64,000 nucleotides of DNA, from the NCBI GenBank assembly GCA_003024785.1, contig PUQB01000785.1, positions 34,041 through 98,040 of the forward strand, in the 5' to 3' direction. Below, piece after piece: positions 1-64,000 of the stretch. Under the pieces are notes generated by a model, which worked only from the letters and a program-made list of their open reading frames with translations, did not search any database and was not told where the DNA came from. The DNA comes from Selaginella tamariscina. Its lineage: Eukaryota > Streptophyta > Lycopodiopsida > Selaginellales > Selaginellaceae. The position numbers and the translations under genes are program-made. Positions within the stretch are counted from its first letter, which is position 1. Each line of letters begins with the position of its first letter.

Positions 1-945
1 CTTTGTGAAGTACCGGGCACCAGAAAGACGTTCGAGCATGTCGGAGACGAGCGGGAGAGGATACTTGTTTGGAATGGTGACCTTATTCAGATCTCGGTAG
101 TCCACCACGAGCCGGAGACTTCCATCCTTCTTGGAAACAAAGAATACTGGAGCACCAGCCGGTGATCGCGAATGACGGATAAATCCGGTGACAAGATTCT
201 CCTCAATGTATTTCCTCAATGTCTCCAACTCTGTTGGTGAGAGACCGTAAATGGGACCGGAGGACGGCTGCTTACCCTCAACGAGATCGATAGGACAGTC
301 GTACTCACGGTGCGGTGGCAAGGCAGAAGCTTTCTTTTTGTCGAAGACGTCTGCGAAATCGGCATACTGCTTTGGTAAGGCAGGAGGAACAGAAACATCC
401 TTAGCAGAGCAGGGATAGACTTTGATCGCGAACACGGATGCTGGGTCATGTCGGCTATCTTTCTTGAACTGCTTCAAGGTGATATGCGAGACTCGAAGTG
501 GAGGAGGAACTGGAACAGGATCGGAATCAAAGAGTGTGGCTGGAGTTGAAACAGCTGGGAAACTGTTCATGAAACGTTCTCTCCAACCAGGATCCACCAA
601 CTCGATCCACGGCAAACCAAGGATAATCGTAGAGTCTGGAATAGAAACAACACTGAAGGAGATGTTGCACACAGCACCGCAAGCAACGACCTCAACGAAC
701 TCCGTGTCATTTATTACCGCTCCAGATTTGATATCTCGTCCATCAACGACCCGTACAGAACCAGGAGTCTTCAAAGGATGTAGACGGATCCCGTGCTTGA
801 CAGCAAAATTCTTGTCGATGAAATTTGCGTTCGCTCCGCTATCCACCAAAGCTTTACCAGAGAACTCCACCTCTGGTGTCTTCAGCTGCACCGGAACATG
901 GAACGGCTTGCACACCTTCGTGGATGGAATGGATCCAAGATGAGG
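1..945 (-). pseudogene. Ty3/gypsy protease-reverse transcriptase region, cut by window edge
   Basis: Reading the minus strand, one open frame runs from about 945 off the left edge. It begins with an aspartic protease: an active-site stretch reading [12 protein letters not shown] near 850, and the flap/ILGLPW-type segment near 615. It continues through a linker into the start of the reverse transcriptase, with the gypsy signatures [17 protein letters not shown] (about 225) and [20 protein letters not shown] (about 100). This order (PR before RT) and these motifs are standard for Ty3/gypsy pol. The catalytic YxDD, RNase H and integrase would lie beyond the window. The frame is open here, but the upstream gag is frameshifted, so the element is probably not autonomous. 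Confidence 0.85.
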
Positions 946-1913
946 AAGGGAAGATGTTATGAGTGAAGAGCCTTGAGGAACATGAGTTGTTCCACGGCAA
1001 TCCAGCCGGACGGCTCCTATTCGGGCTGGATCTTCTCGTTTCCCACAGCACAGCAAGGGCCACTTCACGAGCTTGTTTTGGACGTCGATGACAATTCTCC
1101 AACTTGTGGTACGGGTCCCCACAGTACAAACAAAGCTTGTACTGAATCCGCTTCTGACGTTCGGTTGGCAAAAGCTTGCCTCGGCGTGATCGCCCTAATT
1201 CCATCGGGGATGGTTCTACTGAGGAAGATGATGAATCAGCAGATGAGGGAACAGGGACTGCAGAAATGGAAGAAGACGGCACCAAGAAGAAAGAAGGATG
1301 CCGACGTTCTTGTTCCGCTCGATCAACCGGTTGTCACAACGAATTGCCAACTCGATCATGCTGGTGAGGGTTTCCGGAACCGCAAAATTCAGCAACATGT
1401 CTTTGACCTCGTCCTGCAACCCCGACCGAAAACCTCCTTGAGAGCACGATCTCCCCATGTGACATCACAAGCAAGAAGTTGAAACTTCGATGCGTACTCT
1501 GCTACCGACATACCCCCTTGGTGAAGCTGACGGAGTTTGGTGATGGCAGCACTCTCACGATCCACGTCACTGAACATCGCCGTGAACCGTTCCACAAACT
1601 CGTCAAAATTCCCAAGGATCGGATCATTGTTCTCCAGCAAGGCTGAGAACCATGAAAGAGCAGAACCAGAAAGCAGCGACCCGATCAATCCAACCTTAAT
1701 GGGTTCTGTGCTGTAGCGCCTCGGCTGCATCACGATCCATAGACAAACTTGATTGAGTAAACCTCGGAACTTTGATCGGGTACCATCAAGCTTTTCGGGC
1801 ATGCTGATCTTTGGCTCTGGCAAGACATGTGTTAACCAAAAGGTCTCAGGTTCAAGTCCCGTGAAAGGCAAAAAATAACCCATGATCCTTACAAATTCTT
1901 CATGAGCTTGCAA
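860..1913 (-). pseudogene. Ty3/gypsy gag with CCHC zinc knuckle, frameshifted
   Basis: This is the gag part of the same minus-strand gypsy element. The N-terminal half (1913 to about 1395) resembles Retrotrans_gag capsid domains, with PMPEKLDG-like start, a hydrophobic SALSWFSALL helix and a VAEYASKFQLLA segment. The frame changes near 1390-1450 into LQDEVKDMLLNF. It changes again near 1285 into the nucleocapsid part, where [14 protein letters not shown] is a perfect CX2CX4HX4C knuckle. A further shift near 1010-1090 is needed to enter the protease frame. At least three frame breaks make this a pseudogene. The segment near 1826-1865 that opens this reading frame is tRNA-like and may not be original gag. 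Confidence 0.8.
1826..1865 (+). other. tRNA-Asn-like 3' half remnant
   Basis: The plus strand reads TGTTAACCAAAAGGTCTC and then GGTTCAAGTCCC. This resembles the anticodon loop (GTT), variable loop and T-arm of plant tRNA-Asn; GGTTCAAGTCCC fits the internal B-box consensus. The T-stem pairs only partly and no acceptor stem or convincing D-arm is visible, so this is not a functional tRNA. It lies where the gag frame begins. It could be a tRNA-derived SINE remnant or an unusually long relic of a primer-binding site. Confidence 0.35.
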
Positions 1914-1923
1914 AGCGTCACTC

Positions 1924-2315
1924 CTAGCCGAACATCAGTGGGTATAGCCTTCCTCCACCTCGTGTTCTTCTTTGAAATCCCGCTCTCAGCACCCGAGTAA
2001 GGAACTTAAACGTTGGCTTCCTCATCCGTAGTTGCTTCTTCCATTCTCTGGATCGTAGTACTGGAGCATGAACTCCTCCCACCAACTCTTGTTCCTCGGT
2101 TTGACCCACCAAATGCCGCAGTGCCGATTGAACGCTACTGCAATCTCGAATCTCCACTCCTCATCAACTAGAAACTTGAAAAAATCACAAGACATCCTAT
2201 CATCTAATAACAATCGTTTCGCTCCTTCTAAAACAACTAAAAGTGCTTGGCCGATGAGGCACCATGCTTTATTGTTGGGCTCAAGCTCAGGCTCAAACAT
2301 CCTCCAATCCATCCC
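1924..2315 (-). pseudogene. PIF/Harbinger transposase N-terminal fragment
   Basis: Minus-strand reading from about 2312 gives an acidic N-terminus followed by WWVKPRNKSWWEEFM. After a frame change near 2050 it gives EWKKQLRMRKPTFKFLTRVL. This pair of motifs is typical of the N-terminal part of plant HARBI1/PIF-type transposases, ahead of the DDE nuclease domain. The DDE part is missing because the sequence stops where the gypsy gag begins at about 1913. The Myb/SANT-like gene directly upstream on the same strand supports the call, since Harbinger elements normally carry that second gene. The fragment is truncated and frameshifted. Confidence 0.6.
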
Positions 2316-3894
2316 CTCGACCCTCTGTTTCCCACAAATTAAAAAAAAAATTCAAATAAAAAAATGTGTAGTATACCTCCGTGGGGAATCCCTCCATCCC
2401 CTGGCGCGGGATTTCCATCATCGGGACCTCCTCCAGCTCGGGCATGTCCTCCTGTTTCATCAGAGTTTTAAAAAAAAATAAACAAAAAAAAAGTGAACAA
2501 ACCTCCACATCTAAGTTCTCTGATGTCGAGGCTGTGGGATCTCCATCTTGGGTTAAACCCCTGGCCCTCGGCTTCCCTCGCCGAAGATAAAACCCGACCC
2601 TCGATTTCCCTCGCTAGGCGCTCGACTTCCCTCTCTAGGGAAAAACCCCGCATCTCAGGTTGCATCGGTGGGGTTAAACCCCAGCCCTCGGCTTCCCTCC
2701 CTGGGATAAAACCCAGGTTGAAAGCCCCAGGATGGAAGCCTGCTGTGTTTTAAATTTTTTAAAAGTATAGACTTAAAAAAAAATACAAAACTCACCTCCA
2801 TCTCGTGGCCCCTCTCCCTGATTTGGAGCCTCTCCTCGGGCGCCCCAGTAGTAACTTGGTGGAGCAAAACCTGAAAAAACCCGAGAAGCTGTTGAGTGAA
2901 AAAAAATAAATAAATAAAGCAAAGGAAAAACAATATGCAAACAAAAAATCATAAAATCTCACGTCTCTCAAGATCTGCTTTTAGGTAGCTGGCCACAGAG
3001 TTGGAGAGGTTCACTATTGCCATCACATAATCCCTCCCACACGCCGCTTTCTCTTGCTCCACATCAAGGAAGTCACATTGCAGCTCAATGCGATGATTCA
3101 TAATTGTGTTTCCTTCTCGAATAACACTAGTCACCGATTGGTCGCTCCGCCTCTTCTTCTTTCGAATCCCAGTTGAACCATGAGCTATTTCTGCTCCAGA
3201 ATCATCCTCGTTGTCACTCTTTGTAGCAGTAGCTGCAGTTGCAACAATCGTTGCAGCTTCAATGTTTGCCTCACTGTTGGCAATGTTTGGAGGTTGAGTT
3301 GAAGCTCGAGCCCCGAGGAAACCATGCAAAACGTTGTACAACTTGTCCTCAAACTTTGCACCAGCGAGCTTCCTCCTCTGAGTATCTGTCATGGAGAAGT
3401 AGCTCTGTGCCCCAATCTTGAGCTGGTTCTCCTGAACCTTCTTGTAGTAACCCAGAATGTTGAGCCATCTCCTCCGACATGCATCAGCATCACAATCAAT
3501 CCCCTGCTCCTTAAGCTTCTCAAAAATCACCTCCCATCATGCATCAGATGTCAATCCTTGATCGCGACCTGTAGACTCTTGTTGATTGATGATATCTTGT
3601 CCTTTCAATTGTGCCAGCGCCAATGATTCATCTACCGTCCAGTTTTCCCCCCTGTTTTTATCCTTCACCCCGCCCCTCGCAGCACCTCGAACAACCTTAG
3701 AGTTGTCCTACACTCAAATGCAGCTAAAAAACTAGAAAGGAGAAGAAGAAGCTTACCGATGGATTTGGCGGGGACGGATTTGCCACAGGAGTATTTGGTG
3801 CTGGTGGATTTTCCATGGGTGTGGGTGCCGGATTTTCCATGGCTGAATTTGCTACACCTGCAACGTGCCGTCGAGCCGCAACTCCTCGTGCCAT
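2316..3894 (-). pseudogene. Myb/SANT-like (trihelix) protein of a Harbinger element, broken
   Basis: The likely start is the ATG at 3894 (MARGVAARRHVAG), followed by a Pro/Asn-rich stretch. A short GT-AG intron lies at about 3700-3750. Then comes a SANT/trihelix domain: NWTVDESLALAQLKGQDI, then WEVIFEKL and CRRRWLNILGYYKK. A TGA codon immediately before WEVIFEKL interrupts the domain near 3535. Downstream are an acidic region, a basic RKKKRR cluster (about 3170) and helical C-terminal sequence. Possible extra exons with about 50-bp introns continue to about 2320 (EREVERLAREIEGR-type coiled coil). In Harbinger transposons such a Myb-like protein binds the element ends and helps import the transposase. 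Exon joins below 2950 are uncertain. Confidence 0.55.
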
Positions 3895-5575
3895 GAACCC
3901 TAGAGAATCTTTACCAAAATATTTTTTTGTGTACTTCGCAAATTTTATGTACTCAGGAAGAGGTTGTTTAAGATTATAATGGGGGAACATAAATTTGTGT
4001 TAAGTAGTACATAAATTTGTGCGGATTAAAATGGTTTTAACGTTTAATAAATAAATTTAAGTACTAGTTTTAAGTTTATGTACTAAATGCAGATCAAAAA
4101 ATTTGCTAAATAATACATAAATTTATGTTTGTGTATTATGTGCGGATCGGCCACTTTATCGTTCTTAAAATCATGTATGGATCTTGTTGAATATCTCATA
4201 GAAGTGCTATAGAACCACAAGACATGGACTTTGCAAGTTCTTATTCTTAAGTAAAGCATGTCTGCTTGAATATGTAAACAAAAGCCAGTAGATTAGGAAA
4301 AATACATACTGCATATAGTGAAATTAAATAAAGAGGAAGAAATACCATGACTAATATATTATAAAATAGTGATTTTCTCACCGGTATCATGTGGTCCATT
4401 TCTAAAAACCTAATCCCATGCATGATCCGACGGCTGTGCTAACGTCGAGCAAGATCTAATGGATTAAAGAAACGGCAGTTGTGATCTATAAGTTTTACAT
4501 TAACATTTTCATTTATAATGTCTAATAACATGGTTGATGAGACTGACAATTTAATACCATGTGAAGATTTATCTTCAAAACTAATAACTTCAATAAGTGA
4601 ACATTGCAAAGTGGTTTTCTAATTTCAAGCCTTTCACGGAAAAAGATACAGTAACTAATGAAATATGTTCCATAGGTTTGGAGGATTTTCATAAGTCAGG
4701 GATGATAGCGTTGCTGCCTATGATTGTGTAGATGAATGACTAAAAAATCATTTTACGTGGCCATAAGGAAGGATAAGGAAGTCTACTTAGTTTTTTATTA
4801 TCCAAGTCAATTAGTACTACATAAACTAATACATTGGATTTTTTCAGTTGCTATATAAGAAACTACACCATACGATTGTTTAATCCACCAATCCATAATG
4901 TTTATAACACAATTTTGTTGTTTTAAATGAGAATTATGTTGGAAAACCACATTTCTATTATAGCGATTGATAAGACCGAAAGAAAAATCACATTTATATA
5001 TCCTACAGTGTCTTAAGTTGAATTTAAATTCCTTCTTGTAAAAATAGGTTAATGTTTTAATAAAGTTTGAAAAACAATTTACATATTCTTAAGTCTTACA
5101 ATAACTGTAAACAAATTTATAATATATAGTTTTTACTTTAATAATATAACCTATTATATATATTAGATTAAGGTAAAACTTAAATTAAATTGAACATATT
5201 ATATATTACGGATAATATATGAATAATAATAAATTCACCACGGCATTCATAATAATTTTAAGTTTTAAATATAAGTTTATAAGTTTTACAAGAAAATAAA
5301 AAAATCCCACTACATTTTAATTTTAAATTCGTAATATATTTTTAATATATATTCAAAAACACAAAACTAATTTTAAAATTAATATGTACTAATGTATATT
5401 AATGAATATAATATATTATATATAGATTAAAAAATATAAATAAAAACCATATAGTTTATAAATAAAAAAATATAATTTTAAAAAATAAATTAAAATTGCA
5501 AGTGAAATATAATCCACATGATTTGAATATTTATAGTTAAGTCCTTAAAAAATAGTCCCATATATAAGAAATTAA
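3895..5575. other. AT-rich stretch without recognisable gene
   Basis: No coding potential is visible. The part from about 4370 to 4510 is a diverged, inverted copy of a repeat seen upstream of the RING-H2 genes. Its reverse complement contains GCACAGCCGTCGGATCATG, comparable to the plus-strand repeat near 10620. From about 4960 to 5560 the sequence is extremely A+T rich. Confidence 0.6.
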
Positions 5576-5785
5576 ATGCCAAGATATGGTGTGCTAAGTG
5601 AAAATCCTGGACATAATGTGGATGAATGTACAAAATTGCCAAAATGTCAAATATGTAATAAAGAAGAACATTTGAGAAAGGACTGTAAGTATTTTCTTAA
5701 TCAGAATGTGGCACGTGTGGAGAGAGAAAGGAGGAATGAAAGGAGAAAGGAAGGTCGGTATGACATGCTGCTTCCGATAAGATAA
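5576..5785 (+). CDS. Small CCHC zinc-knuckle ORF, probable retroelement fragment
   Basis: This 69-residue ORF contains one perfect zinc knuckle, CQICNKEEHLRKDC (CX2CX4HX4C, about residues 24-37). Before it is the back half of a second knuckle (GHNVDEC) whose first two cysteines are absent. A strongly basic tail, RVERERRNERRKEGR, follows. Tandem CCHC knuckles with a basic tail are typical of retrotransposon nucleocapsid proteins and of plant DUF4283/zinc-knuckle proteins derived from them. The ORF is probably a relic, because the first finger is incomplete and no capsid or protease region is adjacent. The ATG at 5576 is only the first in frame and has no other support. Confidence 0.4.
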   Translation: MPRYGVLSENPGHNVDECTKLPKCQICNKEEHLRKDCKYFLNQNVARVERERRNERRKEGRYDMLLPIR

Positions 5786-5845
5786 CCTCATGGTAATACA
5801 TTCTCAAAGCTGTCTAGGAAGTTGTCAGCAAATGAACATCATGGT

Positions 5846-6188
5846 TCGGCCTACTTCAATCCTACTACAAATTCCCAAGCATTGTCATCTCTCAACTCAG
5901 TTGCAAGTCTTAGTCAAGCTATCAGAGTGTTATTGCAGCTCTCCAAAGCCAAGTTATCGACTATGTGTTGACTGACTACGGCAACCGAGCTTCTAACTTG
6001 GTGTTAGCCGATGTTGATAGCTGGTATCGCTTCTATCCAAGTATCAACGGAATATTCTTTGATGAGGTTAACAACACCAACGGGAAGCAACCTTACTACC
6101 AAACAACTATGTGAAGTCCAAGAACTCGAATGCTCTAGTAGTTAATAATCATGGAACTTCAACTTTGGAGATGTACCACTTCTGCTAA
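5846..6188 (+). pseudogene. Spherulin-4-like domain pseudogene
   Basis: Three short frames line up to resemble the spherulation-specific family 4 (spherulin-4, a TIM-barrel-like domain). The first gives AYFNPTTNSQALSSL, matching the family's strand-1 NP motif. The second (from about 5921) gives VIDYVLTDYGNR and then WYRFYPSINGIFFDEV, the most conserved part of the family. After a frame change near 6110 the third gives SNALVVNNHGTS, matching the LVVxNPGT strand. Two frameshifts and no start codon make it a pseudogene. Spherulin-4 proteins are known from slime moulds, fungi and some plants; their function is unclear. I rely on recalled family motifs, not a search. Confidence 0.6.
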
Positions 6189-7440
6189 CTATTAGAAACT
6201 ACTGTAATGATTACTAAATAGGTAATTAGTAGAAATATAATCTCAATCGTTGATTAGAGGAATATACTAGCATATATTAGCATATACCTAAAACATGCTT
6301 AGAATATTCACTATATCCCAGATTTTCTAAAAAAAATATAAAAGAAAGGCATAATTAGATAACGCTTTTCTTGTTAAGAAATATATAATTATGTAATTGT
6401 TTTTATATATCAGGATTATATATGATCACTACATATCATATTTCATGTTTATATTCTTTATATACTGCCTCATTTTGGAGATTTATGTGTCATCCCCATC
6501 TATTGCTCATATTTTGGTGTTGCGAAATGCCAACACATGAATTTATCAAAGGGAGGGCGAAATCCAAATTTAACTTGGTGAGTTGGAGTTTAACTAGGGC
6601 AAAAAATGACAATTAGTCATTTATTTGACTAATTAAGTCCTTAGGTTTCCAATGAAATGCTAAAAATTTACACATTTTTTGTTTTATTGTGGTTTAGTGA
6701 TTTAGGGTATTTTTCATATGAAAGTTTAATTATTTTTTAATTTGTAAAATATTAAATAGTGCAAAAGAAAATAAATGAGCTAGTATGATCTTCACTAGGG
6801 GTGCGATGGATCAGTCTTGCTGGAATCTACGCCCACTAATGGCAGAGATGTGGAGAGATTTGCTCAAGGAAACAACAATTCCGTATGAGATTTCAAGATC
6901 GTTGGCTTAGAAACACAGCTATAACTTTTGTCTTTTGGACAATTCAGCTACAGCGGCGTGAGTAGCTACCATGCCAATATATCCCTATGCAAGTTTAGCA
7001 TGAATGGCAACCCTTGGCCACCCAGCCTACCTTGAATCACCACTACATTCAGTCCACAAGTAAAGTTGGCCTCCACCTCAAAGTTCTCCACATGAACCTG
7101 TGGTTCCAAGTGCATGTATATATTCCAAGGCTAGATGTGGAGCAAAAGCTCAACCATTTGGTTTATCTCTTGTTCCCACTTCCTGCACATATCTGTACAT
7201 GCACTTCGTGCTGCACGCTCGAGCAGCACTTGGGAAAATCTGTATTTGCGGTATATCAATTAGCTGTACAAACCTATTTGCATCAGCAATGGGACTAAAG
7301 AGGTTTCCCCAGATTGACTGCTTCTTTTGTAAAGCCTGTCTTATAATAAAAACCTATAGATAAAGCATCGATGTAGACTTGTTCAGCAACAACCTAGGCA
7401 TAAGTTAATATTTGTAACCCCCAGGAGGCAGGACACTAAA
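6189..7440. other. Intergenic sequence with an unassigned coding-like remnant
   Basis: From 6189 to about 6790 nothing is recognisable. From about 6790 to 7330 base composition is more balanced. Plus-strand frames give fragments such as YSGVSSYHANISLCKF followed by NGNPWP, and further on a Cys-rich stretch (about 7100-7290). This looks like a decayed exon of a secreted, cysteine-containing protein. I cannot assign it to a family, and the frames are broken. Confidence 0.3.
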
Positions 7441-7556
7441 ACAAGCCCAAACCCTGAAACAATCACGGCACTATTTGATAATAATAATAATAGCAACGAT
7501 ATTTCTTGTAATCATCCATACAAACTCATCAGTCTAAGTTACATCAATGGAAGGGG

Positions 7557-7574
7557 AAAAAAAAAAAAAAAAAC
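7557..7574 (+). repeat. Poly(A) run of 18 bases
   Basis: An uninterrupted run of 18 A follows GGAAGGGG. No retroposed gene or target-site duplication could be recognised around it, so it may be a simple repeat rather than a retroposon tail. Confidence 0.7.
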
Positions 7575-8730
7575 CCGTAAATAAGGTCCAGTCACATTCG
7601 GCAGCTCATTGATCGTTTGACTGGAGTGCATTTCTCACTTATTGCTATACGCAGTGGGCCTCTAATGATGCAGGACTTCAGGAGGAGCTCTTTGTATATG
7701 TAGCATGACCAATTTCATGTTTAGTAATTATTAAAATAGTTTAAAATGGTGCTTTGAGTATAGTAAATAAGTATATTCTTTGAATATCTTATAACCAAAA
7801 TAGATAATAGTAATATTTTAAAAGTAGTTTATAATAAGTTAGACCTTGTGATTTAATGATCTAACCTTGTGACCTAATGATCCATTATGAGGAGGAGATG
7901 GGAAGAGTTTCATTGTCTCCAAAGCTTGTTCCAGGTTTTAAACTTTCATTTCCAGTCAGTTTGTTTTGTTATGTGGTTGTGGGAAAGCTTTTAAAACTTA
8001 ATTCTAGCTTGTTCCGAAGGTCAGGCATGCAAACAATTCAGTAAGTTCAAACTGCAACACAATTAGTTCTACTGGGTTCTAACTAGGATTTTAAAATAGA
8101 TAATTAAAGTCACTTTTTGTAGTAAAAAAGACTGAACCACTCATAAGAAATCATTCTCGATACATAAGAATTTTAATTATATCTTAGAAAGATTTGATTC
8201 GAGTAGAAAAAGAAGATTTGTACTCTATTTTCATAATTATCGTACACTTTATAATAAATTTGGATTCGCAAGTATTTTATTTGTTACACCCTGAGGAGTA
8301 AGAAAAGTTTTAAAATATTTTTGAAAAGGAAAAAACAAGTTAATTTCTTAAGTACAATCCATAAAACTATCCTATTAATCTCAAAAAAAGATAAACATCA
8401 CCTTAATGATTGATTTATGGGTTGTCTCCAACATAATTAAAAGTAGTGAAGAAATATATATAAGAAAATTTTTATGAACAAATTCATTTCATATTCAAAG
8501 TCCCTAATAACAATTTTAATCTTTTTTGTAAAGAAGAAGGATGACATACTACATTTGGTGGTGGATTATAATGAGTTTAATAAGATCCCTGTCTGTAACA
8601 TATATAACATATATCCTTTGCCTTAATCTTTAAATAAAGCAGTTCAGAATGAAAAAATACTTCACCAAAATTGATATTTAAAGGGCCTACAATTTGATTC
8701 ACATATAACCTAGTGGTGAATGGAAAATAA
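7575..8730. other. AT-rich intergenic sequence, nothing recognised
   Basis: No ORF, RNA gene or clear repeat structure was seen. The second half may be the heavily decayed front of the gypsy element whose RT relic begins near 8735. Confidence 0.5.
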
Positions 8731-8734
8731 TATT

Positions 8735-9130
8735 TAAAACACATTATGGGCACTTCCAGTATATAATAATGTCATGTGATCTTATCAATACACCAACAAT
8801 CTTTAATACATATTGATGTCTTTAGAGAGTTCTTAAATGATTTTACCATTATTTATCTTGATGACTTTTTAATGTATTTGAAGATATTGGAAGAGTATGA
8901 ATAACATATTCATCTAGTTTTATAAAACTTTATGAATATTATTTTTATATCAAGTTTAAAAAATGTCAATTTTATCATATAAACGTGAAATTCTTGGGAT
9001 ATATCATTTTAAATATGGATTTGTTAAAGATTTCTACTATTCGTGATTAGAAAACTCCTGTAGCTCGTAGAGATGTTCAATATTTTTTTAGAATCATAAA
9101 TTTTTATTATAATTAATTAAAGATTATTTA
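8735..9130 (+). pseudogene. Heavily decayed Ty3/gypsy reverse transcriptase
   Basis: Despite many stops, the plus-strand reading follows the gypsy RT sequence in order: YGHFQYIIMSCDL (normally YGHFEYLVMPFGL), then FYHYLS*LL in place of the catalytic YLDD region. It continues with KKCQFYHINVKFLGYIIL and finally STIRD*KTPVARRDVQYFF (the WPxPxxxxEVQSFLG segment). The preserved order over about 130 residues makes the origin clear. The 3' part (9010-9130) is repeated almost exactly at 31677-31800. Confidence 0.7.
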
Positions 9131-9134
9131 AAGA

Positions 9135-9987
9135 TTATGTTACCACTCACATAATTAACATAACAAGATTGAATACTCACTTAGTCTCCAAAAGTTCAAA
9201 ATTATTTTAATAATTAAAGAAAACATTCATCAAACACCCATCTTTACTTATGTTGATCTAGAGAAATAGTGAAACACACATGCTAGCAAATGGATTTAAA
9301 GTGTGTTTCACTATTGGGTTTGATAGCTTTTGGGTCATATCATAACCAATCTCCTCTATTGGGTTCATACTGATAGTTTTCAGGTTATACAATGGCCTAG
9401 CTAGTTCCCACAATGGGCCTTAGATAAAGGCCGGACTCATAGTAATCACGTTAGAGTACATATGAGCCCAAGGGCCCATTTGAATCCTAACTACGCCACC
9501 CAAGTTCCAACATTATCGCATGTCACAACAAGCGATCCATCATGGAGGGAGAGGACCCACCTTCCACCCATGAACTAGAGCCTCACACTAGGAATAAGTC
9601 CTCAAGCCAATACTCATCCATTATTATCTAGATCTGGGGCCCAATTTAGAAAACTGGCCCCTTCAGTCTTGTGGGACCCCACTCTCCCTATCATGTGCGT
9701 TCATAGCCCCTAGTGTAAAAATACAAAAGCACAAGTAAAAAAAGTGTTTGGGCTAGCACACGGAATAAAGTCTTTACCTTCTCTTTAGATTCTGATTTAT
9801 ATTGATTATTTGTTGTGACTCGTGCCTTATATGAATTTAATTTCACTTCTGTTAGATTTATTTTATCAAAAAAGTTTCAAGTTCATATATTCACACATTT
9901 AAAATAACCACCTTTGAAAATCTGGTTCTCTCTCTGCTTTCTCTCACTAATTTAGTGAGATACTATGAAACTTTAATGGCAAATATT
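9135..9987 (+). repeat. LTR-like repeat, left copy
   Basis: This sequence directly follows the gypsy RT relic. It recurs at 31800-33050 and, more diverged, at about 38270-39900. Shared landmarks are the GGGCCC-rich part, the GAGGGAGAGGACCCACC segment and the polypyrimidine CTCTCTCTGCTTTCTCTC near its end. It stops abruptly at 9989, in the middle of a RING-H2 coding sequence. Plus orientation is suggested by a TATA-type box in the related copy at 39670. It is a probable (partial) LTR of a gypsy family. Confidence 0.55.
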
Positions 9988-9989
9988 TC

Positions 9990-10212
9990 ACTTTGGGAAC
10001 ATTGTAGAATCACTCCTAATGTTCGCACCTAAGACAAGTGAAGATGCCAAGGCTACAGGAACATGCACTGTGTGCTTGAGTGACTTTAATGAGTTTGATA
10101 TGATAAATCTTGCCTTGTGAACATATGTTTTCACAAGGAATGTGTAGGAAAATGGCTTCAAAATCATTACACATGCCCCAATTGTAGGAAGGAGGTTCAA
10201 ATCAATTTTTAA
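9990..10212 (+). pseudogene. RING-H2 copy A, 5'-truncated and frameshifted
   Basis: This copy begins inside the coding region, at codons for FGNIVESLLMFAP, because the LTR-like repeat replaces everything upstream. The first RING cysteines (CTVCLSDFNEFDM) are present. A small deletion after GATATGATAA and an extra T within the HMFHKEC region then break the frame, before the CPNC end. It corresponds to copy C (20149-20370) in unit 2 and cannot encode a RING finger. Confidence 0.8.
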
Positions 10213-12300
10213 GTATTAATGAGTAACATCTTCATTTTTTAGCGCATGTGTCTAGGTCTGGAATTACATGTGGGTTTCTAAAAATCTATACATGTTAAGG
10301 ATTATATTTAACTTAATGGAAAAATTTCATGTATACCTCTCAAATTTATCATATTTCACACACACACATATATCCTTAGAATATTCTTCTAATCGAATAC
10401 AACATCAGAAGTAACACTCATGAATAGATAACAATGGCACTAAAAGTTAAAATATTATGTCTTTATGATTTTTAATTATTAAAAGTGTGAACACTTTAAC
10501 TTTTCTTGCTGTTAAATTGTCATCATCATCTCATCATCAAACGTTCTAATGAAAAATTAATGCTGTAGATGTAGATGACAATAGTGTTTCTTGCATGCTA
10601 CCTAGACATCGGAACGGTTAGCACAGCCATCGGATCATGCACGGGATTAGCGTGGCCATCAGATCCTTTATAGTTATGTATACATAATTGGCGGTGACGT
10701 TGCAAGGTCCATAGCTTTTACACATATACCAAAACAAATCACTGTTTTATAAATTACTCGTGTCGTTCCTCCTCTTTTTTTTTTAAATAAGGTTTTTCAT
10801 TATTCTACTATATGGACGTGTGTGCTTGTGTGTTTACACTAGCTTTTCTGTACATATCCATAACCAAAAGACATATATAGTAGAAGAACATGCAAAATCC
10901 CTATCTCTCTCTCACACACACTACTTGTCTTGTGGCTGTATTGCAGTTATATGAGATCGCTGTCCGTAACCATAAAACATTTTGGCTATGTTAGCATAAT
11001 GGCTAATTTTTACACCATCTTCTAATTTTGATGATTTGTATAAGCTAGTGAAATTATTTTGTGCGTAGAAAATAGCTAAAATGAGGTGCAAAGGATTTTA
11101 TATATTACATAGAATTAACTAATTAATTGGTAACTTTATTAGTCACTTTTTCATAAGCCCTAAAGTTTAAAATTTTAATATATATATTTGTTGTAAGGCA
11201 TATAGGTTCAAATATCTTTTACTTTTACTCCCTCATTTTAAAATCAAAAGCAGAGACTGAATGAAGATATATTATTTAGAAAATTATAATGTAGCTAAAT
11301 ATAATAAATTTTAATAAAATTATAGGTTTATAGTTTTATGCATCACCTTTATTGATTGTTTATGTTATTCTAAAAATTTTATAATAGATTAAATATTGAT
11401 ATATCTTAAAAAGAATACATATATAGATTCTTTAATGATATGTAAATATTTATTTATAAACCTTATAAAAATATTAACTTAATAACTTAACTTAAAATAG
11501 GAACGTGATTGTTGTAAGGCATAATATCTTTTATGTTTACTTTCTCATTTAGAATTCAAAGGAGAGACTGAATTAAAACATATTATTTACAAAATTATAA
11601 TGTAGTTAAATGTAATAAGTTTTAATAATTTATCTTCTATGCATGTTTTAATGTCACCTTTATTTATTTCTTTATTTTATCCAAAAATATTAAATTATTG
11701 ATATCTTAAAAGAATATAAAATATATAGATTTTTAATAATATGTAGATATTTAAACCTTATAAAAATATTAACTCTAAAACTTAAGTAGGTTCTTGAATC
11801 TTGAGGAATCAAACTCAAGACCACTTACCTATTAAACAAGTATTCTAACTATTTAAGCCCCAAATTTTGACCACTTTATTATATATATATACATATAAAT
11901 GTTAGCATTTAATAGAGGAAAGCATCACATGATGCACACGTGTACACACAACAACATTCAACCTTATCCAAGAGTGTGTATTGTACTATAAAATAAGACA
12001 CGTACAAATCTGTATTGTTCACGAGAAGAGAAAGCCATCAAAACACATGTACACAAGCTTGTATGTTGTCTATAGAGGAAGTGCGTATATGTGATTGTAT
12101 TATAAAAATTTAAACTTCAAAAAGTAATATTTAAAAATTGATTAAATAAACAAACCTCTTACTTTTTATTCAACTATAATTTTCTCCCTTAGTTAATAAA
12201 AACTCTTTTTATCCGACACTTAGGTATTACAATATTCCATTCTAAAGAATGTTTTATATTCCGATGGCTTTGGGAATATCTGTAAGATCCCATGGTTGCA
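10213..12300 (+). repeat. RING upstream module 1
   Basis: This non-coding AT-rich module of about 2 kb is homologous to 18000-19960, 20370-22545 and 29870-31680. It contains the repeat GCACAGCCATCGGATCATGC (10623 onward). It also has two internal direct copies of a roughly 300-bp segment beginning GTTGTAAGGCATA (about 11193 and 11512). In each full copy it precedes a plus-strand RING gene, so it includes that gene's promoter region. Confidence 0.65.
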
Positions 12301-12307
12301 CTGGCAA

Positions 12308-12314
12308 ATATAAA
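12308..12314 (+). promoter_or_regulatory. TATA box of RING copy B
   Basis: ATATAAA lies 51 bp upstream of the ATG at 12365. The same box, in the same context (CAAATATAAAGGCAACCC), precedes copies C and D. Confidence 0.5.
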
Positions 12315-12364
12315 GGCAACCCTATTCTCTTTAAGACCTATAGTTACTATTTGTTTCGTTTGCA

Positions 12365-12718
12365 ATGTCAGGTATTCCAACTCCGACCACCAATTATATT
12401 CCCATTGTTCTCTTGACTGAAGATGACAACATATTAACGGGTGAAGATTTATTTAATGGTCTTGAAGGCGAGGAATTGCGAGAAGCATGGGAGTTCTACT
12501 TTGGGAACATTGTAGAATCACTCCTAGTGTTCGCACCTATAACAAGTGAAGAGGCCAAGGCTGCAGGAACATGCACTGTGTGTGAGTGACTTCAAAGAGT
12601 TTGATATGATAGCAGTCTTGCCTTGTGAACATATGTTTCACAAGGAATGTGTAGGAGAATGGCTCCAAGATCATTACACATGCCCCAATTGTAGGAAGGA
12701 GGTTACAATCGATGTTTA
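12365..12718 (+). pseudogene. RING-H2 copy B, broken by a 2-bp deletion
   Basis: Nearly identical to the intact copy D. It starts MSGIPTPTTNYIPIV and keeps the acidic NGLEGEELREAWEF region. At the second RING cysteine, however, TGTGTGCTTGAG of copy D reads TGTGTGTGAG here. The loss of two bases produces an immediate stop after CTVCE (12587-12589). The rest of the RING sequence, including CPNC and the same 3' end, persists out of frame to 12718. Because everything else matches copy D, inactivation appears recent, after the 10.2-kb duplication. Confidence 0.85.
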
Positions 12719-13023
12719 AGTTGTAATGAATAACATCTTCATTTTCTGGCGCATGTGTGTAGGTTTGGAATTAGATGTGGCTTCTAGAAATCTATAAATG
12801 TTAAGGATTTTATTTAAATTAAAGGAAAATTTCATGTATACCTCTTAAATTTATCATATTACATATATATATATATATATATATCTAGAATTTTCTTCTC
12901 ACCGAATACAACATCGGAAGTAACACTCAGGAATAGATACCTAAGATAGACGATATGGGACTAAATTCACTGCAAACTTTTGAGCTTATACATACATACC
13001 TAAAGGAGTAGCTATAATGATAG

Positions 13024-13061
<38 letters not shown>

Positions 13062-14445
13062 ACGAGATTAATAATATGTCATATTTCACATTAGTCATCA
13101 CATGTCACATATATATATATTACTATGTACTTGAGATTTAAATATGATATTGTATAGAAATATACACACATGTTAGATTCAAGAGTACACGCTGAGTATG
13201 GCAAATTAGGTTTTTTCTAAGGCAAATGCCTTACGAGTCCACAGTTTGTATATATTATACAAAGACTTTTACCTTTTTTTACCTCTGCATCACGACATGA
13301 TGCAATACGTTCAAGGCATACGTGTCAAATGACGTCGTTTGATGGTCATGCCACCTAAGTATTAGTTTAATTATTATCAATCTTATAATTTAAAAGAGAT
13401 TAGCCAGATATAATTTAGATACATTTAGCTTCACAAATGTAAGAAAATGTGTGAGCATATTCAAAATTATTTTAAATTTTGAACTTAGTTTATTGGATTC
13501 ATTTTATTCAAATTTAACATTATAATAATATAATATAAAAAAGCTAAGGCTTACTTTTTATTTTATATTTATAATTATATATTTTTAGTTGTTAAATTAT
13601 TTTTTTGTACTTTTTACATTTTCACATAATAATTTATGAATAAAATTTGCTTTTTATTGCATAAAAACAAACTAATTTTTTGGCTAGTTTGAGCTTTCTC
13701 ATTAGCATAAAAATATGAAAAAGGAAAATTCAAATTCAAATTTAAAGTATCCTTAGAAACATTAAAATCAATTTAAGAAAATTTCTTATTAAAGTGTTAA
13801 ATTTGAATAAGAATGATTTTGAAATATATAAAAAATATATATATTTTTATAAATATGTAGTGGCATCTTGTAGTGAAACATTTTTATATTAAAATAAATT
13901 TATTTGAGCACAAATGTATAAATAAAAATAAAAATGTGATTAGCATATTAAATCTTCATAGTATATGCCATAGATGTACACACACACACATTTTTTCACA
14001 CTTGTGAAGCTTAATTTCTCTTAATTATATTAATTAATATATTTATCTTGTTAATCTTTTTCTAAGGTTATTTGCATCAATCAATTAAATTGTAATAAAT
14101 TATTCATACTAACAATTTATTTTTTAATTTTTCATGGTTAAATAACTACCAGGTCAAAAATGTTTAATTCACTACTTAAAAATACAATATTTACAGAGGA
14201 ATAAGAATTTGTGGAGGCTATGTCACGCATACACACACCTCAAACATGTGAATAATATGGAATTTAAAATTTGTGTTTATAAGTTCACAGGAGGCCTATG
14301 GAACCATACACTCCTACAAATTTATAAACACAAATTTATATACATATAAATTTATATGTATGTACACCATATACACACCCTTAAACAAGATATAAACACA
14401 TATGTACAATCTTTGATTCATAAATATTACTTGAATGGAAGTAAT

Positions 14446-14477
<32 letters not shown>

Positions 14478-15530
14478 ATTATATGCATATTATTCGAGTC
14501 TGTACAAAAACTACATGTGTGTGCTATATTTGCATATTTTACAGCGCAAAATATAATATATTTTATTTCTACAGCTTCACCATAGTAAAGCATTTATATC
14601 CTTATATATAAGAATACATGCCTATGTATATACATGCATAACATATATGGACGCACATGTATAATATATATAATTATATATGTATATATAACTACTTTCA
14701 TTCATGTGATATTTGAGAATTAATAGTACCTCCTTAGAGAGTGAACTGGTATTCGAGAATTAAAAGTTGGTATTTAACACATATGCCCTAAACGTATTGC
14801 ATTATGTCATAATGCAGAAGAAACATCTTTACTAACAATATATATGAAGCATATTCGATGATGTGGCACCTAATTAAGAAAATCTTGCACTAACAGCACC
14901 CCGTAGCCATGGTTCTGTTCGTGTTAAGATATTCAAAAAAATTGTACATTTTGAGAATACATATAGTTATGCTTCCATTTTTACCAAACTTTTTTATACA
15001 CTAGTTTATTATTTTTTTTCAAGTCTATTCATTTAAATAATCCTTCTTTGATATTTTGAAATTTATTATATATTATAAGATACCCTATACAAATTGTGTA
15101 TTAAGGTTTAGAAAAATTTATATATACCCTTGAAATTTATCATATTTATATATATATTTGTGTGAAAATTTTAAATTTATATTTATACACTTCAATCTTT
15201 GTATTCTAAAACTTAAATAATATAATAAAAATATGTATTTAATTTATAACATTTTAGAAAAATAAAATAAAGTTTATAATTGTTAAAATGCTAATAAAAA
15301 TATTAAAAATATGACAAAATTCTTTAAATAATTAGATTATATTGCAATATATATATTTAATTGACTACATTTTTAAATTATAAATAAAAAATATAAATTA
15401 ATCATAAATTTAAAACTTATATATGTACATTTAAAATTTCTAAGAGAATATATAAATATGATAAATTTGGACAAGGCGCAAGAAAAAAAATGTTACTTGT
15501 TCCAATTTAAAAATTGACTTTAACCTCCCT
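12719..15530. other. AT-rich spacer, first copy
   Basis: No genes. The stretch has microsatellites: (AT)n near 12860-12885 and 13025-13060, and (TG)n near 14455-14477. It contains repeated phrases such as TGATATTTGAGAATTAATAG. Its counterpart in unit 2 is 22967-25750, near-identical apart from microsatellite length and local duplications. Confidence 0.65.
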
Positions 15531-15536
15531 CTTTGC

Positions 15537-15790
15537 AATTGGGGCATGTAGTGATCTTGGACACATTCTTCTACACATTCCTTGTGAAACATATGTTCGC
15601 AAGCCAATATCAAACTCACACAATGCATGTTCCTTCAGCCTGGAATCTTCACTTGTTTTAGGTGCGAATACTGAGAGGGATTCCACAATGTTTTCAAAGT
15701 GGGACTCTTCACCTTCAACACCATTAAATAAATCTTAACTTGGTATTACATCATCATCTTTAGTCAATAAAACAATGAGAATGGGGTTAA
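15537..15790 (-). pseudogene. RING-H2 copy E, decayed
   Basis: The minus strand carries a RING-H2 relic in opposite orientation to copies A-D. Its N-terminal part (DDDVIPS*DLFNGVEGEESHFENIVES) is followed by a deletion that removes the first cysteine pair. Then CEHMFHKECVEECVQDHYM is readable. The final cysteine pair is lost because two bases are missing at TACATGCCCC, where intact copies have TACACATGCCCC. Copies G and H share this deletion, so the amplified ancestor was already dead. Confidence 0.75.
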
Positions 15791-15853
15791 AATATCTAAT
15801 GTTGTAATCGAAACAAATGGTAATGTACTGACTCGAATAATATGCATATAATC

Positions 15854-15873
15854 ACACACACACACACACACAC
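15854..15873 (+). repeat. (CA)n microsatellite at truncated RING copy
   Basis: About ten CA units. The same junction with RING sequence recurs at 27411-27430 and 27724-27743. Confidence 0.85.
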
Positions 15874-15892
15874 ATGTTTTATCCAAGAGTGT

Positions 15893-16112
15893 TCACAAGG
15901 CAATATCAAACTCGCTCAAGTAGCTCAAGCACACAATGCATGTTCCTACAGCCCTGGCATCTTCATTTGTTTTAGGTGCGAACACTAGGAGGGATTCCAC
16001 AATGTTCTCAGAGTGGGACTCCTCACCTTCAGCACCATTAAATAAATCTTCACTTGATATTACATCGTCATCTTTAGTCAAGAAAACAATGGGAATCGGG
16101 TTATGATAATTG
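15893..16112 (-). pseudogene. RING-H2 copy F, 3'-truncated
   Basis: The minus strand reads TKDDDVISSEDLFNGAEGEE and continues through VESLLVFAP to the first cysteine pair, CIVCLSYLSEFDIAL. A stop follows and the homology ends in a (CA)n microsatellite (15854-15873). The His/Cys core of the RING is absent. Copies I and J in unit 2 have the same structure and breakpoint. Confidence 0.75.
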
Positions 16113-17030
16113 CTAATACGAGAATGGGAGTACGGATATAAATATACTAGAATAAGACTAGGAAAGGATCCTGAGTATACTGTATATTGTACTATATGCT
16201 TGTATGGATAATATAAGTTTCATCTTACTCTCATTACGTGTCTCTTGCTTATTTTCTGTTCTATAGTATACTATTTCTCTCTCACTAATGTGATGGGATC
16301 CGCAATACTGCTACCTTCTACATACCTATCCATCCTTACCATGTTCCGACTTTCTGAAGTCTAATCTTCTCCTTATTCAGCTTGACCCTTATTACCGGTT
16401 GACAGTGGCAACTGCTATGTTTTAATTTTAGGATTGTTCTTAGTTTAACGTGACCTTGGCACTATTTGATGTAATGATTGCACCAATGACTATCTTTGCA
16501 TACTTCATCATAATGTCAGTTACAAGCACTTTAACCCATTGCATTACGAGATCCTTGTAGTATACTCTCAACTAGATTAGCATCATCGTAGTCGTTAGCA
16601 TGCCCAAACACATGTTTAAAAATCACTAAAAGAATACTCAATCCTCAGGAGTAGAACACCATGGTGAACATCATTGATAAATACATGAACGTCGTTGTCA
16701 ATCAACCAACATGACCGACCATCAATTGAGTCGTTGTTTATAGTAGAAATCGTCACTTTTGAGCGGACCATGTGGATATGGCGAGTGTGACCATCTTTGC
16801 TCACACATGTCTTGGAATGCTTGACAAGCGATCCCTCCTCCATTGTTTTGTATGTTCACTTGTAATAATTTGGATAAATTTTACATCAATACAAGAGAAC
16901 CCTAGGTGCTTCCCCTTTATTCTGAAATACCATGTCCATTCCACGGTACCACGGCCTAGAATATATCTCATTGTCTTGTCTTTAGTGTTACCTCAATCCT
17001 AAACCTATAATATAAATAACATCAGGGTTT
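16113..17030. other. Conserved non-AT-rich segment of unknown nature, copy 1
   Basis: This segment is more GC-balanced than its surroundings and is repeated nearly unchanged at 27985-28915. Minus-strand frames contain runs such as SLVKHSKTCVSKDG and, in the second copy, a longer run starting MRYILGRGTVEWTWYFRIKG. They are broken and I cannot assign them to a family; a retroelement gag/pol relic is possible. The copies differ by small indels that change frame, so there is no sign of coding constraint. Confidence 0.4.
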
Positions 17031-17094
17031 TTGGACATTATTACATATGTATTTGATTGGATAAAAAAGAGAAAGCATGGAGATGGGAAAGTAG

Positions 17095-17315
17095 CTTCGG
17101 CGGGATTTATCCCGCCGTTTTCTGAGGAGCGTCCTTGGGATAAATCCAATCAATGCGGAACACTTTGGCGTCATTGGGATTTATCCACCGGTTTATGAGG
17201 AGCATCCGCATGATAATCTAGTTGACATGGAGCAATTTGCCGTCAGTGGGATAAATCCGCATGCGCCAAGTTGAGGCAGAATGGTTGAGTGGGATTTATC
17301 ATGTCGAAATTAATA
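17095..17315 (+). repeat. Cluster of GGGATTTATCCC-type palindromes, copy 1
   Basis: The motif GGGATTTATC or its complement GGATAAATCC appears about six times in 220 bp. The first is a near-perfect palindrome: arms GGCGGGAT and ATCCCGCC around TT. The block is an island of higher GC in AT-rich DNA and is repeated at 28980-29195 in unit 2. GATAA/TATCC cores resemble plant I-box or MYB-type sites, but nothing transcribed is apparent next to it. It could equally be a transposon end. Confidence 0.5.
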
Positions 17316-19965
17316 TTCTGCAATTTAACATGTCTAAATTAAATATCGTATGGTAATTAAGAAATTAAAATGAATTGAGAAATATGAATAATTAAGAAAA
17401 ATGAATTGATCAAAAGCAAATTAGAAAATTCATTTACGTTTATATTCTTCACAACATTTAAATATAAGTTTATAATTTCTAATTTTAATTTTAATGTTTG
17501 AATTAATAGTGGGATTTACATTTGAATATGAAAATTCATTTTAAAATTAAAATATTCAAGTTTATAATTTATAAATTTAATCCAAAAATTAATAATGTGA
17601 TTTTAATTAAATATATATTTAAGATAATCTTTTAAAATAAACTATGTGACTTGTAATTTAAAAATAAAAAAATACACTCTCTTTCTAAGTTTAAGATTAC
17701 ATAATTTTCTTTATAATTTAAAATTACATAAGTAGAAATAAATATAGCCGTCAAATTATTATATAATGATATTCTGGTTTACATGTGGCAGATGAAGAAT
17801 TCAAAGTAGTGGTTCAAAGACCCAAAATGTATATAATTGATGTGTAGTTTTTAACATTTTATGTGTAACTTGAATAACTAAAAATTAATTATTCAATTTT
17901 TTGACCTTCTATGGCTTAAAATAAAAAGCCATTCTATAATTTTTTCAAAATGATTTTCACTGCAATTCTTGGTTTTAAATACAGAGTTTCACTTGCTGTT
18001 AAATTGGCATCTTCATCTCATACTATAATGCAACATCAAACATTCTAATGAAAAAATTAATGCTGTAGATGACAATAGTGTTCCCTTCATGCTTAGCACA
18101 GCCATTGGATCATGCATACTATAATGCAACATCAAACATTCTAATGAAAAAAAATTAATGTTGTATATGACAATAGTTCCTTGCATGCTTAGCACAGCCA
18201 TTGGATCATGCTTGGGATTAGCATGGCCATCGGATCCTTTATAGTTATCTATACATCAGTTGGCAGTGACGTTGCAAGATCTATAGTTTTTACACATATA
18301 CCAAAACAAAACATTGTTCTATAATTATTACTCACGTTGTTCCTCCCTCTTTATTTAAAATAAGGTTTTTTATTATTTACTATATGGACGTGTGCGCTAG
18401 TGATTGTGTTTACCAATCTATACTGGCTTTTTTTATACATATCCATATCCAAAAAGACATACTCTGCTTTCATATATAGCAAAAGAACATGGAAAATCCC
18501 TATAAATAACAGTCATCTCTCTCACACACACGCACCTTGTGGCTCTATTGCAGTTGTATGAGATGCCATCCACCACTGTCACTAACCATAAAACATTTGA
18601 TGGCTCTGTTAGCATAATGGCTAATTTTTACACCAGCTTCTAATTTTGACAATATGTATAAGCTAGTGAAATGCTTAAAAAAAAGCTAAAATGAGGTGCA
18701 AAGGATTCTATATATTACACAAACTTAACTAATTAATTGATAACTTTATTAGTCACTTTTTCATAAGCCCTAAAGTTTAAAATTTTAATAATGCCCATAC
18801 ATTATGTATTTATTATAAGGCATACAGGTTCAAATATCTTTTATTTTTACTCTCTCATTTTAAAATCAAAAGTAGAGACTGAATTAAAGTATATTATTTA
18901 GAAAATTATAATGTAGCTAAATATAATACGTTTAATAAATTATAAGTTTATAGTTTTTTCATGTTTTAATGTCACATTTATTTATTTGTTTATTTTATTC
19001 TAAAATTTATAATAGATTAAATTATTGATATCTTAAAAGAATACAATATATATAATAACATGTAAATATTTATTTCTAAACCTTATAAAAGTATTAACCT
19101 AAATAACTCTGGAAATAGGAACATGATACATTATCTATTTGTTGTAAGGCCTACATGTTCAAATATCTTTTATTTTTACTCTCTCATCTAAAATTCAAAA
19201 GGAGAGACTAAATTAAAACATATTATTTACAAAATTATAATGTAGTTAAATAAGTTTTAATAATTTATGTTCTATCTTAAAAGAATACAACACATATAGA
19301 TTCTTTAATAATATGTAAATATTTATTTCTAAACCTTATCAAAATATTAATTCTAAAACTTAAGTAGAAACATTCTCGAATCTTTAGGAATCAAACTCAA
19401 GACCACTTATTAAACAAGTGCTCTAACTATTTAAGCTCCTCAAATTTTGACCATTTTATTATATATATAAATGTTAGCAATTTAATAATGACATTTGTCT
19501 GGGCCATGTTGAGAGAGATAGAGAGAGATCCATGCTTCATTTATGAACATGTCCTTAACAGAGGAAAGCATCACATGATGCACATATGTACACACAACAC
19601 CATTCAACCTTATTCAAGAGTGTGTATTGTACTATAAGATAAGATATGTGAATTAAACTTACAAATATGTAATGTTAATGAGAAGAGAAAGCCATCAAAA
19701 CACAATGTACACAAGCTTGTAGAGGAAGTGTGTATATGTGATTGTATTATACAAATTTTAAACTTCAAAATTAGTATTTAAAAATTGATTAAATAAAACA
19801 AACTTCTTACTTTTATATTTAATTATAATTTTAAAAATTAATATTCTCCCTTAATTAATAAAAACTCTTTTTATCTGACACTTAGGTACTACAACATTTG
19901 ATTATAAAGAATGTTTTACATACATCCGATGGCTTTGGGAATACTATGTACGACCCAATGGCTGC
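17316..19965 (+). repeat. Spacer and RING upstream module 2
   Basis: AT-rich and non-coding. From about 18000 it is homologous to module 1. Within it, a roughly 80-bp segment with CATACTATAATGCAACATC is directly duplicated at about 18020 and 18117. The module leads into copy C. Its unit-2 counterpart (29200-31680) ends at 31680, where the LTR-like repeat begins, before any RING gene. Confidence 0.6.
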
Positions 19966-19970
19966 AGCAA

Positions 19971-19977
19971 ATATAAA
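19971..19977 (+). promoter_or_regulatory. TATA box of RING copy C
   Basis: ATATAAA, 51 bp before the ATG at 20028, in the same context as the boxes of copies B and D. Confidence 0.45.
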
Positions 19978-20027
19978 GGCAACCCTATTATCTGAAGACC
20001 TATAGGTTACCATTTGTTTGGTTTGTA

Positions 20028-20370
20028 ATGCCAGATATTCCAATCCCGACCAATTATATTCCCATTGTTTTCTTTAATGATATTTTAGCCAATGAAGATT
20101 TATTTAATGGTCTTGAAGGTGAGGAACTATCAAAAGCATCGGACTCCCACTTTGGGAACATTGTAGAATCACTCCTAATGTTCGCACCTAAGACAAGTGA
20201 AAATGCCAAGGCTACAGGAACATGCACTGTGTGCTTGAGTGACTTTAATGAGTTTGATATGATAACAATCTTGCCTTGTGAACATATGTTTCACAAGGAA
20301 TGTGTAGGAAAATGCTTCAAGATCATTACACATGCCCAATTGTAGGAAGGAGGTTCAAATCAATTTTTAA
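20028..20370 (+). pseudogene. RING-H2 copy C, frameshifted within the RING
   Basis: The frame starts MPDIPIPTNYIPIVF and is open through CTVCLSDFNEFDMITILPCEHMF-type sequence to HKECVGK. It then loses one base (ATGGCTTC reads ATGCTTC). A second C is lost just before CCCAATTG, so the final CPNC zinc ligands are out of frame and the ORF ends as ITHAQL. The first six RING ligands remain but the last two are gone. It is diverged from B and D (about three-quarters similar by eye) and closest to A. Confidence 0.8.
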
Positions 20371-22545
20371 GTTTTAATGAGTAGCATCTTCATTTTTAGC
20401 GCATGTGTCTAGGTCTGGAATTACATGTGGGTTTCTAAAAATCTATACATGTTAAGGATTATATTTAACTTAATGGAAAATTTCATGTATACCTCTCAAA
20501 TTTATCATATTTACACACACACATATATCCTTAGAATATTCTTCTAATCGAATACAACATCAGAAGTAACACTCATGAATAGATAACAATGCGGCACTAA
20601 AAGTTAAAATATTATGTCTTTATGATTTTTAATTATTAAAAGTGTGAACACTTTAACTTTTCTTGCTGTTAAATTGTCATCATCATCTCATCATCAAACG
20701 TTCTAATGAAAAAAATTAATGCTGTAGATGTAGATGACAATAGTGTTTCTTGCATGCTACCTAGACATCGGAACGGTTAGCACAGCCATCGGATCATGCA
20801 CGGGATTAGCGTGGCCATCAGATCCTTTATAGTTATGTATACATAATTTGGCGGTGACGTTGCAAGGTCCATAGCTTTTACACATATACCAAAACAAATC
20901 ACTGTTTTATAAATATTACTCGTGTCGTTCCTCCTCTTTTTTTTTTTTTAAATAAGGTTTTCATTATTCTACTATATGGACGTGTGTGCTTGTGTGTTTA
21001 CACTAGCTTTTCTGTACATATCCATAACCAAAAAGACATATATAGTAGAAGAACATGCAAAATCCCTATCTCTCTCTCACACACACTACTTGTCTTGTGG
21101 CTGTATTGCAGTTATATGAGATCGCTGTCCGTAACCATAAAATATTTTATGGCTATGTTAGCATAATGGCTAATTTTTACACCATCTTCTAATTTTGATG
21201 ATTTGTATAAGCTAGTGAAATTATTTTGTGCGTAGAAAATAGCTAAAATGAGGTGCAAAGGATTTTATATATTACATAGAATTAACTAATTAATTGGTAA
21301 CTTTATTAGTCACTTTTTCATAAGCCCTAAAGTTTAAAATTTTAATATATATATTTGTTGTAAGGCATATAGGTTCAAATATCTTTTACTTTTACTCCCT
21401 CATTTTAAAATCAAAAGCAGAGACTGAATGAAGATATATTATTTAGAAAATTATAATGTAGCTAAATATAATAAATTTTAATAAAATTATAAGTTTATAG
21501 TTTTATGCATCACCTTTATTGATTTGTTTATGTTATTCTAAAATTTATAATAGATTAAATATTGATATATCTTAAAAGAATACGATATATATAGATTCTT
21601 TAATGATATGTAAATATTTATTTATAAACCTTATAAAAATATTAACCTAATAACTTAACTTAAAATAGGAACGTGATTGTTGTAAGGCATAATATCTTTT
21701 ATGTTTACTTTCTCATTTAGAATTCAAAGGAGAAACTGAATTAAAACATATTATTTACAAAATTATAATGTAGTTAAATGTAATAAGTTTTAATAATTTA
21801 TCTTCTATGCATGTTTTAATGTCACCTTTATTTATTTCTTTATTTTATCCAAAAATATTAAATTATTGATATCTTAAAAGAATATAAAATATATAGATTT
21901 TTTAATAATATGTAGATATTTAAACCTTATAAAAATATTAACTCTAAAACTTAAGTAGGTTCTTGAATCTTGAGGAATCAAACTCAAGACCACTTACCTA
22001 TTAAACAAGTATTCTAACTTTATTAAGCTCCTCAAATTTTGACCACTTTATTATATATATACATATAAATGTTAGCATTTAATAATGACATTTGTCTAGG
22101 CCATGTTAGAGAGATAGAGAGAGATCCATGCTTCATTTATGAACATGTCCTTAATAGAGGAAAGCATCACATGATGCACACGTGTACACACAACAACATT
22201 CAACCTTATCCAAGAGTGTGTATTGTACTATAAAATAAGACACGTACAAATCTGTATTGTTCACGAGAAGAGAAAGCCATCAAAACACATGTACACAAGC
22301 TTGTATGTTGTCTATAGAGGAAGTGTGTATATGTGATTGTATTATAAAAAATTTAAACTTCAAAAAGTAATATTTAAAAATTGATTAAATAAACAAACCT
22401 CTTACTTTTTTATTCAATTATAATTTTCTCCCTTAATTAATAAAAACTCTTTTTATCCGACACTTAGGTATTACAATATTCCATTCTAAAGAATGTTTTA
22501 TATTCCGATGGCTTTGGGAATATCTGTAAGATCCCATGGTTGCAC
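20371..22545 (+). repeat. RING upstream module 3
   Basis: Nearly identical to 10213-12300: the same landmarks, the same two GTTGTAAGGCATA segments, only scattered indels. It supplies the upstream region of the intact gene D. Confidence 0.7.
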
Positions 22546-22551
22546 TGGCAA

Positions 22552-22558
22552 ATATAAA
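22552..22558 (+). promoter_or_regulatory. TATA box of intact RING gene D
   Basis: ATATAAA, 52 bp upstream of the chosen ATG (22610). A TATA box here argues that the in-frame upstream ATG at 22493 lies before the transcription start and is not used. Confidence 0.55.
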
Positions 22559-22609
22559 GGCAACCCTATTCTCTTTAAGACCTATAGGTTACTATTTGTT
22601 TCGTTTGCA

Positions 22610-22966
22610 ATGTCAGGTATTCCAACTCCGACCACCAATTATATTCCCATTGTTCTCTTGACTGAAGATGACAACATATTAACGGGTGAAGATTTATTTA
22701 ATGGTCTTGAAGGCGAGGAATTGCGAGAAGCATGGGAGTTCTACTTTGGGAACATTGTAGAATCACTCCTAGTGTTCGCACCTATAACAAGTGAAGAGGC
22801 CAAGGCTGCAGGAACATGCACTGTGTGCTTGAGTGACTTCAAAGAGTTTGATATGATAGCAGTCTTGCCTTGTGAACATATGTTTCACAAGGAATGTGTA
22901 GGAGAATGGCTCCAAGATCATTACACATGCCCCAATTGTAGGAAGGAGGTTACAATCGATGTTTAA
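22610..22966 (+). CDS. Small RING-H2 finger protein, probable E3 ubiquitin ligase (intact copy D)
   Basis: The 118-residue single-exon ORF has a full C-terminal RING-H2 domain: CTVCLSDF, then PCEHMFHKEC, then TCPNC. The spacing is C-X2-C-X14-C-X-H-X2-H-X2-C-X10-C-X2-C, as in ATL-type E3 ligases that bind an E2 and transfer ubiquitin. The conserved Trp three residues after the sixth ligand (GEWLQDHY), important for E2 contact, is present. The N-terminal 60 residues are acidic and of unknown function; no signal peptide or membrane segment is visible. The start at 22610 is preferred over 22493 because a TATA box lies between them and homologues B and C start here. This is the only copy in the array with an unbroken frame. 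Confidence 0.85.
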   Translation: MSGIPTPTTNYIPIVLLTEDDNILTGEDLFNGLEGEELREAWEFYFGNIVESLLVFAPITSEEAKAAGTCTVCLSDFKEFDMIAVLPCEHMFHKECVGEWLQDHYTCPNCRKEVTIDV

Positions 22967-23272
22967 GTTGTAATGAATAACATCTTCATTTTCTGGCGCA
23001 TGTGTGTAGGTTTGGAATTAGATGTGGGCTTCTAGAAATCTATAAATGTTAAGGATTTTATTTAAATTAAAGGAAAATTTCATGTATACCTCTTAAATTT
23101 ATCATATTTACATATATATATATATATATCTAGAATTTTCTTCTCACCGAATACAACATCGGAAGTAACACTCAGGAATAGATACCTAAGATAGACGATA
23201 TGGGACTAAATTCACTGCAAACTTTTGAGCTTATACATACACTAATACCTAAAGGAGTAGCTATAATGATAG

Positions 23273-23303
<31 letters not shown>

Positions 23304-25755
23304 ACGAGATTAATAATATGTCATATTTCACATTAGTCATCACATGTCACATAGATATATATATTACTATGTACTTGAGATTTAAATATGATATTGTATA
23401 GAAATATACACACATGTTAGATTCAAGAGTACACGCTGAGTATGGCAAATTAAGTTTTTTCTAAGGCAAATGCCTTAACGAGAGTCCACAGTTTGTATAT
23501 ATTATCAACAAAGACTTTTACCTTGTTTTTACCTCTGCATCACGACATGATGCAATACGTTCAAGGCATACGTGTCAAATGACGTCGTTTGATGGTCATG
23601 CCACCTAAGTATTAGTTTAATTATTATCAATCTTATAATTTAAAAGAGATTAGCCAGATAAATATATTTAAATACATTTAGCTTCACAAATGTAAGAAAT
23701 TGTGTGAGCATATTCAAAATTATTTTAAATTTTGAACTTAGTTTATTGGATTCATTTTATTCAAATTTAACATTATAATAATATAATATAAAAAAAGCTA
23801 AGGCTCTTACTTTCTTATTTATATTTATAATTATATATTTTTAGTTGTTAAATTATTTTTTTTGTATTTTTTACATTTTCACATAATAATTTATGAATAA
23901 AATTTGCTTTTTATTGCATAAAAACAAACTAATTTTTTGGCTAGTTTGAGCTTTCTCATTAGCATAAAAATATGAAAAAGGAAAATTCAAATTTAAATTT
24001 AAAGTATCCTTAGAAACATTAAAATCAATTTAAGAAAATTTCTTATTAAAGTGTTAAATTTGAATAAGAATGATTTTGAAATATAAAAAATATATATATA
24101 TTTTTATAAATATGTAGTGGCATCTTGTAGTGAAACATTTTTATATTAAAATAAATTTATTTGAGCACAAATGTATAAATAAAAAAAAAATCCGTGATTA
24201 GCATATTAAATCTTCATAGTATATGCCATAGATGTACAACACACACACATTTTTTCACACTTGTGAAGCTTAATTTCTCTTAATTATATTAATTAATATA
24301 TTTATCTTGTTAATCTTTTTCTAAGGTTATTTGCATCAATCAATTAAATTGTAATAAATTATTCATACTAACAATTTATTTTTTTAATTTTTCATGGTTA
24401 AATAACTACCAGGTCAAAAATGTTTAATTCACTACTTAAAAATACAATATTTACAGAGGAATAAGAATTTGTGGAGGCTATGTCACGCATACACACACCT
24501 CAAACATGTGAATAATATGGAATTTAAAATTTGTGTTTATAAGTTCACAGGAGGCCTATGGAATTCCATACACCTACAAATTTATAAACACAAATTTATA
24601 TACATATAAATTTATATGTATGTACACCATACACACCTTAAACAAGATATAAACACATATGTACAATCTTTGATTCATAAATATTACTTGAATGGAAGTA
24701 ATTATATATATATGGACGCACATGTATAATATATATATAATTTATATATGTATATATAACTACTTTCATTCATGTGATATTTGAGAATTAATAGTACCTC
24801 CTTAGAGAGTGAATTGGTATTCGGTGAGAATTAAAAGTTAGTATTTAACACATATGTATAATATATATATAATTATATATATGTATATATAACTACTTTC
24901 ATTCATGTGATATTTGAGAATTAATTAATAGTACCTCCTTAGAAAGTGAACTGGTATTCGGTGAGAATTAAAAGTTGGTATTTAACACATATGCCCTAAA
25001 CGTATTGCATTATGTCATAATGCAGAAGAAACATCTTTGCTAACAATATATATGAAGCATATTCGATGATGTGGCACCTAATTAAGAAAATCTTGCACTA
25101 ACAGTGCCCCGTAGCCATGGTTCTGTTCATACCACATTGGAGTTTAAATATTAAAAAAATAATTGTACATTTTACATAATATGCTTCTCATTTAATTTTC
25201 TTATTTGCTATCTATATTTTACCAAAACTTTTTTATAAAACTAGTTTATTATTCGTTTAAATAATCCTTCTTTGATATTTTGAAATTTATCATATATATT
25301 ATAAGATACCTTATACAAATTGTGTATTAAGGTTTAGAAAAATTTATATATACCCTTGAAATTTATCATATTTATATATATATTTGTGTGAAAATTTTAA
25401 ATTTATATTTATACACTTCTATCTTTGTATTCTAAAACTTAAATAATAATACTTAATAAAAATATGTATTTAATTTATAACATTTTTAGAATGAAATAAA
25501 ATAAAGTTTATAATTGTTAAAATGCTAATAATAAATATTAAAAATATGACAAAATTCTTTAAATAATTAGATTATATTGCAATATATATATTTAATTGAC
25601 TACATTTTTAAATTATAAATAATAAAATATAAATTAATCATAAATTTAAAACTTATATATGTACATTTAAAATTTCTAAGAGAATATATAAATATGATAA
25701 ATTTGGACAAGGCGCAAGAAAATAAAAATGTTACTTGTTCCAATTTAAAAATTGA
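22967..25755. other. AT-rich spacer, second copy
   Basis: Near-identical to 12719-15530 with no genes. From 24840 onward, a segment with TATATAACTACTTTCATTC and TATTTAACACATATG is repeated locally several times (24700s, 24880s, 25990s, 26120s). This shows additional tandem duplication absent from unit 1. Confidence 0.65.
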
Positions 25756-25756
25756 C

Positions 25757-25998
25757 TTTAACCTCCCTCTTTGCAATTGGGGCATGTAGTGATCTTGGAC
25801 ACATTCTTCTACACATTCCTTGTGAAACATATGTTCACAAGGCAATATCAAACTCGCTCAAGTAGTTAAAACACACAATGCATGTTCCTATAGCCCCGGC
25901 ATCTTCACTTGTTTTAGGTGCGAACACTGAGAGGGATTCCACAATGTTTTCAAAGTGGGACTCTTCACCTTCAACACTATTAAATAAATCTTCACTTG
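25757..25998 (-). pseudogene. RING-H2 copy G, decayed
   Basis: The minus strand reads SEDLFNSVEGEESHFENIVE, then CIVCFNYLSEFDI. After a frame change it gives ILPCEHMFHKECVEECVQ and MPQLQRG in place of TCPNC. It keeps the first cysteine pair that E lost, but has the same two-base loss before the last pair. It is the unit-2 counterpart of E, and is followed directly by a local repeat (TATATAACTACTTTC) that cuts off its 5' end at 25999. Confidence 0.75.
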
Positions 25999-26763
25999 GT
26001 ATATATAACTACTTTCATTCATGTGATATTTAGAATTAATAGTACCTCCTTAGAGAGTGAATTGGTATTCGGCGAGAATTAAAAGTTGGTATTTAACACA
26101 TATGTATAATATATATATAATTATATATGTATATATAACTACTTTCATTCATGTGATATTTGAGAATTAATTAATAGTACCTTCTTAGAGAGTGAACTGG
26201 TATTCGGTGAGAATTAAAAGTTGGTATTTAACACATATGCCCTAAACGTATTGCATTATGTCATAATGCAGAAGAAACATCTTTGCTAACAATATATATG
26301 AAGCATATTCGATGATGTGGTACCTAATTAAGAAAATCTTGCACTAACAGTGCCCCGTAGCCATGGTTATGTTCATACCACATTGGAGTGTTAAGATATT
26401 TAAAAAAATTGTACATTTTGAGAATACATATAGTTATGCTTCCATTTCTACCAAACTTTTTATACACTAGTTTATTATTTTATTTTCAAGTCTATTCATT
26501 TAAATAATCCTTTTTTGATATTTTGAAATTTATCATATATATATTATAAGATACCCTATACAAATTGTGTATTAAGGTTTAGAAAAATTATATATATACC
26601 CTTGAAATTTATCATATTTATATATATATTTGTGTGAAAATTTTAAATTTATATTTATACACTTCAATCTTTGTATTCTAAAACTTAAATAATAATACTT
26701 AATAAAAATATGTATTTAATTTATAACATTTTTAGAATGAAATAAAATAAAGTTATAATTGTT

Positions 26764-26835
26764 NNNNNNNNNNNNNNNNNNNNNNNNNNNNNNNNNNNNN
26801 NNNNNNNNNNNNNNNNNNNNNNNNNNNNNNNNNNN
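26764..26835. other. Assembly gap of 72 N
   Basis: The bases flanking the gap (ATAATTGTT and AAATGCTAATAATAAA) are adjacent in the homologous place at about 25512-25530, where ATAATTGTT is followed directly by AAAATGCTAAT. The true missing sequence may be close to zero, so the gap could be a repeat-collapse artefact. Confidence 0.9.
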
Positions 26836-27078
26836 AAATGCTAATAATAAATATTAAAAATATGACAAAATTCTTTAAATAATTAGATTATATTGCAATA
26901 TATATATTTAATTGACTACATTTTTAAATTATAAATAATAAAATATAAATTAATCATAAATTTAAAACTTATATATGTACATTTAAAATTTCTAAGAGAA
27001 TATATAAATATGATAAATTTGGACAAGGCGCAAGAAAATAAAAATGTTACTTGTTCCAATTTAAAAATTGACTTTAAC

Positions 27079-27345
27079 CTCCCTCTTTGCAATTGGGGCA
27101 TGTAGTGATCTTGGACACATTCTTCTACACATTCCTTGTGAAACATATGTTCGCAAGCCAATATCAAACTCACACAATGCATGTTCCTTCAGCCCTGGCA
27201 TCTTCACTTGTTTTAGGTGCAAACATTGGGAGGGATTCCACAATATTCCCAAAGTGGGACTCCTCACCTTCAACACCATTAAATAAATCTTCACTTGGTA
27301 TTACATCGTCATCTTTAGTGAAGAAAACAATGAGAATGGGGTTAA
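27079..27345 (-). pseudogene. RING-H2 copy H, decayed
   Basis: Same organisation as copy E: an N-terminal relic with DDDVIPSEDLFNGVEGEES, a deletion joining HALCEFDIG to the CEHMF region in another frame, and then HKECVEECVQDHYMPQLQ. It shares E's deletion and the two-base loss before the last cysteine pair. By these marks it is closer to E than to the neighbouring copy G. Confidence 0.75.
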
Positions 27346-27433
27346 AATATCTAATGTTGTAATCGAAACAAATGGTAATGTACTGACTCGAATAATATGC
27401 ATATAATCACACACACACACACACACACATGTT

Positions 27434-27650
27434 TTATCCAAGAGTGTTCACAAGGCAATATCAAACTCGCTCAAGTAGCTCAAGCACACAATGCATGTTC
27501 CTACAGCCCTGGCATCTTCACTTGTTTCAGGTGTGAACACAAGGAGGGATTCCACAATGTTCTCAGAGTGGGACTCCTCACCTTCAGCACCATTAAATAA
27601 ATCTTCACTTGGTATTACATCGTCATCTTTAGTGAAGAAAACAATGAGAA
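27434..27650 (-). pseudogene. RING-H2 copy I, 3'-truncated
   Basis: The minus strand gives TKDDDVIPSEDLFNGAEGEE through VESLLVF to CIVCLSYLSEFDIAL and then a stop. It ends at the same microsatellite junction as F and J. The RING His/Cys core is absent. Confidence 0.75.
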
Positions 27651-27747
27651 TGGGGTTAAAATATCTAATGTTGTAATCGAAACAAATGGTAATGTACTGA
27701 CTCGAATAATATGCATATAATCACACACACACACACACACACATGTT

Positions 27748-27965
27748 TTATCCAAGAGTGTTCACAAGGCAATATCAAACTCGCTCAAGTAGCTCAAGCA
27801 CACAATGCATGTTCCTACAGCCCTGGCATCTTCACTTGTTTTAGGTGCGAACACAAGGAGGGATTCCACAATGTTCTCAGAGTGGGACTCCTCACCTTCA
27901 GCACCATTAAATAAATCTTCACTTGATATTACATCGTCATCTTTAGTCAAGAAAACAATGGGAAT
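27748..27965 (-). pseudogene. RING-H2 copy J, 3'-truncated
   Basis: Practically identical to copy F (15893-16112), of which it is the unit-2 counterpart. It encodes the acidic N-terminus and the first cysteine pair only, then a stop and the (CA)n tract. Confidence 0.75.
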
Positions 27966-27984
27966 CGGGTTATGATAATTGCTA

Positions 27985-28915
27985 ATACGAGAATGGGAGT
28001 ACGGGTATAAATATACTAGAATAAGACTAGGAAAGGATCCTGAGTATACTGTATATTGTACTATATGCCTTGTATGGACATAATATAAGTTTCATCTTAC
28101 TCTCATTACGTGTCTCTTGCTTATTTTTCTGTTCTATAGTATACTATTTTCTTTCTCACTAATGTGATGGGATCCGCAATACTGCTACCTTCTACATATC
28201 TATCCATCCTTACTATGTTCCGACTTTCTGAAGTCTAATCTTATGTTATCTCCTTATTCGGCTTGACCCTTATTACCGGTTGACAGTGGCAACTGCTATG
28301 TTTTAATTTTAGGATTGTTCTTAGTTTAACGTGACCTTGGCACTATTTGATGTAATGATTGCACCAATGACTATCTTTGCATACTTCATCATAATGTCAG
28401 TTACAAGCACTTTGACCCATTGCATTACGAGATCCTTGTAGTATACTCTCAACTAGATTAGCATGATCGTAGTCGTTAGCATGCCCAAACACATGTTTAA
28501 AAATCACTAAAAGAATACTCAATCCTCAGGAGTAGAACACCATGGTGAACATCATTGATAAATACATGAACGTCGTTGTCAATCAACCAACATGACCGAC
28601 CATCAATTGAGTCGTTGTTTATAGTAGAAATCGTCACTTTTGAGCGGACCATGTGGATATGGCGAGTGTCGACCATCTTTGCTCACACATGTCTTGGAAT
28701 GCTTGACAAGCGATCCCTCCCTCCATTGTTTTGTATGTTCACTTGTAATAATTTGGATAAATTTTACAGCAATACAAGAGAACCCTAGGTGCTTCCCCTT
28801 TATTCTGAAATACCATGTCCATTCCACGGTACCACGGCCTAGAATATATCTCATTGTCTTGTCTTTAGTGTTACCTCAATCCTAAACCTATAATATAAAT
28901 AACATCTGGGTTTTT
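27985..28915. other. Conserved non-AT-rich segment of unknown nature, copy 2
   Basis: Near-identical repeat of 16113-17030. Small indels relative to copy 1 (for instance GTGTCGACC versus GTGTGACC near 28668) change every reading frame, which argues against protein-coding function. Confidence 0.45.
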
Positions 28916-28979
28916 GGACATTATTACATATGTATTTGATTGGATAAATAAAGAGAAAGCATGGAGATGGGAAAGTAGC

Positions 28980-29195
28980 TTCGGCGGGATTTATCCCGCC
29001 ATTTTCTGAGGAGCGTCTTGGGATAAATCCAATCAATGCGGAAACACTTTGGTCATTGGGATTTATCCCACCGGTTTATGAGGAGCATCCGCATGATAAT
29101 CTAGTTGACATGGAGCAATTTGCCGTCAGTGGGATAAATCCGCATGCGCCAAGTTGAGGCAGAATGGTTGAGTGGGATTTATCATGTCGAAATTA
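28980..29195 (+). repeat. Cluster of GGGATTTATCCC-type palindromes, copy 2
   Basis: Counterpart of 17095-17315, with the same GGCGGGAT and ATCCCGCC palindrome and the following GGATAAATCC and GGGATTTATC repeats. Confidence 0.5.
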
Positions 29196-31680
29196 ATATT
29201 CTGCAATTTAACATGTCTAAATTAAATATCGTATGGTAATTAAGAAATTAAAATGAATTGAGAAAATATGAATAATTAAGAAAAATGAATTGATCAAAAG
29301 CAAATTAGAAAATTCATTTACGTTTATATTCTTCACAACATTTAAATATAAGTTTATAATTTCTAATTTTAATTTTAATGTTTGAATTAATAGTGGGATT
29401 TACATTTGAATATGAAAATTCATTTTAAAATTAAAATATTCAAGTTTATAATTTATAAATTTAATCCAAAAATTAATAATGTGATTTTAATTAAATATAG
29501 TATATTTAAGATAATCTTTTAAAATAAACTATGTGACTTGTAATTTAAAAATAAAAAAATACACTCTCTTTCTAAGTTTAAGATTACATAATTTTTCTTT
29601 ATAATTTAAAATTACATAAGTAGAAATAAATATAGCCGTCAAATTATTATATAATGATATTCTGGTTTACATGTGGCAGATATGAAGAATTCAAAGTAGT
29701 GGTTCAAAGACCCAAAATGTATATAATTGATGTAGTGGTTTTTAACAACTTGAATAACTAAAAATTAATTATTCAATTTTTTGACCTTCTATGGCTTAAA
29801 ATAAAAAGCCATTCTATAATTTTTTCAAAATGATTTTCACTGCAATTCTTGGTTTTAAATACAGAGTTTCACTTGCTGTTAAATTGGCATCTTCATCTCA
29901 TACTATAATGCAACATCAAACATTCTAATGAAAAAAATTAATGCTGTAGATGACAATAGTGTTCCCTTCATGCTTAGCACAGCCATTGGATCATGCATAC
30001 TATAATGCAACATCAAACATTCTAATGAAAAAAAATTAATGTTGTATATGACAATAGTTCCTTGCATGCTTAGCACAGCCATTGGATCATGCTTGGGATT
30101 AGCATGGCCATCGGATCCTTTATAGTTATCTATACATCAGTTGGCAGTGACGTTGCAAGATCTATAGTTTTTACACATATACCAAAACAAAACATTGTTC
30201 TATAATTATTACTCACGTTGTTCCTCCCTCTTTATTTAAAATAAGGTTTTTTATTATTTTACTATATGGACGTGTGCGCTAGTGATTGTGTTTACCAATC
30301 TATACTGGCTTTTTTTATACATATCCATATCCAAAAAGACATACTCTGCTTTCATATATAGCAAAAGAACATGGAAAATCCCTATAAATAACAGTCATCT
30401 CTCTCACACACACACGCACCTTGTGGCTCTATTGCAGTTGTATGAGATGCCATCCACCACTGTCACTAACCATAAAACATTTGATGGCTCTGTTAGCATA
30501 ATGGCTAATTTTTACACCAGCTTCTAATTTTGACAATATGTATAAGCTAGTGAAATGCTTAAAAAAAAGCTAAAATGAGGTGCAAAGGATTCTATATATT
30601 ACACAAACTTAACTAATTAATTGATAACTTTATTAGTCACTTTTTCATAAGCCCTAAAGTTTAAAATTTTAATAATGCCCATACATTATGTATTTATTAT
30701 AAGGCATACAGGTTCAAATATCTTTTATTTTTACTCTCTCATTTTAAAATCAAAAGTAGAGACTGAATTAAAGTATATTATTTAGAAAATTATAATGTAG
30801 CTAAATATAATACGTTTTAATAAATTATAAGTTTATAGTTTTTTCATGTTTTAATGTCACATTTATTTATTTGTTTATTTTATTCTAAAATTTATAATAG
30901 ATTAAATTATTGATATCTTAAAAGAATACAATATATATAATAACATGTAAATATTTATTTCTAAACCTTATAAAAGTATTAACCTAAATAACTCTGGAAA
31001 TAGGAACATGATACATTATCTATTTGTTGTAAGGCCTACATGTTCAAATATCTTTTATTTTTACTCTCTCATCTAAAATTCAAAAGGAGAGACTAAATTA
31101 AAACATATTATTTACAAAATTATAATGTAGTTAAATAAGTTTTAATAATTTATGTTCTATCTTAAAAGAATACAACACATATAGATTCTTTAATAATATG
31201 TAAATATTTATTTCTAAACCTTATCAAAATATTAATTCTAAAACTTAAGTAGAAACATTCTCGAATCTTTAGGAATCAAACTCAAGACCACTTATTAAAC
31301 AAGTGCTCTAACTATTTAAGCTCCTCAAATTTTGACCATTTTATTATATATATAAATGTTAGCAATTTAATAATGACATTTGTCTGGGCCATGTTGAAAG
31401 AGATAGAGAGAGATCCATGCTTCATTTATGAACATGTCCTTAACAGAGGAAAGCATCACATGATGCACACATGTACACACAACACCATTCAACCTTATTC
31501 AAGAGTGTGTATTGTACTATAAGATAAGATATGTGAATTAAACTTACAAATATGTAATGTTCATGAGAAGAGAAAGCCATCAAAACACAATGTACACAAG
31601 CTTGTAGAGGAAGTGTGTATATGTGATTGTATTATACAAATTTTAAACTTCAAAATTAGTATTTAAAAATTGATTAAATA
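29196..31680 (+). repeat. Spacer and RING upstream module 4, truncated
   Basis: Homologous to 17316-19795, including the doubled CATACTATAATGCAACATC segment. Homology stops at TTGATTAAATA (31680), about 350 bp before a RING start would be expected, and the decayed gypsy/LTR-like sequence begins there. No RING gene follows. Confidence 0.65.
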
Positions 31681-33055
31681 TGGATTTGTTAAAGATTTCT
31701 ACTATTCGTGATTAGAAAACTCCTGTAGCTCGTAGAGATGTTCAATATTTTTTTAGAATCATAAATTTTTATTATAATTAATTAAAGATTATTTAAAGAT
31801 TATGTTACCACTCACATAATTAACATAACAAGATTGAATACTCACTTAGTCTCCAAAAGTTCAAAATTATTTTAATAATTAAAGAAAACATTCATCACAA
31901 CACCCATCTTTACTTATGTTGATCTAGAGAAATAGTGAAACACACACAAATGGATTTAAAGTGTGTTTCACTATTGGGTTTGATAGCTTTTGGGTTGTCG
32001 TTTCACTATTGGGTTATTGGGTTCATACTGATAGTTTTCAGGTTATACAATGGCCTAGCTAGTTCCCACAATGGGCCTTAGATAAAGGCCGGACTCATAG
32101 TAATCACGTTAGAGTACATATGAGCCCAAGGGCCCATTTGAATCCTAACTACGCCACCCAAGTTCCAACATTATCGCATGTCACAACAAGCGATCCATCA
32201 TGGAGGGAGAGGACCCACCTTCCACCCATGAACTAGAGCCTCACACTAGGAATAAGTCCTCAAGCCAATACTCATCCATTCCATTTATCTAATAGTTTCC
32301 AGCACTTTCCTCTTCCTAAGGACACATTGGGTCTTACAACAGATTTTAAGAATAACTCAACTCTCACTCCTTCCATATTGATGAAGACGGGCTGCACTCC
32401 ATCCATATTGGTCCTTAGGAGTGAACACAAGCCTCACTCCACTCATATGGGTCCTTGGATTGAGCATGGCCTCACTATCCATATCCAAACATTGGAGTGA
32501 GCACGGGCCTCACTCTATCCCCATTGCTAATTACCATCTAACTACGTGTGAAACTAGCACTCGGCTCCATTCCGTGTTAGGAGCATAACCACCAGGCCAC
32601 TTTAACTCAAGGTGAGAATACCAACATGTTAAGTGATTCGGATTGGGAGTCGGATCCAATCTAGGCTCTCAATCTGGCTAGACAATCCAACTTATGTGAG
32701 ATTTGGGGCCCAATTTAGAAAACTGGTCCCCTTCAGTCTCGTGGGACCCCACTCTCCCCATATACGTGCGTTCATAGCCCCCAGTGTAAAAATACAAAAG
32801 CACAGAGTAAAAAAAGTGTTTGGGCTAGCACAACGGATAAAGTCTTACCTTCTCTTTAGATTCTGATTTATATTGATTATTTGTTGTGACTCGGGCCTTA
32901 TATGAATTTAATTTCACTTCTGTTGACTTATTTTATCAAAAATTTCAAGTTCATATATTCACACATTTAAAATAACCACCTTTGAAAATCTGGTTCTCTC
33001 TATGCTTTCTCTCACTAATTTAGTGAAATGAAAACTTTAATGGCAAATATTTCGC
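31677..33055 (+). repeat. Gypsy RT tail and LTR-like repeat, right copy
   Basis: 31677-32280 repeats 9010-9610 almost exactly. 32700-33050 repeats about 9625-9980. Between them (32285-32700) is extra LTR-like sequence related to 38500-39600 and absent from the left copy. The pair in direct orientation brackets the RING array. Confidence 0.65.
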
Positions 33056-34149
33056 AATATAGGGCTCTATTTTTTGAGATCTTTGTTGCATTAGACTTGT
33101 CTTGATGAGCTCTTCACGACGGTATACTTTTGATTTTTAAAAGTCTTCCCCCCATTTCTTTTTTCTAACTTAGTGAGAGAAATTATAACACAACTTTGAC
33201 CATTTGTAACTTTTGCTTTTGAGCCGTTTTTGTTGTGTTGGGCTCATTTCTTTAAGGCTCATCCAGTAGACTCTTCTCATGTAATATCTAAATTTTTTCA
33301 TTTTAAGCTTAAGTTCATTGGTCATGATCTTATGTTAAATCTCATATTATTGCAACTCACCATGCTTTCGCGATCAACGTCCTCCTTGATATTTACTTGG
33401 CCCCAGTTTTCCCATTAGGGTTGCCCGTTATCTATTTCATTGTCCAAGTGTTATTTTCCTTAATGAATTGCGAGTCATCAATTAAATGTGGGTTCACCAC
33501 ATTTCATTGCCCACATCTATTTCTTTCACAAGATCAGTTAGGTAGTCTATCTATTAGAGTCTTCAACTCTCACTTCCCTTTTTGCCCTCCTTTGGGCCTT
33601 AGCATTATGACTAATGCTACTATAGCATAGCTATTTCACACTTGACCATGCTTTTGGGGTTTGTTACAACATGGCGGCTATTCAAGTCATGCATGGCTAG
33701 TGCATACCTCTAAGATCCCTCATTTTATACTCGTTCCCCAAGTCTGCAAGTCTGTCCTCTCAGGCCCACCGACTTAGTACGTTTGTCATGAAATTTGGTT
33801 TTAGAGTCCCATATTTAAACATTCTCTACTATCATCCACTCCTCATACTACACTTTGAATGGAGTGGTTCACTCACTCTCGTCAACTTCCTATTGCACTC
33901 ATCCCCCTCCTTAAAGTGCCATGACATCATGGGCTTAGTCTTAAAACCAACTTATTATAGGTTCCTCACGAACCCATTGTCCTCCTCATTTTTAGGCCAC
34001 ATGGAACCTCATCATCATTCTGTTTATCACGATAGGACTACCTTCATATACCCTCATCCCTGTGTGTGTAAAAGAGGGTACTTTATATTATTTTTAGAGA
34101 GGGTTACATTGAAGTCCTATCTTAGGAACTTATCTTATCCTTGCTCTTG
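33056..34149. other. Decayed sequence, probably 3' part of the adjacent gypsy element
   Basis: No convincing protein can be read on either strand. Moderately long open stretches on the plus strand (33397-33630, 33788-34150) have no recognisable motif. Given its position after the chromodomain-like region of the minus-strand gypsy element, it is probably that element's 3' untranslated/LTR part. Confidence 0.35.
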
Positions 34150-35394
34150 AAAGTAACAATAGCCTCTTAAGCATGTTTCAAGTTTTCTTAGGATTCTCAA
34201 GATGCCTCATGTGAGCCATATCCCTTCCAATGTATCAAGTACTCCTACCTTTGGTGTCGGCCATACTTTCATGTTAGAATGGCCTCCACTCCCATTCTTA
34301 CTCACTATTTACCATTCACCATCACGGGTGGTGAAGTCTCAATTGGTCCTTGCAATCTAATCTTAGTGGTACTCTTTTAAGAGATTCACGTGAGAAATGT
34401 TGTGTATATGCCACGTGTCTAGGAGTTTGAGCCTGTAAGCCACTTGCTCAAGCACCTTGCATAATTTCAAATGTATTTCTTAAACAAGTTCACTAGCAAA
34501 TTTAAATTTTACATCCATATATACAACCCAAGTTAATCACTTGGTAATCTAAGGATGAATAAGTTTACCTTAGTGTTTAACCACACTAGATCTTTACCTT
34601 TGTAACTCACATCTCAGTGGTGCTTGTTAGTAGACTTTTCATATTACTTTTATGTTTTTTTAAAGTTTCCCCCCACTTGGGCCTATTTGCTCTCGCTCTC
34701 ACTCTCGTAGAAAAGCTTCCACTATAGGAACTTTATTTGCCAATTCACTTTAAACTCTGTAACCAATTTATGAAACTCCGCATTAGGATCTTGTTTAGAT
34801 TTTTTTTTATCGCCATGTGTGAGGAGTTGTTATAACACATTTTAGCCAAGGTAGCCAGTCTATCTAGTCACTTTAATTGGATCCCACGAATAAACGTAAG
34901 TAGTCCTCTAGGGACTAGTTCATAAATTTTGTTTGAGCATTTATTTATGGGTGATATGTCGTACTGAATTTCAACTTGGTTTATGTAATTTAAAATGCTC
35001 AAAATGTTCTTATATATGAACCATATTTTATTTTTAATTGGAGCATTGCAATTGCATTAGGCGATTACTTATAAATTAAGGATCTTGATTGGAAATGATT
35101 TCTCTTGGTATTCCCCAATATCTCATCACATTATTGAAAAATAATTTAGCATTTTCCCACATCCACTTCATTGGTGGTTAACACAAAATGTGCGGCTTTT
35201 AAAAATTAAGAATTACCACCATTATGGCTGTCATTCTATGGGACTATGGCAAACATATGACAAAATCCATAGTGACACTATCCCATGGGCATGTTGGTAC
35301 AGGCAAGCATTGCAACAGGCCAGTTGGGGCGGTTTAAGACTTCACTTGTTGGCATGTCGAACATTTTTTCACATACTTTTTTACATTCAGTTAC
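34150..35394 (-). pseudogene. Ty3/gypsy integrase and chromodomain-like end (gypsy B)
   Basis: The minus strand reads the end of the zinc-binding domain, VKKYVKKCSTCQQVKS (about 35388-35341). The integrase core follows: PWDSVTMDFV (first catalytic Asp) and TAIMVV (about 35290-35210). Later come HIHNISHVNLLKEY (about 34400) and YLIHWKGYGSHEAS (about 34230), which resembles the start of a chromodomain. That combination marks a chromovirus-type gypsy element. Many stops interrupt it. The upstream half of the zinc-binding domain lies on the far side of the insertion at 35403-36432. Confidence 0.75.
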
Positions 35395-35402
35395 TAGTTG
35401 CA

Positions 35403-36432
35403 GCCAAACGCGTTCGGCTGCATGTTCGAACGTTCGCAAACGCATTCGGAAGTTGGTAAAGAAATTTAGGATTTATGTAGCAATTCGCAATGCATTCTTG
35501 AAGAGCACAGATGAACAATTCGAGGCTCTTTAGTACTCCAAATGTCCCAATCATCTCAGTCATCATTTTATAAGTACAAATTGACTCTTTGTGTGTGTGA
35601 TGAGAGAGAGAGTGATAAAGTGATTGTGTGTGTGAAAGAGAGAGATAAAGTGATTGTGTTGTGCGAGAGAGAGAGAGAGTGAATGAGTGAGTGTGTGCAC
35701 AGGTAAAGAGAGAATGCCACGAGATGTGGTGTGTGTAAAGAGAGAGATGTGTGTATATGTGTGTGTGAGAGAGAGAGAGTGAGTGAGTGTGTGCACAGGT
35801 AAAGAGAGAAGCCACGAGATGTGTGTGTGTGAAGAGAGAGAGTGAGTGAGTGTGTGAATAGGTAAAGAGAGAATGCCAGAGACGTGTGTGTGTGAGAGAG
35901 AGAGAGCGTGATACATGAGAAGTGTGTGTGTGAGAGAGAGAGCGTGATAGAGTGATTGTGTGTGTGTGTGAGAGAGAAAGCGTGATAAAGTGATTGTTTG
36001 TGTGTGTGAGAGAGAGAGAGAGTGATAAAGTGATTGTGTGTGTGAGAGAGAAAGAGTGATAAAGTGATTGTGTATGTGAGAGAGAGATAGTGATAGGATT
36101 GTGTGTGTGAGAGAGAGAGAGATAGTGATAGGGTGATTTGTGTGTGAGAAAGAGAGAGATAGTGATAGAGTGATTGTGTGTGTGAGAGAGAGAGATAGTG
36201 ATAGGGTGATTGTGTGTGTGAGAGAGAGAGAGATAGTGATAGAGTGATTGTGTGTGTGTGTGTGTGAGAGAGAGATTGATTATATTATATTTATTTTAAA
36301 TAATATTATTTCTTTAGGATTTCTTTATCATTTCTTTAGGGTTTTTAAAAAAAACTCGCTTGGGCGTTCGTAACAAAAAACTGAACGTTTGCCAACACGT
36401 TCGGCGTTCGGCGTTCGGAACATTCGGTAACA
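35403..36432. mobile_element. hAT-like non-autonomous insertion with internal minisatellite
   Basis: This segment interrupts the gypsy integrase between YWPD (read at 36455-36440 on the minus strand) and the VKKYVKKC segment (35388). Both ends are rich in a CGAACG/CGTTCG motif: the left reads CAGCCAAACGCGTTCGG, and the right, in reverse complement, reads TGTTACCGAATGTTCCGAACG. The flanking octamers ACTAGTTG (35395-35402) and ACTATTGT (36433-36440) look like an imperfect 8-bp target-site duplication, as hAT elements make. There is no transposase. The call rests on the interrupted frame; the exact ends are approximate. Confidence 0.5.
35592..36274 (+). repeat. Long TG/AG-rich minisatellite
   Basis: About 680 bp of alternating (TG)n and (AG)n tracts joined by GTGATAAAGTGATTG or GTGATAGGGTGATT. 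This forms higher-order units of roughly 40-50 bp (best seen 35990-36260) and a longer early unit with AGGTAAAGAGAGAATGCCA (35700, 35800, 35860). Strand asymmetry is complete: purine-rich on plus. Confidence 0.85.
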
Positions 36433-38250
36433 ACTATTGTCTGGCCAGTAAATTGCCTAAGATAGCATGCACTTTGTTTTCCATATACCCCCCTATGTAG
36501 CCATTAGGGTGTCGTGGTGTTCCACAATAAACATTCATTGTATTGATCCCAGTGGCATGTAAATCTTTTCACCTTTGTACTAATCTTCTTCGTGAAAGTC
36601 GGTGTCCACCCCTTTGGTAGATTTTAACACGTATTTGTTTTGCGAACTCATCCTCTTCACATGCATCTTTAATGTATCCATTCTCACAAACGCAATTAGC
36701 TTTTTGACTTAAAGTGTCCAGCACAACATTACTTGTTCCAGGTTAGTGTTTGATCTGAAAATCGTACATCGCAAACGTCTCAACCCACCTTGCCAATTTT
36801 CCTTTCTTTAGGCGTTCATGAAAATAATTAAGTGAGAAACTGTTAGTGTGTACAATGAATGCTCTCCCTAAATAATGCCTCCACTCTTTCAATGTCATAA
36901 CCATTGTGTACATTTCCTTTTCATGCATTGGCCAGTTTCGTTGTGTTTTATCAAGTTTCTTTGAGTAGAAGGCAATGGGATGCCATTCTTGTGATAGCTT
37001 TGCACCTGTAGCAAAGTCTGAAACATCTGTCACTACCTTAAATTATTTCTCAAAGTTGGGTTCCTTCATTCTTTGGATGCTACATCACATTCCCTAATTC
37101 ACACCCAAGGCATGTCCTTCGTCGAGTCTAACAATGGCTTGGCCTTTTTGGAATAGCCTTTCACAAAACAGCAGTAGTAATTGCACAATCCCAAGAAGGA
37201 TCGTAGTGGGTGAATATCTTTTGGACGTTCCCACTCTTAAATGGCCTTTATTATTTTTGGATCCATTTGCACTTGCCCACCTCCTAAAATGTGTTCTAAG
37301 AAGTGACATTCCCGCATTTTGAAATCGCACTTAATGCTTGATAAGCATATTGAAGGCTTACGTAAGGTGTTCATGAAGTTAAGGGATATAAACTATATGC
37401 CAAGACATTATACACCAAAATGTCATTAATGTAGACCATCACAAAATTATCTATGTACTCCTTCAATATGTTATATATCATTACCAACCGAAAAGGTGCG
37501 CATTACATAAGTTGAATGACATTATCAAGAACTCAAACGATCCATATTGTGTTTGACAAGTTGTTTTGTGCACATCCTCTTTAGTTACCCATAGTTGATA
37601 ATACCCCGATCTCATGTCAATGTGTGAAAAATACTTTACTTTGGCCACTTAGTCAAAGAGATTGTTTATTTGTGGGAAAGGATAATAATTCTCGATCGTC
37701 ATGTTGTTGAGAGTCCGATAATTTAGCTCTGCCAATTCCTTCTCATTAAAATGGTAAGGAGCTCTTGTAATGGGTGCTAACTTGGCTGCAACTTGATTTT
37801 ATGGTGCAAGACACTTTTTGGGGCAGTCCCGCAGTAGTTTATTTGGCATGGTCTCGTTAAACTCTTGTAATAATACCTCTAAAATTTCTTTCAATTGTTC
37901 ATCCTCTTCATTCTTCATTTCACCCTCTTCTTTTATTCGAATAAAGCACCAATAAGTGTTTACCAGTTTGGTGTGAATTTTAAGGGATTTTTCTACTTGC
38001 TTCATGGACATTAAATTTATAGCAATTTTCTTTAACTTTTGATACGGCTTGCACTGTATCAAATCCTTCTCTCCATTTGCCTTGAGAAGGGTGATAGTAG
38101 TTTCGGGGTTGCTAATCGCATGGGTCATAATTTGTCAATATCAACTTATACTGATAATAATTTCGAACTCCTCAATGTTCACCTAACTAATTTTTGTTTG
38201 GCCTTCCAGCTCTTAGCTTGGACTTTATACTAGTATAAACTTATGCTATA
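36433..38250 (-). pseudogene. Ty3/gypsy RT-RNase H region (gypsy B)
   Basis: The minus strand reads, in order, a protease-RT linker (NETMPNKLLRDCPKK at about 37820) and RT segments NEKELAELNYRTLNN and YYQLWVTKEDVHKTTC (about 37590). It continues with YGSFEFLIMSFNLCNAP and VYINDILV at the catalytic position (YxDD reads INDI), near 37430. Then come the RNase H tether with FLEHILGGGQVQMDP and FLGLCNYYCCFVKGYSKK (about 37290-37150). RNase H itself (WHPIAFYSKKLDKTQRNWPM, 37033-36743) still has a long open frame. At 36460 it reaches AMLS*AIYWPD of the integrase zinc domain. It has several frameshifts and stops and is inactive. Confidence 0.8.
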
Positions 38251-38269
38251 TGTTGGCTCTCCATAAAAT

Positions 38270-39900
38270 TCAAGGTCATATTAGTTCAAACCGTAGCCCA
38301 ACTTAACCATTGGGCACTTATCAATAAATAACTGGCCCAACCAAGGCACCCAAACCCAACACTAAGTGGCTAAGGAGCCATTATAGTCTCCATAGTCCAC
38401 AACGGTTTCTTGCAACCAAGGTAGCCCTTAAGGAGCTCACAAGTTCATCTCTGAATCACCCTATGATGGGACTCAATGGCTTACCCATGAGCTTAGATGT
38501 TGGGGAGGGACTCACCTTATGCACCCATGAGTTGGGACTCTCACTCTAAAATGATGTTGAATCATTGCTCGTATCTCTAAACTAACTAACATATCCCAAC
38601 TCACTTCCCTCCAATCAAACAGTCAAAGTTCTTAAAAAACCTCTACAACCAAACCAAGGTCCAAGCTTTGAAGAAGGCCACCTTGTCTCAATCTCAATGT
38701 GTCATGCACCATTTCAACTTAGGTCAATGTACTCATACTGGGGCCAATGGGTCTTATCTAGCTTGCTTGAGTCTAGATTAAGTCTAACCCAGCTCCACAT
38801 GATTGTCCCATATGAGTATCACCTCTAAGGGATTTCACTGTCACCCAAGTTATGGATGGGCTAAGACTTAGTTCAGGAGCTCATATGCATCTGAGCATCC
38901 ACTATGGTCTCTCGTATGAGCTTCACCTCTTGGGGGAGCTATTGAGTCGTTACGGGTCTCACTTGCATCACCCAAGTCTTTCACAGGCCAAGACTTAGCT
39001 CACGGGCTCAGAATCACCTCTTGGGGTAGCCATCAATTGACTATGGGTCTCCAAGTCTTATACGGGTTAAGACTTGGCTCATGGGCTCATCCAAGCCTCC
39101 ACTGTGGTCTTCTGTATGAGAATCACCTGTTTGGGGAGCCACCATTATGGGTCTCACCTGTATCACTCAAGTCTTGCATGGTCCAAGACTTGGCTTAACA
39201 GCTCCACTAAGCCTCCACCATGACCTCCCGTATGAGATTCACCTCTTGGGAGCCACCGAGTCACTACAGGTCTCACTTATCACCCAAGTCTTGGACGGGC
39301 CAAGACTTGGCTTGGGAGCTCAACTCAGTCTCCACAATGGCCTCCAATAATAGATTCACCTTGTGGGGGAGCCACCACATCTTAACAGGTTTCAACTAAG
39401 AACCCAAGGGACTCTACGATCCATCTCCAGCCCACCGTTGAGATCCGGCTATGGTGAGGCATCCACAATATGTGGGACGAGTACTTGGCTCTATTCTTTG
39501 TTAGGACCATAGCCACTGAGTCACTCAAGCTCAAGGCAAGAGGACTAAGCTATTGAATCCATCTAAATTTAGAGCCAGACCAGTCTGCCTCCAATTCATT
39601 TGGCCATTTCAACTCCATGAGTTTCGGGGCCCCCCTCGCTTATGGGGGAGGGGACCTCACTCTCCCCTCTTATATAAATAAGGAAGCTGTTTCTAGGGCC
39701 CCTAGGAGCCCTATTCTAAATGGCTTTTGGGCCAGCATGCAGCCACTCTCTTTGGTTATCCCTAATTGACTGTTTTATATTTTATGATCCAAGCCTTGGT
39801 GATTTTGCCTCTGTTAAATTCCCTCATCAAGATCTTTGATTTTATATATTCACAACACTGATCATATATGGTCGTTAGTAGAGATTAACCCCTTTACGAG
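38270..39900 (+). repeat. LTR-like repeat block between two gypsy elements
   Basis: Diverged relative of the repeats at 9135-9987 and 31800-33050. It shares the GGGAGGGACTCACC/ACCCATGA segment, the GGGGCC...GGGACC segment and the final part with TCAAGATCTTTGATTTTATATATTCACAAC. A TATA-type box, TATATAAATAAGG, lies at about 39671 on the plus strand, just before the GCTGTTTCTAGGGCCCC stretch, as expected for an LTR transcribed rightward. The adjoining gypsy coding regions are on the minus strand, so this may be a solo LTR from another insertion. Confidence 0.45.
38838..39405 (+). repeat. Tandem repeats of about 80-125 bp with a perfect hairpin in each
   Basis: Five to six irregular units, with repeat starts near 38842, 38970, 39050, 39163 and 39281. 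Each contains a core such as CAAGTCTTGG, a short loop (ACGGG), then CCAAGACTTG. This inverted pair can form a 10-bp perfect stem. Units also share GGGCTC, CCTCCAC and TATGAGATTCACCTCTTGG. The array lies inside the LTR-like block. Confidence 0.7.
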
Positions 39901-41090
39901 ATTTATCAGTGATGGTGAATAATAAGATGATGGATACTCATGCTTGTTACGCTGGTTGTGCACGAATTCTGTAGTCTCAACTGCTAAACAACGTTAGTCC
40001 ATACTTTTACTGGAAATTAGACTTTTGTCTCTAAGGTGCATGAGCAAGATGGTCAAACGAAGATTCTGTTACAGAGTTCACACCCTTTTTAATATCCAAA
40101 GTTAAAACTCTCAACAGTCCCAAGTCATGTACTCAAGTTAGATATAAGTGTGAATGCATTTCTTATCTTACACACGTGTGCAAGCAACTTAGAAAGGAAG
40201 CACAACTCTCTAAAGGTCAAGTTCTCTATGGACTATAGAGGAACCGACTAGGACTTCTAAGTCTTGCTTCTATTTATATTAAATGATCTGTAGATTGGAC
40301 AGCCTCGGTTTCTCTAGGTGTTGGTGCTTATTGCAGATTCTTTCTTGGCTTGTAGTAGCCTCCATGCCTTTCCTGTGTTCCCCATGGATTTCCTGTATCC
40401 TATATCTGAGTACAAATTAGTGTCTATTTTGTGCCGCTGATGTCGCTTATAGTTCTTGTTACTGAAATAAAATGCACCTATCTCCTAGCCTGTGCTTTTA
40501 ATGGTTTAAAACTCTCCCCACATTGGCTATAATTTCATATGGAAGATTTGGGTAGTGTTCTTCCTTCTGTTCTCCCTGTATGAACTTTTTTGACTGCAAC
40601 TAAGTTGGCCTCCACAAATGCATTCTGTGCATTCCATCAGTTGATTGCATGTTCTAGCGCTTGCTTCACTTGTTGTAGTTCTCTCCTCTTCTCCTTGTTC
40701 TTTTCCTTAGTGTCATGGTATTTCATGGCATATCTCAAGCTTATCATGTGTTAGAAGAGTTGCTTCATGACTTTATCACTAGCTGCAATTTGGGTTTTAA
40801 TAGTGTTAATTTGTGCATCTTTTACAACTTATCCTTTGTACCTTTTGCGTTGTTGACGATCGTGGTGACTTGCTGGTGGATCATGGTCTTTGATTTTCCC
40901 ATTGTTAGAACGTGTTCTCTTCTTGTGTGCTTTCACTTTGTCTTCGATGCATTGCATCCTATCTCTTAATTATTAAGATTGCTTGTAAAGCTCCTCTGAT
41001 CTTATCCCTGAATTGACTGTTGGTGGGCTTCTTGTAAAACATGTTGTTGATCCCATAATAGTATGCATCTTAGATGTCATCCTTTTTTAA
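39901..41090. other. Decayed sequence, no clear gene
   Basis: The reading frames are short. A TATA-like ATATAAATAG can be read on the minus strand near 40270, so part of this may be an LTR of the minus-strand gypsy C element. The integrase expected after RNase H could not be recognised here. Confidence 0.35.
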
Positions 41091-44000
41091 TTCACAAGAG
41101 TGTAGGGTCCAGCTTTAGCCACCAGCCACTTCCGTTTGTCTGAGTCCATATAGTCTTCAGGAGGTAATGTATTCATAAACTCCTATATATCCTTGTTCCA
41201 TGTATCTACTACTTCTGCCAAATATAATGCAATGTCAAGAAAGTCATCCAGATTCAGGTCAAGTTCCTCTCGTGTACTTACTCGAGATAGGCAATCCGGT
41301 TGAGAATGTAGCCTTTCAGGTATCTCAAAGCCATATTTTTGTAGCAGTAGGAACCATCATGCAATCCTTCCCAATACGGTAAGCTTGTTGATCAGATGCA
41401 ACAAAACTTTATGATCCATGATGATTTTGATCTTGTTGGCCACCAATAGGTATGGTTAGAACTTCTTCATTGTGTACACTATGCCTAAGGCTTCTTTTTC
41501 TGTCGTTGTGTAGTTAATTTTGGCTTGTGCTAGCCTCTTACTAGTGTAATAGATTGGTTGATCTTTCTTGTCTTCCCGTTACTGGGACGATACCACCTAA
41601 TCTGATGCATCCACTTGTTAGTGAAATTCTTTTCAATTTGGTAGAACTAGAATTGTTAACTTTGTGAGAGTGTCCCATAGGTGTTTAAAAATTTGTTATG
41701 CTTTATCTGACCAATTGTAACTCCTTGCTTTGCAATTGGTCAGCAGATCTGTAAGTGGTTTGTAGATCTTGACATAATTCTTTATAAATCTTCAGTGATA
41801 TCCAACTTTGCTTAAGAATCTTCTTAGTTTAGTTATATCCTTTTGAGCCTTCAAAGTGATAATAGCCTGTATTTTTGCCTTGCTTACTGGTATGCCTTCT
41901 TTCCAAATAATGTGTTTAAGTAATACTCATGATTTCACAAAGAAGTTGCACTTCTCTAGGTATACAAGCTAAAGTCGTTCATAAACACCTTCGTAAAGTC
42001 AAATAAGTACTCACAGAATGTTTCCGTTATAACCCACTAGAACATAAACGGTGCATTGCACTATCTAAACGACATAACTCTGTATGCATATGCTCCCAAG
42101 GACTGATGGACGCTGTTTTCTCCTGATTTTCAAGTGCCACCAGTACTTGGTTATAACTCAAGAAACCATTTAGAAAAGAGTACATTTCATATCTGTTACG
42201 TTATCAAGCATTTCCTCTGTGAAGAATATTGGGAAAGCATTTTACTTAGTGACGTAGTTTCACTTCTTGTAATTCACACGGATCCTTAACTTTTATTCTT
42301 CTTTGGCACTATGACTAAGGGTGATACCCATTGTGCATTCTCAATGGGGTAGATAAATCCTACTCTCGTGAGCTTGTCGACCTCCTCCTTTACTTTTGCA
42401 GCATAATTAAGATTCATCCTGTATGACATTTAGTTTTAGAGGTAGAATCTTGATTATATACATGGAGATTTCTGGTGATATCCTTTCAGGTCCGCAAATG
42501 TCCATGCAAATATGTTCTTGTACCTCTGTAATAGCTTTAAAGCTTTTTGCTTAAAGTTTGGGATCTAATCTTGTAACTATCTTTAGAATGCGTTGTTCTT
42601 GGTTTGTGCCCAAGTTAAGATCCTTTAATTACTGTTTTGTCTTGATTTGCATATCCTTTAGTACTCTGTCCTTCATTTTAATTGTGGTTTCTCCTTATAC
42701 TTCGATTGTTACCACTATGTGGTTGTAAAATTTTAGTGACAAGCCAGGTTTACCTCTCTCTGGCTTCTCATCCTTCTTGTGCTTCTTTGTTTTTTTTTCC
42801 CCCGCTTTTTTTTGGTTGTGCTGATCTTGAGCTTATATTTCTCCCCCATTTCACATTCTTTCATCTATGCTTCAACAATTATAGCCGATAAGTCCACTTC
42901 TATGTAACTCAGGATAGTTCTTCAATAATTCTTTCATCTCTATGTCCTCCAGTAACTCTTTTTTCCAGTTTCCAGTTCGGTTGTTGCAATCCCATGATCT
43001 TCGTCTTTTCATTCGTTGATATACGATGGTGTCTCTTTTCTCACTTTGGATTGTGACAGTGTCTTCTTCCCAATTGTGTATCACTTTTGCTTTTGTATGG
43101 TTGAAAGGTTTTACCTATCCTCAAAATGACAAAAGCTTATAAGGTACCCTGTTAATAATAACTGTCACTTCTTAGATATTGCCTTGTTGTGGTTTCATCA
43201 TCACTACTACTATTTGTATGGGTGGTAATCCTCTGTGTAGCTGTTCCCAAATTTAGTTCTGTAAATAGAAAGCTATCGTGAGTAGTTGTCATACCGTTAT
43301 TTGTATTCCTTGGTTTAGGATGTTGTTTACGAGTGACTGAGCGCATCCTTTTTGTTGTCCTTTCTATGTGACTGCCCAATCCAGATTTAGTCTTGTAGCA
43401 TCTTCCATGCTGAGTTATTGCTAGCTCAGTTAATCTTGTATCCTCTTAGTAATATTATTCTTCTTTCGTCTATTCACCTGATGGTATAATTTTGACGTCA
43501 ACCTCTCCATCTTCATCCATCCGTGTGACGTTGTTTCCTCCTCTTTATCTAATTTTTCTTTCTGTTTACTTTTCTGAACCCTTGTTAACACTCAAATGGT
43601 AGACTCCTCCTTTTGCTTGTAAATGTTAATCATGCATCTTACTAGTGCCCTTTGTTGTCAGAGGGTTGATTTGAGTTCTCTTAATCCTTTTTTTATAATC
43701 TTCACAAATGTAGCACTGAAAATTTTTGAACTAATCTCTGTGCTCTTCTTAATATTCTTTTTTAAATTGGACTTGTTTTGCAGTTGTAGGGTTGCGTTAT
43801 AAAAACTCGGAGAATCAGTGTCCTATATCAATCACGCTCAGGTGTTCGATATTATTCATGTGTCCTGTATCCTTCTGGAGTCCTGTACCTTTCTGAAACT
43901 TTATATTTTCCTTCTATTTTGTACTGCCCAAGTGTGCCGTATCTCTTCCGTGTTCTATCTCTGTCTTGCCAATACGCTCTTGGCCCTCTGTCCCTATCAG

Positions 44001-45742
44001 ATTGATAGTCTCATTCTCTCTAATCTTGTGGTCTCCATGGGGAAGAGTATCTCTTCCCTTCGATTTCCCGTTGGTCTCCTCATACTCGTAATTTCTTGGG
44101 GTTTCCATCAACCTTTACTCCCCAGGTGTTTGCAAGCCTGTATTTATAGTTTTTAGTAATGTGTGTTTCACTGTACTAAGATTTGGCATCTATTGATATG
44201 CAGATTGCAATCGATTGCTACATGACCCTCATTCTTGCACTTCGTGCATTATATGCCTTTCTTCAATGTGTGTTATGTTATTACTTCCATCTCCTAACGA
44301 GTTGCTAGATTTTCTTTAGATCACCCTTAGTTGACCTCTTCTTCGTCCGAATTAACTTCGTTGTCTCGATCATTGGCTTCTTTAATATGCTGTTGAGTGG
44401 TGATTAATATATTTAAATATTCGCTCCTGTTTTGTGCTACGTCATAGATTTTCCTGTTATTCAGGTTTTCAGTCTTTACAAGATGTACTCACTGTTGTCT
44501 CTCTAGCTCTTTTTTTTTTTGAGTTCTCGTTCAGGTTTACAGACTTAAATCTTGTGCTATCGACAGTCTTTAATTAGTGTTGTGTTCTTGTTATCATTCA
44601 AATTTTTCTCAATTATCTAATCTCATCACTTTCACCACGTGTCACTGCCTCTTTGAGTGCTTGAACAACTTCACGTTCTTGTATTAGAATAGCTATTTTC
44701 TACTATCCTTATTTAAAGGTTTCTCACAAGATGGTTTGTCTTCTTCTTAATGACCAATTGCTTCCTTATAGTACCCCTTCGTTAGTTGGATCGTTTGAAT
44801 GGATAGATATGCCCAAGAGTTGATTCATTTAAGTGTCATCCAAACTCCTCACTAGCTAATTGCAAGTTCTTTAGTTAGTTAATCTTCCACTCAAAGTTTC
44901 TCCATATTTGTATCACTTTCTTCATATTCATTTTCTCCACCAGCTCACATCTAGCACCATACGCTACACCTACGCATGGGTCTTGCATAGTTAATCAGTA
45001 GTTGCTAACAAATTTTCTTCTTATCACATCCTAGGACTCTAATATCCTTTCTCATTCTTTCAGTTTTCCGACCTACAGCATATTTATTCATCAATTTCTT
45101 CCTGCTCTTGTCGTAAGAGCCCTTCACATTCTCTTTTATAATCATCTTCTTCCTCGGTTCTTTTTCCCGCGGCTTGTATTCTTCTTCGACGTCTTTCAAC
45201 TTCTTCCTTGTCTAGGAAGATATTATAATCTTCACTGAACCCTTCGTCCTATTGCCAAATTTAGTGCGTCAGGATGGTATATTCTTAACAAGGCGTGCAC
45301 AATCATGTTTCTTCTAGGATTGTCAACCAATCTTATTTATCAGTGAATTCTATCTCTCAAGAATTCTCAAATAATATGTTTCGATCTTCCCTAGCATTTG
45401 AATATAGTGTCGTTGGAATTGGTTAACCCAAGGTTGCACACAAGAGGACCTTGTAGCATTTGTTTTCTGTATTTATGTTATAGGGAAATGGTGGATCTAA
45501 ACATATCTCCTGAGGAAGTTTAACCTCTACCCTTTGCACTATTGTGTTCTTATCCACGTAATAAGTAATATGGCTATAAAAAGGGTCCAAATAGAGTATT
45601 ATTAGGTAGTTTTCAATTCTACAAACTAGGTTTACAAGCCTAGCTTGAGCGGATTTTTTCTTAATAAATAGCCTGGGTGCTGTCATCCAATTCTCTGCAT
45701 GGCCAGGTTTTGGCTCGCGTAGACAAAAACTTCGAAATGAGT
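41091..45742 (-). mobile_element. Ty3/gypsy element C, gag-pol remains, interrupted by element 1
   Basis: Minus-strand readings include a gag-side frame at 45742-45423 with LVNLVCRIENYLIILYLDPF. RT begins near 42390 with GFIYPIENAQWVSPL-type sequence and continues to FFTEEMLDNV. RNase H near 41580-41380 gives YYTSKRLAQAKINYTTTEKE and KIIMDHKVLLHLINK. A post-RNase H segment is seen near 41300-41100. The region 42700-45400 is too decayed to read. The gag frame runs off at 45742 into the target-site duplication of element 1 and resumes in the same frame at 54781. The RT and RNase H frames have many stops. Confidence 0.7.
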
Positions 45743-45752
45743 CATTAATTTC
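45743..45752 (+). repeat. Target-site duplication of element 1, left copy
   Basis: CATTAATTTC immediately precedes the element and is repeated exactly at 54781-54790. A 10-bp duplication falls in the 9-11 bp range made by Mutator-like transposases. Confidence 0.85.
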
Positions 45753-45956
45753 AGGGCACGGCGAAATTCGAGCGCAGGTCAACGAGCTTGACCTAGATTT
45801 CCGAATATTCTTGAATATTCCGTTGTTCCGTACGATTTCCGTCTAGATATCCTCGAATATTCTGTACGGAAATTTTTCGTACTGCCAAGTGTACACACAA
45901 TTGGACCTTCCAAAATTTTCAAGAATATTCTAGAATATTCTAGTGCGGCGGCCGCA
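45753..45956 (+). repeat. Left terminal inverted repeat of element 1 with GAATATTC palindromes
   Basis: Contains two doublets with exact GAAnnTTCnnGAAnnTTC spacing: GAATATTCTTGAATATTC at 45803-45820 and GAATATTCTAGAATATTC at 45923-45940. A single GAATATTC lies at 45855-45862. It ends in GTGCGGCGGCCGCA (45943-45956), the motif also found in the central palindromes. These are probable transposase-binding sites; they equal the heat-shock-element consensus. Confidence 0.65.
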
Positions 45957-46117
45957 TACAAAATATGGTAGTATATTTTTGTTGTATTTAAAGAAAATAT
46001 ATGTTAAATTACTTAAAAATATGCTAACATAAAATTACCATTAAAATTTATATTGAAAATTATAAGTTTGAAATAACAAATATAAAACCGAAGCTGTTTG
46101 AAAACAAACCAAACACA

Positions 46118-49100
46118 CTAAATAGATGGTGGAGGATGGAGGTTCCTTGGTAGCATCAATAAAGAACTTAGTTCACGGGGTGCAAGTGTACGACGTTGCA
46201 AATGCTTGACAACTCGAGGATCAGCTCCCAGTACACGCTTGTAAACAAAATACATATGTTTGCAAGGCACCCACTGACGACCATTGCAGAACTCCGAGCA
46301 TGAACAAGATGGTGCGCTACAAATGACAACCCAAGCAGATGTATGGTCGTTGTCACATACTCTGAAGCGAATGCATGTTGGAGGATCAACCACGTCAACT
46401 TCTGCGACATATGCTCCCAACGTCAAACATGCTTCAAAACTTACCTGTTGTTTCTTAGACATCCCTAAAGGTGTTCTTGTTGCACGACCACTTGCAGGAA
46501 CAGGAGGTCCACGAAATTGTGCAGGGGGTGTTGAAAATCCAGTGACTCCAACAGGAACTGAAGGAACATGAGGTGTTGAAAAACCTGGCACTCCTGCATG
46601 AGCTGAAGGAAGCCCAGCTAGCATAAAACCTGATCTTGCCAGATCATTGATCTCCATTGCTATCAGCTTCGTGCCCACTTGAACTTTCCAAACCGAGGTA
46701 GAAGCTGGCGGAGAAACAATAGTTGGTCTTGGATGTCTGTTGCAAAGCATGTTTGTTGGACAAAAATACATCATTTGTGAGCGAAAGCATTCTTCACCAG
46801 TTTCTTTGTCATTGTATCTGATCCTTCCAAAAAAACAAGGAGCAGCCACTCGATTACCACTAGGACTGATCTTTTTGTCACAAGCACTCCACTGACCTCC
46901 TGAAGAGGGAAAGCCTGCCAGACATTTCACAGAACTTCTTTCACCACATCTTCTAATCGCCCATTGTCCAGGTGTAACATCTTGTTCTTCAACCAGAACA
47001 TATTCTTCATGTTCTTCTGCAAGTTGAAAATCCAATCGTCGCTTCCGTCTACACTGTGTTGGAATAACCTGTTCACTATAGAAGATGTCCGGTCGGTGGG
47101 ATCGTTCAGCCTCTGACCCCATATTTCTTTGCACAGTGCGATGTTCAACATTCGTGGCAGCCACAAAAGCAGTATCCTGCATGCTTGATGGAGCAACATC
47201 TTCAACTAAGTCGATGATAACCTTTGCTGTAGGTGTTGTTGAGTTAGCATTTGACATTCTTCTCTCGAACCTTGCTGAGAGCTCCTCTGAAGTCGGCCCG
47301 GAACCACTATACCTTCCATCTCTAAAAGCCTTCACAAGAGCACATTGTCGCACTGATTCAGTCAGGTCGTGGATTGTAGCTTGGTACAATGAAATGTATT
47401 TTGAATCTCTAGCCCTCCTCCATCTTCCGTGAACAGACTCCGACTGGTTTGTCATGGGCACAACCCTTGCAGCATTCTCCGGCATGCTTTCAAGAACAAC
47501 ATTTGAAATATGATTCTTCTGTCTTTCCCACCATGAAAACCACGTCTGCATAACTCCAACATCCTTCACATTTTCATTCCAAAAGCGGAAAAGATTATTT
47601 TCAATTTCTTCACGATCAGTTGTTGATGTGGCTGTTGGCCATGATCTCAAAAGTTGAAGATGTTGTTGTTGATGTTCAAGAGGGACCCACTTCCTTGTCA
47701 CACGTTGTATGGCTTGTTCATAGTGAAAGATACAGCTCCGTTCACGTCCAGGAATTTCTTGGCCATTAAAGAACACATTCCTAATTGCTTGCCAGATCGC
47801 TCCTGCTTCATCGGACATAAACCCAGCGAACTGCACATTGTAGATTCCCTTCTCGGAACAGACATCCAACATAGCACGAAAAAACTTCTCCACAGCTCCA
47901 GCCGTTTGTCTCTTCATGTCACCATAAGCAATGGTGGATAATCGGCGCACACTATAAAATAATCAAAGAGTTAAGCAAACAACAAAAAGATAACATCTTA
48001 CTTTGGGTCGTAAACATGCAATGCCAGAGTGATCCACTTATCAACAACACGGTGTGTGTGATCAAGTAGAACCCAACTCTTCTGCAAAGGGCCAAGAGGA
48101 GGTTGGCACATCCTTACATAATCGATTCCAGAACCTGGCCCTGAAACCGTCATCTTAAAAACTAATGCCTGGTCGTCTGAACCACGGAAATTCATCCCAG
48201 GATAGTGAATCACGTGGATGAATGGGATAGACAACCTTCGTTTCAGCTCCAATAATCCATCAATATTCTCTGGCATTTCAGCAGCAGTTCTCTTTGCGGA
48301 CGCTACCCATTGACGAACTCTGCATCAAAGGTATTATCAAAGAATGCTCAGCACAAAGTAAAACTCTAATTGTACCTTCGATTGTTTGATAATGGTTGCA
48401 AATGATCCATGAGCTTATCCCAACTTCCAGGCTCAGAATTATCTAATAGAAACCAAAGATAGCATCTTTACATGCTGCCATTTCGATGACTCTTGGACTA
48501 GCTCTGGGAGTTCTTTCTGTTGCATTCTGGACCGCCATATGCATTTCTTCTTTGTTCGATGCAGAAACACCATCACCCACTGGATGTGAATGTTTTCCCT
48601 GGTGGATAAACAATCTAGTCTTGGTTATGTCGTCTGGGAAAACGCAAAACGCCACAGCATGACAAACTTCAAGGCACAATGGATTTTCTTTACAAAAAAA
48701 CATGTCAATCCTTTTGCCAGTTTGTCGATTGAAGGTGGGGAAACAATACATCCTTTCCATTTAGTGCAGTTCGGAAATCCTGCCTTAGAAGCAGGGCAGT
48801 CCGGGTTGATACAGCAAAGGCTCCCAACACATTTGCTCCTGGACACCCTCGCTTGAAAATTCCAGTTGCTGGTCGTTCCTGCTGTCCAGGTATGTCCATC
48901 CTCTTTCCGATTCATTCCTTTGTATTTGTATTCGGAAGGAGGGAGCTCAAAAATGACATCCCCATCATACGCAATAGGCAATTCATTTGTATGAATGATC
49001 GTGGAACCCTCGATAAGAATTCTTCCCTTTTTGCAGGTATTAGAAGTGAAAAGGTTCTTCAACGTTGAGTATTCAGAGTCAGAAGCAACGACAAGCTTAA

Positions 49101-49335
49101 ACAATGGTCCTTCATCCGGTAACAAAACATATCCTGGATTATCCTTCCCTCCAGCATCTTGGTCCTCGTTTATTTCGATCTGTAAAGCAGATTGCCCATG
49201 AAGAAGTTTAAAAAGACGAACACTTTGCCAATCAAAAATGCCAAAGAACGTTCTAATCTGATTAGTAAGAATGATTCCAACACCATCTATCACAGGAACA
49301 TCGTGATCCAAATTGCCGTAAACAATCCTGGCCAT
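46118..49335 (-). pseudogene. Mutator-like transposase with WRKY/GCM1-like and SWIM zinc fingers (element 1)
   Basis: Three exons: 49335-48376, 48319-48002 and 47951-46118, with GT-AG introns of 56 and 50 bp. Exon 1 starts MARIVYGNLDHD and holds a Cys/His region (KCVGSLCCINPDC ending in GKHSHP) resembling the WRKY-GCM1 zinc fingers of MULE transposases. Exon 2 has the first catalytic Asp (WVLLDHTHRV). Exon 3, a 610-codon open frame, has the second (FAGFMSDEAGAIWQAI), the CIFHYEQ motif, the catalytic Glu context (MTNQSESVHGRWRR), a 200-residue Cys-containing insert, and SWIM (CSCSEFC then CKHMYFVY) near the C-terminus. Frame breaks near 48755 and 48445 in exon 1 make it a pseudogene or contain sequence errors. 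It would cut and rejoin the element ends in the nucleus. Confidence 0.8.
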
Positions 49336-49949
49336 TTTGCAAGCAGTTACCACAAACGTGACAGAAAAACAACAGCATTACTTAATCATCTTTTGGTAAA
49401 TATCGGATATTACCATTTCAAAAATTCACAATCATGACTCAACGTGGGCGAATATTTAATTCAAGGAAACGTATAGATCTTAGATGCTAATATAGTATAG
49501 CACTTCACGTAGAGATAGAGCAATCTTTATTGTCTTTTAAATAAATGTGTGTCTAATCTACATTCATCTGACATATTTATTTATGACTTGTTTATATTCT
49601 GTTAATTTATTTATTATAATTATATAGTTATTTGATCCAGTATTTTATCAAATGTAGATGTTGATTAATACTTGCTCCGCTACCAATTGTCAATTATAAA
49701 TACATATTTTTACACGAATATTTATTTAATTATATAATAATATGTTTTTTTAACATACAAATTTTTACTTAAATATGTGTTTGTATTTGTATCCTTTTAT
49801 ATAGTATGTTATTTATCGTAAGTATTATATATACTGTTGTATGGTTTAATTAAACACAGTTTTATAGTTAAGGGTCAAAGGGTTAAGTGTTAGATTTTAG
49901 GGTAAAGGTTCAGGACTACCCATTCTTCTTCTCCATTCTCCATTGTTGA
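49336..49949. promoter_or_regulatory. Shared divergent promoter region of element 1
   Basis: This AT-rich 0.6-kb gap lies between the divergent transposase and methyltransferase genes and contains no ORF. TATA-like sequences occur near 49796-49806 and 49822-49833, but no single one can be preferred. Both transcripts must start here, if expressed. Confidence 0.45.
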
Positions 49950-50155
49950 GAGAGGGCACTTTTGTTCTTTTTTTTGCGGCGACAAGAGGCTAGTGTGAGC
50001 GTCACGGCGACATGGCTACAGGTAAAATCTTATATATGTGTATAGTAATTTCTGTGAATGTATGTGCAAATTCAGTAGGATTTCTTTGTATTCACAAACG
50101 CACGCGCGTGTGCACACAACACACACCTCCGACGCATGAGTTATTGCCGATTTCG

Positions 50156-50158
<3 letters not shown>

Positions 50159-50188
<30 letters not shown>

Positions 50189-50355
50189 TTTCCTGCCAAT
50201 TCGGGCAGGAAATCTGCCGCCTGGATGGTGCGGCGGCCGCACCATCTGGGCGGCAGGAATTCCTGCCGAATTGGGCAGGAAAATCCTGCCGCCAGGATGG
50301 TGCGGCGGCCGCACCATCTTGGCGGCAGATTTCCTGCCCAATTCGGGCAGGAAAT

Positions 50356-50395
<40 letters not shown>
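50159..50395. repeat. Nested GC-rich palindrome flanked by (CA)n and (TG)n
   Basis: The core contains, twice, the arms GATGGTGCGGC and GCCGCACCATC around a single G (50224-50246 and 50296-50318). Three times it has CCTGCC and GGCAGG around five bases (50192, 50261, 50333 onward). The left border is a (CA)n run (50159-50187) and the right border a (TG)n run (50358-50393), so the whole 235 bp can fold on itself. The GTGCGGCGGCCGCA core recurs at the left end of the element (45943) and partly at the right end (54667-54675). Confidence 0.85.
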
Positions 50396-50501
50396 GCGCA
50401 CACACATAAATAACATTTTACACACGTATGATTATACAACATTAGACTTGTATACATGTGTGTGTGTATATATAAATATATATATAAATACATACTTAAA
50501 A

Positions 50502-50507
<6 letters not shown>

Positions 50508-50550
<43 letters not shown>
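50508..50550 (+). repeat. (AT)n microsatellite
   Basis: About 21 AT units inside the 5'-UTR intron of the element 1 methyltransferase gene, followed by a few GTAT repeats. Confidence 0.9.
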
Positions 50551-50562
<12 letters not shown>

Positions 50563-53500
50563 GTATAAGTATATGAATTTAAGACTTGTATATATGAGAT
50601 GATGCTTTTTCGTCTGTATATACATGTGAAGAGATATGAATATACCCATATTCTCTCACACAGACACATCACAAAACACAAACAACATTGCACACACACA
50701 CACTAATCAACATTACACACATACACAAGGAACATTATATAGTGAGCACACACACAAACAACATTACACGTATAAATATGTGTGTGTGTGCGTGTGTGTC
50801 TATATATATTGATAGGTATACATATATAGTAAATGTGTGTCCATAAATTAAAACAACTCACACACACACACACTTATCAGTTGTTGTAATTGCAGAATGA
50901 GACAAAGGCAGAGTAAGAGACTACGAGATAAATACAAGACTTTGACACTTCAAGAACATATCGTCCAAGAAGCTCTTGCAGATATGGCTCCAAAACCTCG
51001 TGGCAAGAAAGGAGGCCGAGGCGCCAAGCAACAACTGCAACACAAAGAGATGATGCCGACGAACAAAACCTGTGGATAGTTCGCAAGTCATTGATGAACA
51101 TACTGTGGTGAGTGAATGGATGCCTAGAAATAGGGAGATTGCAGGAAGCTCTGCAGAACACGGTAATGCAGAGGAAGTACCGGATATTGATCTTGGTAGT
51201 AAAATGTTCAATAAGAAGAGGAAACTGGATGCTCCTGAGGATGTTGCCGAATCATATGCAATTCCGGAGCGGCTGACACTTGAGGCTCCATCCAAGCTTC
51301 TTCGGGATCTTGTTATTCGGTATGACACAGATATTGACACATCGCTACAAGGACGAGACCACTACGTTCCAGTTGAGCTTGGTGAGCCTCCGCGTATCCC
51401 GGTTCACAGGTTGCTCCCACACCAACGTTTGAGGAATGTCACTAAGGACGGCGTGAAAGACCTTGTTGGATGGATTAGAGCTGAAGGATTTTACCAGGAG
51501 ACGTCAGTGTTCACCTTATCTTTCGGACCACAGCTGAGTGCAGACGAACGCCGAAGTTGGAATGAGTCAGAAGCACAGGTCGATAGAGAGTTTGAAGCGG
51601 ATTTGCATAAGCCAGCATTTTCTGCATGGTATCGATTTCTGAAAGATGCAAAGTTTCTGGTGTGGGATGGGAATCATCGTCGGGTTGCTTTGAACACTTT
51701 GCTTGCTGAAGAGCCAGGTTTGAAATGGACTTTGCGTGTACGTGCAACACTCATAGCATCCACAGTGCAAGAGGAGAAGAGACTAATCGCTGCTTGCAAT
51801 CGGTTGAATGAGTAAGTGACTTGTTTGTTTCATTATTTAAATACTAAATAAATGTTGTTTTGTTTTGCAGAGCAACTGCTCGTGTGGTTCCTACAACAAT
51901 CATTCACACCTTGCAGTTCTTACGGAATTGTTGTGTGAAGTCTGCAGATCTTTCTACCGATCATGTTCTTCGCGGGATGCCGGAGGAAGATAGAAAAGCT
52001 GTGGAAGTGTGGAGATCGAACAGAAAAGAAGACGTTTGGTACGAGTATCCAAAGACGACATTGGTGAAGATTTTTTGGGAGGTAATCTTTTCTTCTTCTT
52101 TTGACTGATTTTGTTTTCTCTTTTGCAGAATCAACTGAAGCGACAAATCGCTACAAAACTTGCGAACAGAAAACCAAACCAGACAGAATCTCAGATCCTC
52201 TCCAGCGTTTACAAGACATTCACAGTTCGGATGAACAAATTCCTCACCATTGCTGATCCGGCGGTCGGTGAAGATTGGTTCAAGGCGATCACAGATATCA
52301 CTATCAAACCATCAACGAAGCAAATAACTCTGGAGAAGCTTCAAATGCTCGCGAAGTCCCAGCTTCCTTCCAACGTCAAGGTTGATATCCTTGGAAAGCT
52401 TGTGCACATTCAAGAACGTGGCGTTCTTGAGAAGCTGGTGAACATGACGGAGAAAGACAAGAAGGAAGGTGTCACCGGCTGGCCTGACAAGGACTTCATC
52501 AAGTTTTTGCACATCTTTACTTACTGGTTCCAGGTAATTTAATATTTATATTTTTCATTTTTATTCGTTTTATCGTGCCAGGTCGCGGAGGCAGCTAAAG
52601 AGCTTTTGGTCGAGCATGTAGAGGAGTTCATGACATGGTATATGAAGATGCACAATGAAATTAAGTTGGATATGTACCAGAACATGCTCGAGAACAAGGA
52701 GTTCGGTGCGACAATTCCACCTCCTCGACTATTTGAGCTGGAAAAATCTGCAAAAAGAATGGCATTCAGGCAAGTTTTTTTTTTTGTTTCTTATACTATT
52801 TTTACATTTTTAAAAAAAGAACGATGCACTCCCTGAAGATTTCAAAGAGTGGATGGATGTTACCAAGGATTCTAGCATGTGGAGCCGGTTGTTACGTGAT
52901 ATCAGTGATTACGAAGTGGAACACTGTCCTTTCTGGCTGGATTTCCTTCCTGGTGACTGTCCCGAATGGGAGATGGCCAGCTATAAGATACACAAGGATG
53001 ATCGGCGAGAGCTATTATGGAAGAACGACAATGCTGCAAGGAAGCTCCATGTGAAGATGGATATCAGGTATGCTAGATCGGCGAGCAAGGTCAGCAAGGG
53101 ACAAGCTTCTTCTTCAGCCCCATCCTTCATCTCGGCTGGATTGGAAGAAGATGATATGTTGAGGATGGTGATGCCTGAGAAGGGAAATGGAAGCTGGGAA
53201 ATCATTCATGCAGATTCAGAGAACCTTGCAGTCCAGTACTTCAAAGCCGGAAGGCCTTTTCCGTCAGGATTGAAGGAGCTTGAGGATTGGATCGTGAGTC
53301 ACAAGTCAAGTTGGACTATTCATGTGTTTGGTGCGAAGCCTCCACCAAAATGCATCCAGGGAGCTGTTGATCTCGTTGTCATCGACCCGCCTACCGGATG
53401 CGTTGCTGAGGCAGGCGGGATGGTGGATCAATACACGAAGTTCTCGGATGCTTTGCTGAAGAACTTGGTGAACCTTGCTTTCGGGATATTAGACAGAGCT

Positions 53501-54666
53501 GGCCATGTGGTAGTGTTTGTGCTACCGGATGATGTTCTAGCTTTGAAGAACACTGCAGAAACTTGCAAGCTAAAGTTTCTGCAGATGAGTTATGTGACAC
53601 ATGGGATACCGTTTCTCTAGAAAGGTAATTCTTCTTTTTGAGAATGTCATTTTTTAATTTATTTTTTCAGGAAAGCATCATTGCCATGTGTATTTTTGGT
53701 TCCCCTACTCTAAGGTTGCCAAGAACAAGGAGATCTTGGACACTCGCTACACTCTTCTTTTTGATGAGCCAGAAGATTTCCAGCTCCCATGGTATAATGT
53801 TGTTTGTTATTTCTCATGTTCTAATATTGTAACTTTCAGGATTTCAATTGGCCCAAAATCTCCCAAGTTGTTTGCGATGCTAGTGGAGAAGCTCACAAAG
53901 CCTGGTGGAACTGTTGTGGATCTAACAGTGGAACCGGTGCTAGTATTCTTGCAGCTTTTCACACAGGGAGACATGGTTATGGAATCGACATCAACAAGGA
54001 TCTGGTTTTAGCAGCCAGAGATGTCTTCAGGAAGGTCATTCCAAGTGTTATAGCAGCTGAAGGTGGTGGGGATGATCAAGTTGTTTCCATGATTACTCCT
54101 TTTGATGAGTGGAAGAGGGCCATGGAAACAGAAGCACAGGATTTGCCTTTGGCTAGCGACAACGATGGAGACCAGGATCCGCCTTCTCGAAACGACAAGG
54201 ATGTTGTTACGGAGAAGTCCGTGGAGCACAACGACGAGTCATCAGATGAGTCAGCAGAAGAGAGATCATACGAGTCATCAGATGATGAGTGAGATTTGTT
54301 TTATCATTTCTTTGGTTTTAAACTTTAATATGTTTTCAGTATTGTTCTACCAGACTACGCTAATCAGATGGTAAAGAAAATGGTTGAAGAGTTCGAAGTT
54401 TACGACAGACAGATTTTGGAGAAACGTTCACGACACCATAACAATGCATTCATTAACGACGAGGCACTGGCTGGTGGAAACGAGTCTTCATGATTGAGTT
54501 ATGTTTTTATTGTAATTTTTATTTAGTTTGATGCGGTATTTATATAAAAATATAATTATAGTTATAAATATAAATATTAAAAAAATAAAAACATAAATAT
54601 ATATGTCAGATTAACCCCCAAATTTGTGAAACTTTGACACATTACCGTGCCGCCATGATTGCCCGC

Positions 54667-54780
54667 CCGCCGCACCAGAATATTCTTTATATGAAAACGA
54701 ATATTCTGTACGGAATGGAATATTTCGGTATGACGGAAATCCGTACACTCAGCAAACTGCGCTCGAGGAAATGTCAAACC
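54667..54780 (-). repeat. Right terminal inverted repeat of element 1
   Basis: In reverse complement it begins opposite the target-site duplication. It carries TCGAGCGCAG, GGATTTCCGTC, two GAATATTC palindromes (54678-54685, 54699-54706), a GGAATATTT-like half copy, and ends in AGAATATTCTGGTGCGGCGG. This matches the left end at 19 of 20 positions in that last block. It is shorter (about 114 bp) than the left repeat. Confidence 0.7.
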
Positions 54781-54790
54781 CATTAATTTC
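54781..54790 (+). repeat. Target-site duplication of element 1, right copy
   Basis: CATTAATTTC, identical to 45743-45752. Confidence 0.85.
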
Positions 54791-55459
54791 CTTAAATTCA
54801 GGTGATGCCTTTGGCTTATATTTTGCTTTTGTCACTTTTAATTGTGTGCTGGATTGCACTTTTCGGAGTCCAGACATGGAACGTGATGAAAACATTCAAA
54901 GGTGAGCGATTATGAGGAGTCTGAGAATTCAAAACCAAGAAGGAGTTTCGTGAGGTCAGCCTTGGCTCTGATACTAGTTCTTATGCACCTTTTTTGCTAA
55001 TTTCAAATTTTAACACTTAGTCACAATTCACTTGCACAAAGGACACAGTGTTAAAACATAACTATCACAAATCGCACTACAGACTCCACTAAATGCCAAT
55101 AGCGACCAACCCTTCAAAGCTTAGTGACTTTGCAACCATTTTTGAAAACCACTAAGTTACACCACATACACCCTGGGCTAGGTGACATACCCTCATTCTT
55201 GCCTATTCCTTATAGGGTTAGGTAAGTCCTGGGGTAGCACCGACCTTGGAGCCTATTTGGATGAGTGGCCAGAGCTCTTACTCTGTCTATAGCACATCTT
55301 AATTATAAGTGGCTTTGCTAGCATGACAGACTCTAATTGTTATTCTAAGTTTCATCTCGCCAGGTCTTGACTCAGTATCGTCCGATTCACTAACTCAATC
55401 CCTACAACTTGACAAGCCTCCTCCATAGCGATCTTATCCTATCGTTGTGAGTCCCGACA
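54791..55459 (-). mobile_element. Gypsy C 5' part: gag start, primer-binding site and 5' LTR
   Basis: Minus-strand reading of 54860-54791 gives THQ-type leader sequence ending KYKPKASPEFK, in frame with the gag frame left of element 1. At 54978-54962 the minus strand has TAGTATCAGAGCCAAGG, close to the plant retrotransposon primer-binding site TGGTATCAGAGCC (initiator tRNA-Met). The sequence 55459-54984 starts TGTCGGGACTCACAACG and ends GGTGCA in minus orientation, fitting a 476-bp 5' LTR (TG...CA). A matching 3' LTR was not found by eye. Confidence 0.55.
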
Positions 55460-55486
55460 AAAAGAGGGCTTCCGGGCTTGGACCCG

Positions 55487-55553
55487 GAATATTCTAAAGA
55501 ATACCAGAATATTCCTAAATATTCTTAGAATTTAGGATTTTGGCTCAGTCGGC
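55487..55553 (+). repeat. Left end of element 2
   Basis: GAATATTC at 55487-55494 and 55507-55514, AAATATTCTTAGAATTT next to them, then CAGTCGGC at 55546-55553, the half-site of the central array. It is less regular than the right end. Confidence 0.55.
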
Positions 55554-55645
55554 AATTAACAACAAAAAATATTTAAATCATAGCCATGTTTATACTGTAT
55601 TATTAAAGTTTTATTTCAACACCAAAGAGTACAATTCAACACTTG

Positions 55646-58600
55646 TCACTTCTTCTTACGATTGAGCAATGCTGCAATTCGTGAACCACCAGTCCTACTT
55701 GACGTCGCTATTGGTTGGGTTGGGATTTCCTCTGGCTGGATGTTCTCTTTAATCCTGTTCATAGCAATTCTCCCGAGCTCAGGGTTCTTCTCAGTCCCAA
55801 CAATGTTTCTCCCCAGCTCGATAGCTGCAAGCATTGAGGACCCCGTACCACTGCCTATATCCCAGATAAGATCACCTGGCCGGGTGAGTCGTTCTATCAC
55901 GAGCTGCATCAATCGAGTGCTCTTCGGTTGGTAGTCCATCCTGCATGTGAAGATAATGGTAAATACTTAAATTGTTGAAATGAAATGCCTACCATGGTTC
56001 TTGGAACCGCTCAGGATTATCAACAAGAATTGTTGATGACAAACGCAGGATTATCGCGCAATCCTCTAGATGCATCTTGGAAGACAAGAAGGAGCAGGAT
56101 GCTCTCCTGTTAAAACATCAAAATCATTAATGAACTTCATGAATAAAGAAAAAAGTACCTTCATCTTGTTGCGGTAGCCCCAACCACGCCCTCTGTAGAT
56201 GTAGTACGTTGCAGCAAGTTGAAGGTCCACCACACTTGCAGCTCGGACAACTTGATCCCAGGTGTTTGCTGCAGCAAACACAACCAACCAACCATTTGCA
56301 GCCATATGCATACCTGCAAACTGGAGTGCTTCATCGAACTTCACTGGATCAAGGTAGAGGTATGGCGTATCACTCGTTGTATTTCCTGGCAAGGTCCCAT
56401 TTGGAAGGTCGAAGATCACCAAGTTGAAACCATATTCTCCCGCAATATGCTGGTAGCGAGTCTGGCTGTCAGCTGTATGGTACCTGGCCACCTGTGTCTG
56501 AACTTTTCTATAAGGAACCAGTCTAGCGTCAGGAACCTCCTCTTCCTTCTCATCCGTGAGCACGGCCTGTTGCATCTCCTCGATGTCATCAATCGCCAAG
56601 AAATTATCACCTCGAGTTGTAGCAAGTGAAGGGACGAATGTGACCAAGTCATCCTTGATGTCCATGGTTCCCTGCGATGGTAGCACTTCAGATAAATTGA
56701 AGAAGGCAGCTGGATCGCGAGTAGTGGAGGTGCCAGCTACTGTATCTGAGGTCTTCTTTGACTGCTGCACAGGCTGACGCCGCTTTGCCTTGGCCTTTGT
56801 CTTCTTAATGAAGTCGACCTCTGCCGGATCCCATGAGATGCATGGGAGATCTTTTGAGTGTTCATTGTAGAGATCCTTCTCCCATGTTGGTGGTTGCCCA
56901 GGTGGATAATCAAGCCAGAACGGTACGTGTACACGCTCGAACTCTGTCAGGCCAGATCTTGTCTTCGACCACATGTGTGGTGCTTCCATGTAATCTGACC
57001 AGAATACCATAGTCTGTGTGTGAGGCACCTTTCTCGCTGCGACATACCTGTAATGAACATATAGTAGTGTCAGAATGTAACAATGTCAAGAAGATCATCC
57101 TTACCTCCAAATCATCCTTCTTGCTGTCTCTTCGTGTTCGAGGAACTCTTTCGGCTCTATGGAGTAAGTGAACTTCACACACTCATGGAATGGCTGGAAC
57201 ATCACGTTCTTGCATTTTACCCGCACTTCATCGTACCAAGTCGTGAAATCTGTAACCGGCCTGCTCCACTCGCCATCCTCGATGAGTCCCGTGAGAATCT
57301 GTACTGCCTCCTCTCTGATTGCCCGCCAATACAAATCGATAGTAAACCACCTTATCCACTCCTTATCCTGAACACCCGGCAATCCAAGTGTCTCTTGCTC
57401 TCTCTTCAGATCGAGACGTACCAGTTTATTGAAGTACATGATTCTCGTCTCGTTTGGAATTCTCGCCCTTGAAAGCGCGTACAGCTTTTCCAACCCCATC
57501 CATCTGCATTGTTTCCATGTGATTTGGGTCACCTTGTCGAACCACTCTTCACCCAATGCAGGATCGATGATGGCTAAGATCTTCATCATGCGCTTGTCAT
57601 GCTTAATGTAGACCTGTTGTTGCTCCTGGTATTTGTTGCCTTTGGATGCCCTTGCAGCCTTCTCAAGATCATCCTCAATCTCACTCTGTAATTCACAGAC
57701 GTAATCAACTAAGTAATATAAGTGTGAGACGTGGTACCTCAAAAAAGATCTTTGCACAGATCAAATTCGGAAGTGGATGCCAAGCTTGTTGTCCAGTGCG
57801 CTTTCCTTCCACTTTCTTATGTCATCTCGTTCCTTGTCACTGAGCCTGGCCAAGATCTTCGCTGTGCCCTCCTCACTGGTGCAACATGTCTTCACAGATA
57901 GCAGAAGATGTGGCAGTGTGGTTTGCACTGCCGTTGCGGAGGAACTGCATATTTGAAAATCTCGAAGTTAGTTAATCCTATGATCTAGAGGTCACTATGT
58001 TTACCTATTAATTTGCTGAAACATTGTCACAAGCTGAAGATTATCCATGACCCCAGCACGGATGAAGCCTGAACGCACTCTCACTGCCCACTGATCTTAT
58101 CTTCCGTGTCTTCTGTGTACAGCTTCTGAAGCACCTTTAGCCTGTGATTACCATCCCAACAGATGAACTTCTTCATCGAAAGCATTGGTGCCCATTGCCG
58201 GAACATGTCAGACTGAAGCTCCTCCTCAAAAGCCAAATGCTGAGCATACATCGCTTCATCGCTTCTCAATGCTGCCAGATCTGCATCTGTCATGGGGTCC
58301 CCAACTTGAAGGATGAACTGAGTGGTGTTGCGCAAATAACCAACTGCCTTCTTGAAACTCCTAGTCAAAGATTCCAGATCCGCTGGATTGACTCTCCGCA
58401 CCTGCTCATTTCCCAGAATTCGGCAAATAGGGACATCCGGTGCCTCTCCATATTCTCGGATTGTGATCTTCGCGAGAAGACGCACTGCACTCTCCGAATG
58501 CATGCTGGCTGCAATGTTGTAAACTTCCTCATTATCTGGCACTTCTGCTTTACCCTTCTTCTTCTTCTTAGCAGCCTCTGAATCTCCAGCAGCTTTGCGT

Positions 58601-58962
58601 CGTCTCTTCTTGCTCTTGGGTTCATCCTCTTCGTCACTCGACAAAGTCACTGCGCATGAGGCTTGTGTGCCTTCTGTCTGCTCCTGTGTCTCCTGTGGTA
58701 AGACATCATCCTCAACTTCTTCAACAAAGTCTGATTGTTCTTGTTGGGGTTGAACTACATCCTCTTGCTCTCCTGACCAGTCCTGCTGGCTTGCCTGTTC
58801 AACTGGAGCATCACTTGAAGGTCCTTGTTCCTGAACCACAGCCAGCTTCCTACTTCCTCTCCCACGACCCCGACGCCCTCTCTGAATTGCAGCTCTAGCT
58901 TCTGCTTCTCTCTCAGTAGGCTCCTTCATCTTCTTTTCTTGTAAACGTTGTGAAGAGCGCAT
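55646..58962 (-). pseudogene. ParB-like domain and beta-class DNA methyltransferase gene (element 2)
   Basis: Exons 58962-58005, 57944-57738, 57685-57105, 57047-56159, 56106-55993 and 55940-55646; introns 52-60 bp. The N-terminus (MRSSQRLQEKKMKE) is followed by a Gln/Glu-rich stretch and nuclear-localisation-like clusters (KSKKRRRK, KKKKKGK). The ParB-like motif CWDGNHRLKVL is at about 58161-58130. Motif IV reads FDLPNG (56411-56395), losing the usual DPP. Motif I is intact: WDIGSGTGSSMLAA, then GRNIVGTEKNPE (55870-55790), close to bacterial beta-class methyltransferases. Frame breaks near 58083 and 57795, and at the exon 4/5 join, show decay. Splice sites align with element 1, proving a shared, already spliced ancestor. 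The product would act on DNA in the nucleus; its target base is unknown. Confidence 0.75.
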
Positions 58963-59570
58963 CTACAAAAGCAATAAGGTTTAACAAAAAACTGTAATAA
59001 ATGTTCAAAGATGTTTAATAAAAATTAAAAAAACATACTAGCCCTCACAGTCGGCGTGCCGACTGAGAGAGCAGTTGCTGTAAGTCCCAGTCGGCATGCC
59101 GACTGGGCCTGGCATCAAAGGGAGTCCCAGTCGGCATGCCGACTGGGACTGGCAAAGGAGGCCCAGTCGGCATGCCGACTGGGACTGGCATCAAAGGGAG
59201 TCCCAGTCGGCATGCCGACTGGGCCTGGCAACAAAGGGAGGCCCAGTCGGCATGCCGACTGGGACTGGCAACAAAGGGAGGCCCAGTCTGGGACTGGGAA
59301 CGAAGCGAGGCCCAGTCAAAATGCTAGGTGGGACTAGAACAGTCAACCCTAGTCAAAATGCTGACTGGGGCTGGAACAGTCAACCCCGGTCAAAATGTTG
59401 ACTGGATCTGGAACAGTCCACCCCAGTCGGCCTGCCGACTGGGACGGACAACGAAGTCAGTCCGAGTCGGCAGGCCGACTCGAATTTCTTGCAACTGTGA
59501 AGAGATGTAAAAAGATGAACAGATCACGAAGAGATCATGAGCAAATCATGAAGAAATAGAAAATACTCAC
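58963..59570 (-). other. Long 5'-UTR intron of the element 2 methyltransferase gene
   Basis: The sequence just before the ATG reads, on the minus strand, TTATTGCTTTTGTAG, a good acceptor. A donor GGTGAGTATTTTC lies at about 59569. The intron of about 600 bp holds the palindrome array. The presumed upstream exon (about 59570-59720) contains several GGCGGCTAGGG repeats and a telo-box-like CTAGGGTTTTG. Confidence 0.5.
59048..59482. repeat. Array of about 11 AGTCGGC palindromes with a 36-40 bp period
   Basis: Five copies (59086-59107, 59126-59147, 59162-59183, 59202-59223, 59242-59263) share a perfect 22-bp palindrome centred on GTCGGCATGCCGAC, separated by CCTGGCATCAAAGGGAG-like spacers. Degenerate copies flank them, from GTCGGCGTGCCGAC (59049) to GAGTCGGCAGGCCGACTC (59464). 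The middle copies (59282-59400) have lost the GGC core and read AGTCAAAATG. The half-site AGTCGGC also occurs at both element ends (55547; 63132, 63151, 63184). Confidence 0.9.
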
Positions 59571-59973
59571 CCCCCAATGGAAGCCTATTGTGATTAATCC
59601 CTGGAGCCACACTTGCTCCACGCTATGCCCCCAAATGAGCCCTGCTCCACGAAAACCTAGCCGCCCTAGCTGCCCTAGCCGCCCTAATTGCAAAACCCTA
59701 GCCGCCCTAAATCAATTAAAAACCAACCTAATTTCTGTAAACATATTGCATGCATGATCGCCACTTGTACATAGTAAAACTTTTTAATTTACAAAAAACC
59801 TACCCAGACGCAGTAAATTAATTTCACTCTTCTACCCAGACGCACGCAATTAATATTATTTTTAATATTTGTCAATGAAATGATTGCCTCACGACTAACA
59901 AACACATTAACCATCGTGTGTAATATGTTCATTGTCTTTGAATTTTAACTTTTGTTTGTTCCATTTTTGCTAC
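59571..59973. promoter_or_regulatory. Central promoter region of element 2
   Basis: Between the divergent genes. It includes five CCTAGCCGCC/CTAGCTGCC repeats and AAAACCCTAG (59640-59710), which resembles the plant telo-box, then AT-rich sequence with two CTACCCAGACGCA copies (59799, 59833). The transposase ATG follows at 59974. Confidence 0.45.
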
Positions 59974-62900
59974 ATGGCAAGAATCAGCTACAATGGTGTT
60001 GACAAGGACTTCCCTGCAGATGAAGATGGTATTGCATTTGTCTTTGAAACAGATCTCAGGTCTGCATTTGACATTCCACCTTGGCAATCTTTTAAAGTGC
60101 TGCATTTGATGTCTGTTGTTGGTGGAGATGCTGCGAATGTTGAGGTAGAACCAGAAGGGGCAAGAGCTAGCAGTTTTGTGTATTACACACTTCTTCCTTC
60201 CAAAGGACCACTATTCCGGTTGGAGACAACAGATCGGGACAATTCTATGGTAACAATACTTCGCAATAGTCAGAGATGTAGGATTGGGAAGCAACTGGTG
60301 GTCTCGTCATCGATTCAGCAAGTTGCTGAGGTCCCAGAAGATTGCAACGGAAATGTGATTTACGAGTTGCCAGCACACGAAACAATGAAGGACAAGTACA
60401 AAGGGATGAATAGGAAGGATGGGTGTGATTACTGGACTCAACGCTGCACAACACATTGGAATGTTCCAGCTCGTGTTAGTCGCAGTTCATGTATTGGCCA
60501 CATGAAATGCGTAAAGGAAACATGTCCGTTCATCAGCTTCAGTAAGAAAGCAAATGACTGCCAATTTAAGGGCACCATTGATAAAGTCCAGTTATCTTCA
60601 GATGGTAGAGTGCATTGCAACAATGAGCCCCTTCTAGTGCAGACATGCTCCGTTGTTGCATATTACATAATTCCAGATGATATCACATGCACGAGGCTTT
60701 TCATCCATCTTGGAGAACATCAACACCCACGTAGACCACCCGAATCCATGGTCTCTAAAGACAGAGCTAAGGAGACAATCAACAAAGCAGTCGCTGCAAC
60801 CCCAAGAACTAATCAACGTGTCATAGAGTTTCAAGCAGCACGCAATATAATTTTGGAAAAACTGGTAACAGATTCTGGAGATGTATCATACGACAAGGTT
60901 CTGTCAGATCTACTACCACTCACAAATCACCGCCGGTAAGCAAAAAAATTATTATTTCCTTTTGGAGATGCTTAACCTTTCCACTGTAGAACAAGAGAAT
61001 GGATATCTCAGGCTAGAACAAGAGACACTCGTTTCAAAGAAGGTTACGAAGGACTTCTGCAGTTAAAGAAGAAGCTATCAATCCCATTCATACATGTTAT
61101 CCACATACCCGGAATGGACCTCAACGGAGCTGAAGAGCAGCCTTTAATCTTCAAAATGACGGTTGCCGGCCCAGGATCCGGAATAGACTACATTAGAAGG
61201 TGTCAATCTGGAGGTGATCTCGAACAGCAGTGGGTGGTGCTAGACCACACATATCGTATTGATGATTGGTGTACACTGGGAATACATCTCTATGATCCAT
61301 TGTAAGTATTAACATATCTATGTTTTAAAATACTTACTAATATAATGCACTTATGTTTGTGTAGTTTAAGGTCGATGGTGACACTTGCTTATGGTGACAT
61401 GATCAGGGAGGATAGTGTGGCGGTGATCAAATTTTTGAACACTATGCTTCAAGTGTGCAGCAAGCAAGGACTTCATAATGTGAACTTTGCGGGGTTCATG
61501 TCAGATGAGTCAGGTGCAATTTGGTTAGCATTGCGTCAAGTTTTCAACAATGGGTCAAAGATGAGAGGAAGAGAAAGGAGTTGTTTGTTCCATTACATGC
61601 AGTCAGTGCGTCAAGTTACAAAGAAGTGGATACTTGAGGAACACAGGGAGGAGCACATGAACCTTGCACGCTCATGGCCTGCAGCACTAACCAACCAAGA
61701 TAAGTTGGAACGACGAGTAATGTTGGAGTCATTTTGGGAAGGCAGGTCCAGTAACGTTAGCGCTTTGCAAACATGGCTGTCATGGTGGGCAAGACATGAA
61801 GATCATATTTCCATGACAGAGATAATTGACTTGACAGAAGATGGTGTTGCGAATGTGCCTACCACTAACAACTCCGAAGTTGTTCATGCAAGAGCACGAA
61901 GAGCAAGGCTGACGAAGCGTGTTCCTTTGTTGGAGGCAACAATGTTAGATTTAACAGATGCTGTTTTCCAAAGTGCAAAGGTCAAGGCATCATTTGAAGG
62001 GAGATATTCAGGCACAGGTCCTTCCATGGAAACTCTTCTGAAACGTGCACAGCAGAAACTTTCAGCGGGAAAATCAGTGTCTCCAACAACTTTTGCAAAT
62101 CTTGTTAGTGATGAAGAGCATCTTGCAAGTCCAGAGTTTGCCTCTACAACAAATGTTCGTGTTCGAACCGTTCGTCAACCGTCAACTGGGGACCATGGGA
62201 TTGATGCACTTCGTACACATAGACATGACACACAATATGCAGAACAAGTCATCCCAAATGCACGCAGGAAAAAACTCAAGTTTCAAGATGTCAATGTCAC
62301 TGAAAGAGAGACGTTGATGACTCAGTGGGCCATCAGACGCATTGGGGAGGCAAGTCAGGTGAAATGTCTAGGTCTCACTCAGGACGGTAACAGCAAGTGT
62401 GGCAGACCCATAGGATATCCACATCGTGTACCGGCACCAGGATTTCACGGTAGACGGCAATATACAAATGCATTTGGGAACATTGAGTTCACTCATCAGA
62501 TGTATGGTTCTGCCCACGCGATTCTTGTTGCTTCAGACGACCATATGCAGGGATTCCTCCTGAGAGTATTCCAGAAGTTCCAGAGGTTTGGCCAGTTCAA
62601 AAAGGAACAAACTTGAATGCAAATGAGGTTGAAGCTCTTCTGAAAGCAGGATTCAAGTTGGAGGGATTTGAAGAAATGGTAGACGACAGTAGTAGCCGAA
62701 TGGATCGAACACCATCACCACCAAGAGGAGAGGGAGCACATAGAGTACCAACATACCATGGACGGAGTGTGCGAACACCAACAAGAATGTCCAAGGAACA
62801 TGAGAAACATTACAACCAGGCAAAGATTCTTCAAGGTCGGATCAACAACGTGGAGGTGGTTCAAAGAGGGAAGACTGAGGCCTTCATTGTCTCTGCAGGC

Positions 62901-63127
62901 ATGCAATCTGCTAAGGTAACAATTTCTACTGTTCCGTCATGCACTTGTGCAACTTTTCAGAAAGCCAAGAACTGGAGCCCCTGCCAACACATGTATTTTG
63001 TGTACACTCATGTTCTTGGATTGACCCAACGATTACTTACTTCTTACAGAGGCGGACCCTTACTCCAGCAGAAGTGCATCGGTTATTGGTTGGTTGCAAG
63101 CGCAATGTCGAACCTGCGACTTTTTAA
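59974..63127 (+). pseudogene. Mutator-like transposase with WRKY/GCM1-like and SWIM zinc fingers (element 2)
   Basis: Exons 59974-60935, 60990-61301 and 61365-about 63127; GT-AG introns of 54 and 63 bp in the same places as element 1. The start MARISYNGVDKDF matches element 1's MARIVYGNLDHD. Exon 1 has the Cys/His finger (SCIGHMKCVKETC, later GEHQHP). Exon 2 has the first catalytic Asp (VVLDHTYRID, 61243). Exon 3 has the second (MSDESGAIWLAL, 61504), CLFHYMQ, and the Glu context TNNSEVVHARARR (61876). SWIM reads CTCATF then SPCQHMYFVY (62938-62997). Frame breaks near 62505 (after THQMYG) and 63025 (after VLG) shift the end. By position the original C-terminus, TLTPAEVHRLLV, matches element 1's TLAPRELSSLL. 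Confidence 0.8.
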
Positions 63128-63130
63128 GTC

Positions 63131-63309
63131 CAGTCGGTATAGTAAAGTCTAGTCGGCAAATAATTAGCGTTTTTCACTTGTTGGTCGGCATTTTATATTG
63201 AAAGTTAAAGATAATCTACTTGGCAGAATATTCTAGAATATTCCCGTTTATTTGACAGAATATTCCTGGATACATTCGGGAATATGCGAAAAGCCCGTTG
63301 TACGAACCC
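63131..63309 (-). repeat. Right end of element 2
   Basis: AGTCGG half-sites at 63132-63137, 63151-63157 and 63184-63189. Then GAATATTCTAGAATATTC (63226-63243), a perfect four-unit GAA/TTC array identical in sequence to the one at the left end of element 1. A further GAATATTC lies at 63258-63265 and GGGAATATGC near 63288. The terminus near GAACCC (63304-63309) is estimated. Confidence 0.6.
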
Positions 63310-64000
63310 GGTTTTTGCTAATCCTCAATGATACTTGGCCCACCGTGACGCCAGGCTCAGGTACAACCACCAGGTAAATGAGGCTGCCCATGGCCTGTCG
63401 ATAGGCACTGCCTCCATGTACCTTGTCTCCCGGTTGCACGGTGCCATGTCTCGAGTCAACTCACTGCAGGGTCATGGTGTCAAAGCTGCAGTTTGCCATG
63501 TTGAACCGTTGAAGGACCTCGTCCACATACTTCGACTGTCCTCAAGCAAGCCATTGAGAAAAACAGCTTTCTGATCGCTCTCGCTAGGGTTGCCTTCACT
63601 TGAACTAGTTGAATCACAAGCCCCTTTAGACGCTACGAACTCAGGTACTGTCTCGTTCGCTGCCATCTTCAATCCGAAGAACTGTTGCTTCAGACTGAGC
63701 TCACTGGCAGTACTAGATCCCCAAACGAACGGACAAGGCCATCCCAGTTGTCCTTCGCTGGTTTGGTGAGGCGATCAGGTCCACGAACCCTGGCCCAGCG
63801 CTAGACCAATCGTGGTCAGCGCCTTGCGATCGCGGGCGTCCCAGGTAGCCCTGCACTGCTGGGTCGGTTGTGGGACGGCTTCTGTGCCATCCACCACCCT
63901 AGTTGCCCTCTCGCATCAGCACCAATTGGACCTTGATGCTCCATGTATGAAGTTCGCTCCCGTGAAGTGCTCCAAAAATTTGTCCAGGAATTATCCGTGG
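63310..64000 (-). pseudogene. Internally deleted Ty1/copia retrotransposon fragment
   Basis: From the right edge, the minus strand gives copia gag-like sequence (WSIKVQLVLMREG, then SSTASELSLKQQFFGLKMAAN and VPEFVAS). It then jumps directly to RT segments: DQKAVFLNGLLED, YVDEVLQRFNMANC, YRQAMGSLIYLV and VGQVS. In intact copia elements the protease, integrase and most of RT lie between these parts, so several kilobases are missing. It ends at element 2, within the post-RT segment. Frameshifts are also present. Confidence 0.75.

Follow-up and report, generated by a model that had tools for sequence, protein, structure and literature searches.

Two neighboring elements, E1 and E2, share one layout in the window (the whole analyzed stretch of Selaginella tamariscina DNA, 64,000 nucleotides): each has a common center from which a transposase gene and a ParB/methyltransferase-like gene point outward in opposite directions. 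We give about even credence to the reading, drawn from sequence comparison, that E1 and E2 represent a single Mutator-like two-gene lineage, in which the methyltransferase-like protein would be an accessory factor recognizing the DNA of its own element. The two elements, both gene pairs and their motifs lie where a preliminary description had placed them; its span, 45753..63309, starts exactly at the E1 edge and ends about 17 bp short of the E2 edge at 63326.

Anatomy of the elements

E1, a Mutator-like element with two divergent genes, occupies positions 45753..54780 (9,028 bp), as delimited by copy alignment and target duplication. Window positions 45754 to 54781 are aligned in most copies fetched from the host genome, with divergence beyond. 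The left end (45753..45956, plus strand) contains an imperfect terminal repeat, five GAATATTC and one GTGCGGCGGCCGCA, and the right end (54664..54780, minus strand) contains an inverted GTGCGGCGG, two GAATATTC and the terminal repeat. The terminal inverted repeats are imperfect; the match of their first 34 bp was reached in 1 of 2000 shuffles, and 21 of 23 positions match at the inner boundary. A central array of palindromes containing GTGCGGCGGCCGCAC lies between the divergent genes (50190..50359).

The target-site duplication CATTAATTTC flanks E1 on the left (45743..45752) and on the right (54781..54790), both on the plus strand; its length is 10 bp, or 9 bp when the element is taken to include the terminal C. 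Taken alone, this duplication is weak evidence, because an exact 10-mer is common to 45 of 368 random region pairs, and the case is carried by other copies. Of 17 E1 copies, two were left unscored; a perfect duplication is present in 11 of the 15 scored copies (0 of 300 under the null for each of the 11) and was not found in the other four. It is exactly 9 bp long in five of these 11 copies and 8, 10 or 11 bp in the rest of them, where the boundary is ambiguous.

E2 occupies about 55449..63326 (7,878 bp), as judged by comparison with one other copy, L038, which is 97.1% identical over 8,030 aligned positions and has different flanks. Its left end (55449..55554, plus strand) contains two GAATATTC and AGTCGGCA, and its right end (63151..63326, minus strand) contains AGTCGGCA, three GAATATTC and a terminal repeat. 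The central array, again between the divergent genes, consists of 40-bp units with the palindrome AGTCGGCATGCCGACT (59045..59497). No target duplication was found in the window copy of E2 or in L038. Scans of the window for tRNA and Rfam families found nothing.

Transposase genes

The E1 transposase gene (46118..49335, minus strand) has exons 49335-48376, 48319-48002 and 47951-46118, and the E2 gene (59974..63127, plus strand) has exons 59974-60935, 60990-61301 and 61365-63127; the frames of both are broken in the window. Composite proteins of the two are 44% identical. Mutator-like transposases are characterized by a D-D-E core with C-x2-H and a C-terminal SWIM zinc finger, and Mutator-like elements produce target-site duplications of 8-11 bp, typically 9 bp. 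Judged by eye, residues of this pattern appear to be conserved between both transposases. The preliminary description of these genes as MULE/SWIM transposases was borne out in part. The Mutator assignment of E1 is supported because its target duplications are 8-11 bp long and often 9 bp, but the Pfam MULE model gave no match up to E=1 on the E1 and E2 composites and none up to E=5 on the open E1 transposase, a search in which HMMER filters drop most matches above 0.1. The SWIM profile matched the E2 transposase below the cut-off (E 0.0043 and 0.027) and had no match on the E1 transposase. An AlphaFold model of the transposase core was of low confidence (pLDDT 41.6).

ParB/methyltransferase-like genes

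The E1 gene (50897..54292, plus strand) has seven exons, 50897-51811, 51871-52081, 52129-52533, 52582-52769, about 52807-53624, 53671-53791 and 53840-54292; the acceptor of the fifth is unrecognizable in the window copy. The E2 gene (55646..58962, minus strand) has exons 58962-58005, 57944-57738, 57685-57105, 57047-56159, 56106-55993 and 55940-55646. Both genes are broken in the window.

The N6_N4_Mtase profile (PF01555) matches both window genes (34.5 and 36.3 bits) and an open E1 copy (34.2 bits) above the curated cut-off of 26.7. Thus, the methyltransferase proposed for both elements is recognized by an HMM, but only in its C-terminal, SAM-binding half (profile positions 165-220 of 221). 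In both open proteins motif IV precedes motif I, in the beta-class order that had been described. Motif I is DIGSGTG in E2, in agreement with the SGTG noted before, but VVDLTVGTG in open E1 copies. Motif IV is DPPT in E1, both in the window (53384..53395, plus strand) and in open copies, and DLPN in E2; it lacks an aromatic residue in both families and, in E2, also the first proline. Methyltransferase activity of these proteins is uncertain, because these forms of motif IV depart from (D/N/S)PP(Y/F/W).

The ParB-type motif DGNHR of E1 (codons at 51666..51680, plus strand) belongs to a WDGNHR string identical in the E1 and E2 proteins, which agrees with the DGxHR type. No ParB family was among the Pfam profiles matched up to E=1 on either window protein or up to E=5 on the open E1 copy; in the latter search most matches above about 0.1 are removed by the HMMER filters. 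The profile of DndB, which we take to be a ParB-like family, matched the E1 protein only, below the cut-off (E 0.0017 to 0.0056). WDGNHR and these weak profile matches suggest, if weakly, a ParB assignment. An AlphaFold model of the ParB exons, built from two sequences only, was of low confidence (pLDDT 33.4).

The ParB-like region and motif IV are over 400 residues apart. The gene may, as the preliminary description proposed, have been captured from a bacterium or phage and have gained its introns afterward, but its match to bacterial or phage families extends over no more than about 55-70 residues. Among the best 20 of 312 phage records in a tblastn search, 19 match only from residue 887 on; three phage loci inspected from this search are annotated as DNA methyltransferases. 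Protein-database searches gave no match, and no relative was found in viral contigs.

Copies in the host genome

In the host genome (300.7 Mb), 18 E1 stretches, chosen by left-end and central sites only, were fetched, and 16 of them cover 96-100% of E1. All 17 stretches that extend to the methyltransferase-like gene contain it. The pairing of a Mutator-type element with a ParB/amino-methyltransferase-like gene, as first described, therefore holds beyond the window: the two genes co-occur in these E1 copies and in L038, the one full E2 copy fetched. Because the gene pairs recur in other copies, chance or misreading of the pairing is ruled out.

Among 17 aligned E1 copies, the transposase gene is open in three (1,037 aa) and the methyltransferase-like gene in four (1,042 aa); both are open in one, L027. 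In L038 both genes are open, with three open exon frames for the transposase and 1,011 aa for the methyltransferase-like protein. The search for intact copies, proposed earlier, thus yielded one copy per family in which both genes are open. The frames of the four window genes are all broken, and the window copies of E1 and E2 look dead.

The methyltransferase-like gene of 16 E1 copies was compared with that of a reference copy, L015, giving 122 indel events and 243 substitutions in total. Indel events outnumber substitutions in eight copies, including the window copy (seven and four) and L024, L026 and L029 (two and zero each); substitutions outnumber indel events in six (L012, L014, L017, L020, L023 and L025), and two copies have neither. 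The excess of indels in some copies may be a result of assembly errors rather than simple decay.

Between the open methyltransferase-like proteins of E1 and E2, identity is 25.8% across 902 positions (E=3e-89). The gene pairing is old, because the two families share only this level of protein identity. The least conserved parts are the methyltransferase N-half (18%) and the linker before it (15%), which together reach only E 0.096 between families. In all eight blocks of both genes conservation is lowest at codon position 3 (0.29-0.40), and in seven of the eight it is highest at codon position 2 (0.46-0.80). This pattern shows past protein-level constraint on both genes.

Element-specific motifs

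A new feature observed in this analysis is that each element has a motif of its own, GTGCGGCGG in E1 and AGTCGGCA in E2, which occurs at its two ends and in its center and nowhere else in the window. All 15 occurrences of AGTCGGCA in the window are inside E2 (0.55 expected in the window), and all four of GTGCGGCGG are inside E1 (0.04 expected). In L038, AGTCGGCA is again present at both ends and in the center. The exact right-end GTGCGGCGG is absent from four of the 17 E1 copies, including L027 with its two open genes. The third motif, GAATATTC, has 12 of its 16 window occurrences at the four element ends (1.8 expected in the window); none was found between positions 250 and 8600 in any of the 17 E1 copies.

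Possible functions of the second protein

The transposase, with its zinc-finger, DDE and SWIM-type regions, would cut and paste the element, with about 9 bp duplicated in E1. The second protein, in which a ParB-like region and a conserved middle part are followed by a C-terminal domain of amino-methyltransferase type, is most likely a long-standing accessory factor. It may recognize element-specific palindromes in the common center, presumed to be a divergent promoter region, and matching sites inside both ends; its binding could then regulate the promoters, pair the ends or mark the copies. The protein may bind SAM, and that of E1 might also methylate amino groups of adenine or cytosine; transposition or silencing could be affected. 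In favor of this reading are the common layout, the similarity of both proteins between the families, the codon-level constraint, the PF01555 match, the presence of the gene in all E1 stretches that extend to it, the open copies and the element-specific sites. Against it are the altered motif IV, the poor conservation of the N-half and the linker, the lack of the exact right-end GTGCGGCGG in some E1 copies and the weak ParB assignment. A fuller self-recognition system, where the ParB-methyltransferase reads its own palindrome at the ends and promoter, marks its copies by amino-methylation or clusters them, and has a specificity diverged between families as in bacterial modification enzymes, seems to us fairly unlikely.

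Several other explanations bear on the same observations. The methyltransferase domain could have lost its catalytic function and, as a pseudo-enzyme, bind DNA (perhaps together with SAM) and serve as a structural helper or a repressor of transposition, a possibility that we hold to be real, if somewhat doubtful. It is favored by motif IV, which is DPPT or DLPN even in open copies, by the poorly conserved N-half, and by bdelloid N4CMT, which is reported to lose its activity when Ser and Tyr of its catalytic SPPY motif are replaced (PMC8885841). However, conservation between families is highest in the SAM-binding half (41%), and both families retain G-T-G and the PKS / T.PG signature. Another possibility, to which we assign a similar, less than even plausibility, is that the zinc-finger region of an autoregulated transposase binds the end and central sites, while the methyltransferase-like protein works at some other point, such as in countering silencing by the host. 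Transposases commonly bind their own ends, and the N-terminal regions of the E1 and E2 transposases have conserved Cys/His pairs; yet the sequence does not prefer the transposase over its neighbor as the binder, and the central arrays lie between both genes.

The GAATATTC repeats may alternatively serve as heat-shock elements through which stress would induce the transposon, rather than as protein sites for transposition. Three arrays of GAAnnTTCnnGAAnnTTC, presumably the HSF consensus, occur in the window against 0.01 expected, all at element ends; but the E1 repeats lie 50-190 bp from the tips and kilobases away from the gene starts in the center, and GAATATTC is present at both ends, so that we consider this unlikely. 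Finally, Mutator-like elements are known to capture genes, and the second gene might be passive cargo without a role in the life of the element. This is very improbable: the gene has been kept in both families at the same position and strand despite 26% protein identity, its codon positions show protein-level constraint, and it is present in every E1 stretch that extends to it and open in recent copies.

Relation to known systems

The preliminary description considered a ParB-methyltransferase unusual as intron-bearing cargo of a plant DNA transposon. This view needs correction, as the same pairing is reported for Sola1-1_Ec32 of the brown alga Ectocarpus, which encodes a 1104-aa protein with a ParB-like and an N4/N6 amino-methyltransferase domain on the strand opposite to the transposase; its authors propose that this accessory protein binds and modifies its own transposon, and cite green and red algal precedents as similar transposon proteins, including Petroll et al. 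2025 on Bostrychia (all from the excerpted text of PMC12477816). The E1 and E2 proteins likewise are encoded opposite to a DNA-transposon transposase. Unlike the 21.5-kb Sola1 element, E1 and E2 are Mutator-like, 8-9 kb long and have element-specific palindromes, and E1 has 8-11-bp target duplications; the proteins were compared by description only. Thus, E1 and E2 are a variant on published algal transposons with ParB-methyltransferase accessory genes, and not the first of their type.

Other similar systems are known from the published passages available. Bacterial proteins of the Bce_0392 type also combine ParB with an adenine methylase, and their ParB domain is reported to nick DNA nonspecifically (PMC5512222); unlike these prokaryotic fusions, the E1 and E2 genes are spliced and have a non-canonical motif IV and the long spacing noted above. 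Bdelloid N4CMT is a transposon-linked eukaryotic amino-methyltransferase of bacterial origin (PMC8885841), but it is a host gene with a chromodomain and SPPY that silences transposons, whereas the E1 and E2 genes are transposon-borne. Retrotransposons of dinoflagellates and charophytes have recurrently acquired their own DNMT, transposon-encoded as in E1 and E2, although these are C5-cytosine enzymes (PMC5890265). Giant-virus Mariner elements are DNA transposons with their own methyltransferase gene; their transposase and methyltransferase belong to other families, and the excerpted text does not mention ParB (PMC3627910). Among the matches listed in a full-text literature search, no title or abstract opening combined a Mutator-like element with a ParB-methyltransferase.

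E1 and E2 bear on the question of why eukaryotic transposons repeatedly carry DNA methyltransferases of prokaryotic type. Here, two diverged families in one genome have open copies of both genes and compact, element-specific candidate sites at the ends and in the center. Therefore, it is directly testable whether these proteins bind, mark or help to move their own transposon, and also whether a mobile element in this host can write 6mA or 4mC.

Structure of the Elements

Two gene pairs in opposite orientation were detected in the window by stop-to-stop frames and self-comparison, which bear out the preliminary description of neighboring elements that each pair a transposase with a spliced ParB/methyltransferase-like gene. 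The Mutator-like element E1 (45753-54780) has its transposase gene on the left, read leftwards from 49335, and its methyltransferase-like gene on the right, read rightwards from 50897. In the related element E2 (about 55449-63326), it is the methyltransferase-like gene that extends leftwards, from 58962, and the transposase gene that extends rightwards, from 59974. Divergent genes with a repeat-rich stretch in between are common to both elements, as are introns of 46-63 nt, short by land-plant standards. The E1 methyltransferase-like gene has one GC-AG intron, and in the E1 center (50160-50392) (AC)n and (TG)n runs flank and enclose a 105-nt inverted repeat.

Elsewhere in the window, an AT-rich block (about 9900-31700) contains repeated reading frames that look RING-finger-like by eye and large direct duplications whose translated pieces are about 83-99% alike, such as the pair 15640-19800 and 27500-31680. 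Fragments labeled by eye as Gag-like and reverse-transcriptase-like, of Ty3/gypsy-type retrotransposons, lie on the minus strand at 857-1934 and 36746-37042. We take a fragment at about 5950-6200 to be similar to spherulin-4-like proteins.

Copies in the Host Genome

In the assembly around the window (300.7 Mb, 1391 contigs), the E1 14-mer GTGCGGCGGCCGCA occurs 116 times, versus 0 for the reversed control, and among the 100 matches listed many form pairs with a spacing of approximately 4.28 kb, which equals the interval between the left end of E1 and its center. Eighteen stretches were fetched around such pairs. E1 coverage was 96-100% in 16 of them, 78% in L028, and 55% in L018, a stretch cut on the wrong side. 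Although this gene played no part in picking the stretches, all 17 that reach it carry the methyltransferase-like gene. Transposases without the second gene may exist in the host genome.

When 16 fetched E1 copies were aligned with the window copy, four of the 17 (L015, L016, L025, and L027) had an open methyltransferase-like gene and three (L013, L027, and L029) an open transposase; L027 alone has both open. Both the co-occurrence of the two genes and a copy with the two of them open were found outside the window. In 8 of 16 copies, comparison of the methyltransferase-like gene (50897-54292 in the window) with that of L015 gives more indel events than substitutions (7 versus 4 in the window). 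This excess possibly reflects assembly errors, in which case the number of open copies may be underestimated.

Pairwise identity of E1 copies has a median of 99.15% (range 95.15-99.92%), which shows a recent spread of the family. Most copies have the termini GGGGCACGGCGAAATTCGAGCGCA and CTGCGCTCGAGGAAATGTCAAACC. With L012 and L013 left out of the scoring, 11 of the remaining 15 copies are flanked by perfect target duplications, which measure exactly 9 bp in L015, L016, L019, L025, and L026, and 8, 10, or 11 bp, with ambiguous boundary bases, in L014, L021, L024, L027, L029, and the window. None was found in L017, L020, L022, and L023.

The E2 array palindrome AGTCGGCATGCCGACTGGG has 1116 clustered genomic occurrences per strand (control, 0), which could reflect either a large family or amplified arrays. 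The E2 sample comprises one full copy, L038, 97.1% identical to the window E2 over 8,030 aligned positions, with an open methyltransferase-like gene (1,011 aa) and an open transposase in three exon frames. The overlapping loci L030-L037 represent the central part of a further copy. No target duplication was found for the window E2 or L038.

Protein Domains and Divergence

The preliminary assignment to amino-methyltransferases holds for the SAM-binding half of the domain. Composites of the broken window genes score 34.5 (E1) and 36.3 (E2) bits with PF01555 (N6_N4_Mtase), and an open E1 copy 34.2 bits, above the cut-off of 26.7 bits. These matches lie entirely within the SAM-binding half (profile positions 165-220), where matching solved structures include MboIIA, CcrM, and DpnA; an E2 exon matches phrog_67 (DNA methyltransferase) in PHROGs at 7.6e-13. 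The catalytic half, however, was matched by no profile tried. As motif IV in this half, the open copies of E1 have DPPT and E2 has DLPN; in L023, an old broken E1 copy, the motif IV codons start GAC CTG CC (D-L-P), like E2. The ParB-type motif was also recovered, as WDGNHR identical in both proteins, but its profile support is a sub-threshold DndB match in E1 only, and together these weakly suggest a ParB assignment. The ParB block of E1 is homologous to that of E2 (27% identity, E = 1e-31). For the transposase, the only Pfam match was SWIM in E2, below threshold (0.0043; 0.027).

The gene pair is old. The open E1 and E2 methyltransferase-like proteins are 25.8% identical over 902 aligned positions (E = 3e-89), and the transposase composites 44%. 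Codon position 3 is the least conserved in all eight aligned blocks (0.29-0.40) and position 2 the most conserved in seven (0.46-0.80), position 1 being marginally higher in the SWIM block, which shows that protein-level selection acted on both genes during family divergence. Conservation drops from 41% in the SAM-binding half to 18% in the catalytic half, a pattern that relaxed catalysis would explain, as would a diversification of target recognition.

Element-Specific Sites

A private motif in each family joins the ends with the intergenic region, and GAATATTC is common to all four ends. Of the 16 occurrences of this common motif in the window (1.8 expected), 12 are at the four element ends, and the motif is absent from positions 250 to 8600 in all 17 E1 copies. 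All 15 window occurrences of AGTCGGCA (0.55 expected) are inside E2, one near each end and 13 in a central array, as in L038; the sites at the two E2 ends are direct repeats of each other rather than an inverted pair. All four occurrences of GTGCGGCGG (0.04 expected) are inside E1, one per end and two central. Because the left-end and central sites served to pick E1 copies, their recurrence reflects that choice; the right-end site was not a picking criterion, and 13 of the 17 aligned copies have it in exact form, the exceptions being L013, L026, L027, and L017, whose right end is poorly aligned. Perfect four-unit arrays of GAAnnTTCnnGAAnnTTC, presumably the heat-shock-element consensus, are present only at element ends (45803-45820, 45923-45940, and 63226-63243; 3 versus 0.01 expected).

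Relation to Known Systems and Proposed Role

According to PMC12477816, Sola1-1_Ec32 of Ectocarpus encodes a 1104-aa ParB-like/methyltransferase protein opposite its transposase, green and red algal cases are cited alongside, and binding and epigenetic modification of its own transposon have been proposed for this protein. Thus, this kind of system is already known, and the combination is less unusual than initially described. E1 and E2 share the arrangement, whereas their transposase is Mutator-like. The full-text literature searched, excluding the two algal papers cited by PMC12477816, yielded neither a pairing with a Mutator-like transposase nor element-specific sites for such elements.

A DNA-binding protein that is encoded by the element and recognizes sites in a family-specific way would leave such a site pattern, and either protein could be the binder. 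Methylation is plausible for the E1 protein, since DPP is kept, and doubtful for the E2 protein because of its DLPN motif. Most likely, the second protein would serve as a transposition or regulation factor that recognizes its own element.
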